From positions 1-64,000 of the forward strand of contig JAABQQ010000249.1 of NCBI GenBank assembly GCA_011391405.1: a DNA stretch of 64,000 nt. Reading direction: 5' to 3'. The DNA comes from Gammaproteobacteria bacterium. Lineage in GTDB: Bacteria; Pseudomonadota; Gammaproteobacteria; Steroidobacterales; Steroidobacteraceae. Shown one piece after another: positions 1 through 64,000 of the stretch; the stretch's first letter is position 1; the number at the start of each line of letters is the position of its first letter. Made by a program: the position numbers and the translations under genes. A model generated the notes under the pieces. It worked only from the letters and a program-made list of their open reading frames with translations, was not told the DNA's origin and searched no databases.

Positions 1-768
1 CAGTGCACCGATGAACTGACGGGTTGACTCGACGACATCGACCTCGATCTGCTCCCGCGTCCGTTCCAGGTAGGCATTGACGATCGGCGCGTAGGTCGGG
101 TCACGCACGGCGGTGCGCAGTTCCATCCACCTGCCATCGAAACACAGGGCATTCATTTCGGCGCCGTACTGGATCGGACAGCCGAAGTGGCGGCGTGCCA
201 TGCGATTGTTTTGCGGTGCGTGGTGCTGGAACGTGACACGAGCGAAGCGGGGACGTGCCTCGCCGATCAACATCGCCACGGAATTGCCCATCGCCGCGAG
301 CGCCATTTCGACGATCTGCCGGCCCGCGGTGGCGTGTGGTTTTGGCACGTAAGCGATCGCAGCGATCGATCGACCCGGGCCGGCTCGCGAGGTCACGGCT
401 GGACATCGGAGTTCCAGCGCGGACCCACTGGTGTGCGTCGCCATGTTGCGTTCGATCGCCCGCAGCGCATCACCCACGGTGTCGGTCAATCGGGCCACCA
501 GGCCGATGGGCCCAAGGACGTTCAGGTTCTGGATCATGCCCAGCCGCAGTCCGAATTCCGGGCAGTGCCAGCTCTGCGCGCAGTCCTCCAGCAGCTCGGA
601 CCAGTCCGTGTAGGGCACGCGCGCCTCCGAGTCGGCCAGTTGCTCGAGTGACAGCCCGTGGCGACGCAGCATCGGCCCCAGGGGCTGGCGCAGCTCGCGC
701 GCCAGTACGTCCAGCCCGCTGAGTGAGCCGGCGCGGGTGAAATAGCGAACCCCCGAATTACGTCGCAT
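1..768 (-). CDS. AraC-family transcriptional regulator, 3' end outside window
   Basis: The minus-strand frame is open from an ATG at 768 to the window edge, giving 256 codons without a stop. It begins MRRNSGVRYFTRAG and has the layout of the arabinose-binding-like N-terminal domain of large AraC regulators (HGLSLEQLADSEARVPYTDW, then QNLNVLGPIGLVARL). The C-terminal helix-turn-helix would lie beyond base 1 and cannot be seen. It is transcribed away from the aldehyde dehydrogenase operon, with only 71 bases between the two starts, so it is the likely local regulator of that operon. The effector is unknown. Family assignment rests on the N-terminal domain only. Confidence 0.75.
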   Translation of the reverse strand, partial: MRRNSGVRYFTRAGSLSGLDVLARELRQPLGPMLRRHGLSLEQLADSEARVPYTDWSELLEDCAQSWHCPEFGLRLGMIQNLNVLGPIGLVARLTDTVGDALRAIERNMATHTSGSALELRCPAVTSRAGPGRSIAAIAYVPKPHATAGRQIVEMALAAMGNSVAMLIGEARPRFARVTFQHHAPQNNRMARRHFGCPIQYGAEMNALCFDGRWMELRTAVRDPTYAPIVNAYLERTREQIEVDVVESTRQFIGAL

Positions 769-839
769 GTCTCCGATTCTAAAGCCGTGGGCCGCGAGCG
801 GCGCAATATCGGCCCCTGCTGACCCAGGAGGAGACCGAC

Positions 840-2282
840 ATGACGACGCCTTCCGACCAGACGGCCATCGCCCGGCTGCACGAGACCTTTGACCTGCAGC
901 GGCGTGCCTACCTGAAGGAGCCCGACCCGAGTCTCGCCACCCGGCTCGAACTGCTGGGCCGCATTCCCGGAATGATGATGGCCAACGCCAGGCGCATCGC
1001 CGCAGCCCTGAACGACGACTACGGCTACCACAACGAACTCACGGCCTACCTGTTCGACGTCTTGAACGTTGCCGAGCGTGCCCAGTACGCCGCCGCGCAT
1101 CTCGAGCGGTGGATGCGGCGCGACGAGCGCGAGCTAGAGCCGCAGTTGTATGGCAGCTCGAAGGCGTACATCGAGTTCCAGCCGAAAGGGGTGATCGGCA
1201 ACATGCCGGCCTGGAACTTTCCGGTCGACCTCGCGGTCGGGCCACTGGTCGAGATGCTGGCCGCCGGCAACCGCGTGATCATCAAGCCGTCGGAGCAGAC
1301 GCCGGCCGTCGGCCAGTTGCTGGCGGAAATGCTGGGTGACACCTTCGCCCGTGAGCAGGTCTCGGTGGTCAATGGCGGGCTCGACCTGGCGCGCCACTTC
1401 AGCACCTTGCAGTGGGACCATCTGCTCTACACGGGTAACACCGCGGTCGGCAAGGAGATCATGCGCAACGCGGCGCAGAACCTGGTGCCGGTAACGCTGG
1501 AGCTCGGCGGCCGCAATCCGACCGTGTTCACCGAGGATGCGGTGACGCGCGACAACGTCCGCATCATGCTCGGTTCCAAGCTGACCAAGAACGGCCAACT
1601 GTGCATCGCGGTCAACCACGTTCTGGTGCCGGAGAACTCACGCGACAAGTTCATCGGCCTGGTGCGAGAGGTGATCGAGTCTGCCGTGGGCGACTACACG
1701 ACCAGCCCGCAGGTGGGCTGCGCAGTGATCAACGCCAGGCAGATGGCGCGCGTGCAGGGTTACCTGGATGACGCACGCGAGCGCGATGCAAAAGGCGTGA
1801 TCGAGATCGGCTCAGCCGCTTCAGCCGCAAACCCGCGTCGCACACCGGTGACCCTGGTCATCAATCCCGCGCCCGAGGCGCTGGTGTGCCAGCATGAAGT
1901 CTTCGGGCCGATCCTGCCGGTACACACCTACCGGCAGTTCGACGAGGTCATCGAGCACATCCAGGCGGGCGAACGGCCGCTCGGCATCTACATCTTCTCG
2001 AACCAGCCCGAGCTGGTGGAACGTCTGCGCCGCAGCACGTCGTCGGGCGGTTTCTGCGTGAACGCGGCGTCGATGCAGGGTGCGCAGGCGAATCTCGGCT
2101 TCGGCGGCGTCGGTAACAGCGGCATGGGGCGGCACCACGGCTTCGAAGGGTTCCGCGAGTTTTCCAATCCGCGCGGCGTGGTCGAGGTGGCAGCCGATGC
2201 ACGCATCGACCCGCTGATGTCACCGCACGGCGAGGCAGCCCGCCAGTTCATCAGGCACGTCACCGGCGGCGCGCTCGGTTGA
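840..2282 (+). CDS. Coniferyl-aldehyde-dehydrogenase-like NAD(P)-dependent aldehyde dehydrogenase
   Basis: A 480-residue ALDH-superfamily enzyme oxidising an aldehyde to its acid, probably cytoplasmic. The general base Glu is near residue 221 (LELGGRNP) and the nucleophile Cys near residue 255 (GQLCIAVN); the N-terminal PAWNFPVDL and IIKPSEQTPA blocks are also typical. The length and the GRNP and GQLCIA variants fit the coniferyl aldehyde dehydrogenase (CalB) branch rather than betaine or succinate-semialdehyde enzymes. A GGAGG ribosome site sits about 8 bases before the ATG. It is first in a tight four-gene run with an aldolase, a GMC oxidoreductase and an FMN oxidase. The true aldehyde is not determinable; an aromatic or aldol-derived aldehyde is plausible. 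Confidence 0.8.
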   Translation: MTTPSDQTAIARLHETFDLQRRAYLKEPDPSLATRLELLGRIPGMMMANARRIAAALNDDYGYHNELTAYLFDVLNVAERAQYAAAHLERWMRRDERELEPQLYGSSKAYIEFQPKGVIGNMPAWNFPVDLAVGPLVEMLAAGNRVIIKPSEQTPAVGQLLAEMLGDTFAREQVSVVNGGLDLARHFSTLQWDHLLYTGNTAVGKEIMRNAAQNLVPVTLELGGRNPTVFTEDAVTRDNVRIMLGSKLTKNGQLCIAVNHVLVPENSRDKFIGLVREVIESAVGDYTTSPQVGCAVINARQMARVQGYLDDARERDAKGVIEIGSAASAANPRRTPVTLVINPAPEALVCQHEVFGPILPVHTYRQFDEVIEHIQAGERPLGIYIFSNQPELVERLRRSTSSGGFCVNAASMQGAQANLGFGGVGNSGMGRHHGFEGFREFSNPRGVVEVAADARIDPLMSPHGEAARQFIRHVTGGALG

Positions 2283-2287
2283 CGCTG

Positions 2288-3079
2288 ATGCAGAACCATG
2301 CCCTGGCACGATGGCGGACGCACGAGAAATCCATCGGCGCCTGGCTGACCCTGTCCGACCTGTACAGCGCCGAGATCCTCGCGCAACTCGGCTTCGACTG
2401 GGTGTGCTTCGACCTGCAGCACGGCCTGATGGACTATTCGCACCTGACTCATCTGTTGCCCGCCGTCGCGCAAGCACGCGTCACGCCGCTGGTGCGGGTC
2501 GCAGCGAACCAGCCCGACCAGATCGGCAAGGCACTCGACGTCGGGGCGCAAGGTGTGATCGTGCCACTGGTGAACACTGTCGAGGATGCGCGCAAGGCCG
2601 TCGCCGCCTGCCGCTATCCACCGGCGGGCGTGCGTTCCTGCGGCCCGATTCGCGCGGCCATGCACGAGGGCCTCGCCTACCTGCAGACCGCGAACGAACA
2701 GGTGGCCTGCGTGGTGATGATCGAGACCGAGGAAGGGCTGCGCAACGTCGAGGCGATCGCGGCCACCGACGGCGTGGACGGCCTGTTCGTCGGCCCCATG
2801 GATCTCTGCTATGGGCTGGGCCTGGCGCCGGGAAGCTTCACCGATGCGCGCTTCCAGCGGGCTCTAGGCGCGATCCTGGCGGCCTGCGCGAAACACAACC
2901 GCGCGGCCGGGATCTTCGGCTATACGCCAGAGATGGCCGCGCAATCGTTGCAGGCGGGATTCGACTTCGCCTCGGCTGGCACCGACGGCAACTTCCTCCG
3001 CGCCGGCGCCGCGCAGGCGCTCGGCGTCGCACGCGGCAAGGCGGCTGTTCCCAACGCGCCGCCGGATTCGGGCTACTGA
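2288..3079 (+). CDS. HpcH/HpaI-family class II aldolase
   Basis: About 263 residues of the HpcH/HpaI aldolase/citrate lyase TIM-barrel family, which cleaves 4-hydroxy-2-oxo acids to pyruvate or glyoxylate plus an aldehyde using a divalent metal. Visible marks are FDLQHGLMD near residues 40-48, PLVRVAAN, GAQGVIVP, the metal-ligand Glu in MIETEEG, and FVGPMDL. The family's usual acidic-His pair is Gln-His here. The start is set at the ATG giving MQNHALARW, which matches family N-termini; a TTG nine bases upstream would overlap the preceding stop. An aldehyde product would be a natural substrate for the upstream dehydrogenase, an inference from gene order. Confidence 0.82.
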   Translation: MQNHALARWRTHEKSIGAWLTLSDLYSAEILAQLGFDWVCFDLQHGLMDYSHLTHLLPAVAQARVTPLVRVAANQPDQIGKALDVGAQGVIVPLVNTVEDARKAVAACRYPPAGVRSCGPIRAAMHEGLAYLQTANEQVACVVMIETEEGLRNVEAIAATDGVDGLFVGPMDLCYGLGLAPGSFTDARFQRALGAILAACAKHNRAAGIFGYTPEMAAQSLQAGFDFASAGTDGNFLRAGAAQALGVARGKAAVPNAPPDSGY

Positions 3080-3093
3080 TCGGAGCAAGGCAC

Positions 3094-4710
3094 ATGAGCG
3101 AGTTCGACTTCATCGTGGTCGGCGGAGGTCCCGGGGGCTGCGTCACGGCTTCACGCCTGACAGAGGACCCGGGCTGCAACGTGGCGCTGCTCGAGGCCGG
3201 CCCGGACTGGCGCGGCTGGCTCGCCGACAACACCGCCCTGAGCATGCTCAAACATGCCCCGCGCAAGTCGAGCAACAACTGGGGGTTCAACACGTTGCCG
3301 GATCCCGGCCTGAACAACCGCAGCGACTTTCACTCCATTGGACGTGGCCTGGGCGGCGGCACGTCGTTCAATGCGCTGGTCTACATGCGCGGCCACCGTG
3401 GCGATTACGACGAATGGGCGGCCCTCGGCAACCCCGGCTGGAGCTACGCCGACGTCCTGCCGTATTTCAGGAAGCTGGAGAACAACCAGACTTTCCGCGA
3501 CGAGTACCACGGCAACGACGGACCGGTGTGGGTCGAGGACCTGCGCACGGACAACCCTTACCACGACGTCGTCAAGCAGGCGTGTCGCGAGGCCGGCGAG
3601 CCCATCATCGCGGACTTCAATGGAGCGACCCAGGAGGGCTGCGGCTCGGTCCAGGCGACGATGAAGAACGGCGAACGATGGCACACCGGCAAGGCCTACA
3701 TTCATCCCCACCTCGGCACTCGCCCGAACCTGCAGCTTATGTGCGAAACGCACTGCACACGGGTGCTGTTCGAAGGCCGGCGTGCGGTGGGCGTCGAGGT
3801 CATCCAGGGTGGCCAACGCCGGGTGCTGCGGGCCCGACGGGAAGTGATCGTCTGCGGCGGCGCCATCCTGTCGGCAAAGTTGCTGCTGCTCTCGGGTGTG
3901 GGCCCGGGCGCCGAGCTGCAGGCCATGGGAATTCCCGTGGTGCATGAATCACCGGTCGTGGGCCGGTACCTGCATGACCATCCCGCCGTCACGCTGGCCT
4001 ACCACATCCCCGGCGATCCCGACCTGATGGGAATATCACCGACCGGGGCGCTGGCCCTGCTGCGGGCCATCCGGCGCTGGCGGCAGGAACGCCGCGGCAT
4101 GGGCGCCACGAACTTCGGCGAACTTTCCGGTTATTTCTGTCTGCAACCGGACTCGCCGCGCCCTGAAATCCAGTGTCAGTTCGTGATCGGCGTGGCCCTC
4201 GATCACGGTCGCGACGTCTACGCCAAGCACGGTATGTCGATCGTCACAATCCTGCTCAGGCCCAAGAGCAGGGGCAGCGTGAGGCTTGCCTCGACGGACC
4301 CGCTGGCCGATCCACTGATCGACTTTCGCTACTTCTCGCATCCGGACGACCTGCCGACGATGGTCGCCGGGTTCAAACGCATTGCTGCGATCATGAAGAC
4401 ACCGACCATGAGCCGTCGCATCAAGCGCGACCTGCTCACCGAGCACTGCAGGACCGATGAGGACTGGGCTGAATTCGCCCGCAACCGCGCCGGAACCGTC
4501 TACCACCCGGTGGGCAGCTGCCGCATGGGCTCGGATCCGTCCGACGCGGTAGTCGACGCCCGGCTGCGGGTGCACGGCCTGCAGGGCCTGCGCGTCATCG
4601 ACAGTTCGATCATGCCACGCATCATCGGCGGCAATACCATGGCACCGACGATCATGATCGCCGAGAAGGGGGCCGACATGCTCCGGCAGGACAGCAAGGG
4701 GACGGCCTGA
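3094..4710 (+). CDS. GMC-family FAD-dependent oxidoreductase (choline dehydrogenase-like)
   Basis: A 538-residue flavoprotein oxidising an alcohol. It starts at the ATG at 3094 behind GGAGCAAGG; the same frame is open far upstream, but that part is translation of the aldolase in another frame. The FAD-binding VVGGGPGG is at residues 8-15. The first GMC signature ([11 protein letters not shown]) is near residue 83 and the second is the [17 protein letters not shown] block. The catalytic His and Asn are near residues 471 (YHPVGSC) and 514 (GGNTMAP). It sits in the aldolase/oxidase operon and overlaps the next gene at TGATG. Substrate unknown; GMC members include choline, polyethylene glycol and aryl-alcohol dehydrogenases. 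Confidence 0.85.
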
Positions 4711-5876
4711 TGGGACACACGCACGACTTCGTCCCGGCGACCAGCCTGGACTACCGACGCCTGGCCGAGAAGCGCCTGCCCCGTTTCCTGTTCGACTACA
4801 TCGACGGCGGCGCCAATGACGAATTGACGCTGCGACGCAACGTGGAAGATTTCCAGTCCATCCGTGTCCGTCAGCACGTGATGCGCGACGTCTCGGACAT
4901 CGATACGTCGACGACGCTGCTCGGCGAGACCGTCGCCATGCCGGTCGTGCTGGCGCCGGTGGGCATGGCTGGACTGTACAGCCGCCGGGGCGAATTGCAG
5001 GCGCTGCGCGCGTCCGACGTGGCGGGCATACCGTTCACGCTTTCAACGCTGGGCATCTGCTCGCCGGAGGAACTCCGCGCGCAAGCGCAGAAGCCATTCT
5101 GGTTCCAGCAATACATGATCCGTGACCGCGGGGCGGTGCGCAGAATACTCGAACGGGCCATGGCGAATGGCTGCACGACATTGATCTTCACGGTCGACAT
5201 GCCCGTCGCCGGCATGCGCTACCGCGACACACGCAACGGCATGCTCACTGACGACGTCGGTTCCAGGCTCGGCCGCGCGTGGCAACTCGGGCGGCGACCA
5301 AGGTGGCTCTATGACGTCGGCGTGCGCGGCAAGCCGCACACCTTCGGCAGCATCTCGGATCAGGTCTCTGATCCAACGAACACGCGGGCGGTCAAGGCCT
5401 GGGTCGACAGCCAATACGACCCGGCCGTGACCTGGGCGGACATCGCCTGGCTGCGCGGATTCTGGCAAGGCAAGCTGGTCATCAAGGGAATACTCGAGGC
5501 CGACGATGCACGGGCGGCGCTCGATGCCGGCGCCGACGGCGTCGTGATCTCGAATCACGGGGGCCGCCAGCTCGACAGCGTCGCTTCGACGATTTCGAAA
5601 CTGCCGGCGGTGATCGAAGCCGTCGGGGGGCGCCTTGAGGTGTTCATGGACGGGGGCGTCCGCGGCGGCATCGACGTCTTCAAGGCCGTCGCCCTGGGAG
5701 CCACGGGAGTGCTGATCGGCCGCCCGTGGGCCTGGGCAATTGCCGGTGGAGGTGAGGCGGGCCTCGTCGACCTGCTCGCGACCTTCAAGCGGGAGCTGGC
5801 TGTCGCCATGGCGCTGACCGGGGCGAGGTCGATCAGCGAGGTTCACCGCGGCCTGATCGAATGGGACAGATGTTGA
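4710..5876 (+). CDS. lldD: FMN-dependent alpha-hydroxy-acid dehydrogenase (LldD type)
   Basis: A 388-residue member of the L-lactate dehydrogenase/glycolate oxidase family, oxidising an L-2-hydroxy acid to the 2-oxo acid with FMN. The family active-site segment SNHGGRQLD is present with its catalytic His near residue 283. The N-terminal [20 protein letters not shown] and the later MDGGVRGG and GRPWAW blocks are also typical. The ATG overlaps the GMC stop (TGATG), implying translational coupling. Together the four genes could turn a hydroxy-oxo acid into an aldehyde and oxidise hydroxyl groups stepwise. Lactate is the family default; the operon suggests a more specific hydroxy acid. Confidence 0.83.
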
Positions 5877-5979
5877 GCCCCGCAAGCCAGCGCTTGTCGG
5901 CTGAGTTGCAATGATCATTCGCGTGGAATAGTCGGCCGCAGGCTCGGCAGCCGGCCGGGACAGCCGAAGTGGGGGAGCA

Positions 5980-7431
5980 ATGGAACGAATCGGATTCCTC
6001 GATCGGGCCTTCTACCTGAACGAGTCGCAGCAACGACCGATGCATATCGGCGTGCTGCTGGAACTGGCGCCGCCCCGGGGCTTTCGCGGCAACCTGCGCA
6101 AGTACGTCGTCGGAGCCATGCTCACGCGGCCAGTCGGCGCGCCGTTCAACTACCGGCTGCGGCTCGGACCCGGCGAGTTTCCGCTTGGGTACGATGTGGT
6201 CAAGGACGTCGACCCCGCGTCACGCATGTATTTTCACAAGCTGCCAAAACCGCACGATCGACGCGCCCTGCTCGATGCGGCCTGCGCCATTCACGAGCAG
6301 CGACTCGACCGTTCCCAACTGCCGTGGGAACTGCATGTATTTGAGGGTCTCGCCAGCGGACATCTCGGCCTTTACTTGAAGGTTCATCACGGACTGATCG
6401 ATGGCGTGGGCTTGATCAGGCGAATCACGCAGGTCGTTGCGGAATCCCCGGGTCGGGGTGCTGCGCGAGCGCTTTGGGAACCGAAAGGCGAACCCCAACG
6501 GGAGCCGGAACGCTCTCCCGACGACCCGGTCGGTGGGCTGGCCGAGCGCAGCGTTGCGGTCGTCGCCGCGGCCGCCGGCAACCTGCTCGGGGCCGGTGCG
6601 ATGGCCGCTCGCATGCTCATGCGCAGAGCCGGTGCCGGCGGCGGAATGACCATCCCGTTCGCCGGCACGACGGCCGCGCTCAAATCAAAGGTATCGCAGC
6701 ACCGTGCGCTCGGGCATTGCACGCTCGATCTGCAGCGAGTGCACCATGTTGCGAAGGTCGGAGGCGGCAAGGTCAACGACGTACTGCTGACCACGCTGGA
6801 CGTCGCAGTGACCCGCTACATCACTGAACGCGGCGCGCTGCCGGAGGCACCGCTGGTCGCCATCATGCCGGTCGCGCTGCAGACCACGAGCAGTGCCGGC
6901 AACCAGATTGCGCTGCTGCCTGTCCCGCTGGGATCCGCGTCCGGCTCACCCGCCGACAAGTTCCGCGACATCGTCCGCGAGACTCGCCAGGTCAAGCACG
7001 AAGTGCGCACCGTGCCCGGGGCCGTGCTGGAACTCTATTCGATACTGACGCATACCTCCGCGACTTTGATCGAGAGCCTCGGTCTCGACCGTCTGCCAAT
7101 GCTCGGCAACATGAACATCTCCAATCCCTATGGAGTGCCGAATCGCGTCTATTTCAATGCCTGCCCGGTAGAACTCGCAATTCCGCTGGCACCGATCGGG
7201 CATCACCAGACGCTGAACGTCATTGCAACCACCTATGCAGATGAGCTGCACATTACGTTTACGGCCATTCGTGAGGCACTGCCCGACGTACAGCGCCTCG
7301 CCGACTACACGGTCGCAGCGCTGCGCTCACTGGAGCGCGACCTCGATGCGACCTCTCCATCGAGCCGGGGCTCGGGAAAGATGGCTTCGAGAAAGCGGGT
7401 TCCGGCGAAGAACTCCACCAGGAAGAAATAG
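5980..7431 (+). CDS. Wax ester synthase/diacylglycerol acyltransferase (WS/DGAT)
   Basis: A 483-residue bifunctional acyltransferase that moves acyl groups from acyl-CoA to fatty alcohols or diacylglycerol to form storage lipids. The active site HHxxxDG is present as VHHGLIDGVG around residues 135-142. The N-terminus MERIGFLDRAFYLNES and the later NDVLLT and NISNPYG blocks are characteristic. The C-terminal tail is rich in Lys/Arg/Ser and appears disordered. A GGGGGAG ribosome site lies just upstream. It stands alone between the oxidase operon and a sulfatase, so a link to either is not shown. Its presence implies that the host can store neutral lipid. Confidence 0.9.
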   Translation: MERIGFLDRAFYLNESQQRPMHIGVLLELAPPRGFRGNLRKYVVGAMLTRPVGAPFNYRLRLGPGEFPLGYDVVKDVDPASRMYFHKLPKPHDRRALLDAACAIHEQRLDRSQLPWELHVFEGLASGHLGLYLKVHHGLIDGVGLIRRITQVVAESPGRGAARALWEPKGEPQREPERSPDDPVGGLAERSVAVVAAAAGNLLGAGAMAARMLMRRAGAGGGMTIPFAGTTAALKSKVSQHRALGHCTLDLQRVHHVAKVGGGKVNDVLLTTLDVAVTRYITERGALPEAPLVAIMPVALQTTSSAGNQIALLPVPLGSASGSPADKFRDIVRETRQVKHEVRTVPGAVLELYSILTHTSATLIESLGLDRLPMLGNMNISNPYGVPNRVYFNACPVELAIPLAPIGHHQTLNVIATTYADELHITFTAIREALPDVQRLADYTVAALRSLERDLDATSPSSRGSGKMASRKRVPAKNSTRKK

Positions 7432-7639
7432 ACCGCGTGGTCGCGACCTGGGACGCGTTCACGTTGCCGATCTGGTACACGCCTTAACGGCGGTGGCGCC
7501 AGAAGCGAAAAGAATACCCGGCGCCCATGAGCCGTTGGTCCTGCAAACCCACCCCCCGCAGGACGTTCGGGTCACGGTGCGTCGCGGTACATTACACGTA
7601 GAACACAAACCAACATTACAGACGCTGGAGGACGAATAA

Positions 7640-9217
7640 ATGAAAAAGTCTCGGTGGGCATTGGGCAGTTTGCTGCCGTTGACGATGGTACTCGGGCTGA
7701 CGTGGCTGCAGCCTGTGCTCGCGCAGGGCGCCCCGTCAGGCAAGAAGCCCAACATTCTCGTGATCTGGGGCGATGACATCGGCACGACCAACATCAGCCA
7801 CAACAACCGCGGGCTGATGGGCTACAAGACACCCAACATCGATCGCATTGCCACGGAAGGGGTGGCGTTCACGGACTATTACGGCCAGCAGTCCTGCACG
7901 GCTGGGCGCGCCGCTTTCATCGGCGGCAACAATCCGCTGCGCACCGGTATGACCAAGGTCGGCGTTCCGGGCGCGCCGGAGGGCTGGCAGAAGACTGATG
8001 TGACGATGGCGACAATACTGAAGTCGCAGGGTTACGCCACGGGCCAGTTCGGCAAGAACCATCTGGGCGACCGCGACGAGCACCTGCCGACCATGAACGG
8101 GTTCGACGAATTCTTCGGCAACCTGTACCACCTTAATGCCGAGGAGGAACCGGAAAACGAGGACTACCCGACCAACCCTGACTTCCGCAAGCGGTTCGGG
8201 CCACGCGGCGTGATCAAAGCCACGGCCGACGGCAACGGGGCACAGACGATTGTGGATACCGGTCCACTCACCAGGAAGCGGATGGAGACCATCGATGACG
8301 AGACGGTCACCGCCGCGAAGGATTTCATCACGCGCCAGATGAAGTCCGGCAAGCCGTTCTTCGCGTGGTGGAGCGGCACGCGCATGCACTTCCGCACGCA
8401 CGTGCAGGACGATCGTCGTCACCCGGGTAACGACGTATACACGGACGGCATGATCGAGCACGACATGCACGTCGGCGAGTTGCTGAAGCTGCTCGACGAC
8501 CTGGGCATCGCGAACGACACGGTCGTGATGTACTCGACGGACAACGGGCCTCATTTCAATACCTGGCCCGACGCCGGCAACACGCCGTTCCGCAGCGAGA
8601 AGAACTCCAACTGGGAAGGCGCCTACCGCGTGCCGGCCTTCATCCGCTGGCCGGGCCATTTTCCGGCAGGCGTGACGCTCAATGGCATTGTCGCGCACCA
8701 GGACTGGTTGCCCACGTTCGCCGCAGTGGCCGGCGCGCCCGACGTCAAGGAGCAGTTGCTAAAGGGCGTCAAGCTCAATGGCCGCGCGTACAGGAACCAC
8801 ATCGACGGCTACAACCTGCTCGACTATCTGAGCGGCAAGGCGGAGAAGTCGCCGCGCGAGGGGTTCATCTACGTCAACGACGACGGCGACATCGTGGCCA
8901 TCCGCTGGAACGACTGGAAGGTGGTCTACAAGGAGAACCGCGGCGAGGCGTTCGGAGTGTGGCGCGAGCCGTTCACCGACCTGCGCGTGCCACTCATCTT
9001 CAACCTGCGCCGGGATCCGTACGAGCGCGCGCAGCACAACTCCAATACGTACAACGACTGGTTGCTAGACCGCGTGTTCATCATTTTCGGGGCCAATGCG
9101 ATTGCCCAGCAGTTCCTGCTGACGATGCGGGACTATCCACCGAGCCAGACGCCGGGTTCCTTCAACCTCGAATCGATGCAGAAGCGGATTGAGGCGATGG
9201 GTAAAATGGAGCATTGA
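7640..9217 (+). CDS. Arylsulfatase, Cys-type, secreted
   Basis: A 525-residue sulfatase (alkaline-phosphatase superfamily) hydrolysing sulfate esters. An N-terminal signal peptide with hydrophobic core LLPLTMVLGLTWL ends about LAQG, so it is periplasmic or secreted. Metal ligands are in the ILVIWGDDIG motif. The formylglycine precursor is Cys near residue 86 in the QQSCTAGRAAF block, a C-x-A-x-R form. The YSTDNGPH metal/active-site segment is present further on. It needs Cys-to-formylglycine conversion, and a candidate maturase is encoded at 32590-33891. A strong GGAGGA ribosome site precedes the ATG. A 12-bp hairpin follows the stop. Substrate unknown. Confidence 0.9.
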   Translation: MKKSRWALGSLLPLTMVLGLTWLQPVLAQGAPSGKKPNILVIWGDDIGTTNISHNNRGLMGYKTPNIDRIATEGVAFTDYYGQQSCTAGRAAFIGGNNPLRTGMTKVGVPGAPEGWQKTDVTMATILKSQGYATGQFGKNHLGDRDEHLPTMNGFDEFFGNLYHLNAEEEPENEDYPTNPDFRKRFGPRGVIKATADGNGAQTIVDTGPLTRKRMETIDDETVTAAKDFITRQMKSGKPFFAWWSGTRMHFRTHVQDDRRHPGNDVYTDGMIEHDMHVGELLKLLDDLGIANDTVVMYSTDNGPHFNTWPDAGNTPFRSEKNSNWEGAYRVPAFIRWPGHFPAGVTLNGIVAHQDWLPTFAAVAGAPDVKEQLLKGVKLNGRAYRNHIDGYNLLDYLSGKAEKSPREGFIYVNDDGDIVAIRWNDWKVVYKENRGEAFGVWREPFTDLRVPLIFNLRRDPYERAQHNSNTYNDWLLDRVFIIFGANAIAQQFLLTMRDYPPSQTPGSFNLESMQKRIEAMGKMEH

Positions 9218-9225
9218 GTGGCAAA

Positions 9226-9255
9226 GGGGTCGCTGCCTGTCCGGGCAGCGATCCC
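9226..9255 (+). terminator. Hairpin after the first sulfatase gene
   Basis: A 12-bp stem (one G-T pair, core CGCTGCC/GGCAGCG) with a six-base loop starts nine bases after the sulfatase stop. There is no U-tract, so it is at best a weak intrinsic terminator or an mRNA 3'-end stabiliser. Confidence 0.4.
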
Positions 9256-9459
9256 GTCACCTCGGGCGGGCCCCGTCTGCTTTCAGCGTACGGCATGGAT
9301 CAGAACGAGCTCCATCAACACATTTTGGTGGCGCGGAGCCAGGGAGATTGCCGGTCGCGACCCATCCTGAGCCGGTGATGAGGTGTGACCCCGTCGACGT
9401 TACTTGCGCCGTACGAATTCCCCGGCTTTGACGGGAATTCCCACAGGCGCGGTCGAGCA

Positions 9460-9535
9460 GGCGTTCGTTCCGGGTCTATTCCGGGCGAGCGTGTCTGCCT
9501 TTCCGCTCGCCCGGAATAGACCCGGAACGAACGCC
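9460..9535. repeat. Perfect 32-bp inverted repeat (long hairpin)
   Basis: Arms 9460-9491 and 9504-9535 are perfectly complementary with a 12-base loop. The arms contain TTCGTTCCGGGTCTATTCC and its reverse complement. It lies in the 340-base gap between the convergent sulfatase and msrC genes, the rest of which holds only the smaller hairpin at 9226-9255. Such length and perfection exceed normal terminators. A bidirectional transcription stop, a miniature mobile repeat, or a source of a stable structured RNA are the options. Confidence 0.85.
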
Positions 9536-9557
9536 CTCACCGACCGTCCGCCCCTGT

Positions 9558-10064
9558 TCACTTCGTGGCCGCGATCGCGGTCAATAGCACCGCGACGAGC
9601 CGCTCCAGCCCCCGCGCATCCTGCTCGTCGAACCGGTTGAGCAGCGGACTGTCGAGGTCGAGCACGCCGAGCAGCCGGCCGTCGGCCAGGACGATCGGCA
9701 CCACCGCTTCCGAGTTCGATGCCGAGTCGCACGCAATGTGACCCGGGAACGCATGCACGTCCTGCACGACGAGCGTGCGGCGCTGCGCTGCGGCGGCTCC
9801 GCAGACACCCTTTTCGAGCGGGATCCGCACGCAGGCAGGCTTGCCCTGGAACGGCCCGACGAGCAGGTCACCCGACGCCTCATCCAGCAGGTAGAACCCC
9901 ACCCAGTTCAGGTCGGGCAGGCTCCAGTACAGCAGCGACGACATGTTCGCGGCGCAGGCGATCAGGTTCGGCTCGCCCGCGAGCAACCCGCGCAGGCTCG
10001 ACTCGAGTTCGTCGTACAACGCCGGCTTGGCGCGGGAACGGACGTCGTCGTTCAACGCATGCAT
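9558..10064 (-). CDS. msrC: Free methionine-(R)-sulfoxide reductase, GAF domain
   Basis: A 168-residue single GAF-domain protein reducing free methionine-R-sulfoxide in the cytosol. The three family cysteines are at residues 78 (PACVRI), 88 (KGVCGAA) and 112 (HIACDS), with the same 10- and 24-residue spacing as the Escherichia coli enzyme. LNWVGFYLL and the SNSEAVVPI strand are also typical. The start is at the internal ATG giving MHALNDDV, since the upstream in-frame stretch is low-complexity Arg/Ser and not family-like. It lies 35 bases downstream of epmA on the same strand and may be co-transcribed with it. Confidence 0.9.
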   Translation of the reverse strand: MHALNDDVRSRAKPALYDELESSLRGLLAGEPNLIACAANMSSLLYWSLPDLNWVGFYLLDEASGDLLVGPFQGKPACVRIPLEKGVCGAAAAQRRTLVVQDVHAFPGHIACDSASNSEAVVPIVLADGRLLGVLDLDSPLLNRFDEQDARGLERLVAVLLTAIAATK

Positions 10065-10099
10065 CGTCGCAGGACTCCGTGCGGGTGAACGCGGGCCGG

Positions 10100-11092
10100 T
10101 CAGGCTCGCTCGTAGGGAAACGTGACTACGTCGTCGATGCGCTCCGCGCATGCCGCGACCATCACGAGACGGTCGAAGCCGAGCGCCACACCGGCGCAGG
10201 GCGGCAGGCCAGACGCGAGCGCATCCAGGAAAAACCGGTCGACGTCCCGCACGGGCTGTCCGCGTGCGTGGCGTCTGACGAGGTCGGCTGCAAATCGCGC
10301 ACCTTGTTCCGGTGCCGATCCGAGCTCGTGAAAGCCATTGGCGAGTTCCAGCGGGCCCCAGAATGCTTCGAAGCGCGAGGCGACCTCGCCGCGGATCTGC
10401 GCGAGTGCGGCCTGGCTCGCAGGAAAGTCGTAGAGGAACGTCAGCCGATCGTTTGCAAACGACTCCGCGACGACCGTGCCCATGGCGAGATCGAGCACGT
10501 CGTCACGTGCAGCACCGGCGCGCATCGAATCCGGCACAGAAATGCCGACCGCCTCGATGGCCTGCATGATCGCGTCGACCGGTGCATGCAGCGGGTCGAG
10601 TCCCAGGCTTCGATTGAAAGCGTCGCAGTACGTGATCGAGTCGCTGGCCGCGAAAGCCCGCACGGGTTCCAGCACGTGCCGGATCAGCGCTTCGACGTCG
10701 CGCATCAGTGCGTGGTGGTCGAGCCCGTGCCGATACCATTCGAGCATCGTGAATTCCGGGTTGTGTCGTCCGCCACGTTCACCGGCTCGAAACACTTTGC
10801 AGACCTGGTAGATGTCGGGAGCACCGGCACAGAGCAGCCGCTTCATCGCGTACTCGGGCGAAGTCTGCAGGTAACCGATCGTCGCTCCGCGTGTCGCGTC
10901 GTCCGCGACGTGCAACGACTCGAGATGCACGTCGGTCACTGCTGCGCGGACGAGCGCCGGGGTTTCTACTTCAAGCGCACCGGTTGCACTGAAATAGGCG
11001 CGAATCCGCGCCAGCAGATCAGCGCGCAGTCGCAACCGCGCGAGATCGGCCGTGGGCCGCCACTCCGCCTCCGCTGCAGCTCCGGGCGTCAT
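10100..11092 (-). CDS. epmA: EF-P lysine--lysine ligase EpmA (PoxA/GenX)
   Basis: A 330-residue class II lysyl-tRNA-synthetase paralogue without an anticodon domain; it attaches beta-lysine to elongation factor P. Motif 2 is visible as FRAGERGGRHNPEFTMLEWY, and the C-terminal motif 3 GVALGFDRLVM is present. The length matches EpmA, not the roughly 500-residue LysS. Neither epmB nor efp is in this window. It overlaps psd by 4 bases (ATGA), an arrangement that couples translation. Presence of EpmA supports a gammaproteobacterial origin. Confidence 0.93.
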   Translation of the reverse strand: MTPGAAAEAEWRPTADLARLRLRADLLARIRAYFSATGALEVETPALVRAAVTDVHLESLHVADDATRGATIGYLQTSPEYAMKRLLCAGAPDIYQVCKVFRAGERGGRHNPEFTMLEWYRHGLDHHALMRDVEALIRHVLEPVRAFAASDSITYCDAFNRSLGLDPLHAPVDAIMQAIEAVGISVPDSMRAGAARDDVLDLAMGTVVAESFANDRLTFLYDFPASQAALAQIRGEVASRFEAFWGPLELANGFHELGSAPEQGARFAADLVRRHARGQPVRDVDRFFLDALASGLPPCAGVALGFDRLVMVAACAERIDDVVTFPYERA

Positions 11093-11967
11093 GCATCTAG
11101 TCGCGCGAGCATCTGGCCGAGCCGGACCGGCTCGCCGGGCTCGACGCGCGGCGCAAACGCGACGGCCTTGCCCGTCAGCACGATCACGGTCGATCCCATG
11201 TTGAAGCGGGCGAACTCCTCGCCGCGCCTGAACGTGCGCCCGACACCCGCTTCGATCATGCGAACCCTGCCGCCGCGACCGGGCGGTGGGTTGATCTCGC
11301 CGGCGAATACGGTCTCGATGCTGCCGACGAAGAGCGCGCCCACCAGCACCAGGCAGAGCGGGCCGTCTTCGGTGTCGAATTCACAGACGACTCGTTCGTT
11401 ACGGGCGAACAGATCGGGGATCGTGCGGGCTGTCGCGGCATTCACACTGAACAGCTGTCCCGGCACGTAGCGCGTGACACGCAGTACCGCATCGCACGGC
11501 ATGTGGATGCGGTGATAGTTGTACGGCGCCAGGTAAAGGCACGCGAAACTGCCGCCGAGGTAGCGCGCAGCGGAAGGCACGTCCGCCAGCAAGCCTTCGC
11601 AGGTGTATTGCATGCCCTTGGCCTGCAGCAGCGCGCCCGCGTTGATGCGACCGAGCTGGCTCACGGTACCGTCGACCGGTGAAACGAGCGAGTGAGCGTC
11701 GGCGGCGACGGGGCGTGCCCCGGGTCGCAACTCGCGCGTGAAAAAAGCGTTGAACGATTCGTAGGTGAACGGGTCGGGCTGCAAGGCCTCGTGCATGTCG
11801 ATCTGCGGGTATGCGCGCAGCACGGCGCGCAGGACGAGGTTGCGCACAGCCGGCTGGCGGCTTCGAGCCAGCGCATGCATGCCGCGCGAGAGCAGGTGCT
11901 GCGGGAGAACTTTCTGCAGCAGGGCGAACAGTTCGTCGCGGCTGGAGCGCTCGATCTCACCGGTCAT
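11089..11967 (-). CDS. psd: Phosphatidylserine decarboxylase proenzyme
   Basis: A 292-residue membrane-associated enzyme making phosphatidylethanolamine from phosphatidylserine. It cleaves itself at the GST motif, seen as FNMGSTVIVL near the C-terminus, generating the pyruvoyl prosthetic group. The FNAFFTRELRPGARP and SPVDGTVSQLG segments and the YNYHRIHMP His motif are classic. It overlaps the SCO1-like gene upstream and epmA downstream by 4 bases each, so the three are one transcription unit. Confidence 0.95.
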   Translation of the reverse strand: MTGEIERSSRDELFALLQKVLPQHLLSRGMHALARSRQPAVRNLVLRAVLRAYPQIDMHEALQPDPFTYESFNAFFTRELRPGARPVAADAHSLVSPVDGTVSQLGRINAGALLQAKGMQYTCEGLLADVPSAARYLGGSFACLYLAPYNYHRIHMPCDAVLRVTRYVPGQLFSVNAATARTIPDLFARNERVVCEFDTEDGPLCLVLVGALFVGSIETVFAGEINPPPGRGGRVRMIEAGVGRTFRRGEEFARFNMGSTVIVLTGKAVAFAPRVEPGEPVRLGQMLARLDA

Positions 11968-12608
11968 CGGCGCGAAGCCTCGAAATACTGCACGACCTTG
12001 CGGAAATCACGAGCCAGGACGGTGGCATCGAGCGGCGGCGACGAATAGGCGGCGAGCGCACCCTTGGGTGAGACCATGAACAGTCCGGCACCGTGATCCA
12101 TCGTGTACCCGCCGTCGGGCAGCGGTACCTTGGCGAACGGAACCGAGAATGCGCTGGCCGCCTGCCCGGTCGCCGCCAACGTCCCTGTCGCACCCAGCAA
12201 AGAAGGATCGAAGAAAGTCACGTAGGACTTGAGAATGGCGGGCGTATCCCTTTCGGGGTCCACGGTCACCAGCAGCACGCGCGGCTGCTGTTCCGCTGGC
12301 AGGTCGGCCAGCTTTTTCTTCATCTGCGCGAGCGTCGTGAGCGTGGTGGGGCACACGTCCGGGCACTGCGTGAAGCCGAAAAACACGACCGTCCAGCGGT
12401 TGCGCAGAAAGTCACGCGGTAGCGGGCGATTGTCCTGGTCGACGAGGTCGAGCGGGGGCAGTTCGCGCGGTTGCGGCAGGATCGTCGCGCTTTCGGTCAC
12501 CGGCACCGGCACCTCTCGCAGCCTGACGAACAAGCGGGCGAGTATCAGCCCGAGCGCAAACGCTACAATGGCGGCCAGTACGATTCGAAGCAGGGGGCGG
12601 GTGGTCAT
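11964..12608 (-). CDS. SCO1/SenC-family copper chaperone
   Basis: A 214-residue membrane-anchored protein. One N-terminal transmembrane helix (residues about 8-27) is followed by a periplasmic thioredoxin-like domain with the copper-binding CPDVC motif at residues 82-86 and the conserved His in YTMDHGAGLF. SCO proteins deliver copper to the CuA site of cytochrome c oxidase or act as thiol-disulfide reductases. The start at the ATG giving MTTRPLLRIV places the helix correctly. Respiratory oxidase genes are not nearby; the downstream neighbours are psd and epmA. Confidence 0.9.
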   Translation of the reverse strand: MTTRPLLRIVLAAIVAFALGLILARLFVRLREVPVPVTESATILPQPRELPPLDLVDQDNRPLPRDFLRNRWTVVFFGFTQCPDVCPTTLTTLAQMKKKLADLPAEQQPRVLLVTVDPERDTPAILKSYVTFFDPSLLGATGTLAATGQAASAFSVPFAKVPLPDGGYTMDHGAGLFMVSPKGALAAYSSPPLDATVLARDFRKVVQYFEASRR

Positions 12609-12640
12609 CGCACCGATTATCCCATAGGACTGCAGCGACC

Positions 12641-13579
12641 ATGCCGACGACCCCGAGCCCATTCACCCGCAAGCCGCCAGCCGCACCGACCGTCGCGCAG
12701 CTGATCCGTTTTGGCGCGCGGGAATTCGACGCCGCCGGGCTCGCCTACGGGCACGGCACGGTAGATGCGACGGATGATGCTGCGGCGCTCGTCTTCCATG
12801 CGCTCGGGCTCGACCATGCCGATGCCGGGACAGCTTATGCAGTCAAGCCGGGCGGGCCGCAGGTCGAGCAGGTACTCGGCCTGTTCGCCGAGCGGCTGCG
12901 CCGACGGGTACCTGTCGCCTACCTGATGGGCCGGATGTGGTTCGCTGGACTCGAATTCGAGGTCGACCAGCGAGTGATCGTGCCGCGCTCGCCCTTGGCC
13001 GAACTGATCGCCAGGGGTTTTGCGCCATGGATCGATCCCGCGCGCGTGCTGCGGGTCGTCGATCTCGGCACCGGCTCGGGTTGCATTGCCATCGCGTGCG
13101 CGCTGCAATTTCCGCAGGCTCGTGTCGATGCGGTGGATCTATCTCCCGACGCGCTCGAAGTCGCGACCCGCAACGTGCAACGTCATGGCGTCGGTGCGCG
13201 CCTGCAGTTGCACCTGGGCGACACGTTCGAGCCACTGGGCGACGCAGTCTACGACCTGATCGTTTCGAATCCGCCCTACGTCAGCGATGCGGAAATGGAC
13301 GCGCTCCCGCGCGAGTACCTGCACGAGCCGGACATGGCTTTGCGCGCCGGCAGCGATGGCCTCGACGTGGTGCGTCGAATCCTCCGCGAAGCCGATGCGC
13401 ACCTCGCGCCGGGCGGCATCCTGGTGGTCGAAGTGGGCGACAGTGAGGGGCGGTTGCAGCAGGCCTATCCGGGGGTGCCGTTCGTGTGGCTCGAGTTCGA
13501 GCACGGGGGCGGGGGAGTCTTCCTGTTGACGAAAGACGACCTCCGCAGGCACCGTCATGAGCTTTCCGGGGCGAGTTAG
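12641..13579 (+). CDS. prmB: 50S ribosomal protein L3 N5-glutamine methyltransferase
   Basis: A 312-residue SAM-dependent methyltransferase. The SAM-binding [13 protein letters not shown] and the catalytic NPPY (Asn near residue 210) are present, and PRSPLAELI distinguishes PrmB from the release-factor enzyme PrmC, which reads PRPDTE here. It modifies a Gln of ribosomal protein L3. It ends two bases before aroC, a pairing common in gammaproteobacteria, so the two are co-transcribed. It is divergent from the SCO1-like gene with 32 bases between starts. Confidence 0.93.
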
Positions 13580-13581
13580 GC

Positions 13582-14667
13582 ATGTCGGGCAATACATTCG
13601 GGATGCTGTTCACGGTGACGACGTTCGGCGAGAGCCACGGTCCGGCGCTCGGCTGCATCGTCGACGGCTGTCCGCCCGGACTGCTGCTCACGGAGGAAGA
13701 CATCCAGCGTGACGTGGAACGTCGCCGCTCGGGCACCTCCAGGTACACCAGCCAGCGTCGCGAACCGGATCGCGTGCGCATTCTCTCGGGCGTATTCGAG
13801 GGCGTCACCACCGGGACGCCGATCGGCCTGCTGGTCGAGAACACCGACCAGCGCTCGTACGACTACGAAAGGATCAAGGACCGGTTCCGGCCGGGCCACG
13901 CCGATTACACCTATCAGCAGAAGTACGGCCTGCGCGATTATCGCGGCGGCGGACGTTCGTCGGCGCGCGAAACGGTAATGCGCGTGGCCGCCGGCGCAAT
14001 CGCACGCAAATTCCTCGCCGCGAAGGGCATCGACATCTTCGGCTACCTGGCGCAGATGGGCTCGATCAGGCTCGCCATGCTCGATCGTCAGGCTATAGAC
14101 GCCAACCCGTTTTTCTGTGCCGAACCCGCGCGCGTGCCTGACCTTGAAGCCATGATCGACGCGCTGCGTCGCGACGGCGATTCGATCGGGGCCCGCGTCA
14201 ATGTCGTGGCCACCGGTGTTCCGCCGGGCCTCGGTGAACCTGTGTTCGACCGGCTCGATGCCGACCTCGCACACGCGATGATGAGCATCAATGCCGTCAA
14301 GGGAGTGGAGATCGGCGCAGGCTTCGCCATTGTTGAGCAGCGTGGTTCGCAGCACCGCGACGAAATGACGCCGCGGGGTTTCCTGTCGAACGAGGCCGGC
14401 GGTACGCTGGGCGGCATCTCGTCGGGCCAGGACGTGCTCGTCAGCATGGCGATCAAGCCGACCTCGAGCATCGTCAAGCCGGGCCGCTCGATCGACGTGG
14501 CGGGGCAACCGGTCGAGGTCGTCACCACGGGCCGCCACGACCCCTGCGTCGGTATCCGGGCCGTGCCCATCGCCGAGGCGATGCTCGCGCTCGTGCTGGC
14601 CGATCACTACCTGCGGCACCGGGCCCAGAATGCCGACGTCCGGTCCAGTACACCGGTGATAACCTGA
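13582..14667 (+). CDS. aroC: Chorismate synthase
   Basis: A 361-residue enzyme converting 5-enolpyruvylshikimate-3-phosphate to chorismate with reduced FMN, the last step of the common aromatic pathway. The first signature is [20 protein letters not shown], and the second is in [20 protein letters not shown]. The size and the [11 protein letters not shown] block are typical. It directly follows prmB. Confidence 0.97.
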
Positions 14668-14765
14668 CTTCACGGCACCCCGGTTGGGCACGCCACGGAA
14701 CTGTGGAGCATGTCCGGCAATCGCCGGGCCAAAGGGCTACAAAGGCGCCTGCAGCCGCGGTCTTG

Positions 14766-14795
14766 TTGGGTGCGGGCGTGACCGTGGGATATAGT
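14766..14795 (+). promoter_or_regulatory. Possible sigma70 promoter for fimV
   Basis: TATAGT at 14790-14795 is a good -10 match and lies 18 bases after a weak -35-like TTGGGT. It is placed about 90 bases before the fimV start in the 218-base gap after aroC. The -35 matches only three of six consensus positions. Confidence 0.3.
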
Positions 14796-14885
14796 TATGT
14801 TTAATTGGTTGTCGATCCGCGAACCCGACGGACCCGTGGCGTACCGCTGCGACCGAGCCACGATTTGCGATCGGTGGGAGACTCG

Positions 14886-17513
14886 ATGAAGACTGCTGTA
14901 CGCCGCGTCCTGCTCATGAGCGCGTTGCTGGCCCCGGGCGCCCTTTACGCGCTCGGCCTGGGTGAAATCAAGCTGAATTCAGCATTGAATCAGCCCTTTG
15001 ACGCCGAAATCGAGCTGGTCTCGGCGAACGAGGAGGACCTCGGGGCGCTGCGTGCCGCGCTCGCCTCCAGCGACACTTTCGTCCGCTACGGCCTCGACCG
15101 CCCGGCGTTCCTGGTCGACTTCAACTTCCGGGTTGCCAAGGGCTCCGACGGCAGGGACGTTCTGCGCGTCACCTCGCCCCGGCCGGTCACCGAACCCTTC
15201 GTGACGCTCCTGGTGGAGGCCAACTGGCCGCGCGGCCGGTTGCTCCGTGAATACACCGTGCTGCTCGATCCGCCGGTCTATGCGCCGGGTCCGGCAGCCA
15301 GCGAGCCTGTCGCGGCGGCCCCCCGAGTCAGTTCGGGTGGCGCCACCAGCACGCGTTCAGCAGCTCCTGTCGCCGAAGCCACGAGCGAATCCGTCCGCTC
15401 GTCCAGGCCCGCCAGCCCGGCCGTGCCTGCGGCGGCTCCCAGCATCGAGCAGGGCAGCACGTACCGGGTGCGTAACCACGACACGCTCTGGCAAATCGCC
15501 AGTGCTGCGAATCCGGGTTCGCGCTCGAACGTCAATCGGGCAATGGTTGCCATCTTCCAGAACAATCCGCAGGCGTTTGACGGCAACATCAACTTGCTGC
15601 GTGCCGGCAGCCTGTTGCGCATTCCGGACGCGAGCCAGATCAGCTCCGTGTCGGCGAGTGACGCATCGGCCGAAGTGGCGCGACAGTACGACGCGTGGCG
15701 TAACGGCACGGCCACCACGGCTGCGAGCGAAGCCGGCACGCTCCGCCTGGTCACGCCGGAGCAGGGCACAGCGGCGCCGTCCACTTCTACGTCCAGCAGG
15801 CCTGCGACTGCAGCACCCGCTGCGACCACCGGAACGCCGGCGGCCCCGGCATCGAGCGATCTCGATGCGCGCGTCAAGCAGCTCGAGGGCGAACTCGCTG
15901 AAGCCAGGCGCCTGCTCGAAGTGCGCAACGCCGAACTCGCGACACTGCAGGGTGGTGCGCCCGTGCCCGTGCCCGTGCCAGCGGATGGGGCGGCCGCGCC
16001 CGAAGCCGTTGCAACCGCAGAGCCGGCGCAGCCCGACAAGCCGAAGAAGCCGAAAACGACAGTCGTTGAGCCGCCGCAGCCGAGCCTGCTCGAGCGCGTC
16101 ACCGACTACTGGTGGGTACTGCTCGGGCTGTTGGCCGCGGGCCTTGGCGTCTTATTGATCCAGCGCTTGCGCCGCGAGCGTGGCAGCGCCGAGGAATCGC
16201 TCGAAGTGGCGCTTGGTTCGCGCGACGGCCGTGGCTCCGGACCGAGGTACATGCCGCGATCGCGCGACACGGATATCCTCGTCGAAGAACGGGGTGGCGG
16301 CGACACCACAGGACGTGGCTCGGCCGTCGCAACGTCTGCGGCCGCAGCAGCGTCTGCCCTACGCACACCAGAGCCGACGCGCAAGGTCGTCACGGTCGAG
16401 GACACGTTGTCGGGTGACGGCCCGGCGAGCATGGAATCGGGCGATCCGCTGGCCGAGGCCGACTTCCACATGGCGTACGGCTTGTACGACCAGGCGGCGG
16501 ACCTCGTGCAGCTCGCGATGAAGCGCGAACCGCAGCGTCGCGACCTCAAGCTGAAACTGCTCGAAATCTATTTCGTCTGGGGCAACAAGGAGCGGTTCCT
16601 CGACCTGGCCCGCGACCTCGACACGACACGCGCGGATGCGCCGGCCGGTGAATGGGACAAGGTCCTGATCATGGGCAAGCAGATTGCGCCGGGCGATGCG
16701 CTGTTTGCGGCCAGGCCGAGTTCCTCTTCGTCCGATTCTCTTGACATGGAGCTGCACGGATCGACCGGTACGCTCGACCTGACGATTCCGGCCGGCGATT
16801 CGGCGGGTCCCGACATGGACCTGACGGAGTCGGATAGCGATACCGAGATTTCGCCGATCGACCGTTCGGGCATCGATTTCATCCTCGACGAACCGGCCCG
16901 TGACAATGACGAATCCACCGTGCTACCGACGATCGAAATGCCGCGCATCAGCAGCGCCGGCGATACGACCGGCGATACGCAAGAGGTAACGGTCGATCGA
17001 CTCGGCCTCGATCTCGACACGCTGCGCGACCTCGAGTCGCTCGACGCGGGCGAGGCCAGTGACGCGCGCAAGCGTGCCAGCAGCGACACCGTCGAAACCA
17101 CGATGATGAGCGGCGGCAAGGAGCTGCTCGAGGACGACAATACCGACCTGCTCAACTCGACGGCACTGATGCGCATGGTCGACGACACGGCGATGCTGCC
17201 AAGCGATGAGTCGCTGGAGGGCATCGTCGACCTGACCGGCGCAACGGGAGTACTACCTGCTCTCGACTTAACGGGTGAATTGCCTGTTCTCGACGCGACG
17301 GCATCAGCCGCGAGCCTCACTGGCAACGTCGATTACGACCTGGGCGGCGAGCCGGCGACGATGAGCGAAGTCGGCACCAAGCTCGACCTCGCCCGTGCGT
17401 ACATGGACATGGGTGATCCTGAAGGCGCCCGCAGCATCCTCGACGAGGTGTTGCAGGAAGGCAGTTCGACCCAACGCCAGGAAGCAGAGCGGCTGATCGC
17501 CAGCCTGCCCTGA
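14886..17513 (+). CDS. fimV: FimV-like polar scaffold / pilus assembly protein
   Basis: An 875-residue inner-membrane protein. A signal peptide (MKTAVRRVLLMSALLAPGAL) is followed by the FimV N-terminal domain (LGLGEIKLNSALNQPFDAEI), which defines the family. A LysM domain lies near residues 190-245, then a proline/alanine linker, a coiled coil (VKQLEGELAEARRLLEVRNAEL), a single transmembrane helix near 408-427, a long acidic cytoplasmic region, and the C-terminal TPR-like domain (KLDLARAYMDMGDPEGARSIL). FimV organises cell-pole proteins, type IV pili and type II secretion. The start is chosen by the GGGAG site five bases upstream and the signal peptide; the frame is open further upstream. truA follows 11 bases later. 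Confidence 0.9.
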   Translation: MKTAVRRVLLMSALLAPGALYALGLGEIKLNSALNQPFDAEIELVSANEEDLGALRAALASSDTFVRYGLDRPAFLVDFNFRVAKGSDGRDVLRVTSPRPVTEPFVTLLVEANWPRGRLLREYTVLLDPPVYAPGPAASEPVAAAPRVSSGGATSTRSAAPVAEATSESVRSSRPASPAVPAAAPSIEQGSTYRVRNHDTLWQIASAANPGSRSNVNRAMVAIFQNNPQAFDGNINLLRAGSLLRIPDASQISSVSASDASAEVARQYDAWRNGTATTAASEAGTLRLVTPEQGTAAPSTSTSSRPATAAPAATTGTPAAPASSDLDARVKQLEGELAEARRLLEVRNAELATLQGGAPVPVPVPADGAAAPEAVATAEPAQPDKPKKPKTTVVEPPQPSLLERVTDYWWVLLGLLAAGLGVLLIQRLRRERGSAEESLEVALGSRDGRGSGPRYMPRSRDTDILVEERGGGDTTGRGSAVATSAAAAASALRTPEPTRKVVTVEDTLSGDGPASMESGDPLAEADFHMAYGLYDQAADLVQLAMKREPQRRDLKLKLLEIYFVWGNKERFLDLARDLDTTRADAPAGEWDKVLIMGKQIAPGDALFAARPSSSSSDSLDMELHGSTGTLDLTIPAGDSAGPDMDLTESDSDTEISPIDRSGIDFILDEPARDNDESTVLPTIEMPRISSAGDTTGDTQEVTVDRLGLDLDTLRDLESLDAGEASDARKRASSDTVETTMMSGGKELLEDDNTDLLNSTALMRMVDDTAMLPSDESLEGIVDLTGATGVLPALDLTGELPVLDATASAASLTGNVDYDLGGEPATMSEVGTKLDLARAYMDMGDPEGARSILDEVLQEGSSTQRQEAERLIASLP

Positions 17514-17524
17514 CGGGCAGGCTC

Positions 17525-18319
17525 GTGCCGCGTCTCGCGCTCGGCATCGAGTACGACGGCTCGGCGTTCGCCGGCTGGCAGTTCCAGTCGCATGCGCGCA
17601 GCGTGCAGGGCGACCTGCAGCGCGCGCTGGCACAGGTCGCCGACCATCCCGTCGAGCTCACTGCTGCTGGACGCACCGACGCCGGCGTGCATGCGCTCGA
17701 GATGGTGGCGCACTTCGACACGACGGCAGTGCGGCCCCTGCATGCGTGGATGCTCGGCGCGAACGCCAACGTCGCGGCGGAAATCTCCGTGCTCTGGGCC
17801 CATGTCGTACCGGACGATTTTCATGCGCGCCACCATGCAACGGCGCGGCGTTACCACTACCGCGTACTCGATCGACGCATGCGCCCCGCGCTCGAGCGTC
17901 AGCGCGTCTGCTGGATCCGGCACGAACTCGATGTCACGCGCATGCACGAAGCGGCGCAGGCGCTGGTGGGGCACCACGACTTTTCCGCTTTCCGCGCGTC
18001 TGAATGCCAGTCGCCGACTCCGGTGCGCGAGCTCATGGAGCTTGCGGTCGAACGAAACGGTCCTTACGTTGACCTGCGGGTGCGTGCCAACGCCTTCCTG
18101 CATCACATGGTTCGCAACATCGCGGGCAGCCTGATCCTGGTCGGCCGCGGCGAACGCACCGCCGAATGGCTGTCGGCAGTCCTGCTGGGGCGCGACCGTC
18201 GCGAGGCCGGGCCCACGGCACCGCCGGATGGCCTGTATTTCGTCGGCGCCGACTACCCCGCCGGATTCGGACTGCCTTCGGGTAAACTGCGCCGTCCGCC
18301 CACGGGAGCCGCGTCGTGA
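17525..18319 (+). CDS. truA: tRNA pseudouridine(38-40) synthase
   Basis: A 264-residue enzyme isomerising uridines 38-40 of the tRNA anticodon arm. The catalytic Asp is in [11 protein letters not shown]. The start is GTG, giving [19 protein letters not shown], which matches the family N-terminus. The stop overlaps the accD start (GTGA). The fimV-truA-accD-folC order is conserved in gammaproteobacteria. Confidence 0.96.
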
Positions 18320-19203
18320 CCTGGTTCGAAAAGATCATCCCCTCGCGTATCAAGACGGAACGCCGCTCCCGGTCCGTCCCCGAGGGCCTGTGGATCAAGT
18401 GCCCGGCCTGCGACGCCGTGCTCTACCGCGCCGAACTCGAGCGCAACCTGCAGGTGTGCCCGAAATGCAGCCACCACATGCGCATCGAGGGGCGTGACCG
18501 GCTCATGGGTTTCCTCGACGAGGGCACTGGGCGCGAGCTGGCGGACGAAGTCGAACCCGAGGATCCGCTCAAGTTCCGCGACAGCAAGAAGTACCGCGAC
18601 CGCCTGACCGCCGCGCAGAAGACGGTGGGCGAGAAGGACGCGATGATCGTGATGGCCGGCGCGCTGCACGGTATCGATGTCGTTGCCTGCGCGTTCGAGT
18701 TCCGCTTCCTCGGCGGTTCGATGGGTTCGGTCGTCGGTGAGCGCTTCACCCGCGGCGCCGAACACTGCCTCGCCAACGGTCTGCCGCTGATCTGCTTCTC
18801 GTCGAGTGGCGGTGCGCGTATGCAGGAAGGTCTGCTGTCGCTGCTGCAGATGAGCAAGACCAGCGCGGTGCTGTCGCGCATGGCGCAGGCAAAGCTGCCG
18901 TACATTTCGGTGCTCACCGATCCGACCACGGGCGGTGTGTCGGCGAGCCTCGCGATGCTTGGTGACCTCAACATCGCCGAGCCGCGCGCGCTGATCGGGT
19001 TTGCCGGACCCCGTGTGATCGAACAGACGGTGCGCGAGACGCTGCCGGAGGGCTTCCAGCGCAGCGAATTCCTGCTCGAGCACGGCGCGATCGACCTCAT
19101 CGTCGACCGTCGCGACCTGCGGGACCGCGTTGCGACGCTGCTCGCGATGATGCTCGGCCGGCCGCCGCTCGTGCGCGCAGACGAAACAAGCCCGTCGCTC
19201 TGA
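18316..19203 (+). CDS. accD: Acetyl-CoA carboxylase carboxyltransferase subunit beta
   Basis: A 295-residue zinc-containing subunit of the carboxyltransferase that makes malonyl-CoA for fatty acid synthesis, paired with AccA, which is not in the window. The four zinc Cys are at residues 29, 32, 48 and 51 (CPAC...CPKC). The crotonase-like core shows [10 protein letters not shown] and [11 protein letters not shown]. The GTG start overlaps the truA stop by 4 bases, so its translation is probably coupled. Confidence 0.96.
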
Positions 19204-19214
19204 CCGGTCCCGCG

Positions 19215-20504
19215 ATGCCGGCCGGACCACGTTTCGAGCGTCTCGACGACTGGCTCGACTGGCAGCAGCAACTGCATCCGGCGACGATCGAGCTTGGCCT
19301 GCAGCGGATCTCCAGCGTCCTCGAGCGCACCGGTTGGATCAAGCCACGCGCGCCCGTCATCACGGTGGGCGGCACCAACGGCAAGGGTTCCTGTGTCGCG
19401 TTGCTCGATGCGGTGCTGCGTGCGAACGGCTATCGCGTCGCGACCTTCACCTCGCCGCACCTGATTGATTATCGCGAGCGCATCCGTATCGACGGCGCGA
19501 TGGCGTCCGCGGCTTCGCTCATCGCGGCCTTCGAGCGCGCGGCCGACGCACTCGGACCCGACTCGCTCACGTTCTTCGAATTCAACACGCTCGCCGCGCT
19601 GCTGATTTTCGCGACGTCGGTCCCCGACGTGATCGTGCTCGAGGTCGGTCTTGGCGGCCGGCTCGACTCCGTCAACGTCGTCGATCCTGACGTGGCCGTC
19701 GTCGTCTCGATCGGTCTCGATCACATGGATTGGCTCGGCCCCGACCTGGAATCCATCGGTCGCGAAAAGGCCGGTATTTTCCGTGCAGGGCGTCCGGCCG
19801 TGTGCGGTACGCCCGAGCCGCCGCGGTCCGTGCGCGAACGCGCGCACGAGATCGGCGCACGGCTGCAGGTGCGCGGCACCGATTTTGACGGTCGCGCGGC
19901 TGGCGCGGCGGGTTGGGACTTCACCGTCGGCGATCGAGTCGAGTTGGCCGCGCTGCCGTTGCCCTCGTTGCCGGGCCCGATCCAGGTCGCGAACGCCGCG
20001 ACGGCGCTGATGGCGCTCCATCAGCTACGGGACCGCCTGCCGTTGTCCCGCGAGGCGATCGCCCGGGGCCTGCGGTCCGCGCTGTTGCCCGGACGTTTCC
20101 AGCGCGTGCCGGATGCACGCGGCTTCGAGTGGGTACTCGACGTGGCCCACAACCCGGCTGCGGCGACGACGCTGGCCGCCAACCTGCGGGCGCTGCCGGT
20201 GACGGGTCGCACGTTCGCCGTCTGCGGCATGCTCGGCGACAAGGATGTGCCCGGCGTCATCGGTACCCTGCGCGACTCCATTGACCAGTGGTTTGCGGCC
20301 ACGGCGGAAGGTCCGCGGGCGATCGACGCCGCCGAACTCGGTCGCAGGGCAGGCAAGGCGGGCGTCCATCTGCAGCCGGTGGGCACGGTACCCGAGGCGA
20401 TGCAACGCGCCGCCGAGGTGGCGCGGGCGGGTGATCGCATCGTCGTGTTCGGTTCCTTCCACGTCGTCGGTCCGGCGCTCGCGGCCTTACGCGTTCCCCT
20501 ATAA
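19215..20504 (+). CDS. folC: Bifunctional dihydrofolate/folylpolyglutamate synthase
   Basis: A 429-residue Mur-ligase-family enzyme adding glutamate to dihydropteroate and folates. The ATP P-loop is VGGTNGKGS at residues 51-59; TFTSPHLIDYRERI, the VVSIGLDHMDWLG block and VLDVAHNP are all family marks. It lies 11 bases after accD, with the SPOR-domain gene starting 10 bases downstream, as in the conserved cluster. Confidence 0.95.
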   Translation: MPAGPRFERLDDWLDWQQQLHPATIELGLQRISSVLERTGWIKPRAPVITVGGTNGKGSCVALLDAVLRANGYRVATFTSPHLIDYRERIRIDGAMASAASLIAAFERAADALGPDSLTFFEFNTLAALLIFATSVPDVIVLEVGLGGRLDSVNVVDPDVAVVVSIGLDHMDWLGPDLESIGREKAGIFRAGRPAVCGTPEPPRSVRERAHEIGARLQVRGTDFDGRAAGAAGWDFTVGDRVELAALPLPSLPGPIQVANAATALMALHQLRDRLPLSREAIARGLRSALLPGRFQRVPDARGFEWVLDVAHNPAAATTLAANLRALPVTGRTFAVCGMLGDKDVPGVIGTLRDSIDQWFAATAEGPRAIDAAELGRRAGKAGVHLQPVGTVPEAMQRAAEVARAGDRIVVFGSFHVVGPALAALRVPL

Positions 20505-20514
20505 TCCTCGCGCG

Positions 20515-21174
20515 ATGGAAGAACCACTGAAGGCCAGGCTGATCGGCGCAAGCATTCTTGTGTTGCTGGCGGTCGCCCTGGTGCCGGAACTGCTCTCGGG
20601 CCCGAAGGATTCCGCAGCCGGCGGGGCGGCGGCGGGCGGCGCGAAAAACACGCGCACCGTCACCATCGACCTCGGCGGGGCGGTGGCAGACGGCGCCAGG
20701 CTTGAGCCTCGTCCGGAGGACGCAGCGGCACCGGCCACGGCCCAGACGTTACCGACCGTCGATTCGCCTGCGCCTGCGCCAGCGCCGGTGACTGAGGCGC
20801 CAACTGCGTCGACGTCGAAGGACCAAACTGCGGCTATGGAGGAACCTGCGGCCATGGAGGAAGCGGTGACGCCACCTGTGCGGGCACTGGAGGCAAGGCC
20901 TGCCGCGATCGAACCCGTGGTGCAGGCGGTCGCTCCGGCCAAAGGCGAGTTCTCGGTGCAGGTGGGGGCGTTCGGTTCCGAGGCCACGGCCCGCAAGCTC
21001 GTGGCCGACCTCAAGGCCGACGGCATGCCGGCGTACATCGCGCCGCTGTCCAAGTCCGGCAAGACATTGCATCGGGTCCGGGCGGGACCCGTGCCCGACC
21101 GGGCAGCTGCGGATAAACTCGCTGCGAGGCTCAAAGCCCGTGGCCTGCCGGTGTCCGTCGTCTCCGGCGGCTGA
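20515..21174 (+). CDS. SPOR-domain membrane protein (DedD-like)
   Basis: A 219-residue bitopic protein. A short cytoplasmic start and a transmembrane helix (RLIGASILVLLAVALVPELL, residues about 8-28) precede a long Pro/Ala/Thr-rich periplasmic linker and a C-terminal SPOR domain from about residue 143 (GEFSVQVGAFGSEATARKL). SPOR domains bind denuded peptidoglycan at the division septum. Its place between folC and cvpA is that of E. coli dedD. A TATAAT sequence at 20500-20505, inside the end of folC, could be a -10 element but has no clear -35 partner. Confidence 0.87.
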   Translation: MEEPLKARLIGASILVLLAVALVPELLSGPKDSAAGGAAAGGAKNTRTVTIDLGGAVADGARLEPRPEDAAAPATAQTLPTVDSPAPAPAPVTEAPTASTSKDQTAAMEEPAAMEEAVTPPVRALEARPAAIEPVVQAVAPAKGEFSVQVGAFGSEATARKLVADLKADGMPAYIAPLSKSGKTLHRVRAGPVPDRAAADKLAARLKARGLPVSVVSGG

Positions 21175-21184
21175 TGCCCCCCTC

Positions 21185-21193
21185 TGCTAGAAT
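21185..21193 (+). promoter_or_regulatory. Possible extended -10 promoter before cvpA
   Basis: TGCTAGAAT (TGn plus TAGAAT) lies 40 bases before the cvpA ATG, in the short gap after the SPOR gene. No convincing -35 is seen, as is common for extended -10 promoters. Confidence 0.3.
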
Positions 21194-21232
21194 TCGCCCC
21201 TTCAAATTGGTTGCCAGGACCCACCCGGCCGC

Positions 21233-21739
21233 ATGACGACCGTCGACTACAGCCTTATCGCCATCGTCCTGATTTCCTTGCTGTTCGGAGCAATCCGGGG
21301 ATTCCTGCGCGAGTCAGTGGCGCTGCTCGGTTGGCTGGTGGGCCTCTGGCTCGCCTGGCGCTACGCGCCCGCCGTGCAGCCCTACCTGGGTGGCTCCCTC
21401 ACGGACACTGAACTCCAGGTCTGGGTTGCCCGGATGATCCTGCTGCTCGCTGCGGTGCTGGCGGCCTGGGTCATCGGCAGCCTGCTGGGTTACCTCGTGC
21501 AGCGCTCGGGACTCACGCTCGGCCTCGACCGCATCCTGGGCGGTGTGTTCGGCCTGGTCCGTGGCGCGGTCATCGTCGGCTTCGCTGTCATGCTGGCGCA
21601 GGCTGCGCAGATGCAGGACGAATCGTGGTGGAAAGAGTCCAGGTTGATTCCTGTGGGCGTAGAAATGGCCTCCGTGCTGAGTGGCTATGTCGAAACCGGG
21701 CGCAAGGTCATCGACGACGTCGCCGAGTCGAGTACCTGA
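21233..21739 (+). CDS. cvpA: CvpA-family inner membrane protein
   Basis: A 168-residue protein with four predicted transmembrane segments (beginning about residues 5, 29, 64 and 102), belonging to the CvpA family needed for colicin V export in E. coli and linked to envelope stress tolerance. [19 protein letters not shown] and [12 protein letters not shown] are family hallmarks. It is immediately upstream of purF, as in E. coli. Confidence 0.92.
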
Positions 21740-21749
21740 GGGCGCAACC

Positions 21750-23261
21750 ATGTGTGGCATCGTCGGTATCGTGGGTTTCACGCCAGTCAACCAGCAGATC
21801 TACGACGCGCTCACCGTCCTGCAGCATCGTGGACAGGACGCGGCAGGCATCATGACCGAGCACGAAGGCGCGCTGTACCTGCGCAAAGACGTGGGCCTCG
21901 TGCGTGACGTGTTCCAGCAGCGGCATATGCTGCAGCTGAAGGGCAACATCGGCATCGGCCATGTGCGCTACCCGACGGCCGGCTGCGACAGTTCCGACGA
22001 GGCGCAGCCGTTCTACGTCAATGCGCCGTATGGCATCTGCCTCGCCCACAACGGCAACCTCACCAACGCCCGGCAGCTCGCGGACGTGCTGATGCGCGAA
22101 GACCGCCGGCACTTGAACACCTCGTCCGACTCCGAAGTGCTGCTCAACGTGCTCGCAAGCGAACTGCAGCGGTTCGGTACGACGAGTGCCTCGGCTGCCG
22201 ACATCTTCGCCGCGATCAGCGCCACGTTCCGCCGGATCCAGGGCGGCTACGCTGTCGTCGCGATGATCCTCGGCCACGGCGTGATCGGCTTCCGCGATCC
22301 GCACGGCATCCGTCCGCTGGTCATCGGCAAGCGCGATACGCCGCGCGGCCGCGAGCACATGATCGCGTCGGAAAGCGTCGCGCTCGACCAGAGCGGCTTC
22401 GAGCTGATGCGCGACGTGGGTCCGGGAGAGGCCGTCTACATCGACGAGACCGGCCGCCTGCACACGAAGCAGTGCGCAAACCCCGTGCGTCACACGCCGT
22501 GCATTTTCGAGTACGTGTACTTTGCGCGGCCCGATTCGATCATCGACAACATCTCGGTCTACAAGGCGCGCCTGCGCATGGGCGAACTGCTGGCGGACAA
22601 GATCCGCCGCACGCGCCCGCACCACGACATCGACGTCGTGATCCCGATTCCGGACACCAGCCGCACGAGCGCGATGCAGGTCGCGCAGATCCTCGGCGTC
22701 AAGTACCGCGAGGGGTTCATCAAGAACCGCTACATCGGCCGCACCTTCATCATGCCGGAGCAGGGCCAGCGCAAGAAGTCGGTGCGCAACAAGCTCAATG
22801 CGATCGATCTCGAGTTCCGCGGCAAGAACGTGCTGCTGGTCGACGACTCGATCGTGCGCGGCACGACGTCGGCGCAGATCATCGAGATCGCGCGCGAAGC
22901 GGGCGCCAACAAGGTGTATTTCGCCTCGGCCGCGCCGCCGGTGCGTTATCCGAACGTCTACGGCATCGACATGCCGGCGGCTTCCGAACTCGTGGCGGCC
23001 GGCCGCACGGAAGACGAAGTCGCCAGGCTGATCGGCGCGGACTGGCTGATCTACCAGGACCTCGACGACCTCGTGAAGGCCGTGCGCCACCACGACTCGG
23101 GCGTGAGCCAGTTCGACACGTCGTGCTTCTCGGGCGAGTACGTCACCGGCGACATCACGCCCGAATACCTCGACCGGCTGCAGCGCGAGCGATCGGATCT
23201 CGCGAAGCAGACCCGTAACACCGGCACCGCTGCTTCCGGCGTGTTGAAGGCCGTCGTCTGA
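21750..23261 (+). CDS. purF: Amidophosphoribosyltransferase
   Basis: A 503-residue enzyme catalysing the first committed step of purine synthesis. The start is the ATG giving [10 protein letters not shown], whose Cys becomes the N-terminal glutaminase nucleophile after Met removal; an in-frame upstream extension would block that. The PRPP-binding loop [12 protein letters not shown] is near residues 363-375. Unlike the Bacillus enzyme there is no Cys-containing propeptide. It lies 10 bases after cvpA. Confidence 0.97.
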
Positions 23262-23338
23262 CGCGTCGCCTGACCCCGCGCAACATCCTCCTGGATTGCT
23301 TTCGTGCCGCGCTCGTCGCCGTCGACGGACGGCGGGTC

Positions 23339-24526
23339 GTGCAGCAGGAACTCACCAGACGACCACTGCGCGGTCCGTGGCACGTGGTCGCAGTTGGCAA
23401 GGCTGCGGCAGCGATGGCGCAAGGTGCGGTCGCGGCGCTAGGCTCACAGATTGCCGGTGGCGTGATCGTCGTCCCGGTCGATCACGTCCCGACCGGCTTC
23501 AATCCGGGGACCCACGGCCTGCACGTATCGTACGGATCGCATCCTTTGCCGGACGAGGCGAGCCTCGCCGCCGGCCAGAGGGTTGCCGACTTCGTCTCGG
23601 GACTGGATGCCAAAGCGCAGGTGCTGTTCCTGGTCTCCGGCGGTGCTTCGAGCCTCGTCGACTGGCTCGTTCCTGGCGCCAGTCTCGCGGATCTGCAGAC
23701 GTTGAATCGCTGGGCACTGAATTCGGGCGCAGCCATCGCGCAGGTCAATGCCTTGCGCCGGCGCATCTCGAGATTGAAGGGCGGTGGTCTCGCGCGAATC
23801 GCACTCGACCGGCGAACGCACGCCCTGATGATTTCCGACGTGCCTGGCGACGATCCGCGCATCATCGGTTCCGGACTGCTGCATGCGTTCCCGGATGAGC
23901 CTGCAGGCGAGCAGGGCGCAGCAGCACTGCCGCCGGAGCTGCACGATCTTCTGGACCGACTCCATTCGAGTCCGCAGACCATCGCAGGCGTGCCTGCGGT
24001 GCCGGTGCGGATCGTGGCATCGGCTGGGTCGGCTTGTCGCGCTGCGGCAGCAGCGGCACGCGCACAAGGGCTGCAGGCCCGCCTGGTGCGGACTCGCATC
24101 GACGGTGACGCGGCCGACCTCGGGGTCCGCTTTGTCGCGTCGCTCGCGCGGCAGCCAGAAGGTGTCGTGCAGATCCGGGGGGGCGAATCCACCGTGAGCC
24201 TGCCAGCGCAGCCGGGTCGCGGTGGCCGGAACCAGCACCTGGCGCTCGCCGCCGCGCTCGAACTCGAACGCCGCGGACTGCACGATGCGCACCTGCTCGC
24301 CGCTGGCACGGATGGAATCGATGGCGCTGGCAGTGATGCGGGTGCGCTGGTCGACGACGAGACGTGCCAGCGTGGACGCGACGCGGGCTGCGATCCCATC
24401 GTCTCGCTCGCACGCGCGGATTCCGGTACTTTTCTCGAGGCGGCGGGTGATCTGCTGCATACTGGACCGACGCTGACGAATGTCGGCGATCTCGTGCTGG
24501 GGCTGCGGCTGGGAGGGCATGGATGA
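23339..24526 (+). CDS. Glycerate 2-kinase / DUF4147 (MOFRL) family protein
   Basis: At least 395 residues of the glycerate kinase type II (TtuD/GckA-like) family, which phosphorylates glycerate at position 2; older annotations call it hydroxypyruvate reductase. VVAVGKAAAAMAQG, LFLVSGGASSLVDW, INALRRRIS-like VNALRRRISRLKGGGLA and the C-terminal GTDGIDG are diagnostic. Homology-like sequence continues upstream of this GTG (TPRNILLDCFRAALVAVDGR) back to 23258, where only CTG codons could start, overlapping the purF stop. The stop overlaps the next gene by 4 bases. Confidence 0.83.
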   Translation: MQQELTRRPLRGPWHVVAVGKAAAAMAQGAVAALGSQIAGGVIVVPVDHVPTGFNPGTHGLHVSYGSHPLPDEASLAAGQRVADFVSGLDAKAQVLFLVSGGASSLVDWLVPGASLADLQTLNRWALNSGAAIAQVNALRRRISRLKGGGLARIALDRRTHALMISDVPGDDPRIIGSGLLHAFPDEPAGEQGAAALPPELHDLLDRLHSSPQTIAGVPAVPVRIVASAGSACRAAAAAARAQGLQARLVRTRIDGDAADLGVRFVASLARQPEGVVQIRGGESTVSLPAQPGRGGRNQHLALAAALELERRGLHDAHLLAAGTDGIDGAGSDAGALVDDETCQRGRDAGCDPIVSLARADSGTFLEAAGDLLHTGPTLTNVGDLVLGLRLGGHG

Positions 24527-25773
24527 CGTTGCGGGCATTGATCGTGAGCGACCGTGCGGATTACCGGCAGCAGCTCGCGCATCACGTGACGCTCGAATGG
24601 CGCGATGCGTTGCCGGCCGAATACGAACCCGCAACGCGCGGACGCCTGCCCGCAGGATTCACCGGTATCGCGTACGACGTCGTGCTGCTCGACCACGAAG
24701 TGCAGGACTCGCGTGGCCTGGAATGGCTCGAGGACCTGACCGACCGACCGGGTTTTCCGCCCATCGTTTACTTCGCGCCCGGCGGTGCCGGTGCAGTCGG
24801 GGACAAGGCAAGGTCCGTGGGCGCGCTGGCCGTGTTGACGCGCACGGACTTCGAGCATGCGGACCTGTGTGACGCACTGCGGACGGCGCTGGCCAGTCGC
24901 CGCAACGTGCTGGCGGAAACCTCACGCGCGGCGCGCGAACAGTGTCCGCCTGATCGCTTCGGTTCGGTGCGCATCCGCGGCCATCGCTGCCTGCGCCGCC
25001 TCGCCGTGGGCGGTTCCTCGAGCGTATTCCTCGCCGAAAACGTGCGCACGGGTGAGCAGCGCGTCCTCAAGATTTTCCGGCAGGTGCCGGATATCGTCGA
25101 AGGCAGCACGACGTTCGATCGTTTCCTGCGCGAATTCGATCTCGTGGCGCACCTGCGGCATCCGAACATCGCGCGCATCTTCGACATCGGCGTCGCGGAC
25201 GACCATCTCTACCTTGCCATGGAATTCTTTCCGGGCGGCGACCTGCGTTCGCGCATGCGTGAACGTCTCGACCCGCGGCAGGCGCTGGGCTACGTGCGGC
25301 AGATGGCGGCCGCGCTCGGCGCACTGCACGAGGTCGGCGTCCTGCATCGCGACGTGAAACCGGGCAACCTGCTGCTGCGCGAGGACGGCTCGGCGGCTTT
25401 CATCGATTTTGGACTCGCGCGCCAGCTGAGCCTGGAAAGCGATATCACTGGCATCGGTACGATCTTCGGCACGCCGCACTACATGAGCCCCGAGCAGGGG
25501 CATGGCTCGCCGCTCGACGTACGCAGCGATCTCTACAGTCTCGGCGTGGTGTTGTTCGAGATGCTGACCGGGGGCAAACCGTATATCGCGGAAACACCGC
25601 TCGCGGTGATCTACATGCACGCCAATTCGCCGGTCCCGTGCCTGCCGCAGAACCTTGCGCACCTGCAACCGTTGCTCGATGGCTTGCTCGCGAAGAAGCC
25701 GGCTGACCGCCTGCCGTCGGCCGCAGCGATCGTCGCGAACATCGACGAGCTGCTCAAGAGCGCTGCGGCCTGA
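24523..25773 (+). CDS. Degenerate receiver domain fused to Ser/Thr protein kinase
   Basis: A 416-residue two-domain protein. Residues 1-125 resemble a CheY receiver, with VVLLDHE carrying the Asp-57 phospho-acceptor position, but the switch Thr/Ser and the conserved Lys are not apparent (VYFAPGG, AVLTRTD). Residues about 153-412 are a Hanks-type kinase: Gly-rich loop AVGGSSSVF, Lys183, catalytic HRDVKPGN (Asp277) and DFG at 295-297, followed by GTPHYMSPEQ. There is no transmembrane helix, so it is cytosolic. ATGA overlap with the DUF4147 gene suggests co-expression. The function is unknown; it could link an input to phosphorylation of metabolic proteins. Confidence 0.85.
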   Translation: MTLRALIVSDRADYRQQLAHHVTLEWRDALPAEYEPATRGRLPAGFTGIAYDVVLLDHEVQDSRGLEWLEDLTDRPGFPPIVYFAPGGAGAVGDKARSVGALAVLTRTDFEHADLCDALRTALASRRNVLAETSRAAREQCPPDRFGSVRIRGHRCLRRLAVGGSSSVFLAENVRTGEQRVLKIFRQVPDIVEGSTTFDRFLREFDLVAHLRHPNIARIFDIGVADDHLYLAMEFFPGGDLRSRMRERLDPRQALGYVRQMAAALGALHEVGVLHRDVKPGNLLLREDGSAAFIDFGLARQLSLESDITGIGTIFGTPHYMSPEQGHGSPLDVRSDLYSLGVVLFEMLTGGKPYIAETPLAVIYMHANSPVPCLPQNLAHLQPLLDGLLAKKPADRLPSAAAIVANIDELLKSAAA

Positions 25774-25783
25774 GGTCTCGCCG

Positions 25784-26374
25784 GTGAGCCTTCCCGTCGT
25801 GCTGCAGTCGACGACCGACCCGCGCTGGTTCCAGCTCGCCGTGGAGCGTTGGCAGGATCTGCTGCTCGATCACGCGAATTGCGAGAAGAAAGCCGCGTCC
25901 ACGGCGCTCGCCCTGATGTTCTCTTACCCCGAGGACTTCGAGCTGGCTGACCGCATGTCACGCCTGGCGCGCGAGGAGTTGCGGCATTTTGAATTGGTGC
26001 AGCAGCAACTGACAGCGCTGCAGGTGCCGTTCCGGCGCCTGAGCCCGTCACGCTATGCGGCGGGCCTGCGCAAGACGCTGCGGCCTACGGAACACGAGCG
26101 CCGGATGGACCTGCTGCTGCTCGGCGCGTTGATCGAGGCGCGTTCGCACGAGCGGTTCATGGGTTTGATTCCGTTGCTCGGCGAACCCCTCGGCCCGTTC
26201 TACGCGTCGCTGGCGGCAGCCGAGGCCCGTCACGCCGGCCTCTACCTGCGCCTGGCGGACAAGCGCGGCGACGGTGCGCGGGAGCGCCTGCAGCAGTTGG
26301 CAGCGGTCGAGGCGGAGCTTGCCGTGGCACCGGACGCCGAGTTCCGGTTCCACTCGGGCACGCCGGAAAGGTGA
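25784..26374 (+). CDS. miaE: tRNA-(ms2io6A)37 hydroxylase
   Basis: A 196-residue non-haem di-iron monooxygenase hydroxylating ms2i6A at tRNA position 37. Ferritin-like helices carry the iron ligands in HANCEKKA, REELRHFE, IEARSHERF and AEARHAGLY. The start is the GTG giving MSLPVVLQSTTD; upstream in-frame sequence is a shadow of the kinase gene. The stop falls inside the purine-rich repeat that also holds the lpxH stop on the other strand. Confidence 0.92.
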   Translation: MSLPVVLQSTTDPRWFQLAVERWQDLLLDHANCEKKAASTALALMFSYPEDFELADRMSRLAREELRHFELVQQQLTALQVPFRRLSPSRYAAGLRKTLRPTEHERRMDLLLLGALIEARSHERFMGLIPLLGEPLGPFYASLAAAEARHAGLYLRLADKRGDGARERLQQLAAVEAELAVAPDAEFRFHSGTPER

Positions 26375-26486
26375 GGAAGGGGAGGAAGGGCAAGAAGGGC
26401 AGGAAGGGCAGGAAGGTGAGGAAGGGGAAGAACTCGAACTTCCGGACCTTCCCGTCCTTCTTGCCCTTCTTCCCCTTCCTCACCTT
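26368..26486. repeat. Purine-rich direct and inverted repeat between miaE and lpxH
   Basis: An AAGGTGAGGAAGGGG-type unit starts at 26368 and again at about 26413, and is present in inverted form at 26456-26486. The outer arms (26368-26398 and 26456-26486) match over 31 bases with one mismatch. The stop codons of miaE and lpxH, on opposite strands, both lie in the same position of this unit. It could form a long hairpin or triplex-prone tract and may end transcription from both sides. Confidence 0.8.
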
Positions 26487-27217
26487 CCCAGTGTCCGCAG
26501 CTCCACGCCATCATCGCGCCACTCGAGCACGCTCCCTTGCGTGTACCAGTCGCCGAGCACAATGCGGCGCGCCGGCTTACCGTCCACGTCAAGCGAATGA
26601 ATCGCCGGGCGATGGGTATGCCCATGCACCAGCGTGCTGACGCGAGCCTGCCGCAGCGAGGCGACGATTTCGGCTGGCGTCACGTCCATGATCTCGGCCG
26701 CCGTGGCGCCCACGTGCATCTGGCTGCCCGCCCGTAATTTCCTGCCCAGCTTGCGCCGTGACTCGAGGCTCAGGTGGCGCAGCAGAAAAAGCGTGAGCGG
26801 ATTGCGCAGGATCCGTCGCAGGCGCTGGTAGCTGGTGTCGCCAGTGCACAATACGTCGCCGTGCATCAGCAGCACACGTTCGCCATGCAGGTCGACGACG
26901 GTGCCGTCCTCGAGCAGGGTGCAACCGGTCTCCGCGGCGAAGCGCGAGCCGATGAGAAAATCCCGGTTGCCGTGCATGAAATACGTGGGTACCCCCGCAT
27001 CGTGCAGTGCGCGCAGTTCCGCAACGATCGAGCGCACTGCCGGAGCGGGGTCGTCATCGCCGAGCCAGGCTTCGAACAGGTCGCCGAGGATGTAGAGCGC
27101 ACGCGCTGCGCGAGCCTCGCCGCGCAGGAAGTCCACGAACTGTCGCGCGATCCCGGGTGCCGAGGGATCGAGGTGCAGGTCCGAGATCAGCAGCGTCTTG
27201 CGGCGGTCGGCGTTCAC
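26480..27217 (-). CDS. lpxH: UDP-2,3-diacylglucosamine diphosphatase
   Basis: A 245-residue calcineurin-like phosphoesterase of lipid A synthesis, hydrolysing UDP-2,3-diacylglucosamine to lipid X at the inner membrane. Metal-ligand motifs are all present: [28 protein letters not shown] and HGHTHRP. This proves an LPS-bearing outer membrane. It overlaps the cyclophilin gene upstream by 4 bases. Confidence 0.95.
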
Positions 27218-27822
27218 TTGGGCGTTGCAGCCTCGCCGGCGATGCGGACGGTCGAGATGACGACCGGCTGCAGGGGCGCGTCTTCCTGGAATGAGCCGCT
27301 CGAGCCCGTCGCGACGCTGGCGATCCGCTCGACGACGTCCATGCCTTCGACCACGCGCCCGAAAACCGCGTACCCCCAGCGCGTGGGGGAGGGGTCGAGC
27401 GCGATGTTGTCGGCAACGTTGACATAGAACTGGGACGTCCCGCTGTGCGGATCCCCGGTGCGCGCCAGGGCGACCGTGCCGCGCCGGTTGCTCAGGCCAT
27501 TGCCGCTTTCATTGGGTACGCCGCCGCGGACCGGCTTTTCGGTGCCGTCCGGCAGGTAGCCACCCCCCTGGATCACGAAATTGCCGATGACCCGGTGGAA
27601 GATCGTGCCGTCGTAATGCTGGTCACGGACGTATTGCAGGAAACTCACCGCGGTGAGCGGTGCCCGTGCCGGGTCGACCTCGACCGTGAAGGCGCCCAGC
27701 GTCGTTTCAAAGCGGACCCGCTGCAGTCCGGCCGGCGCGGCGTCCTGCGACCACGCGGGTGTACACAGCCCAGCGGCGAGCAGCAGCATGATTCGCGAGA
27801 AAATCGGCAAACTCAGGGACAT
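27214..27822 (-). CDS. Periplasmic cyclophilin-type peptidyl-prolyl isomerase
   Basis: A 202-residue PpiA-like isomerase with a signal peptide ([16 protein letters not shown]) and the cyclophilin core [33 protein letters not shown] and [14 protein letters not shown]. It assists folding of exported proteins. The start is placed at the ATG giving MSLSLPIF; a second Met at residue 12 would also leave a signal peptide. Much longer upstream reading is a shadow of gltX. It shares the lpxH transcript, a conserved arrangement. Confidence 0.92.
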
Positions 27823-27930
27823 CAGGCACCTGCCAATCAAAGAACACTGCGCGGATGGTAAGCGTCCCGGGGGCCACGGGCCAGCGCCGGACGAGAAGGC
27901 AATCGACCCGATCCGGTAAGATGCGCGGCC

Positions 27931-29352
27931 ATGCCTGTCACCGCCCAGATCACGCGTTTTGCGCCGAGCCCCACGGGAGCGCTGCACCTGGGCAACGCCC
28001 GCACGGCGCTGTTCAGCTGGCTCGTCGCGCGCGCGTCGGGCGGTCATTTCGTGCTGCGCGTCGAGGACACCGATGCCGGCCGGAGCCAGGACGGGCTGCT
28101 CGAACGACAACTCGACGAACTGCGCTGGCTGGGCATCACCTGGGATGAAGGTCCGGACGTAGGCGGTCCGCACGGTCCGTATCGGCAGAGCGAGCGCAGT
28201 TCCATCTATGCCAAGGCGCTGGTGACGTTCGAGGCGAACGCCCAGACCTACCCGTGCTTCTGCTCGCCCGAAGAACTGCAGCTTTCGCGCAAGACCCAAC
28301 TGGCGGCGGGCAGGCCGCCGCGGTATGCGCGCACCTGCGCGGGCCTGAGCCAGGCCGAGGTGCAGCGACGCATCGACTCCGGCAAGGCGCCGGCGATTCG
28401 CTTCCGCGTGCCGGACCATCGCACCGTCGAGTTCGTGGATCGTGTCCACGGTCCACAGCGCTTCCAGTCCGACGACATCGGCGACTTCGTGATCCGTCGT
28501 GCCGACGGCAGCGTGTCGTTCTTCCTCGGCAATGCAGTGGACGACTCGGCGATGGGCATCACACTCGTATTGCGGGGCGACGACCACCTGGCGAACACAC
28601 CGCGCCAACTGTTGCTGCTCGAAGCCCTCGGCATGCCGTTGCCCGAATACGGTCATTTACCGCTGGTGCTGGCTCCCAGCGGCACGCCACTGTCGAAGCG
28701 CGAGGGCGCGGCCAGCCTGACTGACCTGCGTGAACAGGGATTCCTGCCCGCTGCGATCTGCAATTACCTGATCCGGCTGGGGCATGCCTGCGGTCACGAC
28801 GGCTGGCTCGCGATGGATCAGCTTGCGTCGCATTTCGACCTCGGTCGCACGAGCCATTCTGCGGCGCGCTTCGACGACGCGCAGCTGCGGCACTGGCAGC
28901 GCGAGGCCGTGACGCACTCGACCGCTGCGCAGATCGAGCAGTGGCTCGGCACGCACCTCGATGCGTTGCCATCCGGTAAGGAGCGCAGCGAGTTCGTCGC
29001 GGTGGTCAAGGGCAATGTCCTGTTTCCCGCCGAGGTCGATGAACTCGTGGCCGTGGTCGCCAACGATTCGGTGCCGGTCTCGGCGGAAGCGGCCGCGCAG
29101 ATCACCGAGGCGGGACCGGAGTTCTTTGCGAGGGCAGGCCAATTGCACGGCGCGAGTGCCGGCGACTTCAAGGCCTGGACGCGCGCCATTGCCGAAGCGA
29201 CGGGTCGCAAGGGTGCCAGGCTCTTCATGCCGCTGCGCTCGGCGCTGACGGGCGCGACGCACGGGCCCGAACTCGCACCGCTCGTCGGCCTGATGGGAAC
29301 GGCGCGTGTCCTGGGTCGGCTGGAGTCCGCCCGCGCGCTCGCAGGAAAATAG
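27931..29352 (+). CDS. gltX: Glutamate--tRNA ligase
   Basis: A 473-residue class I synthetase charging tRNA-Glu. The HIGH-equivalent is APSPTGALHLGN and the KMSKS-equivalent is PLSKREGAASL. The zinc-region Cys residues are seen in YPCFCSPEE. It is divergent from the cyclophilin gene with a 108-base gap. The TAG stop sits on the edge of the inverted repeat before cysS. Confidence 0.95.
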   Translation: MPVTAQITRFAPSPTGALHLGNARTALFSWLVARASGGHFVLRVEDTDAGRSQDGLLERQLDELRWLGITWDEGPDVGGPHGPYRQSERSSIYAKALVTFEANAQTYPCFCSPEELQLSRKTQLAAGRPPRYARTCAGLSQAEVQRRIDSGKAPAIRFRVPDHRTVEFVDRVHGPQRFQSDDIGDFVIRRADGSVSFFLGNAVDDSAMGITLVLRGDDHLANTPRQLLLLEALGMPLPEYGHLPLVLAPSGTPLSKREGAASLTDLREQGFLPAAICNYLIRLGHACGHDGWLAMDQLASHFDLGRTSHSAARFDDAQLRHWQREAVTHSTAAQIEQWLGTHLDALPSGKERSEFVAVVKGNVLFPAEVDELVAVVANDSVPVSAEAAAQITEAGPEFFARAGQLHGASAGDFKAWTRAIAEATGRKGARLFMPLRSALTGATHGPELAPLVGLMGTARVLGRLESARALAGK

Positions 29353-29411
29353 GGGACGCTCACCTATTTCCCATTTCTGAAATAGGTGAGCGGAAATAGG
29401 TGAGCGTCCCC
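29352..29411. repeat. REP-like 20-bp perfect inverted repeat between gltX and cysS
   Basis: Arms 29352-29371 (GGGGACGCTCACCTATTTCC) and 29392-29411 are perfect reverse complements; a third partial copy (AAATAGGTGAGC, 29380-29391) sits between them. This family of GGGACGCTCACCTATTT palindromes resembles REP elements moved by RAYT-type transposases (recollection of the family, not tested here). It lies 36 bases before the cysS start, so the hairpin would be in the cysS leader. Confidence 0.8.
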
Positions 29412-29447
29412 AATTACCAATTACGCAGGAATAAAGTCGAACACACC

Positions 29448-30890
29448 ATGTTGCAGATCCAGAATTCGCTGACCGGACGCAAGGAGGTCTTCAAGCCGCT
29501 CGAGCCGGGCAAGGTCCGTATGTACGTCTGCGGCATCACGGTCTACGACTACTGCCACCTCGGCCACGCGCGAATGCTGATCGTGTTCGATGTCGTGCGC
29601 CGTCACCTCGAGGCGTCGGGCTACGACGTTACGTTCGTCCGCAACATCACCGACATCGACGACAAGATCATCCAGCGCGCGCTAGCCAATGGCGAGCCGA
29701 TGCAGGCGCTGACCGAGCGATTCATCAAGGCCTACCAGGAAGACTGCGCGGCACTGGGCGTGCGCCTCGGCGATCGCGAGCCGCGCGCGACCGAGTTCGT
29801 GGCACAGATCGTCTCGATGGTGCAGCGGCTGGTGGATAAGGGGTACGCCTACGCGGCCAGCAACGGCGACGTGTACTACGCCGTCGCAAAGTTCGAGCCG
29901 TACGGCCAGCTCTCGGGCAAGCGTCTGGCCGACCTGCGGGCAGGCGCGCGCATCGAAGTGGACGAGGCCAAGCGCGATCCGCTCGATTTCGTGCTGTGGA
30001 AAGCAGCAAAGCCGGGTGAGCCCGCCTGGGAATCGCCGTGGGGCCCGGGACGCCCGGGCTGGCACATCGAGTGCTCCGCGATGGCAGTCGACATCCTCGG
30101 CCCGCATTTCGACATCCACGGCGGCGGCATGGACCTCAAGTTCCCGCACCACGAGAACGAGATCGCGCAGACCTGCGCGGCGTGCGACTCGCCGTTCGTG
30201 AACGTGTGGATGCACAACGGCTTCGTGCGCGTCGACGACGAGAAGATGTCGAAGTCGCTGGGAAATTTCTTCACGGTGCGCGAAGTGCTGGAGTGGGTGC
30301 GCGATCCGGAGGTCGTGCGCTATTTCATGGTGAACAGCCAGTACCGCGGGCCGATCAATTACACGCCGGACAGCCTGGTGCAGGCGGATGCAGCGCTCGA
30401 GCGGTTGTACACGTCGCTGCGTGGCGTGCCGGTCGTTGCATTGAAGGGGCCGACGAAGGCCACCGAGCGGTTCGTGACCGCGATGGACGATGACTTCAAT
30501 ACGCCGATCGCGGTGTCTGAACTGCAGGCGCTCGCGCGTGAGGTCAACACGGCCAAGGCGGCCGGCGATCTCGACAAGGCAGCGGGGCTGGCGGCGGAGA
30601 TGCGCGTGCTCGGCACGCGGCTTGGGTTGCTCGGGCTCGAGCCCGAGGTGTTCCTGCGCAAGCACGCGGCGAGGCAGGCGAGCGACGCGGGTACGGCTGG
30701 ATCAGCTGAGACTGCGTCGGCAGCATCGTCCCTGACCGACGCCGACATCGAGCGTCTGATCGACGAGCGTGCCGCAGCTCGCAAATCAAAGGACTTCAAG
30801 GAATCGGACCGGATCCGTGATCTGCTGGCGTCGAATGGCGTGCAGCTCGAGGACCAGCCCGGAGGCCGGACGCTCTGGCGGCGGGGGTGA
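29448..30890 (+). CDS. cysS: Cysteine--tRNA ligase
   Basis: A 480-residue class I synthetase charging tRNA-Cys. HIGH is present as [10 protein letters not shown] and KMSKS as [10 protein letters not shown]; the zinc Cys is in [11 protein letters not shown] and the WHIECSAM and HHENEIAQ segments supply further ligands. The ATG giving [10 protein letters not shown] is chosen because the upstream extension would translate the palindromic repeat. It is convergent with folD. Confidence 0.96.
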
Positions 30891-30931
30891 GTGTTCGGGC
30901 GTCCAATCCGGCATGTCCTGTCGTGCCTGCA

Positions 30932-31038
30932 AAAGGCAGACACGCGCTGGTTGCAAGCGCCCGATCCGGCGGGGCCTTCCCCCGAGCTTGGAAAGGCAGA
31001 CACGCGCTCGGGGAAAGGCCCCGGATCGACCGCTTGCG
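30932..31038. repeat. Mosaic of direct and inverted repeats between cysS and folD
   Basis: AAAGGCAGACACGCGCT occurs at 30932-30948 and 30992-31008. Around the second copy, GGGGCCTTCCCCCGAG (30971-30986) and its near-complement (31007-31022, one mismatch) form a hairpin, extended by GCAAGCGCCCGATCCGG and a near-complement ending about 31038. It fills the 205-base gap between convergent genes and may act as a bidirectional terminator or be an expanded intergenic repeat. Confidence 0.7.
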
Positions 31039-31095
31039 AGACGGCGCAAGCAGCCCACCCAGCCTGACGAGCAACCCCCGCTAAAGCGGGATCCG

Positions 31096-31968
31096 TCAGT
31101 GCTTGATGCGCTGGAGCGCCGATTCCAGCGTGTTCTTCATCAGCATCGCGACGGTCATCGGGCCGACGCCGCCCGGCACGGGCGTGATGAACGCCGCATT
31201 GCGCCGTGCTGATTCGAATTCCACGTCACCCACGAGCTTGCCGTTCGGCAAGCGATTGATGCCGACGTCGATCACGACGGCGCCGGGCTTGACCCATTCG
31301 CCGCGCACGATGCCAGGCTTACCCACCGCGACCACGAGGATGTCGGCCATGCCGACGTGTTGCTCGAGGTTCTGCGTGAAACGGTGACACACGGTCACAG
31401 TCGCGCCCGACAGCAGCAATTCGAGCGCCATCGGCCGGCCGACCAGATTCGAGGCACCGACGACGACGCAATGCTTGCCCTTCGCGGGGATGCCGGTCTT
31501 TTCGAGCAGGCGAGTCACGCCGTACGGCGTGCACGGGCGCATCAGCGGATGTCGCAGCGCAAGCCGGCCGACGTTGAACGGATGGAAGCCATCGACATCC
31601 TTCGCCGGATCGATCGCTTCGATGACGTGGCGTTCGTCGATGTGATCCGGCAGCGGCACCTGCACCAGGATGCCGTCGATCGAGTCGTCGGCGTTCATCT
31701 GCTCGATCATCGTCATCAATTCGGTCTGCGTGGTGGAGTGGGGCAGGTCGTGACTGACCGAGACGATGCCGCATTCGTCGCAGGCGAGGCGCTTGTTGCG
31801 CACGTAAACCTGCGAAGCCGGATCGTCGCCCACGAGGATGACCGCGAGCCCCGGTCGGCGCAGTCCTCGGGCGACCAGACGGTCACTGGCCGCGCGTACT
31901 TCGCGGCGGAAATCCTGCGCGATGGCCTTGCCGTCGATGGTCCTGGCGCCGGATTCGTTGCTGGACAT
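31096..31968 (-). CDS. folD: Methylenetetrahydrofolate dehydrogenase/cyclohydrolase
   Basis: A 290-residue bifunctional enzyme interconverting 5,10-methylene- and 10-formyl-tetrahydrofolate. [13 protein letters not shown] carries the catalytic Lys, with [19 protein letters not shown] and the signature [10 protein letters not shown] near the C-terminus. The start is at the ATG giving [10 protein letters not shown]. It is divergent from the tRNA operon. Confidence 0.96.
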
Positions 31969-32064
31969 TGCTGAAAGCCTCCCGGGACGGGCCGGGTAAC
32001 CGGCCAAGCCAGTCATTTTCGCAGAGCGGCCCTGTTCGTGTCGCCGGCTGGATACAATCCTAAA

Positions 32065-32093
32065 TTGACGCTATGGGGGTCGGTCCGTATGAT
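32065..32093 (+). promoter_or_regulatory. Sigma70 promoter of the tRNA operon
   Basis: TTGACG (32065-32070), a 17-base spacer and TATGAT (32088-32093) make a near-consensus promoter about 70 bases upstream of the first tRNA. The G/C-rich bases just after the -10 resemble the discriminator of stringently controlled stable-RNA promoters. Confidence 0.7.
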
Positions 32094-32164
32094 TCGCGCT
32101 CCCGTGCGGGTCCGCGGTCGACGGCAACGTCTAAAGCGGTCTGGCGACGATCAGTCGAGCATGG

Positions 32165-32241
32165 CGGGGCATGGCGCAGTCTGGTAGCGCATCTGCTTTG
32201 GGAGCAGAGGGTCGGGGGTTCGAATCCCTCTGCCCCGACCA
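32165..32241 (+). tRNA. tRNA-Pro(TGG)
   Basis: A complete 77-base cloverleaf. Acceptor CGGGGCA pairs with TGCCCCG, the anticodon loop contains TGG, the T arm is GGTTCGAATCC, and CCA is encoded. It is first in a four-tRNA operon. Confidence 0.95.
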
Positions 32242-32271
32242 CTCGGATGAAGCGATACTGCTGCAGCGCAT

Positions 32272-32347
32272 GCGCCCGTAGCTCAGCGGATAGAGCATCG
32301 GCCTTCTAAGCCGAGGGTCGCAGGTTCGAGTCCTGCCGGGCGCGCCA
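32272..32347 (+). tRNA. tRNA-Arg(TCT)
   Basis: A 76-base cloverleaf with acceptor GCGCCCG/CGGGCGC, anticodon TCT in loop CTTCTAA, T loop TTCGAGT and encoded CCA. Confidence 0.95.
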
Positions 32348-32400
32348 TCACCAGGGGTGGCGCAGTTTGTCGGGTAAGTCTTTGTGTTTTGGTCGACGAT

Positions 32401-32477
32401 GGTGGACGTAGCTCAGCTGGCAGAGCTCCGGGTTGTGGTCCCGGCGGTCGTGGGTTCGAGCCCCATCGTCCACCCCA
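32401..32477 (+). tRNA. tRNA-His(GTG)
   Basis: A 77-base cloverleaf including the extra G at position -1 (32401) opposite discriminator C, the identity mark of tRNA-His. Anticodon GTG in TTGTGGT; CCA encoded. Confidence 0.95.
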
Positions 32478-32493
32478 CTCACCATCTCCGGAT

Positions 32494-32569
32494 GGGCCGT
32501 TAGCTCAGTTGGTAGAGCTGCTGACTCTTAATCAGTAGGTCGTAGGTTCGAATCCTACACGGCCCACCA
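32494..32569 (+). tRNA. tRNA-Lys(CTT), integration target
   Basis: A 76-base cloverleaf with acceptor GGGCCGT/ACGGCCC, anticodon CTT in loop CTCTTAA, and encoded CCA. It is the last gene of the operon. Bases 32523-32569 recur exactly at 47257-47303 and with one change at 50844-50889, marking it as the attachment gene of the accessory region that follows. Confidence 0.96.
32523..32569 (+). repeat. Attachment-site copy 1 (3' half of intact tRNA-Lys)
   Basis: The 47-base segment from the anticodon stem to CCA is the left member of a set of three direct repeats, as expected where an integrase inserted an element at a tRNA 3' end and rebuilt the gene. Confidence 0.8.
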
Positions 32570-32589
32570 TCTCCAGATAGTCCGAACAA

Positions 32590-33891
32590 TCACGCGTGCT
32601 GGCTATTGGACTGCAGTCGAGCAGCCATGCGCTTCGCCGTCGGTACGGCGTGCGCGAAGAACCGCTTGAGCCCCGGGCAGAGATAGTTCAATCCCGGCTC
32701 ACCGTCCGGCGTGCGTAGCAGTCTGTTCTTCGGGCATTCGCCCCAGCAGTCGCTGAGGAATTCGCACCGTCTGCAGTACGCCGGCAACGTCTCCGATTTC
32801 GCGTAGCCGAACTTCACCTGGCGCGGCGAGAACACCATGTCGCCGAGGGACTGCTGGCGAATGTTGCCAAGCCGGTACTCCGGGTAGACGTAGTGGTCGC
32901 AGCTGTACACGTCGCCGTCGTGTTCCAGCGCGACGCCCTTGCCGCAGATTTCGCTGTGCACGCAGACCTGTGACGGCAGCCCCATGTGTTGCGCGACCAG
33001 CGTCTCGCACAGGTTGACCAGCACCTTGCCGACGTCGCGCGCCTGCCACTCGTCCCAGATCTTGGAGAGAAAGTAGCCGTATTCCTCGGCGGCGACGGAC
33101 CAGGGCGTCACCACGGATTCGGGGTGATCCGGGTGGCAGCGCGGATCGCCGAGCATCGGCAACTTCGCTTCGTCCCAGGTCCCGGGAGCCATGTTCTCGA
33201 ATCCCCTGATCTCGACGATCGGGATGAACTGTATGTACGTCGAGCCTATCTCGCGGCGCAGGAAGCGGTAGACATCGAGCGGCCGCGAGGCGTTGTAGCG
33301 GTGCACGCAGGTCAGCGTGTTGAAGCGGACACCTTGCTTCTGCAACATCTTTGCTGCAGCAAACACCTGGTCGAACGTTGGTTCCGCGTGCTTGGTGATC
33401 CGGCAGTGATCGTGGATCTCGCGCGGACCGTCGATGCTCAGGCCGACGAGAAATCGGTGCTGCTTGAGAAACCGGGCCCAGTCGTCGTCGAGCAGCGTGC
33501 CGTTGGTCTGCAGGTCGTTCTCGATCCGTTGACCGGCCCTGGCATGCTTCTTCTGCAGCGCGACCACCTTCTCGAAGAACTCGAGCCCAAGTAGCGTTGG
33601 TTCGCCGCCTTGCCACGAGAAGACGACTTCGTCGCTGGTGACGCTGTCGATGTAGTCCTTGACGAAGCGCTCGAGGACCTCGTCCGGCATGTGGCCACTG
33701 CCCGGTCCGCCGGGCAGGACCCGCTTGCTGAGGTAGAAGCAGTACGCGCAGTCGAGGTTGCAGGCCGAACCCGCGGGCTTGGCCATGACGTGGAAGCGTC
33801 GGTTGGCGCGTGCCGCTAGCCATTGCGGGGCGCTGTACTTGTCGAGTCCCAGGACCTGCGGTGTATCCGATGCGCTCACGCGATGCTTCAC
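32590..33891 (-). CDS. Anaerobic-type sulfatase-maturating enzyme, radical SAM
   Basis: A 433-residue AtsB/AslB-type anSME that converts the active-site Cys or Ser of sulfatases to formylglycine. The radical-SAM cluster motif is Cys44, Cys48, Cys51 (CNLDCAYC); VFSWQGGEPTLLG and LSIDGPREIHD follow. A C-terminal SPASM domain holds further cluster cysteines (CVHSEICGKG, YSCDHYVYPEYRLGN, CRRCEFLSDCWGECPKNR). Both sulfatases in the window have Cys-type motifs, so both are candidate clients. It is the promoter-distal gene of the minus-strand block inside the tRNA-Lys repeats, which also bracket the sulfatase at 43238. Confidence 0.92.
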   Translation of the reverse strand: MKHRVSASDTPQVLGLDKYSAPQWLAARANRRFHVMAKPAGSACNLDCAYCFYLSKRVLPGGPGSGHMPDEVLERFVKDYIDSVTSDEVVFSWQGGEPTLLGLEFFEKVVALQKKHARAGQRIENDLQTNGTLLDDDWARFLKQHRFLVGLSIDGPREIHDHCRITKHAEPTFDQVFAAAKMLQKQGVRFNTLTCVHRYNASRPLDVYRFLRREIGSTYIQFIPIVEIRGFENMAPGTWDEAKLPMLGDPRCHPDHPESVVTPWSVAAEEYGYFLSKIWDEWQARDVGKVLVNLCETLVAQHMGLPSQVCVHSEICGKGVALEHDGDVYSCDHYVYPEYRLGNIRQQSLGDMVFSPRQVKFGYAKSETLPAYCRRCEFLSDCWGECPKNRLLRTPDGEPGLNYLCPGLKRFFAHAVPTAKRMAARLQSNSQHA

Positions 33892-34004
33892 GAGTGACCG
33901 AGAGGAATGCGGTGCCTAGTGAAGGGCAGCGCTCAGCGCTTTGCCACCGTATTGCTACCTAGCAAGGTAGCGTCCAGACCTGCAGCGCCGCTCCGCGCCC
34001 GTGC

Positions 34005-35243
34005 TCACCGACTGAGGATGTGAACCGCGACTGCGGCCTCCTCGATCCCCTGCAGCCCGCCGCCGTTTTCCTGGATGGCGTGGCGAGCGCCCTCGACCTG
34101 GCGTGCACCGGCCTCGCCACGCAGCTGCGTAACCAACTCGTAGAGCTGGCCGATGCCGGTTGCGCCGAGCGGATGACCCTTGGACTCCAGGCCGCCTGAA
34201 GGATTGATCGGCGTGCGCCCGCCGAGCGTGAACTCCCCGCGCTCAGCAGCCGGGCCGCCGCCGCCCAGCGGCACCAGCCCGAGGTTCTCGGCCTGGATGA
34301 TCTCGCCCATCGCCGACGCGTCGTGCACCTCGACCACGTCCATGTCCTCGGGGCCGAGGCCTGCCATCTCATAGGCCTGCAGCGCGGCCAGGCGGCTCAC
34401 GTGCTTCTCGGGTTCGTCCATGCGCCGGTGCGTGAAGCTGCGGATGACGCTGGCCGACACCTTGATGCAGCGCTTGCGGTCGGCGCCGATGCGCTGCAAC
34501 CCTTCTTCGGTGCACAAGATGGCGGCCGCCGCGCCATCAGAGAGCGGCGCGCACATCGGCAGCGTGAGCGGGTAGGTGATGGGCGGCGCCGCGAGCACTT
34601 CCTCGATCGTGAAGGGCTTGCGGAACTGCGACCAGGGATTGTGCACGGAGTGCTGGTGATTCTTGGCGCACACCGCGGCGAGCTGCCGTTGCGTGGTGCC
34701 GTAGGTCTTCATGTGCCAGCGGCACATCGCCGCGTAGATGGCCATGAACTTGCTGTACGGCCGGTCGGACTCCGATCCGGGCGGCGGCGTGATGCCGGCG
34801 CCGAGCTGCACCAACGTGGCGGCGTTCTCGTCGGCCTGCGAGACGTCCCAACCGCCCTCGAAGATGGCGATGGCCTTGGTCTTGTCCGGGATGTTCATCT
34901 TCTCTGCGCCGAGGGCGAGCGCCACGTCAGTGGTGCCGGCATTGAGGCTCTGCACAGCGAGGTTGAACGACGAGCTGCCCGAAGCACATGCGTTCTCAAT
35001 GTTGTAGACGGGAATGCCTTCGACGCCGATCTTGCTGAAGACCACCTGGCCCGGGATCGAGATCTGGCCCTGCAGCAGGCCATTGGTGATTCCCGAGTAG
35101 TAGGCGACGCCGAGATCGCGCGCCGTGCAGCCCGCGTCGGCGAGCGCACGTGTCAGCGCCTCGCCAGCCAGGTCGTGCAGGCTGCGGTCGGGATGGCGGC
35201 CGAACACCGTCATGGCGATGCCGGCGACATAGATCTGGGTCAC
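34005..35243 (-). CDS. Thiolase-family acetyl-CoA acetyltransferase / lipid-transfer type
   Basis: A 412-residue thiolase of the SCP-x/lipid-transfer-like branch. The nucleophile is Cys86 in NIENACASGSS; HDASAMGE, PSGGLESKGHPLGATG and the C-terminal NGGG are present, the usual second Cys of biosynthetic thiolases is not. The start is a GTG with AGGTAA upstream; the longer reading is a shadow of the ligase gene. This branch cleaves 3-oxoacyl-CoAs in steroid or branched-chain breakdown, often with a DUF35 partner, which is absent beside it. It lies directly after the acyl-CoA ligase. Confidence 0.85.
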   Translation of the reverse strand: MTQIYVAGIAMTVFGRHPDRSLHDLAGEALTRALADAGCTARDLGVAYYSGITNGLLQGQISIPGQVVFSKIGVEGIPVYNIENACASGSSSFNLAVQSLNAGTTDVALALGAEKMNIPDKTKAIAIFEGGWDVSQADENAATLVQLGAGITPPPGSESDRPYSKFMAIYAAMCRWHMKTYGTTQRQLAAVCAKNHQHSVHNPWSQFRKPFTIEEVLAAPPITYPLTLPMCAPLSDGAAAAILCTEEGLQRIGADRKRCIKVSASVIRSFTHRRMDEPEKHVSRLAALQAYEMAGLGPEDMDVVEVHDASAMGEIIQAENLGLVPLGGGGPAAERGEFTLGGRTPINPSGGLESKGHPLGATGIGQLYELVTQLRGEAGARQVEGARHAIQENGGGLQGIEEAAVAVHILSR

Positions 35244-35287
35244 GGGATTACCTCGCGAGTGCCTTGATGATCGTCGGACAGCAGCAC

Positions 35288-36853
35288 TCAAATCCTGCGG
35301 TCGACGTTCTGCCAGTACTTCGCCCGCAGGTCCTTCTTGAGCACCTTGCCGACCGGGCTGCGTGGCAGGGAGTCGACGAACTCGATGGACTTCGGCGCCT
35401 TCACCGATCCCAGCCTGTCTTTGCACAACGCGATCAGTTCATCCGCCCCGACTTGCTGGCCTGCGTTGAGTTCGACAACGGCCGTTACGGCTTCACCCCA
35501 ATGCTCGTCGGGCACGCCGATCACGGCGCAGTCCTGCACTGCGGGGTGACTCCAGATCACCTGCTCGACTTCGCTTGGGTACACGTTGAAACCGCCGGTG
35601 ATGATCATGTCCTTCTTGCGATCGGTGATGTGCAGGTAGCCGTCGACGTCGAGGTGACCGATGTCGCCGGTATGCAGCCAACCATCGACGATGGTCTCGG
35701 CGGTCTTCTCCGGCACCTTGTAATAGCCTTTCATCACCAGGTCGCCACGGACGCAGATCTCGCCGGTCTCGCCCGGCGGAAGAATCTCGCCCAGCTCGTT
35801 CATTATCTCGACGCGGACCAGCGGGTTGGGCCGGCCGACCGACGACAGGCGCTCGTCAGAGGTGAGCTGGCCAGCGCTGAAATGTTCACCAGGCGTCAGG
35901 AAGGAAATCGACGTCGGTGCCTCGGTCTGGCCATAGCCGCCCATCATCACCGGGCCGAAGGTGCCGATGGCCTGCTTGAGCTTTTCGACCGACATGGGAG
36001 CCGCCCCGTACAGGAAGTACTTGAGCGACGAGAAGTCCACTTTGCCGAGGTCCGGGATGTCCAGCAACCGATAGATCACGGTCGGCGGCAGGAAGAATTC
36101 GGTCACCCGATGCTTCTGGATCGCGCCCAACAGCTGCGCTGGATCCGGCTTGGTCAGCACTACCACCGTGCCGCCGCGTGCGGTGCAGGGCAGTGAGAGC
36201 AGGCCGGCCGTATGCGTGATCGGCGCGGCCGCGAGATTGACCGGCTTGATGCCGGCCTCGTAAGCGCAGCCGATCATGAAGTGCGCGCAGAAGGTCTGCG
36301 TGCTGCGATGCGTATTCATCACGCCCTTCGGCGATCCCGTGGTGCCGCCGGTGGCGGAGAGGACCACGACGGCGTCCATGTCGACGTCGAGGCGTGGCCG
36401 CGTGGCCGGCTGTTCGGCGACCCAGGCTTGCAGCGAGCGTGCAACCGGGACTTCCGGCGAGTCACCATCGATGCAGATCCACGCCTTGACCTTGGGCAGT
36501 TCTGGAATCAGGCCGGCGACGACCGTAGCGAATTCCTTCTGGAAGAAGAGCACTTCGCAATCGAAAGCATCCAGGATGAAGTGGTTCTCTGCCGCAGGAT
36601 TACGCGCGCCGACCGGAATCCAGCACAGGTTCGCGCGCCAGAGGCCCAGCGTGCAGCACCACGCGGTCACGTCGTTGTTCGCCCAGACGGCGCCTTTCGC
36701 TTCCGTGCCGAAGCCTGCTGCGAGCAGCCCGTGCGTGATTCGACATGACAGCTCACCCACCTCGTCAAAGCTGAAGTGGCGGTCGTCTTGGATGTAGGCG
36801 GTCGCTTTCGGATTGATGCGCCAGCCCCGGTCGAAGAAGTCGATGATGGCCAT
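35288..36853 (-). CDS. AMP-binding acyl-CoA synthetase
   Basis: A 521-residue adenylate-forming enzyme that activates a carboxylic acid to its CoA thioester. The ATP loop is TGGTTGSPKG, followed by YGQTEAP, GDIGHLDVDGYLHITDRKKD and the catalytic Lys region LPRSPVGKVLKK. The acid is not predictable; medium-chain or aromatic acids are likely. It is flanked by an SDR and a thiolase on the same strand with short gaps, forming a CoA-dependent degradation block in the island. Confidence 0.88.
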   Translation of the reverse strand: MAIIDFFDRGWRINPKATAYIQDDRHFSFDEVGELSCRITHGLLAAGFGTEAKGAVWANNDVTAWCCTLGLWRANLCWIPVGARNPAAENHFILDAFDCEVLFFQKEFATVVAGLIPELPKVKAWICIDGDSPEVPVARSLQAWVAEQPATRPRLDVDMDAVVVLSATGGTTGSPKGVMNTHRSTQTFCAHFMIGCAYEAGIKPVNLAAAPITHTAGLLSLPCTARGGTVVVLTKPDPAQLLGAIQKHRVTEFFLPPTVIYRLLDIPDLGKVDFSSLKYFLYGAAPMSVEKLKQAIGTFGPVMMGGYGQTEAPTSISFLTPGEHFSAGQLTSDERLSSVGRPNPLVRVEIMNELGEILPPGETGEICVRGDLVMKGYYKVPEKTAETIVDGWLHTGDIGHLDVDGYLHITDRKKDMIITGGFNVYPSEVEQVIWSHPAVQDCAVIGVPDEHWGEAVTAVVELNAGQQVGADELIALCKDRLGSVKAPKSIEFVDSLPRSPVGKVLKKDLRAKYWQNVDRRI

Positions 36854-36864
36854 CGCGAACCTTG

Positions 36865-37743
36865 TCAGGTCGTCAGTCGCGACGTGAGATGGCCAACGAT
36901 CATCGCTTCCTGCTGGCGTCGCTGTGCCGCTGACAGCCCTGCGGTGAGTCCGCCGTCGACGACCCAGTCCTGGCCCGTGACGTAGCTGCCGTCGTCGCTG
37001 GCGAGGAAGGCTGCCGCCGCTGCGACGTCCGCCGGCTCACCGGCTCGGCCAGCCGGAAGCGCCTTGCCGAACACTTCTCTCAGCAGGTCCAGGGCGTCGC
37101 ACTCGCGGCCCGCCGGCACGGTGAGTGCCTTGAGGAAGAGCGGCGTCACGATCGCGCCGGGCGAAATCGCGTTGACGCGTATCTTTTGCTCGGCCAGCTC
37201 CAAAGCCGCACAGCGCGTGAAGTGGCTGACAGCGGCTTTCGCGGCGCTGTAGACGGCAGATTGGGAACCGGCGCGATGCGCAGCCGTGCTGCTGCAGTTG
37301 AGGATGACGCCGCCATGCTCGCTCATGGCGAGCGCGGCCTTTTGCGTGGCGAGCACGACGCTGGTGAACAAGGTGTCGATTTCGGCGCGCAGCGACGCCG
37401 GTTCCAGCGCGAGCAGCGATGCCGGCACCTGCGTCTCGCCCGCATTGTTGAACAGGATGTCGAGCCGGCCACGCCAGGCCACTGCGCCGTCGATCAGCGC
37501 GCTCAATGCGGCGTCATCGGTCACGTCGGCTGCGATGAAGTGGACGCGCTCGCCCAGTTCCCGCACGAGTTCGCCGCCGCGCTCTGCCGAGCGACCCGAT
37601 GCGACCACCCACGCGCCCTCGGCAACGAACCGGCGCACCGTGGCGGCACCGATGCCGCCCGTGCCGCCGGTGATCAATGCGACCCGACCCTCGAGTCGTC
37701 GCAACGATGAGTCGCTCACTGCGCCCGGCTGCGGTGCATTCAT
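36865..37743 (-). CDS. Short-chain dehydrogenase/reductase
   Basis: A 292-residue classical SDR. The cofactor motif TGGTGGIG, NNAG, the catalytic Ser in NCSS and the YSAAK Tyr-Lys pair are all visible. It interconverts an alcohol and a ketone with NAD(P). A short low-complexity N-terminus precedes the Rossmann fold. It overlaps the SMP-30 gene by 4 bases and is 11 bases before the ligase gene, so the three are co-translated. Confidence 0.9.
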   Translation of the reverse strand: MNAPQPGAVSDSSLRRLEGRVALITGGTGGIGAATVRRFVAEGAWVVASGRSAERGGELVRELGERVHFIAADVTDDAALSALIDGAVAWRGRLDILFNNAGETQVPASLLALEPASLRAEIDTLFTSVVLATQKAALAMSEHGGVILNCSSTAAHRAGSQSAVYSAAKAAVSHFTRCAALELAEQKIRVNAISPGAIVTPLFLKALTVPAGRECDALDLLREVFGKALPAGRAGEPADVAAAAAFLASDDGSYVTGQDWVVDGGLTAGLSAAQRRQQEAMIVGHLTSRLTT

Positions 37744-38612
37744 GACGTGGCTCCGTAGACCGAGGGCAAGCCGGCACCCGCGACCGACACGTGCACCGTG
37801 AACAGTGCGCCGCTGGGGCCTTTCGCACGTATCTCGGCGCGGTCATGCGTATCGGACGCAGTGATCAGCAGCGTCCGGCCATCGGCGCCTCCGAGCATGC
37901 AAGCGGTCGCGCGCGTGGAGCCCATGTCGACCACGTCAGTGATCTCGCCGCCCTCATGCACACACAAGACCCGGTGATGACTGGCGACCCAGACCGCACC
38001 TTCCGCATCGAGGCTGATGCCGTCGGGCATCTCGCCGGGCAGTGCTGCCCAGACCCGTCGGTCGGTCAGCGTTCCATCCGCTTGCCGGGTGAACGCCAGC
38101 AGCTCGCCGGTGAGCGAGTCGGCGACCAGCAGTTCGCCGCTCCGCAGGATGGTCATGCCGTTGGGAAACACGATCTCGCGCGTCGCGACGGTTGCGCGGC
38201 CATCCGGCGTGACGTGCACCAGCGGGCTGGGCTGGCCGATCTTGCTCGGGTCGGCAAAGAGGTTGAAGTCGACGGCGCCGACGTAACAGTGACCGTCGGG
38301 TGCTCGCAGCAGGTCGTTCAACGCCCAGCCGACCAGGCCCGTGGCGTCGGCGAACGTCCTTGCGACGCCATCGCGCACCGACACGATGCGACGCTCGAGT
38401 CCGGCGACGACCAGCAGCGAGCCGTCATCGAGCCGCACCCAGCCCGACACCGGGCTGCCATGTACGTAAATGGCCTGTGCAGTGCCGTCCGCGCCGATCC
38501 GGTACAGCGTCCCGGCATCGATGTCGCAGAAGTAGAATGCGTCGCGGAACCAGCGCGGCGCTTCCGGAAAAACGAAGGGCTTCTTCTGCAGAAGGTCTGG
38601 AATGTAGTGCAT
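37740..38612 (-). CDS. SMP-30/gluconolactonase/LRE-family protein
   Basis: A 290-residue six-bladed beta-propeller of the SMP-30/gluconolactonase family, metal-dependent hydrolases of lactones. PEAPRWFRDAFYFCDI at the start, LNDLLRAPDGHCYVG, VFPNGMTI and LVADSLTGEL supply the conserved Glu, Asn and Asp ligands. No signal peptide is seen, so it is cytosolic. It may open a ring lactone formed in the pathway. It sits between the TonB receptor and the SDR. Confidence 0.87.
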   Translation of the reverse strand: MHYIPDLLQKKPFVFPEAPRWFRDAFYFCDIDAGTLYRIGADGTAQAIYVHGSPVSGWVRLDDGSLLVVAGLERRIVSVRDGVARTFADATGLVGWALNDLLRAPDGHCYVGAVDFNLFADPSKIGQPSPLVHVTPDGRATVATREIVFPNGMTILRSGELLVADSLTGELLAFTRQADGTLTDRRVWAALPGEMPDGISLDAEGAVWVASHHRVLCVHEGGEITDVVDMGSTRATACMLGGADGRTLLITASDTHDRAEIRAKGPSGALFTVHVSVAGAGLPSVYGATS

Positions 38613-38635
38613 GGCAGGACTCCGGTGCCGCGCCG

Positions 38636-40972
38636 TCAGAAACGCACGTCCATCGTCACGCCGTAGGTGCGCGGCTCGTTGAGGAAGAACTGCATTCCGC
38701 CGTCGATGCCGCCGAAGATGGTCTGCGGGCCGGCGGCGGTGATCACGGTTTCATCCGTCAGGTTCTCGCCCCACAAGGTCACGCTATAGCGCTCATTGCG
38801 CCAGCCCAGGCGCGCCGACCACAGGTTGTAGGCGTCCTGCTCTGCACGCGGGTCGAGGCCGGTGTCGGCGTTCTGCTCGGAGGTGTAGTTCCAGTCCGTG
38901 CGGAAGAATCCGGTGCCCGACGCCAGCGCGTGCTCGTATTGCACCCCAAGGGTGGTGCGCCAATCCGGAGCATTGGGCAGCGTCGCGCCGCTCAGGTCAC
39001 AAGTGCGTTCCGCGGCATTGGTCGGCGTGCGGCCGAAGTAGCAGGCGCCCTGGGCGAACTCGTCGTACTCGGCATCGAGGTAGGTAACGGCATAGTCGAA
39101 CGTCAGGCCCACAAGCGGCCGCACGCTGCCATCGAGTTCGATACCCTGGCTCACGGCCTTCTCGGCGTTGCGTACCAGGAAGCTGAGCCCAAGGAACGAA
39201 GCGTTCTGGAAGTCCTCGAACTCAGACCGGAACACGCTCAGGTTCAAGGTGGCCTGGTCGTTCCAGAAGCGGCTCTTCAGGCCCGCCTCCAGGTTGAGAA
39301 CCGTTTCATCCTTGAACTCGCGTCTGGCGGCCGTCAGTTGTCCTGAGGCGTCCCAGTCCCCGTTGTAACCGCCTGCCTTGTAGCCTTCCGAGACCGTGGC
39401 ATAGAGCGTGGTGCCCGTGGCTACGTCGAACAGCGCGCTCAGGTTCCAGGCCAGGCCATCGGTGCTCAGGTCGGCGACCACAGGTGTCGGCACCGTGGTG
39501 TTCAGCGCCAGGCTCGGCAGGGCGGCAACCTGGTAGACGGAGCGAACGTTGATGGACTTCTCCTCGTCGATGTAGCGCAGGCCCGCCGACAGCCTCGTGC
39601 GGTCGGTCACCTGCCAGTCCGTCTGGGCGAACAGGCTCCAATGACGCGTGTCGTTCTGCGACTGGAAGCTGGACTGGTCCCCGGCCGCGCCGTTGAACGG
39701 CGCCGGTAGGGGAACGATGTCGGCGCCCAGCACCAGTATCGGCTCATTGGGGCTGAGCGATCCACGCGTGAAGTCGTTGTCGTAGAAGTACGCGCCTGTC
39801 ATCCAGGACAGCGGCCCGTCGCCCTGCGACGTGAGGCGGAATTCCTGGCCGAAGGCGTCGGATTCCTGGCGGTCGATGAACACAGCTGCGGTGAACGCGG
39901 ACTGCTCGGAGTCGATCTGCGACTCCACGTCGAAGTGATCGAGGCTGGTGGTCGAGGTCAGCACGGCCCAGTCGAACTCGTAGCTGAATTCAGCCAGCAG
40001 GTCGTACTGGTCGCCTTCGAACTGGTAGGGGTCGCTATACGTCGTTTTCCGGTTGAGCGGGTCGGCGTCCACAGGGCGTCCGAGCAGGCCGAGGAATCTC
40101 GTCGAAACGGCACCCGGCAGGACGTCCGGCGAGCAGCAGTCGCCGTCTTTCTCGGAGTAGCCGGCCACGAACCTGAGGTTGGCGCGCTCGCCGATGTCGA
40201 ACTCGAGCTGGCCGCGCAACGCGGTGCGCGAGAAGCCGCCACTGTTCGTGCCATTCACGCTGTCGTCGAAGCTGCCGTCGCGATCGCTGGTCACCGCCGC
40301 GAGACGACCGCGTACGCCGTCGGTCAGCGCGCCGTTGATGCCGCCCTGCAGTTGCCAGTAGTTGAGGTTGCCGAAGCTGGCCCCGCCCCAGACGCCGAAG
40401 TCGTCCGTCGGACGGTTGGTGATCACGTTGATCAGGCCGGCCGTGACGTTCTTCGGATACAGCACGCTCTGAGGTCCGCGCAGGACTTCGATCCGTTCGA
40501 CGTCGAGCAGGTCGCCCATGGCGACACCGGAGCGCGAGCGATAGGCGTTGTCGATGAACAGTCCGACGGCGGGCTCGAAATTCGGAATGTTGGCAAGATT
40601 GCCCAGGCCGCGGATGCGCAGCGACGTCGTGAACGGGTTGGTGTTGCCCTCCACTTCGAGCGAGGGCACCTGCGAAGCGATCTGCGCGAACTCGACGACG
40701 CCGGTGTCGCGCAGGCGCTGTGCATTGAGCGCACTGACCGCCATCGGCACGTCCTGGAACGACTGCTCGCGTCGGGCGGCCGTCACGACGATCTCCTCGA
40801 TCTGTTGCCCTTCCACCTGCTGGCCTTCCACGACCTGCGCGCCGGCGACGCCGGCGGTGGTGGTGAGCGCCGCGAACAGGATCGCTCGCACTCCTTGCTG
40901 CAGCGCGGTGCTTCCGCTCCGGTCAAATTGCGCGTCGGCGAAATACGTGCGATCGAAATTCTGTGTGGACAA
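38636..40972 (-). CDS. TonB-dependent outer membrane receptor
   Basis: A 778-residue receptor with an N-terminal signal segment (RAILFAALTTTAGVAGAQ), a plug starting around residue 60 (EEIVVTAARREQSFQDVP), then a 22-strand barrel ending in the usual aromatic residue (VTMDVRF). The start is a TTG at 40972 with GGGGGAG five bases before it; an in-frame upstream extension lacks a site. The plug style is typical of receptors for large organic ligands in degraders. In this cluster it probably imports the sulfated substrate or its product. Confidence 0.88.
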   Translation of the reverse strand: MSTQNFDRTYFADAQFDRSGSTALQQGVRAILFAALTTTAGVAGAQVVEGQQVEGQQIEEIVVTAARREQSFQDVPMAVSALNAQRLRDTGVVEFAQIASQVPSLEVEGNTNPFTTSLRIRGLGNLANIPNFEPAVGLFIDNAYRSRSGVAMGDLLDVERIEVLRGPQSVLYPKNVTAGLINVITNRPTDDFGVWGGASFGNLNYWQLQGGINGALTDGVRGRLAAVTSDRDGSFDDSVNGTNSGGFSRTALRGQLEFDIGERANLRFVAGYSEKDGDCCSPDVLPGAVSTRFLGLLGRPVDADPLNRKTTYSDPYQFEGDQYDLLAEFSYEFDWAVLTSTTSLDHFDVESQIDSEQSAFTAAVFIDRQESDAFGQEFRLTSQGDGPLSWMTGAYFYDNDFTRGSLSPNEPILVLGADIVPLPAPFNGAAGDQSSFQSQNDTRHWSLFAQTDWQVTDRTRLSAGLRYIDEEKSINVRSVYQVAALPSLALNTTVPTPVVADLSTDGLAWNLSALFDVATGTTLYATVSEGYKAGGYNGDWDASGQLTAARREFKDETVLNLEAGLKSRFWNDQATLNLSVFRSEFEDFQNASFLGLSFLVRNAEKAVSQGIELDGSVRPLVGLTFDYAVTYLDAEYDEFAQGACYFGRTPTNAAERTCDLSGATLPNAPDWRTTLGVQYEHALASGTGFFRTDWNYTSEQNADTGLDPRAEQDAYNLWSARLGWRNERYSVTLWGENLTDETVITAAGPQTIFGGIDGGMQFFLNEPRTYGVTMDVRF

Positions 40973-41068
40973 GTTGCTCCCCCTGCAGAGTGTTTCTGCA
41001 TTTTGCGGAGCGCAGTGTCGTGTGAGTCGGTCGTGCCGCCTATCGGAATTCCGCACGATCGCGTCAGC

Positions 41069-42049
41069 TCAAGGCTTGCGGCGCAATGTTTCCGATGGCA
41101 GTTCGCCGAAGCATTCCTTATATGCGCGCGAGAATTCGCCGAAATGCCAGAAGCCCCAGTTGAGCGCCTCGGTCGTGACCGTCGTCGATCCGTGCGTCGC
41201 AGCCAGGAGCGCCTGCCGTACGCGATGCAGCCTGAGCCGCGACAGGTAAGTCACGGGGCTCAATCCCATGATCTCCTTGAACGCGTACTCCAGTGTCCGT
41301 TCGCTCACCCGCGCGACCTTGCAGAGGTCGGTCACGTAAAGACGGTCGCCGGGCTGCGCCATTGCATAGTCCTCGGCGGTCTTCACGATGACACTTTGTG
41401 CCTGGCGAGTGCGGTCGTTGCGTGTGGACTCGAAGCCATCAGCCACCCTCAGTGTGGCAAGCAGTGTTTCGAGCAGTTCGTTCTGCGCGTTCACACGCTC
41501 TTTCATTTGCTCCCCGAAAAGTGCGGGCTGGAACAAGGCGGTGTCCACCAGCAATTTCCCCCAATCGAACAGTCGCCGAACGCTTTCCGGGTCGGCCTGC
41601 AAAGGCTCGGCTCCTTCTGGCACATGAAACTCGGCAGCGCGCTGCCGGGCCGTCAGGTGCGCAAGGATGTCCTCTGGCGGCAAGAGAAAAGTAATGCTCT
41701 CCCAGCCGCCTTCGGCGACTAACGTGTTTTCCATCTCCGACTCTGCGGCGAGCAAGAGCCCGGGGCGAACCGGCAAGCCATTGATCGTCCCGTGGGCCTG
41801 GGGGCCGAACGTGACGTACGCGAGGAAGCCACTGCGAACGCTGGTGCGCGTCCGGACGCGCAGGTTGGTCGAGTGGAACACGACAGCGGCCGATTCGAGG
41901 CGAATCATCACCCGCCGAACTCGAAGCGGCAGTGACTGGAGTTGCACTGCATCCAGGTCGAGTAGTTCGACACCGGTATTGGCTGCGGTAGGGTCGCTGA
42001 TGTCGACCACCGTGACCGCATTTTCGGCTGCAGTTGGTTTGCCCTTCAT
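41069..42049 (-). CDS. AraC-family regulator, downstream member of tandem pair
   Basis: A 326-residue protein with a C-terminal AraC DNA-binding domain (two HTHs; VSERTLEYAFKEIMGLSPVTYL, then WGFWHFGEFSRAYKECFGELPS). The N-terminal about 200 residues are a shared sensor-like domain with TVVDISDPTAAN and VRTRTSVRSGFLAYVTFG. It is a clear paralogue of the next gene upstream and overlaps it by 4 bases. It is placed 97 bases before the TonB receptor gene on the same strand. Start at MKGKPTAAEN; the open frame above it is a shadow of the partner gene. Confidence 0.88.
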   Translation of the reverse strand: MKGKPTAAENAVTVVDISDPTAANTGVELLDLDAVQLQSLPLRVRRVMIRLESAAVVFHSTNLRVRTRTSVRSGFLAYVTFGPQAHGTINGLPVRPGLLLAAESEMENTLVAEGGWESITFLLPPEDILAHLTARQRAAEFHVPEGAEPLQADPESVRRLFDWGKLLVDTALFQPALFGEQMKERVNAQNELLETLLATLRVADGFESTRNDRTRQAQSVIVKTAEDYAMAQPGDRLYVTDLCKVARVSERTLEYAFKEIMGLSPVTYLSRLRLHRVRQALLAATHGSTTVTTEALNWGFWHFGEFSRAYKECFGELPSETLRRKP

Positions 42050-43071
42050 GCCGGCGTGCTGCGGGACTGCGCGGGAATGGCCGTAGTGCTGTCGGGTTCG
42101 CGTCGCAGGGTTCGCGACGGTGGCTCCCCGAAGCACTGCTTGTACGCCCGCGAGAATTCGCCAAAGTGCCAGAAACCCCACTTGAGCGCCTCGGTCGAGA
42201 TGAGGGTTGATCCCGGCTCTGCAGCGAGCAGGGCGGCGCGCACCCAGTGCAGGCGCAGTCGCACCAGATATCCCATCGGGGACAGCCCGGTCACGTCCTT
42301 GAAGGCGTACTCGAGCGTGCGTTCGCTGACGTCGGCGGCCTGGCACAGATCCGATACATGCACGCGCTCGCCGGCTCGGGAGCGCGCGTGATCCTCCGCG
42401 ATCTTGACGATCCGGCTGTAGCCCTGTCGTGTCCTTTCCATGCCGGTAGGTTCGAGTTTGTCTGCCGAATGCATCGCCGTGAGAAGCACTTCCAGCAACT
42501 CGACCTGGGCAGCTTCCCGCTCGGGACGCCCCTCTTCGAACAGCGCAGGCTTCCTTGACCCGGCAACCGCCAGGCGCTTTCCCCAGCGGAAGAGCGCCCG
42601 GGCCTGGGCCGGATCGGTACGCAGTACTTCCACGCCGCGTGGCCAGCGAAACTCGCCGGCGCGCTGACGGGCGGACAGCTGTTCCCGGATGTCGTCTGGT
42701 CGAACCAGCAATGCGACGCTCTCATAGCCCGAATCGACGACGAACCCAACCTCGGTCCCAGTCTCGGCGACCAGCAGCATGCCTGGACGAACCTCGAGTC
42801 CCTCCACGATGCCATCGGCCCGCGGACCGAAGGTGACGTAGGCCAGCAGACCGTCGTGCACCCGGGTTCGTGTCCTGACAGGCAGATTCGTCGAGTGATA
42901 GACGACGATGGCCGACTTGAGTCGCACGATCACGCGCCGCGCGCGCAGAGGTGTGGACAGCAGGGGCATTCCAACCTGCTCGAGCACGGCCATGCCAGCG
43001 TTGGCGGCAGTCAAGTCGGTGATGTCGACGACCGTGACGCCAGGTTGAACGGGTGTAGTGGAATGCCCCAT
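42046..43071 (-). CDS. AraC-family regulator, upstream member of tandem pair
   Basis: A 341-residue paralogue of the neighbouring regulator with the same sensor-like N-terminus (TVVDITDLTAANAG, VRTRTRVHDGLLAYVTFG) and a nearly identical C-terminal domain (TLEYAFKDVTGLSPMGYL, WGFWHFGEFSRAYKQCFGEPPS). The N-terminal halves differ more than the DNA-binding ends, which suggests different signals acting on the same or similar operators. It is divergent from the arylsulfatase, with GGACA-type repeats in the shared 166-base region. Confidence 0.88.
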   Translation of the reverse strand: MGHSTTPVQPGVTVVDITDLTAANAGMAVLEQVGMPLLSTPLRARRVIVRLKSAIVVYHSTNLPVRTRTRVHDGLLAYVTFGPRADGIVEGLEVRPGMLLVAETGTEVGFVVDSGYESVALLVRPDDIREQLSARQRAGEFRWPRGVEVLRTDPAQARALFRWGKRLAVAGSRKPALFEEGRPEREAAQVELLEVLLTAMHSADKLEPTGMERTRQGYSRIVKIAEDHARSRAGERVHVSDLCQAADVSERTLEYAFKDVTGLSPMGYLVRLRLHWVRAALLAAEPGSTLISTEALKWGFWHFGEFSRAYKQCFGEPPSRTLRREPDSTTAIPAQSRSTPA

Positions 43072-43119
43072 CGTCGTTTCGTTCTGCGGATTTCCGATAG
43101 ACCACTGCCAACGGTTGCC

Positions 43120-43159
43120 CGGACACTGGCGATTGTCCGATCCATGTACTTGTAGGACA
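43120..43159. promoter_or_regulatory. GGACA-motif cluster between AraC pair and sulfatase
   Basis: CGGACA (43120-43125) and TGTCCG (43134-43139) form a perfect inverted repeat with an 8-base gap; another GGACA follows at 43155-43159. Spaced half-sites in the divergent control region are candidate operators for the tandem AraC proteins. This is inferred from position and symmetry only. Confidence 0.35.
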
Positions 43160-43237
43160 GTGCCGGCACCGGCCGCTTTTCGACCCCAAAGTTTACCGCG
43201 TCCAATCCCGAAGATGGCTCGCAACAGGAGAATTCTC

Positions 43238-45046
43238 GTGGCATCAGCCAACGTGACTCGAGCCAGTGTCGCCGTGATCGCGGGCCTCCACGCAGCCCTT
43301 TTCTCCGCGGGTGCGCCCGCGCAGGCGGAGGTTCAGCCGAAGCGGCCGAACATCGTCGTCATTCTCGGCGACGACCTGGGCTTCGCGGATATTGGTTCGT
43401 TCGGCAGCGAGATCAATACCCCGAACCTCGACAACCTGGCCAGGGAAGGCGTTCGCTTCGCGAACTTCTACACGCACGCGAGCTGCTCGCCCACGCGATC
43501 GATTCTGCTGAGCGGCGTCGATACGCACCTGAACGGCCTCGGCAACATGAGCGAGTGGACCGCGCCCAACCAGCGAGGCGCGGTCGGCTACGAGGGCTAC
43601 CTCAACCACCGCGTCGCCACGCTGCCACAGCTGCTGAAGGATTCCGGCTATCACACCTACATGGTCGGCAAGTGGCACCTGGGCAAGCAGCCCGACCGGA
43701 TTCCGCGCGCGCGCGGCTTCGAGCGCGATTTCTCGCTGCTCGACGGGGCAGGCAGCTACTGGGACATGTGGAATTTCACGGGCGCCTCGCCGAAGTCGAC
43801 CTTCACGGAAGACGGCCGCTACCTGACGCAGCTGCCGAAGGACTACTACGCGACGAAGACCTATACCGACAAGATGATCGGGTTCATCGATGCCAACCAT
43901 GGCGACGGCAAGCCGTTCTTTGCCTACGTGGCCCACCAGGCGCCGCACGATCCCTACCACCTGCCGAAGGAATGGCGCAGTCGCCACGTCGGTGAATACG
44001 ACAAGGGCTGGGACGCGATCCGGCAGGAGCGGCTCAAGCGGCAGATCGAACTCGGCATCATGCCGGCGGGTACGCAACTCGCGGAGCGGATGTATTTCCT
44101 GCCAGACCCAGTCGTGCTCGCACCGGCGAGCCGCGCCATTCTCGGTAAGAAAATGGAGCTCTACGCCGGCATGGTCGAGAACCTGGACTACCACGTCGGC
44201 CGCCTGATCGACCATTTGAAGAAGATCGGCGAGTACGAAAACACGATCTTCATCGTCTTCGGCGACAACGGCGCCGAGGGCACCGACCTGTTCAAGATGA
44301 TCGCGGGCACGCCGGGCACGCTCAACTACCTCTTCGCGGCGTCCCGCTGGTCGCAGACCAACCCCAACGCGTGGGGCGATCCGGGTTCGTACGTCGGCTA
44401 CGGTCCGATGTGGGCGCAGGTGTCGATGACGCCGTTCAGCCAGTACAAGGGTTGGACCGCCGAAGGCGGCATCCGCAATGCGCTGATCGTGAGCGGCCCT
44501 GTAGTCCAGCGGCCCAAGGGCAGCGTCAACCACGGGCTCATGCACGTCGGCGACATCATGCCGACGCTGCTGTCGATTGCAGGTGCGAGCTATCCGAAGA
44601 CGAGCGCCGAAGGTCAGGAACTGCCCGCGCTGATGGGCAAGCCCTGGAACGACGTGCTGGCCGGCCGGGCGGAGTCGCCACGCACGGAACGCGACTATCT
44701 CGCGTGGGAGATCTTCGGCAACCGCGCGGTGCGGCAGGGCGAGTGGAAACTGCGCTGGCAGTTCAAGCCGTACGGCACGGGCGAATGGGAGCTGTATAAC
44801 GTCGCGACCGATCCCGGCGAACGCATGAACGTGGCCGCGCAGAATCCCGAAAAAGTGCAGGCGCTGCTGGCAGTCTGGGACGGCTATGCCAAGGCCAACA
44901 ACGTGATCCTGCCGACCCGCGGGCCGTTCGAAACCCTGTACGACCAGCTGCCCGTGCGTGTCCCGGTCGACGAGGGCTTCCCGCCGCTCATCTACCAGCG
45001 GCAGTTCGTGCCGCCGCAGGAAATGCTGGCGGAACCCAAGCCGTGA
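43238..45046 (+). CDS. Arylsulfatase, Cys-type, exported
   Basis: A 602-residue sulfatase. The GTG start at 43238 has a canonical AGGAG seven bases upstream; an in-frame ATG at 43214 would add eight residues. A signal peptide (ASVAVIAGLHAALFSAGAPAQA) is followed by NIVVILGDDLGFADIG with metal-ligand Asp residues. The formylglycine Cys is near residue 83 in ASCSPTRSILLSG, the classic C-x-P-x-R form. VGKWHLG and VFGDNGAEGTD are further active-site segments. It heads the plus-strand arm of the island, sharing a control region with the AraC pair, and probably needs the maturase at 32590. Confidence 0.93.
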   Translation: MASANVTRASVAVIAGLHAALFSAGAPAQAEVQPKRPNIVVILGDDLGFADIGSFGSEINTPNLDNLAREGVRFANFYTHASCSPTRSILLSGVDTHLNGLGNMSEWTAPNQRGAVGYEGYLNHRVATLPQLLKDSGYHTYMVGKWHLGKQPDRIPRARGFERDFSLLDGAGSYWDMWNFTGASPKSTFTEDGRYLTQLPKDYYATKTYTDKMIGFIDANHGDGKPFFAYVAHQAPHDPYHLPKEWRSRHVGEYDKGWDAIRQERLKRQIELGIMPAGTQLAERMYFLPDPVVLAPASRAILGKKMELYAGMVENLDYHVGRLIDHLKKIGEYENTIFIVFGDNGAEGTDLFKMIAGTPGTLNYLFAASRWSQTNPNAWGDPGSYVGYGPMWAQVSMTPFSQYKGWTAEGGIRNALIVSGPVVQRPKGSVNHGLMHVGDIMPTLLSIAGASYPKTSAEGQELPALMGKPWNDVLAGRAESPRTERDYLAWEIFGNRAVRQGEWKLRWQFKPYGTGEWELYNVATDPGERMNVAAQNPEKVQALLAVWDGYAKANNVILPTRGPFETLYDQLPVRVPVDEGFPPLIYQRQFVPPQEMLAEPKP

Positions 45047-45092
45047 TTGACACCGGTCCGCGAATCAACCAGGCAAGAAGGACGATAATTTC

Positions 45093-46094
45093 ATGAACAT
45101 CGCACGGGGTTGGGCGCATCCGCTGGCCGGCTTGCGCGGCGTAGGGTTGACGTTGCTGGCCATGGGCATCTTCTGCCCGTTGACCGCCATGTCGCAGGTG
45201 CCTCCGCGCTTCTACTGGAAGACCCTGTCCGGCGCGAGTGCGGTGCCGCTGATCGTGACGTCCATGAGCGGCAACACGAATCCCTTCGATGCCGCGCACA
45301 CCGTGACACCGGGCGCCGATTTCGAAGGCACCCTGGCCCTGGCTGGGTATGCGCGCACCTTCACCTTGTTCGATCGCGCGGCCATGGGGGCGGTGCTGGT
45401 CCCCATGGGACGTATCTCGGGCGACGTCATCACTCCGGGTGGCGAACCGGTCTCGCAGTCGGTGAGCGGCTTTGGCGACCCGACCGTGGAGTTCAACCTC
45501 AACCTGATCGGACCGAAGGCGCAGAAGAACATTCCAGACGTCATCCGCTACGAACCGGGCTTTTCGCTCGACGTGCTGGCGGACCTCGCCATCCCGATCG
45601 GTGAATACGACAGCAGCCAGCCCTTGAACGTGGGGCAGAACCGCTGGTACGGACGCGTCGGCTTTCCCATCGTCTGGCAGCTGGGCGCATGGGTGCCAGG
45701 ACGCCGCACGACGCTGGAATTCCTGCCCGCGGTCTGGCTCTTCGGCGACAACACCGACTACGTCGGCCAGACGCTGGAGACGGATCCGCTGTACCAGATC
45801 GACGCGCACCTCACGCGTGACTTCACCGCGCACCTCTGGGGCTCGCTCGATGCAGCCTGGTACAACGGCGGCGAGGCGACTGTCGACGGGGTCAAGGGCG
45901 AGGAAATTGACAACTACGGCTTCGGTCTAACGCTGGGCTACCAGATCAACGACAACCTCGGGCTCACCTTCAGTTACAAGTCGACGGCCAGCGACAACGC
46001 GCCGGACGATCTGCAGATGGACGTGTTCATGATCTCGCTGGTCTCCGGGTGGCATCCGATCATCGAAGGCTCGAAACGGCTGCAGAGCGAGTAG
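45093..46094 (+). CDS. Outer-membrane transporter-like protein (phenol MetA-type barrel)
   Basis: A 333-residue exported protein: signal peptide (LTLLAMGIFCPLTAMSQ), then alternating beta-strand sequence of an outer-membrane barrel. GFGDPTVEFNLNLIG, PIGEYDSSQPLNVGQNRW and the C-terminal NLGLTFSYKST resemble the MetA-pathway of phenol degradation family, often called transporter. It follows the sulfatase by 46 bases and precedes a second barrel protein, so it may let hydrophobic substrate or product cross the outer membrane. The role is inferred from family and context. Confidence 0.75.
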   Translation: MNIARGWAHPLAGLRGVGLTLLAMGIFCPLTAMSQVPPRFYWKTLSGASAVPLIVTSMSGNTNPFDAAHTVTPGADFEGTLALAGYARTFTLFDRAAMGAVLVPMGRISGDVITPGGEPVSQSVSGFGDPTVEFNLNLIGPKAQKNIPDVIRYEPGFSLDVLADLAIPIGEYDSSQPLNVGQNRWYGRVGFPIVWQLGAWVPGRRTTLEFLPAVWLFGDNTDYVGQTLETDPLYQIDAHLTRDFTAHLWGSLDAAWYNGGEATVDGVKGEEIDNYGFGLTLGYQINDNLGLTFSYKSTASDNAPDDLQMDVFMISLVSGWHPIIEGSKRLQSE

Positions 46095-46185
46095 CCGCCT
46101 GGAGGGCGTTCAACGCATTCCGCGCCACGCAAAAATGAGACGCGCGGCGTTCTCTGTCGGTCCGCATCAGCAGGGGAGAACGAAG

Positions 46186-46995
46186 ATGACACGCCACGAA
46201 TGGACGCTGCCGCTCGCCATCAGCGCGTTGCTGCTTGCCGTGCCAACCCAGGCACAGAGCGATCAGGCGGCCGAGCTCGCCAAGAAGCTGGCGAACCCGG
46301 TGGCCTCGCTGATCAGCGTGCCGTTGCAATACAACTACGACGAGTATGGCGGTGCCAACGACGGCGCCGCGGTCAGCAAACTGGTCATCCAGCCGGTGAT
46401 CCCGTTCTCGCTGAACGAGGACTGGAACCTGATCACGCGCACCCTCATCCCGCTCATCGACCAGGCGGATTTCCCGGTGGACGCGCTGAACGAATCGGGC
46501 CTGGGCGACATCACTCCCAGCTTCTTCTTTTCACCGAAGGCGCCGACGGCCGGCGGCTGGATCTGGGGCGCAGGGCCGGTGTTCTTGCTGCCGACGGCGA
46601 CCGCAGACGTGCTCGGCACCGAGAAGTGGGGAATCGGGCCGACGGGCGTGGCCCTGAAGCAGATGGGGCCATGGACGGTAGGCATGCTCGCCGGTCACGT
46701 CTGGTCCGTCGCCGGCAGCGACGACCGCGCCGATGTCAGCGCCACCACCCTGCAACCGTTCGTCAGTTACACCACCAAGACGCATACGACGATTGGTGCG
46801 TATACGGAGTCTGCCTACGACTGGGAAGCCGAACAGTGGGGTGTGCCCTTGATCGTGCAGGCGGGGCAACTGTTCAAGATCGGGCCGCAGATCCTCCAGT
46901 TCGCGGTGGCTGGAAAGTACTGGGCAGAGGGGCCGAATGACGGCCCGGAGGGCTGGGGCTTGCGCCTGCAGTTGACGCTGCTGTACCCAAAATGA
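46186..46995 (+). CDS. Outer-membrane protein, putative transporter
   Basis: A 269-residue exported protein. A signal peptide (LPLAISALLLAVPTQAQ) precedes a barrel-like sequence with ANPVASLISVPLQYNYDEYGG, SGLGDITPSFFFSPK and the terminal LRLQLTLLYPK. Its type is common near sulfatases and other catabolic genes in marine and soil degraders. The start is the ATG behind GGGGAGAACGAAG. It ends the plus-strand arm of the island; about 260 bases later the duplicated tRNA-Lys end is reached. Confidence 0.72.
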   Translation: MTRHEWTLPLAISALLLAVPTQAQSDQAAELAKKLANPVASLISVPLQYNYDEYGGANDGAAVSKLVIQPVIPFSLNEDWNLITRTLIPLIDQADFPVDALNESGLGDITPSFFFSPKAPTAGGWIWGAGPVFLLPTATADVLGTEKWGIGPTGVALKQMGPWTVGMLAGHVWSVAGSDDRADVSATTLQPFVSYTTKTHTTIGAYTESAYDWEAEQWGVPLIVQAGQLFKIGPQILQFAVAGKYWAEGPNDGPEGWGLRLQLTLLYPK

Positions 46996-47256
46996 AGCGA
47001 CGATCGGCCGGCGAGTTCGTTGTCACTCTGGTCGCCGTAGGAGCCGGCCTCGTCGTTCAACTGGTATTCGAGGCGGCATATCCGGTTGCACGAGTTTGTT
47101 ACTCGTGACCTGCGGTTGAAACCTATGACGGGGATAACTGGACACGATGGGGCAGTGAGTAACTATGATCTGCGCTATTTCCCCAGAGCTGCCCTTTTGT
47201 TTGGCTTGGGTAACGTCAGAACAGAAAAAATCCTTTAAAAACAACCAGAACCGTTC
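46996..47256. other. Gene-free gap before attachment repeat 2
   Basis: No convincing gene. The last 40 bases are AT-rich (a run of A, then CCTTTAAAAAC), as is the stretch before the third repeat, and unlike the surrounding high-GC DNA. Small open frames here lack ribosome sites. Confidence 0.5.
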
Positions 47257-47303
47257 GACTCTTAATCAGTAGGTCGTAGGTTCGAATCCTACACGGCCCA
47301 CCA
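47257..47303 (+). repeat. Attachment-site copy 2 (exact 47-base tRNA-Lys 3' end)
   Basis: Identical to bases 32523-32569 from the anticodon stem to CCA, in the same orientation, with no 5' half of a tRNA. It is a displaced tRNA end, the right junction of the 14.7-kb segment that starts after the intact tRNA. The nine bases after it (CTTTCAAGT) also follow copy 3. Confidence 0.85.
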
Positions 47304-47528
47304 CTTTCAAGTACTTGCGAGCATTGATGCTCGAGATTGGGTAACTCGGTAACAGGTTTTCACCGCCGTTGTTACCCACTACCCGGCAAGCCCCGAACCT
47401 GGCACAAAGGCGTTTGTGCTGCTGGAGATCCTGGTCATTTCGCCCAGCTCCTCGAGCGGCTGCTTTGCGGCGTCGGGGCCGCAGGCAGAGAACGGCCAGT
47501 TTCGGTCGTTCGTAGCGAGATTCGCGGT

Positions 47529-47572
47529 TTGACGAGCGTGCACACTTGTACATACTCGACGCATGGAGTATG
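47529..47572 (+). promoter_or_regulatory. Promoter and inverted repeat at the brnT start
   Basis: TTGACG (47529-47534), 16 bases, CATACT (47551-47556) fit a sigma70 promoter whose start would fall at or next to the brnT ATG, so the mRNA may be leaderless. CATACTC (47551-47557) and GAGTATG (47566-47572) form an inverted repeat around the start codon, a candidate operator for BrnA. Confidence 0.45.
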
Positions 47573-47832
47573 AATGGGACCCGGCCAAGGCGAAGGCCAA
47601 CCTCCGAAGGCACGGCATCGCGTTTGCCGATGCGGTTTTGGCGCTGGAGGACCCGCGAGCACTTACCATGGCCGATCCGGACGCCAGCGGCGAGCAGCGC
47701 TTCGTCAGCCTGGGTTCGGATCCGAATGGGCGTGTGGTGGTGACGGTCTTCACGCCGCGAGGGCGTCGCACTCGAATCATTTCCTCACGCAAAGCCAGCC
47801 GTAACGAACGGCGGACGTACGAGAGCCTATGA
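47563..47832 (+). CDS. brnT: BrnT-family toxin
   Basis: An 89-residue RelE-fold ribonuclease toxin of the BrnT family. The N-terminus MEYEWDPAKAKANLRRHGIAF is the family signature, followed by DPDASGEQRFVSLGSD, VVVTVFTPRGRRTRIISSRKAS and the basic C-terminus ERRTYE. It would cut mRNA and halt growth until neutralised by BrnA. It overlaps brnA by 4 bases, toxin first, the normal order for this system. Confidence 0.9.
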   Translation: MEYEWDPAKAKANLRRHGIAFADAVLALEDPRALTMADPDASGEQRFVSLGSDPNGRVVVTVFTPRGRRTRIISSRKASRNERRTYESL

Positions 47833-48086
47833 TGCGCAAGGAATACGACTTTTCAAAGGCAAAGCGCGGCCCGGCGGTACCGGTGCCGACGGGCAAGACT
47901 CGAATCACGATTCGCCTAGACGATGACATCGTCGAATGGTTCAAGACTCAGGTCGAGGCGGCAGGCGGCGGCAACTACCAGTCGCTGATCAACGCCGTAC
48001 TGCGCGAACATATGCGCAGGGCGGACGAATCGCTTGAGAAGACGCTGCGTCGTGTCCTTCGCGAGGAGCTGAAGCGCGCAAGCTAA
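47829..48086 (+). CDS. brnA: BrnA-family antitoxin
   Basis: An 85-residue antitoxin with a ribbon-helix-helix DNA-binding segment (TRITIRLDDDIVEWFKTQ...GNYQSLINAVLREHM) and an N-terminal KEYDFSKAKRG arm typical of BrnA. It binds BrnT and represses the operon. The start overlaps the toxin stop. Both genes look intact, so the module is probably active and stabilises this small segment. Confidence 0.9.
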   Translation: MMRKEYDFSKAKRGPAVPVPTGKTRITIRLDDDIVEWFKTQVEAAGGGNYQSLINAVLREHMRRADESLEKTLRRVLREELKRAS

Positions 48087-48211
48087 AAGGCAGGATAGGG
48101 TCGCGTCCGGCCTGTCGTGGCGCGGTAAGATCGGCCAGAAGCGGACGATCGGAACGCGGGCGCGTGTGGGACAGGCGGTCCACCGCGCTGATATTGTTGG
48201 GCGGTCCGCGT

Positions 48212-48357
48212 GGAGCTTGCGCAGCCAAGGATCGTCGTCGCCGAGTCCGCGGCCGTTGGGCTCTACATCGCTCAGAAGGCGGGCACGCTCATCCCGTCCG
48301 ATTTCCACGGCCGCACGCGAGTGACGCAATGGTTCTTCGCCGCCATGCACAGTCGAG
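48212..48357 (+). pseudogene. Glutathione S-transferase N-terminal relic
   Basis: About 48 residues (PRIVVAESAAVGLYIAQKAG, then TLIPSDFHGRTRVTQWFFAA) match the end of a GST thioredoxin-like domain, where ESxAxxxYxAxK precedes LIPxDxxGR and the first helix of the alpha domain. The protein's start and most of the alpha domain are missing. The relic ends about 20 bases before the GTTAGGC core that precedes the CPBP gene, so a cassette may have inserted into it. Confidence 0.6.
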
Positions 48358-48377
48358 GCGCCGCTCTTTCAGATCGC

Positions 48378-48384
48378 GTTAGGC
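48378..48384 (+). promoter_or_regulatory. GTTRRRY integron-type core before the CPBP gene
   Basis: GTTAGGC fits the recombination core consensus GTTRRRY and lies 4 bases before the CPBP start, where cassette genes normally begin. Seven bases alone are weak, but the attC-like site after the gene gives it weight. Confidence 0.45.
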
Positions 48385-48388
48385 CGAC

Positions 48389-49375
48389 ATGAAAGATCAT
48401 GATCCAGTTGTAGGTTCTCTCCACTCCGAACCGCCCCGATATAGCGAAGATGCCGTGTCTTCTGAGTGCCTTGACCCGAGTCGCACTCTTTCGGTGGCAC
48501 CGGGAGGCATCGCACGGCAGCGCATGCGCGTCGCCGGCCGGACGCTGGGCTCGCTGCTGCTGGGTGGTGCGGCGGTCCTAGGCTCGGTGCTGGTCTTTCG
48601 GCAGGGCCTACTGCCGCTGATCGACGCGGTGTTCCAACCTGGGCCCGAATTGCTCAGTGCGTTCAGGCGCGCCGGCATCCTCCTGTCGGCAATGGCGGGC
48701 TACTGGGCTTACGTGCGTTGGCATGAAGGACGCGAAGCGACCGAACTGCGGCTGCGGCCGGTTCACCTGATGCTTGGCGGCGCAAGCGGTGCCGTCCTGG
48801 TCGCGTTGCCGATCGCCGTGCTGTTCGCGCTCGGCGCGTACGAAAAGGTGCTGTTCCGTGGCGTCTCGCCGGCGCTGTGGAGCGTGGCGGTCCTCATCGG
48901 CATCGCGGCCGTACTAGAAGAACTGGTCTACCGCTGCCTGCTGTTGCGGCTGCTGGAGCGGCCCTTGGGAACGAGCATTGCGCTGGCGGCACAGGCATTG
49001 ATATTCGCCGTGGGGCATTTGGAAAACGTCCACCAGGGCAGGACTGCCGATGTGGTGGCGATGTTGGTCTCGGTGACCTTGCTGGGCCTGCTGTGGGGCG
49101 GACTGTTCGTCCTGGCGCGCAACCTGTGGGTGGTGGCTGCCAATCACGCGGCATGGAACTTCACCATACTGCTCAGCGGTGTGCCGCTTTCCGGCATCGA
49201 GGACTGGCGCGCGCTGGCGCCGTTCGAAAGCCGCTATGCCGGGCCCGACTGGCTGACCGGGGGCATGTTCGGTCCGGAAAGTTCGCTGCTGGTGATCGTG
49301 TCGACCACGGTCGCGGTTGCGCTGCTGCTGCGCGCGGCACGGCGGCGCGGGGACTTCCTCGTGCCGGCGACCTAG
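48389..49375 (+). CDS. CPBP-family intramembrane metalloprotease
   Basis: A 328-residue multipass membrane protein of the CAAX-protease/bacteriocin-processing (Rce1-like, Abi) family. The catalytic motifs are all there: EELVYR (Glu177, Glu178, Arg182), FAVGH (residues 206-210) and NHAAWN (near 247-252), spread over about eight hydrophobic segments. The N-terminal 45 residues are soluble. Relatives process prenylated proteins or bacteriocins or give self-immunity; the substrate here is unknown. No promoter is evident. With a core site just upstream and an attC-like site downstream it looks like a mobile gene cassette. Confidence 0.85.
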   Translation: MKDHDPVVGSLHSEPPRYSEDAVSSECLDPSRTLSVAPGGIARQRMRVAGRTLGSLLLGGAAVLGSVLVFRQGLLPLIDAVFQPGPELLSAFRRAGILLSAMAGYWAYVRWHEGREATELRLRPVHLMLGGASGAVLVALPIAVLFALGAYEKVLFRGVSPALWSVAVLIGIAAVLEELVYRCLLLRLLERPLGTSIALAAQALIFAVGHLENVHQGRTADVVAMLVSVTLLGLLWGGLFVLARNLWVVAANHAAWNFTILLSGVPLSGIEDWRALAPFESRYAGPDWLTGGMFGPESSLLVIVSTTVAVALLLRAARRRGDFLVPAT

Positions 49376-49488
49376 ACCGGCAGGCGCGCGCCTTCGGTAT
49401 GCGGCGCGATGCTGACGAGGCGGTTGGGAGCTAAGCGCACCTTCAGGCTGATCCTTTGGTCGCGTCCGTCACCCGCCCTGCCGGTGCG

Positions 49489-49545
49489 GCCTAGTTCATT
49501 CAAGCCGAAGCCGCTTCGCGGCTCGGCTTAACGCAGACGTTGAAC
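49489..49545 (+). repeat. attC-like integron recombination site
   Basis: The segment from GCCTAGT to GTTGAAC has attC architecture. The 3' core fits GTTRRRY; the inner arms AAGCCG...CGGCTT and AGCCGC...GCGGCT pair around a TTC loop, leaving A at 49508 as an extrahelical base, the hallmark that sets attC strand choice. The sequence closely resembles well-known 60-base attC sites. The outer 5' core is degenerate. It starts 113 bases after the CPBP stop, in the same orientation as the gene. Confidence 0.7.
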
Positions 49546-49719
49546 GTCTGCTTTGTAGCGGGACAAACTTCTGCTGTGGGTCGACCGCAGAAGTTGCGAC
49601 CTGGCAAACCGGACATTCCGCTTCCTCAATCAATCGGACGCTTCACGTGTTGTTCTTCTTCATTTTCGGTCCTTGGCACCCGGTCGGGTGCGGTGACGGT
49701 TGGTACTCGTCATCGCATG
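49546..49719. other. Gene-free stretch after the attC-like site
   Basis: No gene is supported. ACTTCTGC (49566-49573) and GCAGAAGT form an inverted repeat around TGTGGGTCGACC. The rest shows no clear coding sequence on either strand. Confidence 0.4.
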
Positions 49720-49929
49720 TCATTCAACGGGGTCGACCACGCGACTGAGCAAGTACTTGGCGCTCATCTGCGCGGTGTGCCCAAGAAGGTTCTGGCGGTT
49801 CTTGGCTTCCGCATCCGTGTGGCCTTTCGCTCGGAGGTCGTGAAAAGCAAACGTCTTCAAGGAGCCCAGCCGCTCCAGGGCGCCGTCCACCGCTGACTGG
49901 GTAAGCGGCTGACCGAGGGCGGGACCCAA
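49720..49929 (-). pseudogene. Tyrosine recombinase (phage-type integrase), C-terminal relic
   Basis: A 69-codon minus-strand frame holding only the C-terminal catalytic end of an integrase: FHDLRAKG supplies the second Arg of the catalytic set, LLGHTAQMSAKYL the His and the nucleophilic Tyr. The N-terminal DNA-binding and first catalytic parts are missing; upstream bases belong to the Gp49/HigB module. It supports past integration at the tRNA-Lys repeats but can no longer act. Confidence 0.75.
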
Positions 49930-49962
49930 GCGCTTCCGCGGTCCCGTTCACCTTGCCGAAGT

Positions 49963-49978
49963 GTATCTATAATGATAC
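49963..49978. promoter_or_regulatory. Palindromic operator overlapping -10 of the toxin-antitoxin pair
   Basis: GTATC and GATAC arms exactly flank TATAAT (49968-49973). A perfect -10 inside a symmetric element directly before the toxin start suggests autorepression by the XRE antitoxin. The -35 region is poor. Confidence 0.5.
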
Positions 49979-49979
49979 G

Positions 49980-50342
49980 GTGTCGCGTGTGATTTCGCCC
50001 ACGTTAGCAGTTCGGTTCTTCCGCAGCTCGCAGGGCAACGAGCCTGTTCGTGAGTGGCTGCGATCGCTTTCCTAGATTGACCGCAAGTTGCTCGGCGAGG
50101 AAATTCGCACCGTGCAAATCGGTTGGCCGATCGGAATGCCTCTGGTTCGCAAGCTCGATGCCGGTTTGTGGGAAATCCGTGTACGCATGAAGGACGGCAT
50201 TGCGCGGGTGCTGTTCACGATCGAGGCGAAGGAGGCGATCCTGCTGCATGGCTTCATCAGGAAGTCGCAGAAGATTCCTGCGGACGAGCTTCAGACGGCG
50301 CAAGTGCGTCTGCAGCAACTGCGTGACGCACGGCGTCGCTGA
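49980..50342 (+). pseudogene. Gp49/HigB-like toxin interrupted by an in-frame amber codon
   Basis: Read from GTG at 49980, the frame encodes VRFFRSSQGNEPVREWLRSL, then TAG at 50073-50075, then continues IDRKLLGEEIRTVQIGWP, LVRKLDAGLWEIRVRM and LLHGFIRKSQKIPADEL to a normal stop at 50340-50342. Both halves match one continuous phage-derived Gp49/HigB (RelE-superfamily) toxin, so the TAG is a nonsense mutation. A TTG at 50088 could give an 84-residue fragment lacking the first strand and helix, probably inactive. The antitoxin gene follows in normal order. Confidence 0.75.
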
Positions 50343-50369
50343 GCCGAAACGACGGAAGGAGCAATAGTC

Positions 50370-50666
50370 ATGGCACGCAAGAAACACAATCCGCACGTTG
50401 GCAGTGATTTCGAAGACTTCCTCGCCGAGGAGGGACAGCTCGAGGGTGCGACTGCTGTCGCCATCAAGCGCGTGCTCGCGTGGCAGATTGCCCAGGCGAT
50501 GAAGGATGAAAAAGTCTCCCAGGCAGAACTGGCGCGCCGCATGAAGACGAGCCGGGCGGTAATTCACCGGTTGCTCGATGCTGATGACCCATCGGTCACG
50601 CTGTCGACGATCAGTCGCGCGGCTGCGGCGCTGGGTCGTAATGTGCGCGTGCAATTTGCGGCCTAG
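50370..50666 (+). CDS. XRE-family antitoxin (HigA-like)
   Basis: A 98-residue protein with a Cro/C1 helix-turn-helix (VSQAELARRMKTSRAVIHRLLD) and the C-terminal LSTISRAAAALGRNVRVQF ending typical of antitoxins paired with Gp49/HigB toxins. It starts 27 bases after the toxin stop with GGAAGGAG upstream. It appears intact although its toxin is interrupted, so it may now work only as a repressor or as an anti-addiction protein. Confidence 0.85.
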   Translation: MARKKHNPHVGSDFEDFLAEEGQLEGATAVAIKRVLAWQIAQAMKDEKVSQAELARRMKTSRAVIHRLLDADDPSVTLSTISRAAAALGRNVRVQFAA

Positions 50667-50843
50667 GGTTCGCTTTTCGAACGCGCAAAATCTGTCTCGC
50701 CAATTTGGGCATTGGCAGTATTTTTCGCATCGCCAGAAACTGTGGTACACGTCAAATCTGTAAGCCCCGCTATACAGATCTAAGCGGCGATTCTGGTACA
50801 CGCGGAAAGCGAAAAAGCCGTATAAAACAATACTATTGGGCTC
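50667..50843. other. Gap before attachment repeat 3, with paired TGGTACACG repeats
   Basis: No gene is seen. TGGTACACG occurs at 50743-50751 and 50794-50802 in the same orientation, 51 bases apart. ATCTGT and ACAGAT form an inverted repeat between them. The final 30 bases are AT-rich. Such repeats near an attachment site may be integrase arm-binding sites, though this is not established. Confidence 0.4.
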
Positions 50844-50889
50844 ACTCTTAATCAGTAGGTCGCAGGTTCGAATCCTACACGGCCCACCA
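50844..50889 (+). repeat. Attachment-site copy 3 (tRNA-Lys 3' end, one mismatch)
   Basis: Forty-six bases matching the tRNA-Lys 3' half with one T-to-C change in the T-arm region. It is followed by CTTTCAAGT, as is copy 2. It probably marks the outer right edge of the accessory region; no integrase gene lies beyond it within the window. Confidence 0.8.
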
Positions 50890-50906
50890 CTTTCAAGTGG
50901 TCCATA

Positions 50907-50948
50907 CCGGACACATGGGTTACACCTCATTCCGGACACTTGGCTTAC
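50907..50948. repeat. Imperfect 17-base direct repeat
   Basis: CCGGACACATGGGTTAC (50907-50923) and CCGGACACTTGGCTTAC (50932-50948) match at 14 or more of 17 positions with a 25-base period. They lie between attachment repeat 3 and the MFS gene end. A remnant of a mobile-element end is possible. Confidence 0.4.
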
Positions 50949-50968
50949 GCGCGCGTACCTCACGCCGT

Positions 50969-52219
50969 TCAGTCGACGTGCCTGCGGCCTGAACCGAACA
51001 CCAGGTAGAAGACCGCGCCGAACAGCGACACCGCCGCAGTGAGCACGAACGGTGCGCCAAACGTGCCCGTGCGATCGACGAGCCAACCCGTGACGTAGAT
51101 GCCGACAATGCCCGGCAGCGTGGCGAACGTGTTGCTGATGCCCCAGATGACGTCGGCGTACTTCGGGGCAATGTCGAAGCAGTTCGGGGCGAAGCCGGAC
51201 ATCGCGCACGCCGAGGTGGCCGTCGCGCCGCACATGATCAGGACGGCGGCCAGCGGCGTCGTCGCCTGGGTCAGCAACAGCAGGAACACGGCACTGCCGC
51301 CGAGCGCGATGGTCTGCATCAGCTTGCGGACGTAGCCGGCGCTGCGCCCGTGTTGCAGCATCCGATCCGCCCATGCGCCGGCCAGGTTCGCCGCGATGAA
51401 GTTGACCAGCCACGGTGCGGCGGACAGGACGCCGGCGCTGGCGAGCGAGACGCCGAACGTGCTCTTGAAGTAAGTCGGCATCCACGCGAGCAGGACGTAC
51501 AGGCCCCAGTTGCTGGCGAAGTGGCCTACGATGATGGCCCACACGGCCGGCAGTCGCAGCAGTTGCCCCCACGGTATGGCGCGGTGGGCGGTCTGCGACG
51601 ACGCCACCGACGAACTCGCAGGAACATCGTCGCGGGCAAGAAAGTGCCATGCCGCGTACCAGACCAGTCCGATGGCCCCGAACAGGTAGAAGGGCAATGC
51701 CCAGCCGTATTCGCGTATCAACCAGCCCGTGGCGGGCAATGCGAACACCGTGCCGAGCGAGATCGCACTGATGATGAGCGCGGTGGCGCGCGACCGGCGC
51801 TCCGGCGGCACCCAGCGCGAGATCATGTTCATGGCTGCGGGGAACACGGCTGCTTCGCCGAGCCCGAGCGCGATGCGAGCCGCGATCAGCGCGCCGAGCG
51901 ACATCATCGCGGCAGGCGGAGTGAGTGCCGTCCAGGCCGACCACCAGAGCACCGCGACGCCGAGGACCAGCCAACCGCCGAAGCGGTTCGCAGCCGCGCC
52001 GGTCACGGCCATCAGCAGCAGGTAGCCGACGAAGAACGAGGAGAGGACGATGCCTTTCTGCGTCTCGGTCCAGCCCAGGTCGTCCTTCATCGCGATGGCG
52101 GCCACCGAGATGTTGGTGCGGTCGATGTAGGAGATGAAGACAGCTGCAAAGAGCAGCAGCACGATGGTGTAATAACGCGGCCACACCAGGCCACTCGCCT
52201 CGCCCCGTGCACTGGACAT
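50969..52219 (-). CDS. MFS transporter (ACS/GudP-like)
   Basis: A 416-residue, 12-helix major facilitator protein. FISYIDRTNISVAAIAM and the RFGGWLVLG loop between helices 2 and 3 fit the anion:cation symporter group (organic anions such as hexuronates, phthalates or glucarate). A second copy of the fold starts around residue 220 (LPAVWAIIVGHF). The start is the ATG behind GGGGGAGG; the very long upstream frame is a shadow of the next gene. Substrate unknown; an organic acid is likely. Confidence 0.87.
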   Translation of the reverse strand: MSSARGEASGLVWPRYYTIVLLLFAAVFISYIDRTNISVAAIAMKDDLGWTETQKGIVLSSFFVGYLLLMAVTGAAANRFGGWLVLGVAVLWWSAWTALTPPAAMMSLGALIAARIALGLGEAAVFPAAMNMISRWVPPERRSRATALIISAISLGTVFALPATGWLIREYGWALPFYLFGAIGLVWYAAWHFLARDDVPASSSVASSQTAHRAIPWGQLLRLPAVWAIIVGHFASNWGLYVLLAWMPTYFKSTFGVSLASAGVLSAAPWLVNFIAANLAGAWADRMLQHGRSAGYVRKLMQTIALGGSAVFLLLLTQATTPLAAVLIMCGATATSACAMSGFAPNCFDIAPKYADVIWGISNTFATLPGIVGIYVTGWLVDRTGTFGAPFVLTAAVSLFGAVFYLVFGSGRRHVD

Positions 52220-52285
52220 GAACGCCTCCCCCGATGCGATGGCGCCGATGCTACGCTCTGGCGCCCCCGATATTGAAGATTTGGC

Positions 52286-53113
52286 ATGAATCAGGCGTTG
52301 CAGATCGGTCCGCTGTCGCTGCCTTATTCGGTGCTGCTGACCTTGGTTGCCGTTGCCCTTGGCGGATTCGTCGCCAGCCGGCTGGCGCGGGCCGCGGGCA
52401 TCGAGGTCGAGCCGACACTGACGTACATGCTGCTCGTCGGCCTGATCGCGGCGCGACTCGGCTTCGTTCTGCAATGGCGCGACCAGTACTTCGACCTCCC
52501 GCTGAGCATCCTGAACATCCGCGATGGTGGCTGGGAGCCGGCAGCGGGCGTTGTGGTGGCCTTGCTGTTCGGCCTGCAACGCGCACGCCGTCAGACTGGC
52601 CTGCGCAAACCCGTGCTCGCTGCTGCGTTCACAACGGGCACCGTGCTGCTGCTCGGCGGCATCTCAACCTTCGTCGTGACGTCCTCGGCCGCGCGCTTGC
52701 CCCCACTGACCCTTAGTTCGCTGGAGGGCCGGTCGGTGTCGCTCGCCGATTTCGCCGGCAAGCCCACCGTGGTCAACCTCTGGGCCACCTGGTGCCCGCC
52801 TTGCCGGCGCGAGATGCCTGCGCTGCAGCGAGCACAAGCGGCCAACCCGGACGTGAACATCGTCTTCGTCAATCAGGGCGAAGACGCTCGCACCATTGCC
52901 GCCTTCCTCGACCAGCACGGACTGGCGCTGCGCAATGTGCTGGTCGATCCGCAGAGCAGCACCGGCGCGGCGCTGGGTCACAGCGCGTTGCCGACCACGC
53001 TGTTCTTTGATGCGCATGGACGACTTGCGGACACTCGCATCGGCGAGCTGTCACAAGCCACGTTCACTCAACGCCTGGCAGGACTTCGCGCCGCGTCACG
53101 GCCGACGCGATGA
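52286..53113 (+). CDS. TlpA-like thioredoxin with Lgt-like membrane domain
   Basis: A 275-residue fusion. Residues about 1-105 form three or four membrane helices whose sequence (GPLSLPYSVLLTLVAVALGG and LLVGLIAARLGFVLQW) resembles the N-terminal half of prolipoprotein diacylglyceryl transferase. Another helix (about 112-131) leads into a periplasmic TlpA-type thioredoxin domain with Cys170-Pro-Pro-Cys173 (WATWCPPCRREMP) and the cis-Pro in SALPTTLFFD. It should reduce disulfides or heme-protein thiols on the periplasmic side. The Lgt-like part is too short for a full transferase. Confidence 0.82.
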   Translation: MNQALQIGPLSLPYSVLLTLVAVALGGFVASRLARAAGIEVEPTLTYMLLVGLIAARLGFVLQWRDQYFDLPLSILNIRDGGWEPAAGVVVALLFGLQRARRQTGLRKPVLAAAFTTGTVLLLGGISTFVVTSSAARLPPLTLSSLEGRSVSLADFAGKPTVVNLWATWCPPCRREMPALQRAQAANPDVNIVFVNQGEDARTIAAFLDQHGLALRNVLVDPQSSTGAALGHSALPTTLFFDAHGRLADTRIGELSQATFTQRLAGLRAASRPTR

Positions 53114-53114
53114 C

Positions 53115-54074
53115 TCACCAGCGAAGCAGCATGGCTCCCCACGTCATGCCGGCGCCGACCGCCTCCAGCAGCACCAGGTGACCGGGCTGGATACGACCGT
53201 CACGGACGGCGGCGTCGAGAGCCAGCGGCACGGAAGCGGCAGAGGTGTTGCCCTGGGTCTCCAGCGTCGTGACGATCTTGTCGGCAGGCAGGCCGAGCTT
53301 GTTTGCTGTCGCCTGGATGATGCGGATATTCGCCTGATGTGGCACCAGCCAGTCGAGGTTGGAGCCAACCAGTCCATTGGCGGCCAGCGCTTCGTTGCAG
53401 ACATCTTCCAGCGCCCGCACCGCGAACTTGAACACCGCTTGTCCGTCCATGTGCAGGAAGGCATGGTCATGCAGGACACCGTCCTGCACGTAGCCGGTGG
53501 CCTCGAGGATGTGGCTCTGCCGACCGTCCGCGTGCAGATGGCTGGACAGGATGCCGGGTTGATCTGACGGCCGCAGAATCACTGCGCCCGCACCGTCGCC
53601 AAACAGCACGCAGGTGCGGCGGTCGCTCCAGTCGAGCAGGCGCGAGAAGACCTCGGTGCCCACGACCAGGGCGCACTTGCACTGACCGCTCGCCACGAAC
53701 TTGTCGGCGATCGAGACGGCGTACAGAAAGCCTGTGCACGCTGCCTGCACATCGAAGGCGGCCCCGTGAGTCACGCCGAGCTTCTGTTGCAGCAGACAGG
53801 CAGTCGAGGGAAAAATCATGTCGGGCGTGCTGGTGGCCAGCACGATCAGGTCGACGTCATCGGCGGTGACGCCCGCGGCATCCATCGCCCGACGCGAGGC
53901 GTGCAAGGCAAGGTCCGAGGCCTGCTCTGTATCATCGGCGACAAAGCGGCTGCGAATCCCCGTCCGCGAGAATATCCACTCGTCGCTGGTCTCGATGCGC
54001 TGCTCGATTTCCTGATTGGTCAGCGTCTTGGCTGGCAGGTAGGCCCCGGTGCCGACGATTCTTGAGTATCCCAT
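53115..54074 (-). CDS. fabH: Beta-ketoacyl-ACP synthase III
   Basis: A 319-residue FabH-type condensing enzyme. The catalytic Cys113 is in [10 protein letters not shown], the His in VPHQANIRI and the Asn in GNTSAAS. It condenses an acyl-CoA with malonyl-ACP to begin fatty acid chains. It is not beside fabD, fabG or acpP here, so a specialised role or an extra FabH copy is possible. It is convergent with the TlpA-like gene with one base between them. Confidence 0.92.
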
Positions 54075-54232
54075 CGCACCAGTCTAACAAGCGCATGCGC
54101 CATGCAGCTCAGATCGTCGGATAGACAGGGAGGAAATGGGCTGCAACCGGACCGGTTCGGTGCTGCCGCGGGGTGCGGTCGGCGCCAGCAGGTTCGAGAT
54201 GTACTATAGCGCTGCCTGAAAAGGAGTGAGTC

Positions 54233-55057
54233 ATGGTTGCAATCGGCGTCCAGCGCGTACACGTGGAAAAGGCGCTGGCCGACGGGCGCGAGTCGTGCGA
54301 CGACGTGGTCGCGGTCGAGGAACCGCTCGAGATCCGCGTGCTCTGCGATGGCGAAGAAGGGCTCGGCCGGGCGATCTCAGTCACCATGCGTACGCCTGGG
54401 AACGACACCGAACTCGCGCTCGGCTTCCTCCACGGCGAAGGACTCCTCCGCGACTGGCGGTCGGTGCGCCGTGTGCGTCCCGCGGGGCCGACCGGCAACG
54501 TGCTCCGCGTCGAGTTGCAGCCGGGGGTCGATCTCGACCTCGCGCGTCTGCAACGCAACTTCTACACGAGTTCGAGTTGCGGCGTCTGCGGCAAGGCCTC
54601 GATCGAGGCCGTCACCAGCAGCGTCCTGGTTCGCCGAATGGAGCCGGACTGGACGATCGACAGTCGCTTGCTGCTCGGCTTGCCGGCCAGGCTGCGAGAG
54701 GTGCAGGCGGCATTTTCTGCCACCGGCGGACTGCATGCGGTCGGCCTGTTCACGCGCGAGGGCGACTTGGTCGCGGCGTACGAGGACGTGGGTCGTCACA
54801 ACGCCATGGACAAGCTCGTTGGCTCCAGGTTCGCGGCCGACGCGTTGCCGCTGGCTGATTCGATCGTGCTGCTGTCGGGTCGTGCGAGCTTCGAACTCGT
54901 GCAGAAAGCCGGCGCGGCCGGCGTGCCGTTGCTCGCCGCGATCGGCGCGCCATCGAGCCTCGCGATCGAGCTGGCAGAGCAGGCCGGAATTACGCTGGTC
55001 GCGTTCCTGCGCGACGGCGCATTCAACATCTACACGCACGGTGCACGGTTGCGTTGA
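54233..55057 (+). CDS. fdhD: Formate dehydrogenase accessory sulfurtransferase
   Basis: A 274-residue protein that moves sulfur from IscS to the molybdenum cofactor of formate dehydrogenase. The sulfur-carrying CGVCG loop has Cys116 and Cys119, and YEDVGRHNAMDKLVG is the second family signature. No formate dehydrogenase genes are in the window. A GGAGTGAGTC ribosome site is upstream. The N-terminus matches the short form of FdhD. Confidence 0.93.
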   Translation: MVAIGVQRVHVEKALADGRESCDDVVAVEEPLEIRVLCDGEEGLGRAISVTMRTPGNDTELALGFLHGEGLLRDWRSVRRVRPAGPTGNVLRVELQPGVDLDLARLQRNFYTSSSCGVCGKASIEAVTSSVLVRRMEPDWTIDSRLLLGLPARLREVQAAFSATGGLHAVGLFTREGDLVAAYEDVGRHNAMDKLVGSRFAADALPLADSIVLLSGRASFELVQKAGAAGVPLLAAIGAPSSLAIELAEQAGITLVAFLRDGAFNIYTHGARLR

Positions 55058-55124
55058 CCGTGGAACACTCCGCGCCGTCCCTCGTAGCCAGAGCGCGATA
55101 GGTGTAATCCACGGCACGGACGAA

Positions 55125-55141
55125 ATATCACGGCGTGATAT
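55125..55141. promoter_or_regulatory. Perfect 17-base palindrome with AT-rich element
   Basis: ATATCACG and CGTGATAT are exact reverse complements around a central G. TATAAAAT follows directly and could serve as a -10. It lies 68 bases after fdhD and about 125 bases before the next possible start. A dimeric repressor site is the simplest reading. Confidence 0.55.
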
Positions 55142-55265
55142 AAAATCGTTATCGTTCACAGCCCCGTCTGCGTCACGTGCGTGTCACGAAACAGTCTGTC
55201 GCCCTGTCAGGTTTGCGCTGCCAGATCGCGCGGCTGCAGCGCTTCGACGCGGCGGGTACGCGACG

Positions 55266-55640
55266 GTGAATTTTCTCGGCCGCAATCACATCTCCTGTGC
55301 GGTTGGGCTGCGTGACTATCATCGGGCCGTGCGGCGCCTGCGCAGCTGCGCCACGAGATCGAGCGAGGCGTGGGTTGCGCAGTTGCAACTGGAGAGGCTG
55401 CAGTTCGACGTGCAGGTCGATGTCCTGGCGCGGAGCGGTCCACGCTCGATGGAACGCATGACGGAGGTCGAGGCCGTCGTCTTCTATCCGACGCTGGCGC
55501 GCTTGAACGCGACACTCGTCGGACTTGCGGACACGGCAGATCCAATCGCATGGCAGCGGCCGCTGGATACGGCCCTGGGTGGATTGCGGCAAGCCGTGCG
55601 CGGCCTGCGGCGTCGGCCACGCAACTGCGATTCGCTGTGA
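55266..55640 (+). CDS. Hypothetical small protein
   Basis: A possible 124-residue protein from a GTG, with no family recognised. It has two likely amphipathic helical stretches (VAQLQLERLQFDVQVDVLAR and IAWQRPLDTALGGLRQAVRG), no signal peptide and no membrane helix. An overlapping minus-strand frame is also open, so coding status is uncertain. The perfect palindrome upstream and its place between two real genes argue mildly for expression. Confidence 0.35.
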   Translation: MNFLGRNHISCAVGLRDYHRAVRRLRSCATRSSEAWVAQLQLERLQFDVQVDVLARSGPRSMERMTEVEAVVFYPTLARLNATLVGLADTADPIAWQRPLDTALGGLRQAVRGLRRRPRNCDSL

Positions 55641-55708
55641 CGACTTTGGCGGAGAGCACGTTGTCGGCGTGATTCAACGCCACAATTCCCGTACATGAGG
55701 AGCAGTGG

Positions 55709-56182
55709 ATGGATCACGCAGTCGTCGCCCGGGCACTCCATCTCCTCGGCGTCGTGCTCTGGATCGGCGGTGTCGGCTTCGTGACCACCGTGCTGCTGCC
55801 AGCAGTACGACGGATGAAGTCCACCGAAGAGCGCGTGGCCTTCTTCGAGGCGGTCGAAAACCGCTTCGCCTGGCAAGCCCGGGTGACCACCTTGCTCGTC
55901 GGAGGAACGGGTCTGTATCTCGTTGAACGGTGGAACCTGTGGGACCGGTTTCAGAGCTCCGCCTACTGGTGGATGCACGCGATGCTGCTCGTATGGCTGC
56001 TGTTCACCGTCATGCTGTTCATCGCGGAGCCCCTGTTTCTCCATCGCCGCTTCCTCGAGGCCGCCAAGCACCGACCGGACGCGACCTTTCGACTGATTGA
56101 ACGCATGCACTGGGTGTTACTGGCAATCAGCCTGGCAACGGTGCTGGGTGCCGTGGCTGGGAGTCACGGGTGGGAGTTTTGA
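55709..56182 (+). CDS. Integral membrane protein, CopD/DUF2269-like
   Basis: A 157-residue protein with four predicted transmembrane helices (about residues 8-30, 61-75, 87-107 and 133-151). ALHLLGVVLWIGGVGFVTTV with its His and Trp resembles the first helix of CopD-like four-helix membrane proteins, which often bind copper or haem. An AGGAG site is upstream. Function unknown. It is not obviously linked to the acyl-CoA cluster that follows after a 184-base gap. Confidence 0.65.
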   Translation: MDHAVVARALHLLGVVLWIGGVGFVTTVLLPAVRRMKSTEERVAFFEAVENRFAWQARVTTLLVGGTGLYLVERWNLWDRFQSSAYWWMHAMLLVWLLFTVMLFIAEPLFLHRRFLEAAKHRPDATFRLIERMHWVLLAISLATVLGAVAGSHGWEF

Positions 56183-56366
56183 CGGGGCTGAGCGTCTTCA
56201 CCTACGGTTTCCGGACTTTTTTCTGCGGGTCTACGGACCGATCCTGCTCACGCCGCGCGTCGATCCCCGTTCATCGGCCAAAACCTAACTTTCAGCAGGC
56301 TCCTTTTCCAGCAGCCAGGTTGCATCGTTCGCACTGCCAGCCCGGTGCCGGGCCAAGGAGCGAGCG

Positions 56367-57599
56367 ATGTCGGAATACGTCGAACTTCCCCTGAGCGGCA
56401 TCGAACCGCCACTGTCCGAGATGGAACGCGCCGTGCAGGACAATGTGCACCGGTACGCGGTCGAAGTGATGCGACCGCTGGGTCCAGTCCTGGACAGGTT
56501 GCCGGCCGGCGACGTGCCTGCCAAGGACTCACCACTCTGGGGCGCTCTGGCGAAGGCTGGCGATCTCGGACTGTCCGTCCTGGCACTGATGGAGTTACCG
56601 CCGGTCGAACGCGTCAAGTTGCTGGCCATTGCCACCGAGGAACTGGCCTGGGGCGACGGTGGCATCGCGGGCGCCATCCTGGTCAACAACTTCCCGGTGA
56701 TGTACTCGCTGCTCGCCGGCAACCTGGAAATGGCCAGGTACTGCGACGGCAAGCTGGGTTGCTGGGGCATCACGGAGCCGGACCACGGCAGCGACATGCT
56801 CGATGCCACCGGCGTGCTCGCCGTCCCCAACGGCACTTACGGTCGGCCCAACTGCACTGCACGTATTGCAGGCGACAAGGTCATCATCAATGGGCAGAAA
56901 TCCGCGTGGGTTTCGGGTGCGATCACGGCGCAGGTCTGTGCGCTGTTCACCCACTACGCGGACGAACAGGGCAACACGCGGCCCGGCGTCGCTGTCATCG
57001 TGCCGCTCGACCTGCCCGGCGTCTCGAAGGGCAAGCCGCTCGACAAGCTCGGCCTGCGCGGCCTGAATCAAGGTGAACTGATCTTCGACAATGTCGAAGT
57101 CCCGCTCTCCCACCTGCTCGCCGGCCCGGACAAATACGAGGACCTTGCCTACCACATGCTGTGCGAGGCCAATCCGCACGTGGCCTGCACCGGCGTCGGT
57201 CTCGCACGTGCCGCTTTCGAGCACGCCTGGGAATACGCGCATCACCGCAAGCAGGGTGGACAGCCGCTCATCCGCCACCAGCACGTACGCTTCCGCCTGT
57301 TCGAGATGTTCCGCAAGGTCGAGGCAGCCCGGGCGCTGACCCGTCGCGTCATGGAATACAACGCCACGGCCGTGCGTCCTTCGATGCTCGCCTCGACATC
57401 GGCCAAGGTCACCGCGACGCAGACGGCATTCGAAGTCGCCTCCGATGCGCTGCAGATGTTCGGTGGCAACGGGATGACCCGCGAATATCCGATGGAGAAG
57501 CTGTTCCGTGACGCGCGGGCCATGCTCATCGCCGACGGTGCCAACGAAGTCCTCGCCATGAAGGGCGGCAGTGACCTGATCAACCCCGCCTGGCTGTAA
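56367..57599 (+). CDS. Acyl-CoA dehydrogenase
   Basis: A 410-residue FAD enzyme introducing the 2,3-double bond into acyl-CoA. WGITEPDHGSD is the substrate/FAD loop, followed by GDKVIINGQKSAWVSG, LGLRGLNQGELIFDNVEVP and MFGGNGMTREYPMEKLFRD. At the usual catalytic Glu in the IxEGT segment this protein reads IADGAN, an Asp. It starts the second CoA cluster, 11 bases ahead of a thiolase gene. Chain type unknown; branched or cyclic acids are likely. Confidence 0.88.
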   Translation: MSEYVELPLSGIEPPLSEMERAVQDNVHRYAVEVMRPLGPVLDRLPAGDVPAKDSPLWGALAKAGDLGLSVLALMELPPVERVKLLAIATEELAWGDGGIAGAILVNNFPVMYSLLAGNLEMARYCDGKLGCWGITEPDHGSDMLDATGVLAVPNGTYGRPNCTARIAGDKVIINGQKSAWVSGAITAQVCALFTHYADEQGNTRPGVAVIVPLDLPGVSKGKPLDKLGLRGLNQGELIFDNVEVPLSHLLAGPDKYEDLAYHMLCEANPHVACTGVGLARAAFEHAWEYAHHRKQGGQPLIRHQHVRFRLFEMFRKVEAARALTRRVMEYNATAVRPSMLASTSAKVTATQTAFEVASDALQMFGGNGMTREYPMEKLFRDARAMLIADGANEVLAMKGGSDLINPAWL

Positions 57600-57610
57600 G
57601 GGACACGCAA

Positions 57611-58846
57611 ATGAAGATGCACGCATACGTCGCCGGCGTCGGGATGACTCGCTTTGGCAAGCACCTGGACAAGACACTGAAGGGACTTACGGGTGAGGCC
57701 ATCCAGCTGGCGCTGGCCGATGCCGGTATGGACAAGGCCGTCATCCAGGCTGCCTGGATGGGCAACGCAGCCGCTGGCGTCGTGACCGGCCAGGAAATGA
57801 TTCGCGGGCAGGTCGCATTGCGCGAGCTGGGTATCGGCAGGATTCCCGTGGTAAACGTCGAGAATGCCTGCGCGTCGTCCTCCACCGCATTCCAGCAGGC
57901 GTGCGCGATGGTCACCGCAGGACTGTACGACGTGGTGCTCGCCTGCGGCAGCGAGAAACTGTTTCACGTCGACAAGGCGCGCAGTTTCGCCGCCTTCTCC
58001 AGTGCGGTGGACGTCGAGGATCCGGACGGCGCAGTGAACGTGGTCAAGCGCATGTCGGCGGAGATCGGTGAGCCGTTCGACGCTGCAGGCGCCGGCGTGA
58101 CGCGCTCGATCTTCATGGACATCTATTCGGTGATGGCCAGGGGGCACATGAAGAAATACGGCAGTACCAAGCAGCATTTCGCCATGGTCACTGCCAAGAA
58201 CTCGTTCCACGGCAGCATGAACCCGCGCGCCCAGTTCCAGGAACTGCTGAGCGTCGCCGACGTGCTCGCGGCCCGTACGATCGTCGAACCGCTGACGCTG
58301 CCGATGTGTTCGCCGATCGGCGACGGCGCGGCGGCCGTGATTCTCGTCAGTGAGCGCAAGGCGCGTGAACTGGGCCTTAAAAACAAAGTGCGGGTCGCCA
58401 GCTCCGCCCTCGTGTCGGGATGGGACACCGGCCCGGACGAGTCCGTCGGTGGGTTGGCCGCCACGCAAGCCTATGAGGAAGCGGGCATCGGCCCGGGTGA
58501 CCTCTCCTGTGTCGAGTTGCATGATGCCTCCGCACCCTCCGAGATCGCTGGCTACGAGTATCTGCGTTTGTGCGGTCCGGGCGAGGGCATCAAGCTGATC
58601 GAGACCAACGCCACGCGACTCGGGGGCCGCATTCCGGTCAACACTTCGGGCGGACTGTTGCGCAAGGGACATCCTGTCGGTGCGACTGGCTGCGCGCAGA
58701 TCGTCGAACTGACCGAGCAGCTGCAGGGTCGTTCCGGAAATCGACAGGTGGCAGGTGCGCGCATCGCCCTCGCCCACAACGGCGGTGGCGCGATCGGTAC
58801 CGATGCAGCGGCCACCGTAGTCACGATCCTGACCAGGGAGGACTGA
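57611..58846 (+). CDS. Thiolase-family protein, lipid-transfer type
   Basis: A 411-residue thiolase with Cys87 in VENACASSST, ELHDASAPSE and NTSGGLLRKGHPVGATG. It resembles the island thiolase at 34005 in length and motifs, so the genome carries at least two members of this branch. Such enzymes act on 3-oxoacyl-CoAs from steroid side-chain or branched substrates, often with DUF35 partners not seen here. It is one base ahead of the ligase gene. Confidence 0.86.
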   Translation: MKMHAYVAGVGMTRFGKHLDKTLKGLTGEAIQLALADAGMDKAVIQAAWMGNAAAGVVTGQEMIRGQVALRELGIGRIPVVNVENACASSSTAFQQACAMVTAGLYDVVLACGSEKLFHVDKARSFAAFSSAVDVEDPDGAVNVVKRMSAEIGEPFDAAGAGVTRSIFMDIYSVMARGHMKKYGSTKQHFAMVTAKNSFHGSMNPRAQFQELLSVADVLAARTIVEPLTLPMCSPIGDGAAAVILVSERKARELGLKNKVRVASSALVSGWDTGPDESVGGLAATQAYEEAGIGPGDLSCVELHDASAPSEIAGYEYLRLCGPGEGIKLIETNATRLGGRIPVNTSGGLLRKGHPVGATGCAQIVELTEQLQGRSGNRQVAGARIALAHNGGGAIGTDAAATVVTILTRED

Positions 58847-58847
58847 C

Positions 58848-60476
58848 GTGACGGACTACGACCCACTGACACTGGCCGGCATTGTCGGCAAGTGGGCGGT
58901 CGAGCGACCTGATTTCCAGGTACTGACCGTCGAGGGAGCGGGCGTCAGGGCGGACGAGACGCGCACCTATGCCCAGCTGTGGGACAAGGGCCGTGGTCTC
59001 GCCGCCGGCCTGCACAAGCTCGGCCTCGAGCCCGGCGACATGGTCGGCACGCTGCTCGCCAATCATGTCGAGTTCGTCGACCTGATGGTCGCAAGTTCGC
59101 TGCTTGGGATCGCGCTGGTGCCGATCGACCCGCGCACCAGGGGCGACAAGCTCATCTACATGCTCGCCGCTGCAGGGTGCAAGGGTGTCGTTGCCGGCGA
59201 CTACGCACTCCCGGAAATTCTCGCCGTGCGCGAGCGCGTCGCCGGCCTGCAATGGGTGGTCGGCGTGCCGACTGACGAAGGCCGGGCGACGACGCCCCAA
59301 CTGCAAGCGGTCGGTGTACGTCCCTATGGTGAGCTTGCTGGGACCGATTTCCGCGGCGAGGAATTCCCCGGGTCGAATCCCGACAGTCCGATGGAATTGA
59401 TCTATACCTCGGGTACGACCGGCGACCCGAAGGGCATCGTGATGACGCATCGGCGCTACTGCGAGACGTCGAAAATCGCACCGTTCCTGTTCGGCTTCAA
59501 GCCGGACGAGCGGCTCTATTCGGGGCTGTCGCTCACCCATGCCAACGCGCAAGTGATCACGCTGGGCACCGCGCTCGTGAATGCCATCCCCTGCGTGCTT
59601 TCACGTCGGTTCTCGAAGTCGCGGCTGTGGGACATCACGCGCAAGTACGGTTGCACGAATTTCACCTTGCTCGGTGGCATGACCACCGCGATCTATGCCG
59701 AGTCGCCACGGCCGAACGATGCTGATAATCCGGTGCGCAGCATCATCTCCGCGGGCATGCCGGCGGCGATCTGGAATGAATTCCGTCGTCGGTTCAAGGT
59801 CGAGCTGCTCGAGTTCTACGGGGCCGCGGAAGGGGGGCTCACCGCCAATCCTCCCGGCATCGGTCCGGTTGGCAGTATTGGCAAGCCGATCGCGACACTC
59901 GTCCACCGCCTCGTCGACGAGGAGGGCAACGACGTGCCCGCGGATGCGCACGGCGAACGCACCGGCGAGCTGCTGTTCCGTCACAAGGATGGCACGCCGT
60001 TCAAGGTGGAGTACTTCGGCAACCCCGAGGCCAGCGCCAGGAAGTGCGCCGGCGGCTGGTTGCACATGGGCGACGTCGTGCGGGAAAACAGGGACGGCTG
60101 GATGTACTTTCTTTACCGCAAGGGCAGCGGCATCCGTCGCAATGGCGAATTCGTCGATACCGCTTTCATCGAGAAGGTGATTGCCGAGGTACCCGAAGTC
60201 GATGACGTCTACGTCTACGGCATCGCCTCTGCCAATGGCGTGCCTGGCGAGAAGGATGTGGTGGCGGCCGTGGTGCCGAAGAACCCGGATCTCGATGGCT
60301 TCGACGTACAGGGCCTGTTCCGGCTCTGTCGGCAGAAGCTCGAAGCCAATGCCGTGCCGAGCCGCATCCAGTTGCTGGACCAGATTCCGAAGACGGCCTC
60401 GGAAAAGCCACAGGATCGTTTCCTGGTCGAAGCCCTCGAATCCAATCCAGCCGCCGTGTACACCGAAGCGCGCTGA
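58848..60476 (+). CDS. AMP-binding acyl-CoA ligase
   Basis: A 542-residue adenylate-forming ligase making an acyl-CoA. The ATP loop YTSGTTGDPKG and EFYGAAEGG are clear; the C-terminal catalytic-Lys region reads IPKTASEKPQDRF. GTG start with GGAGG directly upstream. It provides CoA esters to the dehydrogenase and thiolase before it. Its YFLYRKGSGIRRNGEFV segment differs from the more usual GRxxD hinge, as seen in the carnitine/crotonobetaine-like and related groups. Substrate unknown. Confidence 0.87.
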   Translation: MTDYDPLTLAGIVGKWAVERPDFQVLTVEGAGVRADETRTYAQLWDKGRGLAAGLHKLGLEPGDMVGTLLANHVEFVDLMVASSLLGIALVPIDPRTRGDKLIYMLAAAGCKGVVAGDYALPEILAVRERVAGLQWVVGVPTDEGRATTPQLQAVGVRPYGELAGTDFRGEEFPGSNPDSPMELIYTSGTTGDPKGIVMTHRRYCETSKIAPFLFGFKPDERLYSGLSLTHANAQVITLGTALVNAIPCVLSRRFSKSRLWDITRKYGCTNFTLLGGMTTAIYAESPRPNDADNPVRSIISAGMPAAIWNEFRRRFKVELLEFYGAAEGGLTANPPGIGPVGSIGKPIATLVHRLVDEEGNDVPADAHGERTGELLFRHKDGTPFKVEYFGNPEASARKCAGGWLHMGDVVRENRDGWMYFLYRKGSGIRRNGEFVDTAFIEKVIAEVPEVDDVYVYGIASANGVPGEKDVVAAVVPKNPDLDGFDVQGLFRLCRQKLEANAVPSRIQLLDQIPKTASEKPQDRFLVEALESNPAAVYTEAR

Positions 60477-60509
60477 CTCACCTACCGCAGAGTTTCACGG
60501 AGCAAGCAC

Positions 60510-61634
60510 ATGTCACTCGGACGCAAGGTCATCGTCTACGGCGCCAACGGCTATACCGGCAAGCTCGTGGCCGAGTCGCTGGCGAATCGCCAGATTCCGT
60601 TCTATTTCGCCGGCCGCAGCAAGGACAAGCTGGACAAGGCGCTGGGGATCGTGCGCGAGCGCCTGGGGGCCAGCGCATGGAAGCTGAACGCCGAGATCGT
60701 CGCTGTCGACAGCGAGGTCGACAAGCTGCTGCCGGTGTTCAAGCAGTGCAGCGTGGTGATCAACGTCGCGGGTCCGTTCATGCAGGTGGCCTGGCCGGTG
60801 GTGGAGGCCGCGCTCAAGGCTGGCTGCCACTACATGGACACGACGGGCGAACAGGACTGGGTCATTGCCATCGCCGACAGGTACGGCGCCGAGTTTGCGG
60901 CCAAGGATCTGCTGATGGCCCCAGCCACGTCGTTCATGTGGTCGTCGGGTGCGCTTGCGGCAGAGGTCGTACTCGAGGACCCTGAAATCGACTCGCTCGA
61001 CATCCTCTACCAGGTGGACAACGGCCTGCCGTCGGAAGCGTCGACCAAGTCGTTCCTGCGCATGGTGTGCAACGATACCTCGCAGTACTACCTCGAACAG
61101 AACGAGTACAAGGCCTGGCCCAATGACGTGGCCCACGACGTATTCGTGCCGTACCGTAATGCCAAGATGCGCGCGCATCCGTGGGGTGGCGCCTGCGAGC
61201 CGGTGTGGCTGAAGGGGCGCGTGCGCAACTGCAAGGTGTTGACGGCCATTGGCGAACACATGATCGACGGCATCCTCCAGGCCATTCGGGCCTTCAACGC
61301 GCAGTCACCGGGTCTCGATCAGGCCGGTCGAGAGGCGTTGACCAACGCGATCAGCACGCAGATCAGTACGGGTGAGCCGCCGAAGGACCACCCTGACGTG
61401 CAGCGCGGCGTGATCGTCGTCTACGGACAGAGCCGCACCAGGACGACTTGCTACGTGATGAACCTCTCCGCGGCGTACACGTGGACCGGCGAGCTGAGCG
61501 CCGAGGCCGCCAGGTTGATTCTCGACGGTCAACTCAAGCGACCGGGATTCCAGTCGGTGGCGACCGCTTTCGACCACCGCCAGTTGATTCGGACGTTCAA
61601 TGCGCTGGGGTTCTGCAGCGCGCTGCCGAACTGA
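60510..61634 (+). CDS. Saccharopine dehydrogenase-like NAD(P)-binding protein
   Basis: A 374-residue protein with a Rossmann start (VIVYGANGYTGKLVAESL) and the saccharopine-dehydrogenase NADP-binding fold (VVINVAGPFMQVAWPVVEAALKAG, HYMDTTGEQDWV). Members of this branch act as trans-acting enoyl reductases or membrane-linked oxidoreductases in lipid metabolism, not in lysine synthesis. It follows the ligase by 33 bases with an upstream GGAGC. The reaction is unknown. Confidence 0.8.
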   Translation: MSLGRKVIVYGANGYTGKLVAESLANRQIPFYFAGRSKDKLDKALGIVRERLGASAWKLNAEIVAVDSEVDKLLPVFKQCSVVINVAGPFMQVAWPVVEAALKAGCHYMDTTGEQDWVIAIADRYGAEFAAKDLLMAPATSFMWSSGALAAEVVLEDPEIDSLDILYQVDNGLPSEASTKSFLRMVCNDTSQYYLEQNEYKAWPNDVAHDVFVPYRNAKMRAHPWGGACEPVWLKGRVRNCKVLTAIGEHMIDGILQAIRAFNAQSPGLDQAGREALTNAISTQISTGEPPKDHPDVQRGVIVVYGQSRTRTTCYVMNLSAAYTWTGELSAEAARLILDGQLKRPGFQSVATAFDHRQLIRTFNALGFCSALPN

Positions 61635-61650
61635 GCCGCGAGCAGCGGTC

Positions 61651-62061
61651 GTGGACGTCAACTTCACCGGCATGAGGCAGGCCACCGGCGGCAGCCGCAG
61701 GTTTCTGTACGTCGCGGGGGCATATAACTTCGGCGCCGCTCTGATCCTGGTCCTGCTGGCCCGCACTGCGCCGCATCTGCTGGGCGTTGACGTGCTGCAC
61801 TCCAGTCAGCTGCTGTACGTGGATCTGGCGGCACTGCTGATCGTCGGGTTCGGCTTTGGCTACGTTCTTGGCGGAGCGGACCTGGCACGCTTCTGGCCGT
61901 ACGTCGGACTCGGTGCCCTCTGCAAAGTAGGGGTTGCCGTGCTGGCGGGAGCCTACTTCGTCACCGGCAATGCGGGGCCGCTGGTGATGCTGCTCGCGGC
62001 CGGCGACGCCGTGTTCGCCATCTTTTTCATTCGCTTGCTGCGCGCGCATGCCGCAGGTTGA
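61651..62061 (+). CDS. Small integral membrane protein
   Basis: About 136 residues with four hydrophobic helices (FLYVAGAYNFGAALILVLLA, LLYVDLAALLIVGFGFGYVLG, VGLGALCKVGVAVLAGAYFV and LVMLLAAGDAVFAIFFIRLL). No family was recognised with confidence. The start is the GTG at 61651 or the ATG at 61672; both keep the first helix. It lies between two NAD(P)-binding oxidoreductases and may anchor or serve them. Confidence 0.6.
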   Translation: MDVNFTGMRQATGGSRRFLYVAGAYNFGAALILVLLARTAPHLLGVDVLHSSQLLYVDLAALLIVGFGFGYVLGGADLARFWPYVGLGALCKVGVAVLAGAYFVTGNAGPLVMLLAAGDAVFAIFFIRLLRAHAAG

Positions 62062-62085
62062 GCATTGCTGAACCGAGTCACCACA

Positions 62086-63033
62086 ATGAAGAAAACCGTC
62101 ACGGTCTTTGCGGCAACGGGTGTCGCGGGCAGCGCCTGCGTCGAAGAGCTGCTGCGCATGCAGCAATTCAACGTCCGTGTGCTGCTGCGCAAGAGCGTCC
62201 AGCAGGAGAAGTCGTCATCGGGCGCGCTGCGCAGTGGCGACGACAAACAGCAGCAGCGGAATGACTGGATGGCACGCGGCGTCGAGGTGAGGTCGGCCGA
62301 CGTGACCGATCACGCCGAGCTGATACCGGCGCTGGAGGGAACCGACTACCTGGTGTCCTGCGTGCCGCTGTTCGCGACGGAGTCGCAGTACCCGCTGATC
62401 TGGGCGGCGAAGGAGGCCGGCGTCGAGCGGTTCGTCCCTTCGGAGTTCGGCTACATCTATGAGTGGGAACAGTTCTGGCCTACCGACACCGTGCACAAGA
62501 CCATGTCGCGGCAGAAGGCGTTCATCCGCCGGATGATCGAAATGGCGGGCATGGACTTCACCATCATCCCGGCGGGTCTGTGGCCCGAGTACTACATGCT
62601 CGAACCGGTCGGCGTCATGGGCGACGGCGTGCAGAAGTTTTCATGGTCCACGGGACGTGACGTCGGCCGCATCATTCCCCACGTGCTCGCGCATCCGGCC
62701 TCGCGCAATGCGATCTGCCCGGTGGCCGCGACGGCCTATTGCTCCTGGGACGAATTGCTCGACACCCGCGAGCGCCTGCTGGGTCGCGCGGTGGCACGCA
62801 ATCACCTGAGTTCCGCACAGTGGCAAGCGGCGTACGCTGCGCAGCCGCCGGGCGCCCTCAAGCACCTGCTGGCAATTGGTGTTGCGGCGACCGAGTGTCC
62901 CGAAGGCATGCCGCTGTGGGCGAACTGGAACGCCCTGCACCTGCCGGAATTCAAGGGCACGCCGCTCGACGAACTGTTCCCCGGCTACATCGAGCCATTC
63001 GTCGCGGCGATGCAGGCGTCGCTGTCGAACTGA
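62086..63033 (+). CDS. NmrA/isoflavone-reductase-like NAD(P)-binding protein
   Basis: A 315-residue atypical SDR. TVFAATGVAGSACVEELL is the dinucleotide site; ERFVPSEFGYIYEW closely matches isoflavone reductase-like and NmrA proteins, followed by IEMAGMDFTIIPAGLWPEYY. Its catalytic Lys is likely in the KTMSRQKAFIR segment. It could reduce an aromatic or enoyl substrate, or sense NADPH. The start is set at ATG-AAG-AAA; a TTG seven codons upstream is less likely. It ends 10 bases before the convergent LuxR-type gene. Confidence 0.8.
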   Translation: MKKTVTVFAATGVAGSACVEELLRMQQFNVRVLLRKSVQQEKSSSGALRSGDDKQQQRNDWMARGVEVRSADVTDHAELIPALEGTDYLVSCVPLFATESQYPLIWAAKEAGVERFVPSEFGYIYEWEQFWPTDTVHKTMSRQKAFIRRMIEMAGMDFTIIPAGLWPEYYMLEPVGVMGDGVQKFSWSTGRDVGRIIPHVLAHPASRNAICPVAATAYCSWDELLDTRERLLGRAVARNHLSSAQWQAAYAAQPPGALKHLLAIGVAATECPEGMPLWANWNALHLPEFKGTPLDELFPGYIEPFVAAMQASLSN

Positions 63034-63043
63034 AGTCGTCCGC

Positions 63044-64000
63044 TCACAGGTATCCCTGCCGGCGCGCCGCGGCAATTGCCCCGGAGCGGTTCCTGCACTC
63101 GAGCTTGCGATACATGTTGTGCAGGTGCCATTTCAGAGTGCCTTCGGACACGAACAGGGCAGCGGCGATCTCGCGGTTCGCGGCCCCCGTCTCCAGGTGC
63201 TTGAGGATGCGAAGCTCCTTGCGCGTCAGCGCCTCCTCGGACCCTGCGGCGGCTTTTGTCGGGCCGGCCTTCAACCAAGACGGCACCTTGACGCCTTCCT
63301 GGCCACGCGCGGCGTGATTCAAGGTGGCGATGATGTCGATGTCGTCAAGGAACACCCGTCGGTAGCCAAAGCGCTCACCGAGGTCGAGTGCCACGCCCCA
63401 GGATTGCAGTGCCTCGGCGGTCCGGCCCGAACGCAGCAGCGCGGCCGCCTGCAGGATGAGCAATTCGACACGGCGGTGGTGAAAGCCCTTTTCCGTCGCC
63501 CTGACCAGCGCCGGCCCCAGCTGTGCAATTGCCATCTCCGGCTGCTCACTCATCAATAGTCGAGGCGCCACACGCGCGGCCTTGTCGGCGACCATGCCGT
63601 AGTGCGGAAAAATGGTGCGGTCGAAATCGTGAGCGCGTGCCAGCTCAAGCGCCGCCGGCAACTGCCCGAGCCGGCACAGCCAGATACATTCTTCGCCGGC
63701 CAGAGTGACGCTCACGCGCGGCAGGCCACGTCTTTGTCCGAGCTTGCGTCCCAGCTGGAGTGCGGTGAGTCCTGCCTCGGCCTGTCCAGAGTGAAACTGC
63801 AGGCGAGCCTGGGTCAGGTAAGTCAGCAGAAAGAAGTCCGCGACGCCGCGATCCTCCAGCGCATCCGGGATCGATTCGATCGCCTGGCTGGCCGCGGTGG
63901 TGTTGTCGAATTCGTACAGGACGGCTGCTCGAACGGCCTGCTGGTACGCAAGGTGCTCGGGGTGGCCGTAGAGCTTTTCCGTGATGTGCGGCAATCCGGC
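63044..64000 (-). CDS. LuxR/MalT-type transcriptional regulator, 5' end outside window
   Basis: The minus-strand frame is open from the window edge to a stop at 63044, giving at least 318 residues. The C-terminus is a LuxR helix-turn-helix (LTRKELRILKHLETGAANRE, then VSEGTLKWHLHNMYRKLECRNR). Before it lies a helical TPR-like region (FFLLTYLTQARLQFHSGQAE, ALLRSGRTAEALQSWGVALD), the layout of large ATP-dependent MalT-type regulators whose NTPase domain would be further upstream. It probably controls the adjacent acyl-CoA cluster. Confidence 0.85.
   Translation of the reverse strand, partial: AGLPHITEKLYGHPEHLAYQQAVRAAVLYEFDNTTAASQAIESIPDALEDRGVADFFLLTYLTQARLQFHSGQAEAGLTALQLGRKLGQRRGLPRVSVTLAGEECIWLCRLGQLPAALELARAHDFDRTIFPHYGMVADKAARVAPRLLMSEQPEMAIAQLGPALVRATEKGFHHRRVELLILQAAALLRSGRTAEALQSWGVALDLGERFGYRRVFLDDIDIIATLNHAARGQEGVKVPSWLKAGPTKAAAGSEEALTRKELRILKHLETGAANREIAAALFVSEGTLKWHLHNMYRKLECRNRSGAIAAARRQGYL

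Follow-up and report, generated by a model that had tools for sequence, protein, structure and literature searches.

A probable integron gene cassette encoding a CPBP protease, carried in a tRNA-Lys genomic island of a Steroidobacteraceae genome

Introduction

How does a gene with the form of an integron cassette come to lie in DNA that carries no recognisable integron integrase? The question is raised by a gene for a CPBP (Rce1-like) intramembrane protease in the window, the 64,000-nt stretch of Steroidobacteraceae DNA analysed here. Known roles of the CPBP family include peptide processing and bacteriocin immunity. A sequence-only reading of the window had taken the gene for a lone integron-type cassette, perhaps inserted at a secondary site inside a relic of a glutathione S-transferase (GST) gene. 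Elements of this general kind are known: a single attC lacking an integron-integrase is referred to as a SALIN (PMC12690207), and CALINs, which have been proposed to be degraded integrons (IntegronFinder 2.0, PMC9024848), are found in about half of Xanthomonas genomes (PMC12444791). Here, we examine the attC site, the ends of the cassette, its relatives and its surroundings, and weigh the routes by which it may have reached its present position.

The attC Site Downstream of the CPBP Gene

The putative attC (49489–49545, plus strand) begins about 110 bp past the CPBP stop codon and was searched with a covariance model, R1, built from 26 sites outside the window, at loci of Xanthomonas, Stenotrophomonas, Pseudoxanthomonas, and Rhodoferax. 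At these source loci lie the CPBP gene or genes that neighbour it in arrays, which makes R1 independent of the window and not of the cassette's kin, and its E-values are rough owing to a short calibration. R1 matches exactly 49489–49545 over its full length (1–60) with 49.4 bits and an E-value of 7.7e-11. The covariance-model search that had been proposed as a check thus accepted the site with the very ends first claimed for it. No other R1 match at E ≤ 10 was found in the 64,000-nt window, and with filters off the next-best score in 47000–51000 was 9.3 bits. In the 3.5 Mb assembly from which the window comes, the site is the sole R1 match at E ≤ 1 (E 4.2e-9). Rfam gave no match in this region at the gathering threshold. 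By BLAST, the site is 80–97% identical over the matched part to attC sites in 3086 plasmid records, some of which lie beside aadB and aadA16, with a second search adding aadA6 and aadA11; these matches are independent of both the window and the kin of the CPBP cassette.

The hairpin, the loop, and the R′ box (GTTGAAC, 49539–49545) are intact. Two extrahelical bases, a C and an A, are present, a feature shared with the attC sites from which R1 was built, so that the attC structure described earlier stands except for its single extrahelical A. The R″ box (GCCTAG) is partly degenerate and lacks three consensus bases. Its outer pairing with R′ is weak, whereas its pairing with TTAGGC at the start of the cassette itself is good. 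An inverted repeat, GCAGACGTTGAACGTCTGC, extends across the R′ box at 49529–49551. That the site is a hairpin arising by chance, or an attC-like repeat with no link to the CPBP gene, is hardly credible, the imperfect R″ being all that speaks for it. A chance hairpin is rejected by the independent R1 match together with the whole-assembly search, and the low E-value, the uniqueness of the site in the assembly, the matching cassette ends, and the existence of orthologous cassettes with the same start all speak against either version.

The CPBP Gene and the Ends of the Cassette

The 5′ boundary of the cassette is a plus-strand GTTAGGC at 48378–48384, separated from the CPBP start codon by the four bases CGAC, as had been noted from the sequence. 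With the crossover at G|TT, the cassette proper runs from 48379 to the G at 49539. The CPBP gene (48389–49375, plus strand) encodes 328 amino acids (PF02517, E 3.7e-15) and all three protease motifs are intact, EELVYR, FAVGH, and NHAAWN, corresponding to the family pattern EExxxR, FxxxH, and HxxxN. Judging from a dN/dS of about 0.2–0.5 against its relatives, the reading frame appears to be under purifying selection. No match to the CPBP protease was found in 72,556 plasmid records or, in a scan sensitive to close relatives only, on viral contigs; neither the protease nor the neighbouring BrnT and BrnA proteins matched an anti-phage library. In a promoter scan, no plus-strand promoter-like site was found between the BrnTA genes and the CPBP reading frame, in keeping with the earlier description of a single promoterless gene in the correct orientation. 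The only such site in 47450–49700 is at 47529–47556, ahead of BrnT, and no terminator-like site was found in that interval. Transcription of the promoterless cassette would have to start upstream of it, and the promoter-like site of BrnTA at 47529 is a plausible source.

The cassette starts with G|TTAGGCCG at 48378, and this start is reverse-complementary to the outer arm of the attC (TAGGCCG against CGGCCTA), so that the two ends of the cassette fit one circle. The attC arm now faces GTTGAAC of the downstream DNA, with which it pairs poorly. Poor outer-arm pairing and a shortened R″ would be expected of a cassette that had been inserted and had then started to decay. In sum, the site has the features of an attC, the ends are complementary, one promoterless reading frame lies in the attC orientation, and the same gene is cassette-borne in bona fide arrays (see below). 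On this sequence evidence, the CPBP gene is almost certainly a genuine integron gene cassette, as the sequence-only reading had proposed.

Whether the cassette is still mobile is a separate matter, compatible with either origin considered below. It could be young and freely mobile, with an attC that remains fully functional with any IntI; such a view is in line with an intact attC hairpin, its loop and its pair of extrahelical bases, with an intact R′ box, and with an intact CPBP frame under purifying selection. We regard it as rather improbable, since R″, three bases short, pairs badly with R′ as it now stands, and no IntI above the cut-off was found in the assembly. A partial loss seems the better description: the attC keeps its hairpin, spacer, and cleavage box, and the poor pairing of its outer arms would reduce mobility in trans without necessarily abolishing it.

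Relatives of the CPBP Cassette

One scan of the genome collection gave 37 loci that encode relatives of the CPBP protease. An attC adjoins the gene in Xanthomonas arboricola, X. dyei, X. prunicola, a Stenotrophomonas sp., a Dokdonella sp., Pseudoxanthomonas koreensis, a Rhodoferax sp., Thermomonas beijingensis, and a Steroidobacteraceae metagenome-assembled genome (MAG), G003, of the same genus as the window genome. The gene is a cassette in bona fide arrays at seven loci (L010, L011, L012, L025, L016, L017, and L023). The suggestion that the same cassette be sought in arrays of other species was thus answered in, for example, Xanthomonas, Stenotrophomonas, and Dokdonella, and the possibility that homologues always have the window's flanks in non-integron settings fell away, as they carry different attC flanks in real arrays. 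The start GTTAGGCCGACATGAAAGAT is common to the window cassette and to four attC-flanked copies, three from Xanthomonas and one from Stenotrophomonas (L010, L011, L012, and L025). In a Dokdonella MAG (L017, 79–1721), the CPBP gene is directly preceded by a BrnT-like gene that has attC sites on both sides, which is the gene order of the window.

The closest homologue (82% amino acid identity) is encoded at 2869–3863 of locus L009 in a Planctomycetota MAG, and the window gene groups with it in the tree with 98% SH-aLRT support. The Planctomycetota copy retains a cassette-like start, GTTGGGCCGACATG, and no attC was recognised after it. Close homologues are scattered over Pseudomonadota and MAGs labelled Planctomycetota, Verrucomicrobiota, Acidobacteriota, and Fermentibacterota, and the gene is present in only 2 of 120 genomes searched in the window's family (E ≤ 1e-40). 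This scatter suggests wide transfer, to which errors of MAG binning could add.

The tRNA-Lys Island

The cassette lies within a tRNA-targeted genomic island that the sequence-only reading had missed. The tRNA-Lys gene is at 32494–32569, and its 3′ end is copied by two plus-strand direct repeats of 55 nt that are 98% identical, one at 47258–47312 on the left of the cassette (identical to tRNA-Lys over 46 nt) and one at 50844–50898 on the right. In genome G005, of the same genus, the site is empty: a tRNA-Pro-Arg-His-Lys cluster directly abuts the DNA found after the last of these repeats in the window. The repeats and the empty site together indicate a tandem insertion of 18.3 kb at tRNA-Lys, and repeats on both sides with an empty site in a relative are what define an island of this type.

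Besides the CPBP cassette, the second part of the insertion, 3.6 kb, contains the BrnTA pair, another toxin–antitoxin-like pair, a GST fragment, and what may be the relic of a recombinase gene. The possible relic (49720–49929, minus strand) would be the C-terminal part of a phage-type tyrosine recombinase, not of an IntI; its similarities are weak (tblastn to the phage phiAH14a integrase, E 0.02; PHROG 14425, E 7.5e-4) and it had no Pfam match. The second pair (50088–50666, plus strand) consists of a Gp49/HigB-like toxin (PF05973, E 1.2e-16), its first reading frame possibly truncated, and an HTH antitoxin (PF13443, above cut-off). The first island at the same tRNA-Lys (32570–47303, 14.7 kb) has reading frames that by eye resemble a sulfatase, a radical-SAM protein of the anaerobic sulfatase-maturase type, a thiolase, an acyl-CoA ligase, a dehydrogenase, a TonB receptor, and an AraC-type protein, and perhaps serves the breakdown of a sulfated compound.

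Integron Integrases in the Genome and the Genus

No IntI above the cut-off was found in the window's own draft assembly (78% complete), in keeping with the earlier remark that the window holds no integron integrase; the intI gene that a complete integron includes was not seen. Three integrase-like matches on contigs C60, C223, and C132 were rejected as IntI, as none reaches the cut-off. The C60 match presumably adjoins an IS91-type transposase reading frame, and we take those on C223 and C132 to resemble XerD/XerC-type genes. Sister genomes do carry integron integrases. G005 has an intact one beside tRNA-Gln (contig C14, 456 bits with TIGR02249) and what we take to be ribosomal protein genes; in G004, the intI gene at this tRNA-Gln is broken and is accompanied by a cassette array. 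The corresponding place in the window's own genome (L113, contig C54, 2777–5221) holds an island of small genes, bounded by the tRNA-Gln gene and by another, partial copy of it, in which neither attC nor intI was detected.

Origin of the Cassette: the BrnTA Pair and the GST Fragment

An IntI integrase would have excised the cassette as a circle from an integron array, and recombination at G|TT would have inserted it; the cassette would now be remote from any integron, as cargo of the 3.6 kb island at the tRNA-Lys 3′ end. What may be debated is whether it arrived alone. Upstream of it lies a BrnT/BrnA toxin–antitoxin pair assigned by Pfam (47529–48086, plus strand; reading frames 47563–47832 and 47829–48086, with the promoter-like site in front). 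The segment 47529–48072 is 72% identical in nucleotides to a BrnTA cassette in the G004 array (contig C340), and the pair is 76% identical to a copy in G005 (contig C66). BrnTA is itself a cassette family of the integrons in the window's genus.

The bases that follow BrnA, 48087–48172 (plus strand), form a collinear alignment with those downstream of BrnA in G005, a sequence that by eye has the form of an attC and in which R1 found no match. The score of this alignment was reached by none of 500 shuffles under scheme A and by 0.2% under scheme B; among 4934 other segments of the window, 24 and 32 reached it (0.5 and 0.65%). R1 had no match in 48087–48172 either, and the sites in G004 and G045 aligned with it no better than chance, so that only one of the three homologous sites tested gives the alignment. 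The evidence is suggestive of a dead attC of a BrnTA cassette.

Between this stretch and the CPBP cassette lies the GST fragment (about 48228–48353, plus strand), with both ends missing and similarity to GST chains in the PDB (phmmer, best E 1.3e-6). The relic seen by the sequence-only reading is therefore real, but it is short, its similarity ends about 24 bp short of the cassette junction, and none resumes past the cassette at 49540. Insertion within a continuing GST gene is thus unsupported. That a single cassette entered a secondary site within the relic was not demonstrated, no empty site for the cassette having been found either, and the cassette-family BrnTA next door, with its probable decayed attC, counts against the cassette being alone.

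A competing view is that a trans-acting IntI inserted a single cassette at an attG-type site beside the GST fragment, giving a SALIN, with BrnTA an ordinary gene of the island. Just one attC is recognisable and none lies immediately upstream of 48378: the 38 bases before it resemble an attC no more than expected by chance, and a half-site there was rejected. Both junctions show G|TT, sister genomes have IntI, and cassette insertion at attG sites has already been described (Loot et al. 2024, according to the citing papers PMC12901181 and PMC12444791). Against this stand the cassette status of BrnTA in the integrons of the genus with the probable decayed attC here, the absence of GST sequence on the far side of the cassette, and the failure to find an empty site for the CPBP cassette itself. 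We consider such a single insertion a serious but somewhat unlikely competitor.

The homology of BrnTA to cassettes and its probable decayed attC make a remnant of an array likelier than one secondary-site insertion, and we hold this part of the interpretation with moderate confidence. The CPBP cassette would be the best-preserved piece of a short array and BrnTA a second, more decayed cassette, with the GST fragment between them. The single recognisable attC of the genome and the lack of an IntI above the cut-off weigh against an array remnant, although the assembly is only 78% complete. Taken as a whole, a genuine cassette carried as cargo of the tRNA-Lys island, likely as an array remnant, is probably the right account.

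Relation to Known Integron Systems

A stranded integron cassette is a known kind of element, and array remnants and single insertions are both known kinds. The CPBP locus resembles SALINs and CALINs in having a single-gene cassette with one attC and no integrase near, and it differs from them in the tRNA-Lys island, the second, apparently decayed cassette, and the partial loss of the attC outer arm. It holds one clear attC, the second being seen only as a decayed alignment. The sedentary chromosomal integrons of Xanthomonas (PMC12444791) have the same CPBP cassette, start sequence, and attC class; their copies are flanked by attC sites, that of L025 in a long array, and unlike in the window their stop codon lies inside R″. 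Class 1 integron cassettes of the aadB/aadA type share an attC 80–97% identical to that of the window, whose cargo is instead a CPBP protease.

The locus illustrates how a cassette leaves the integron system and becomes island cargo, and it documents CPBP proteases as a cassette family, for which a full-text search of CPBP or CAAX with integron terms found no report. We raise as speculation, unlikely to be right, that proteases of this CPBP subfamily recur as integron cargo across phyla, and that tRNA islands capture pieces of arrays in which a promoter-bearing BrnTA keeps the promoterless CPBP gene expressed, to be retained after the integron is lost.

The tRNA-Gln integrons (G004:C340 and G005:C14) belong to the window's own genus, and the G004 array contains the same type of BrnTA cassette. 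Unlike the window, they have an intI gene, and their attC sites are mostly longer and differently looped; no CPBP cassette was seen in either. The G004 integron (L084, 4410–11284), with its broken intI at tRNA-Gln, carries an array of small genes that includes two BrnTA-like pairs and, by eye, a VOC-like and an alpha/beta-hydrolase-like reading frame.
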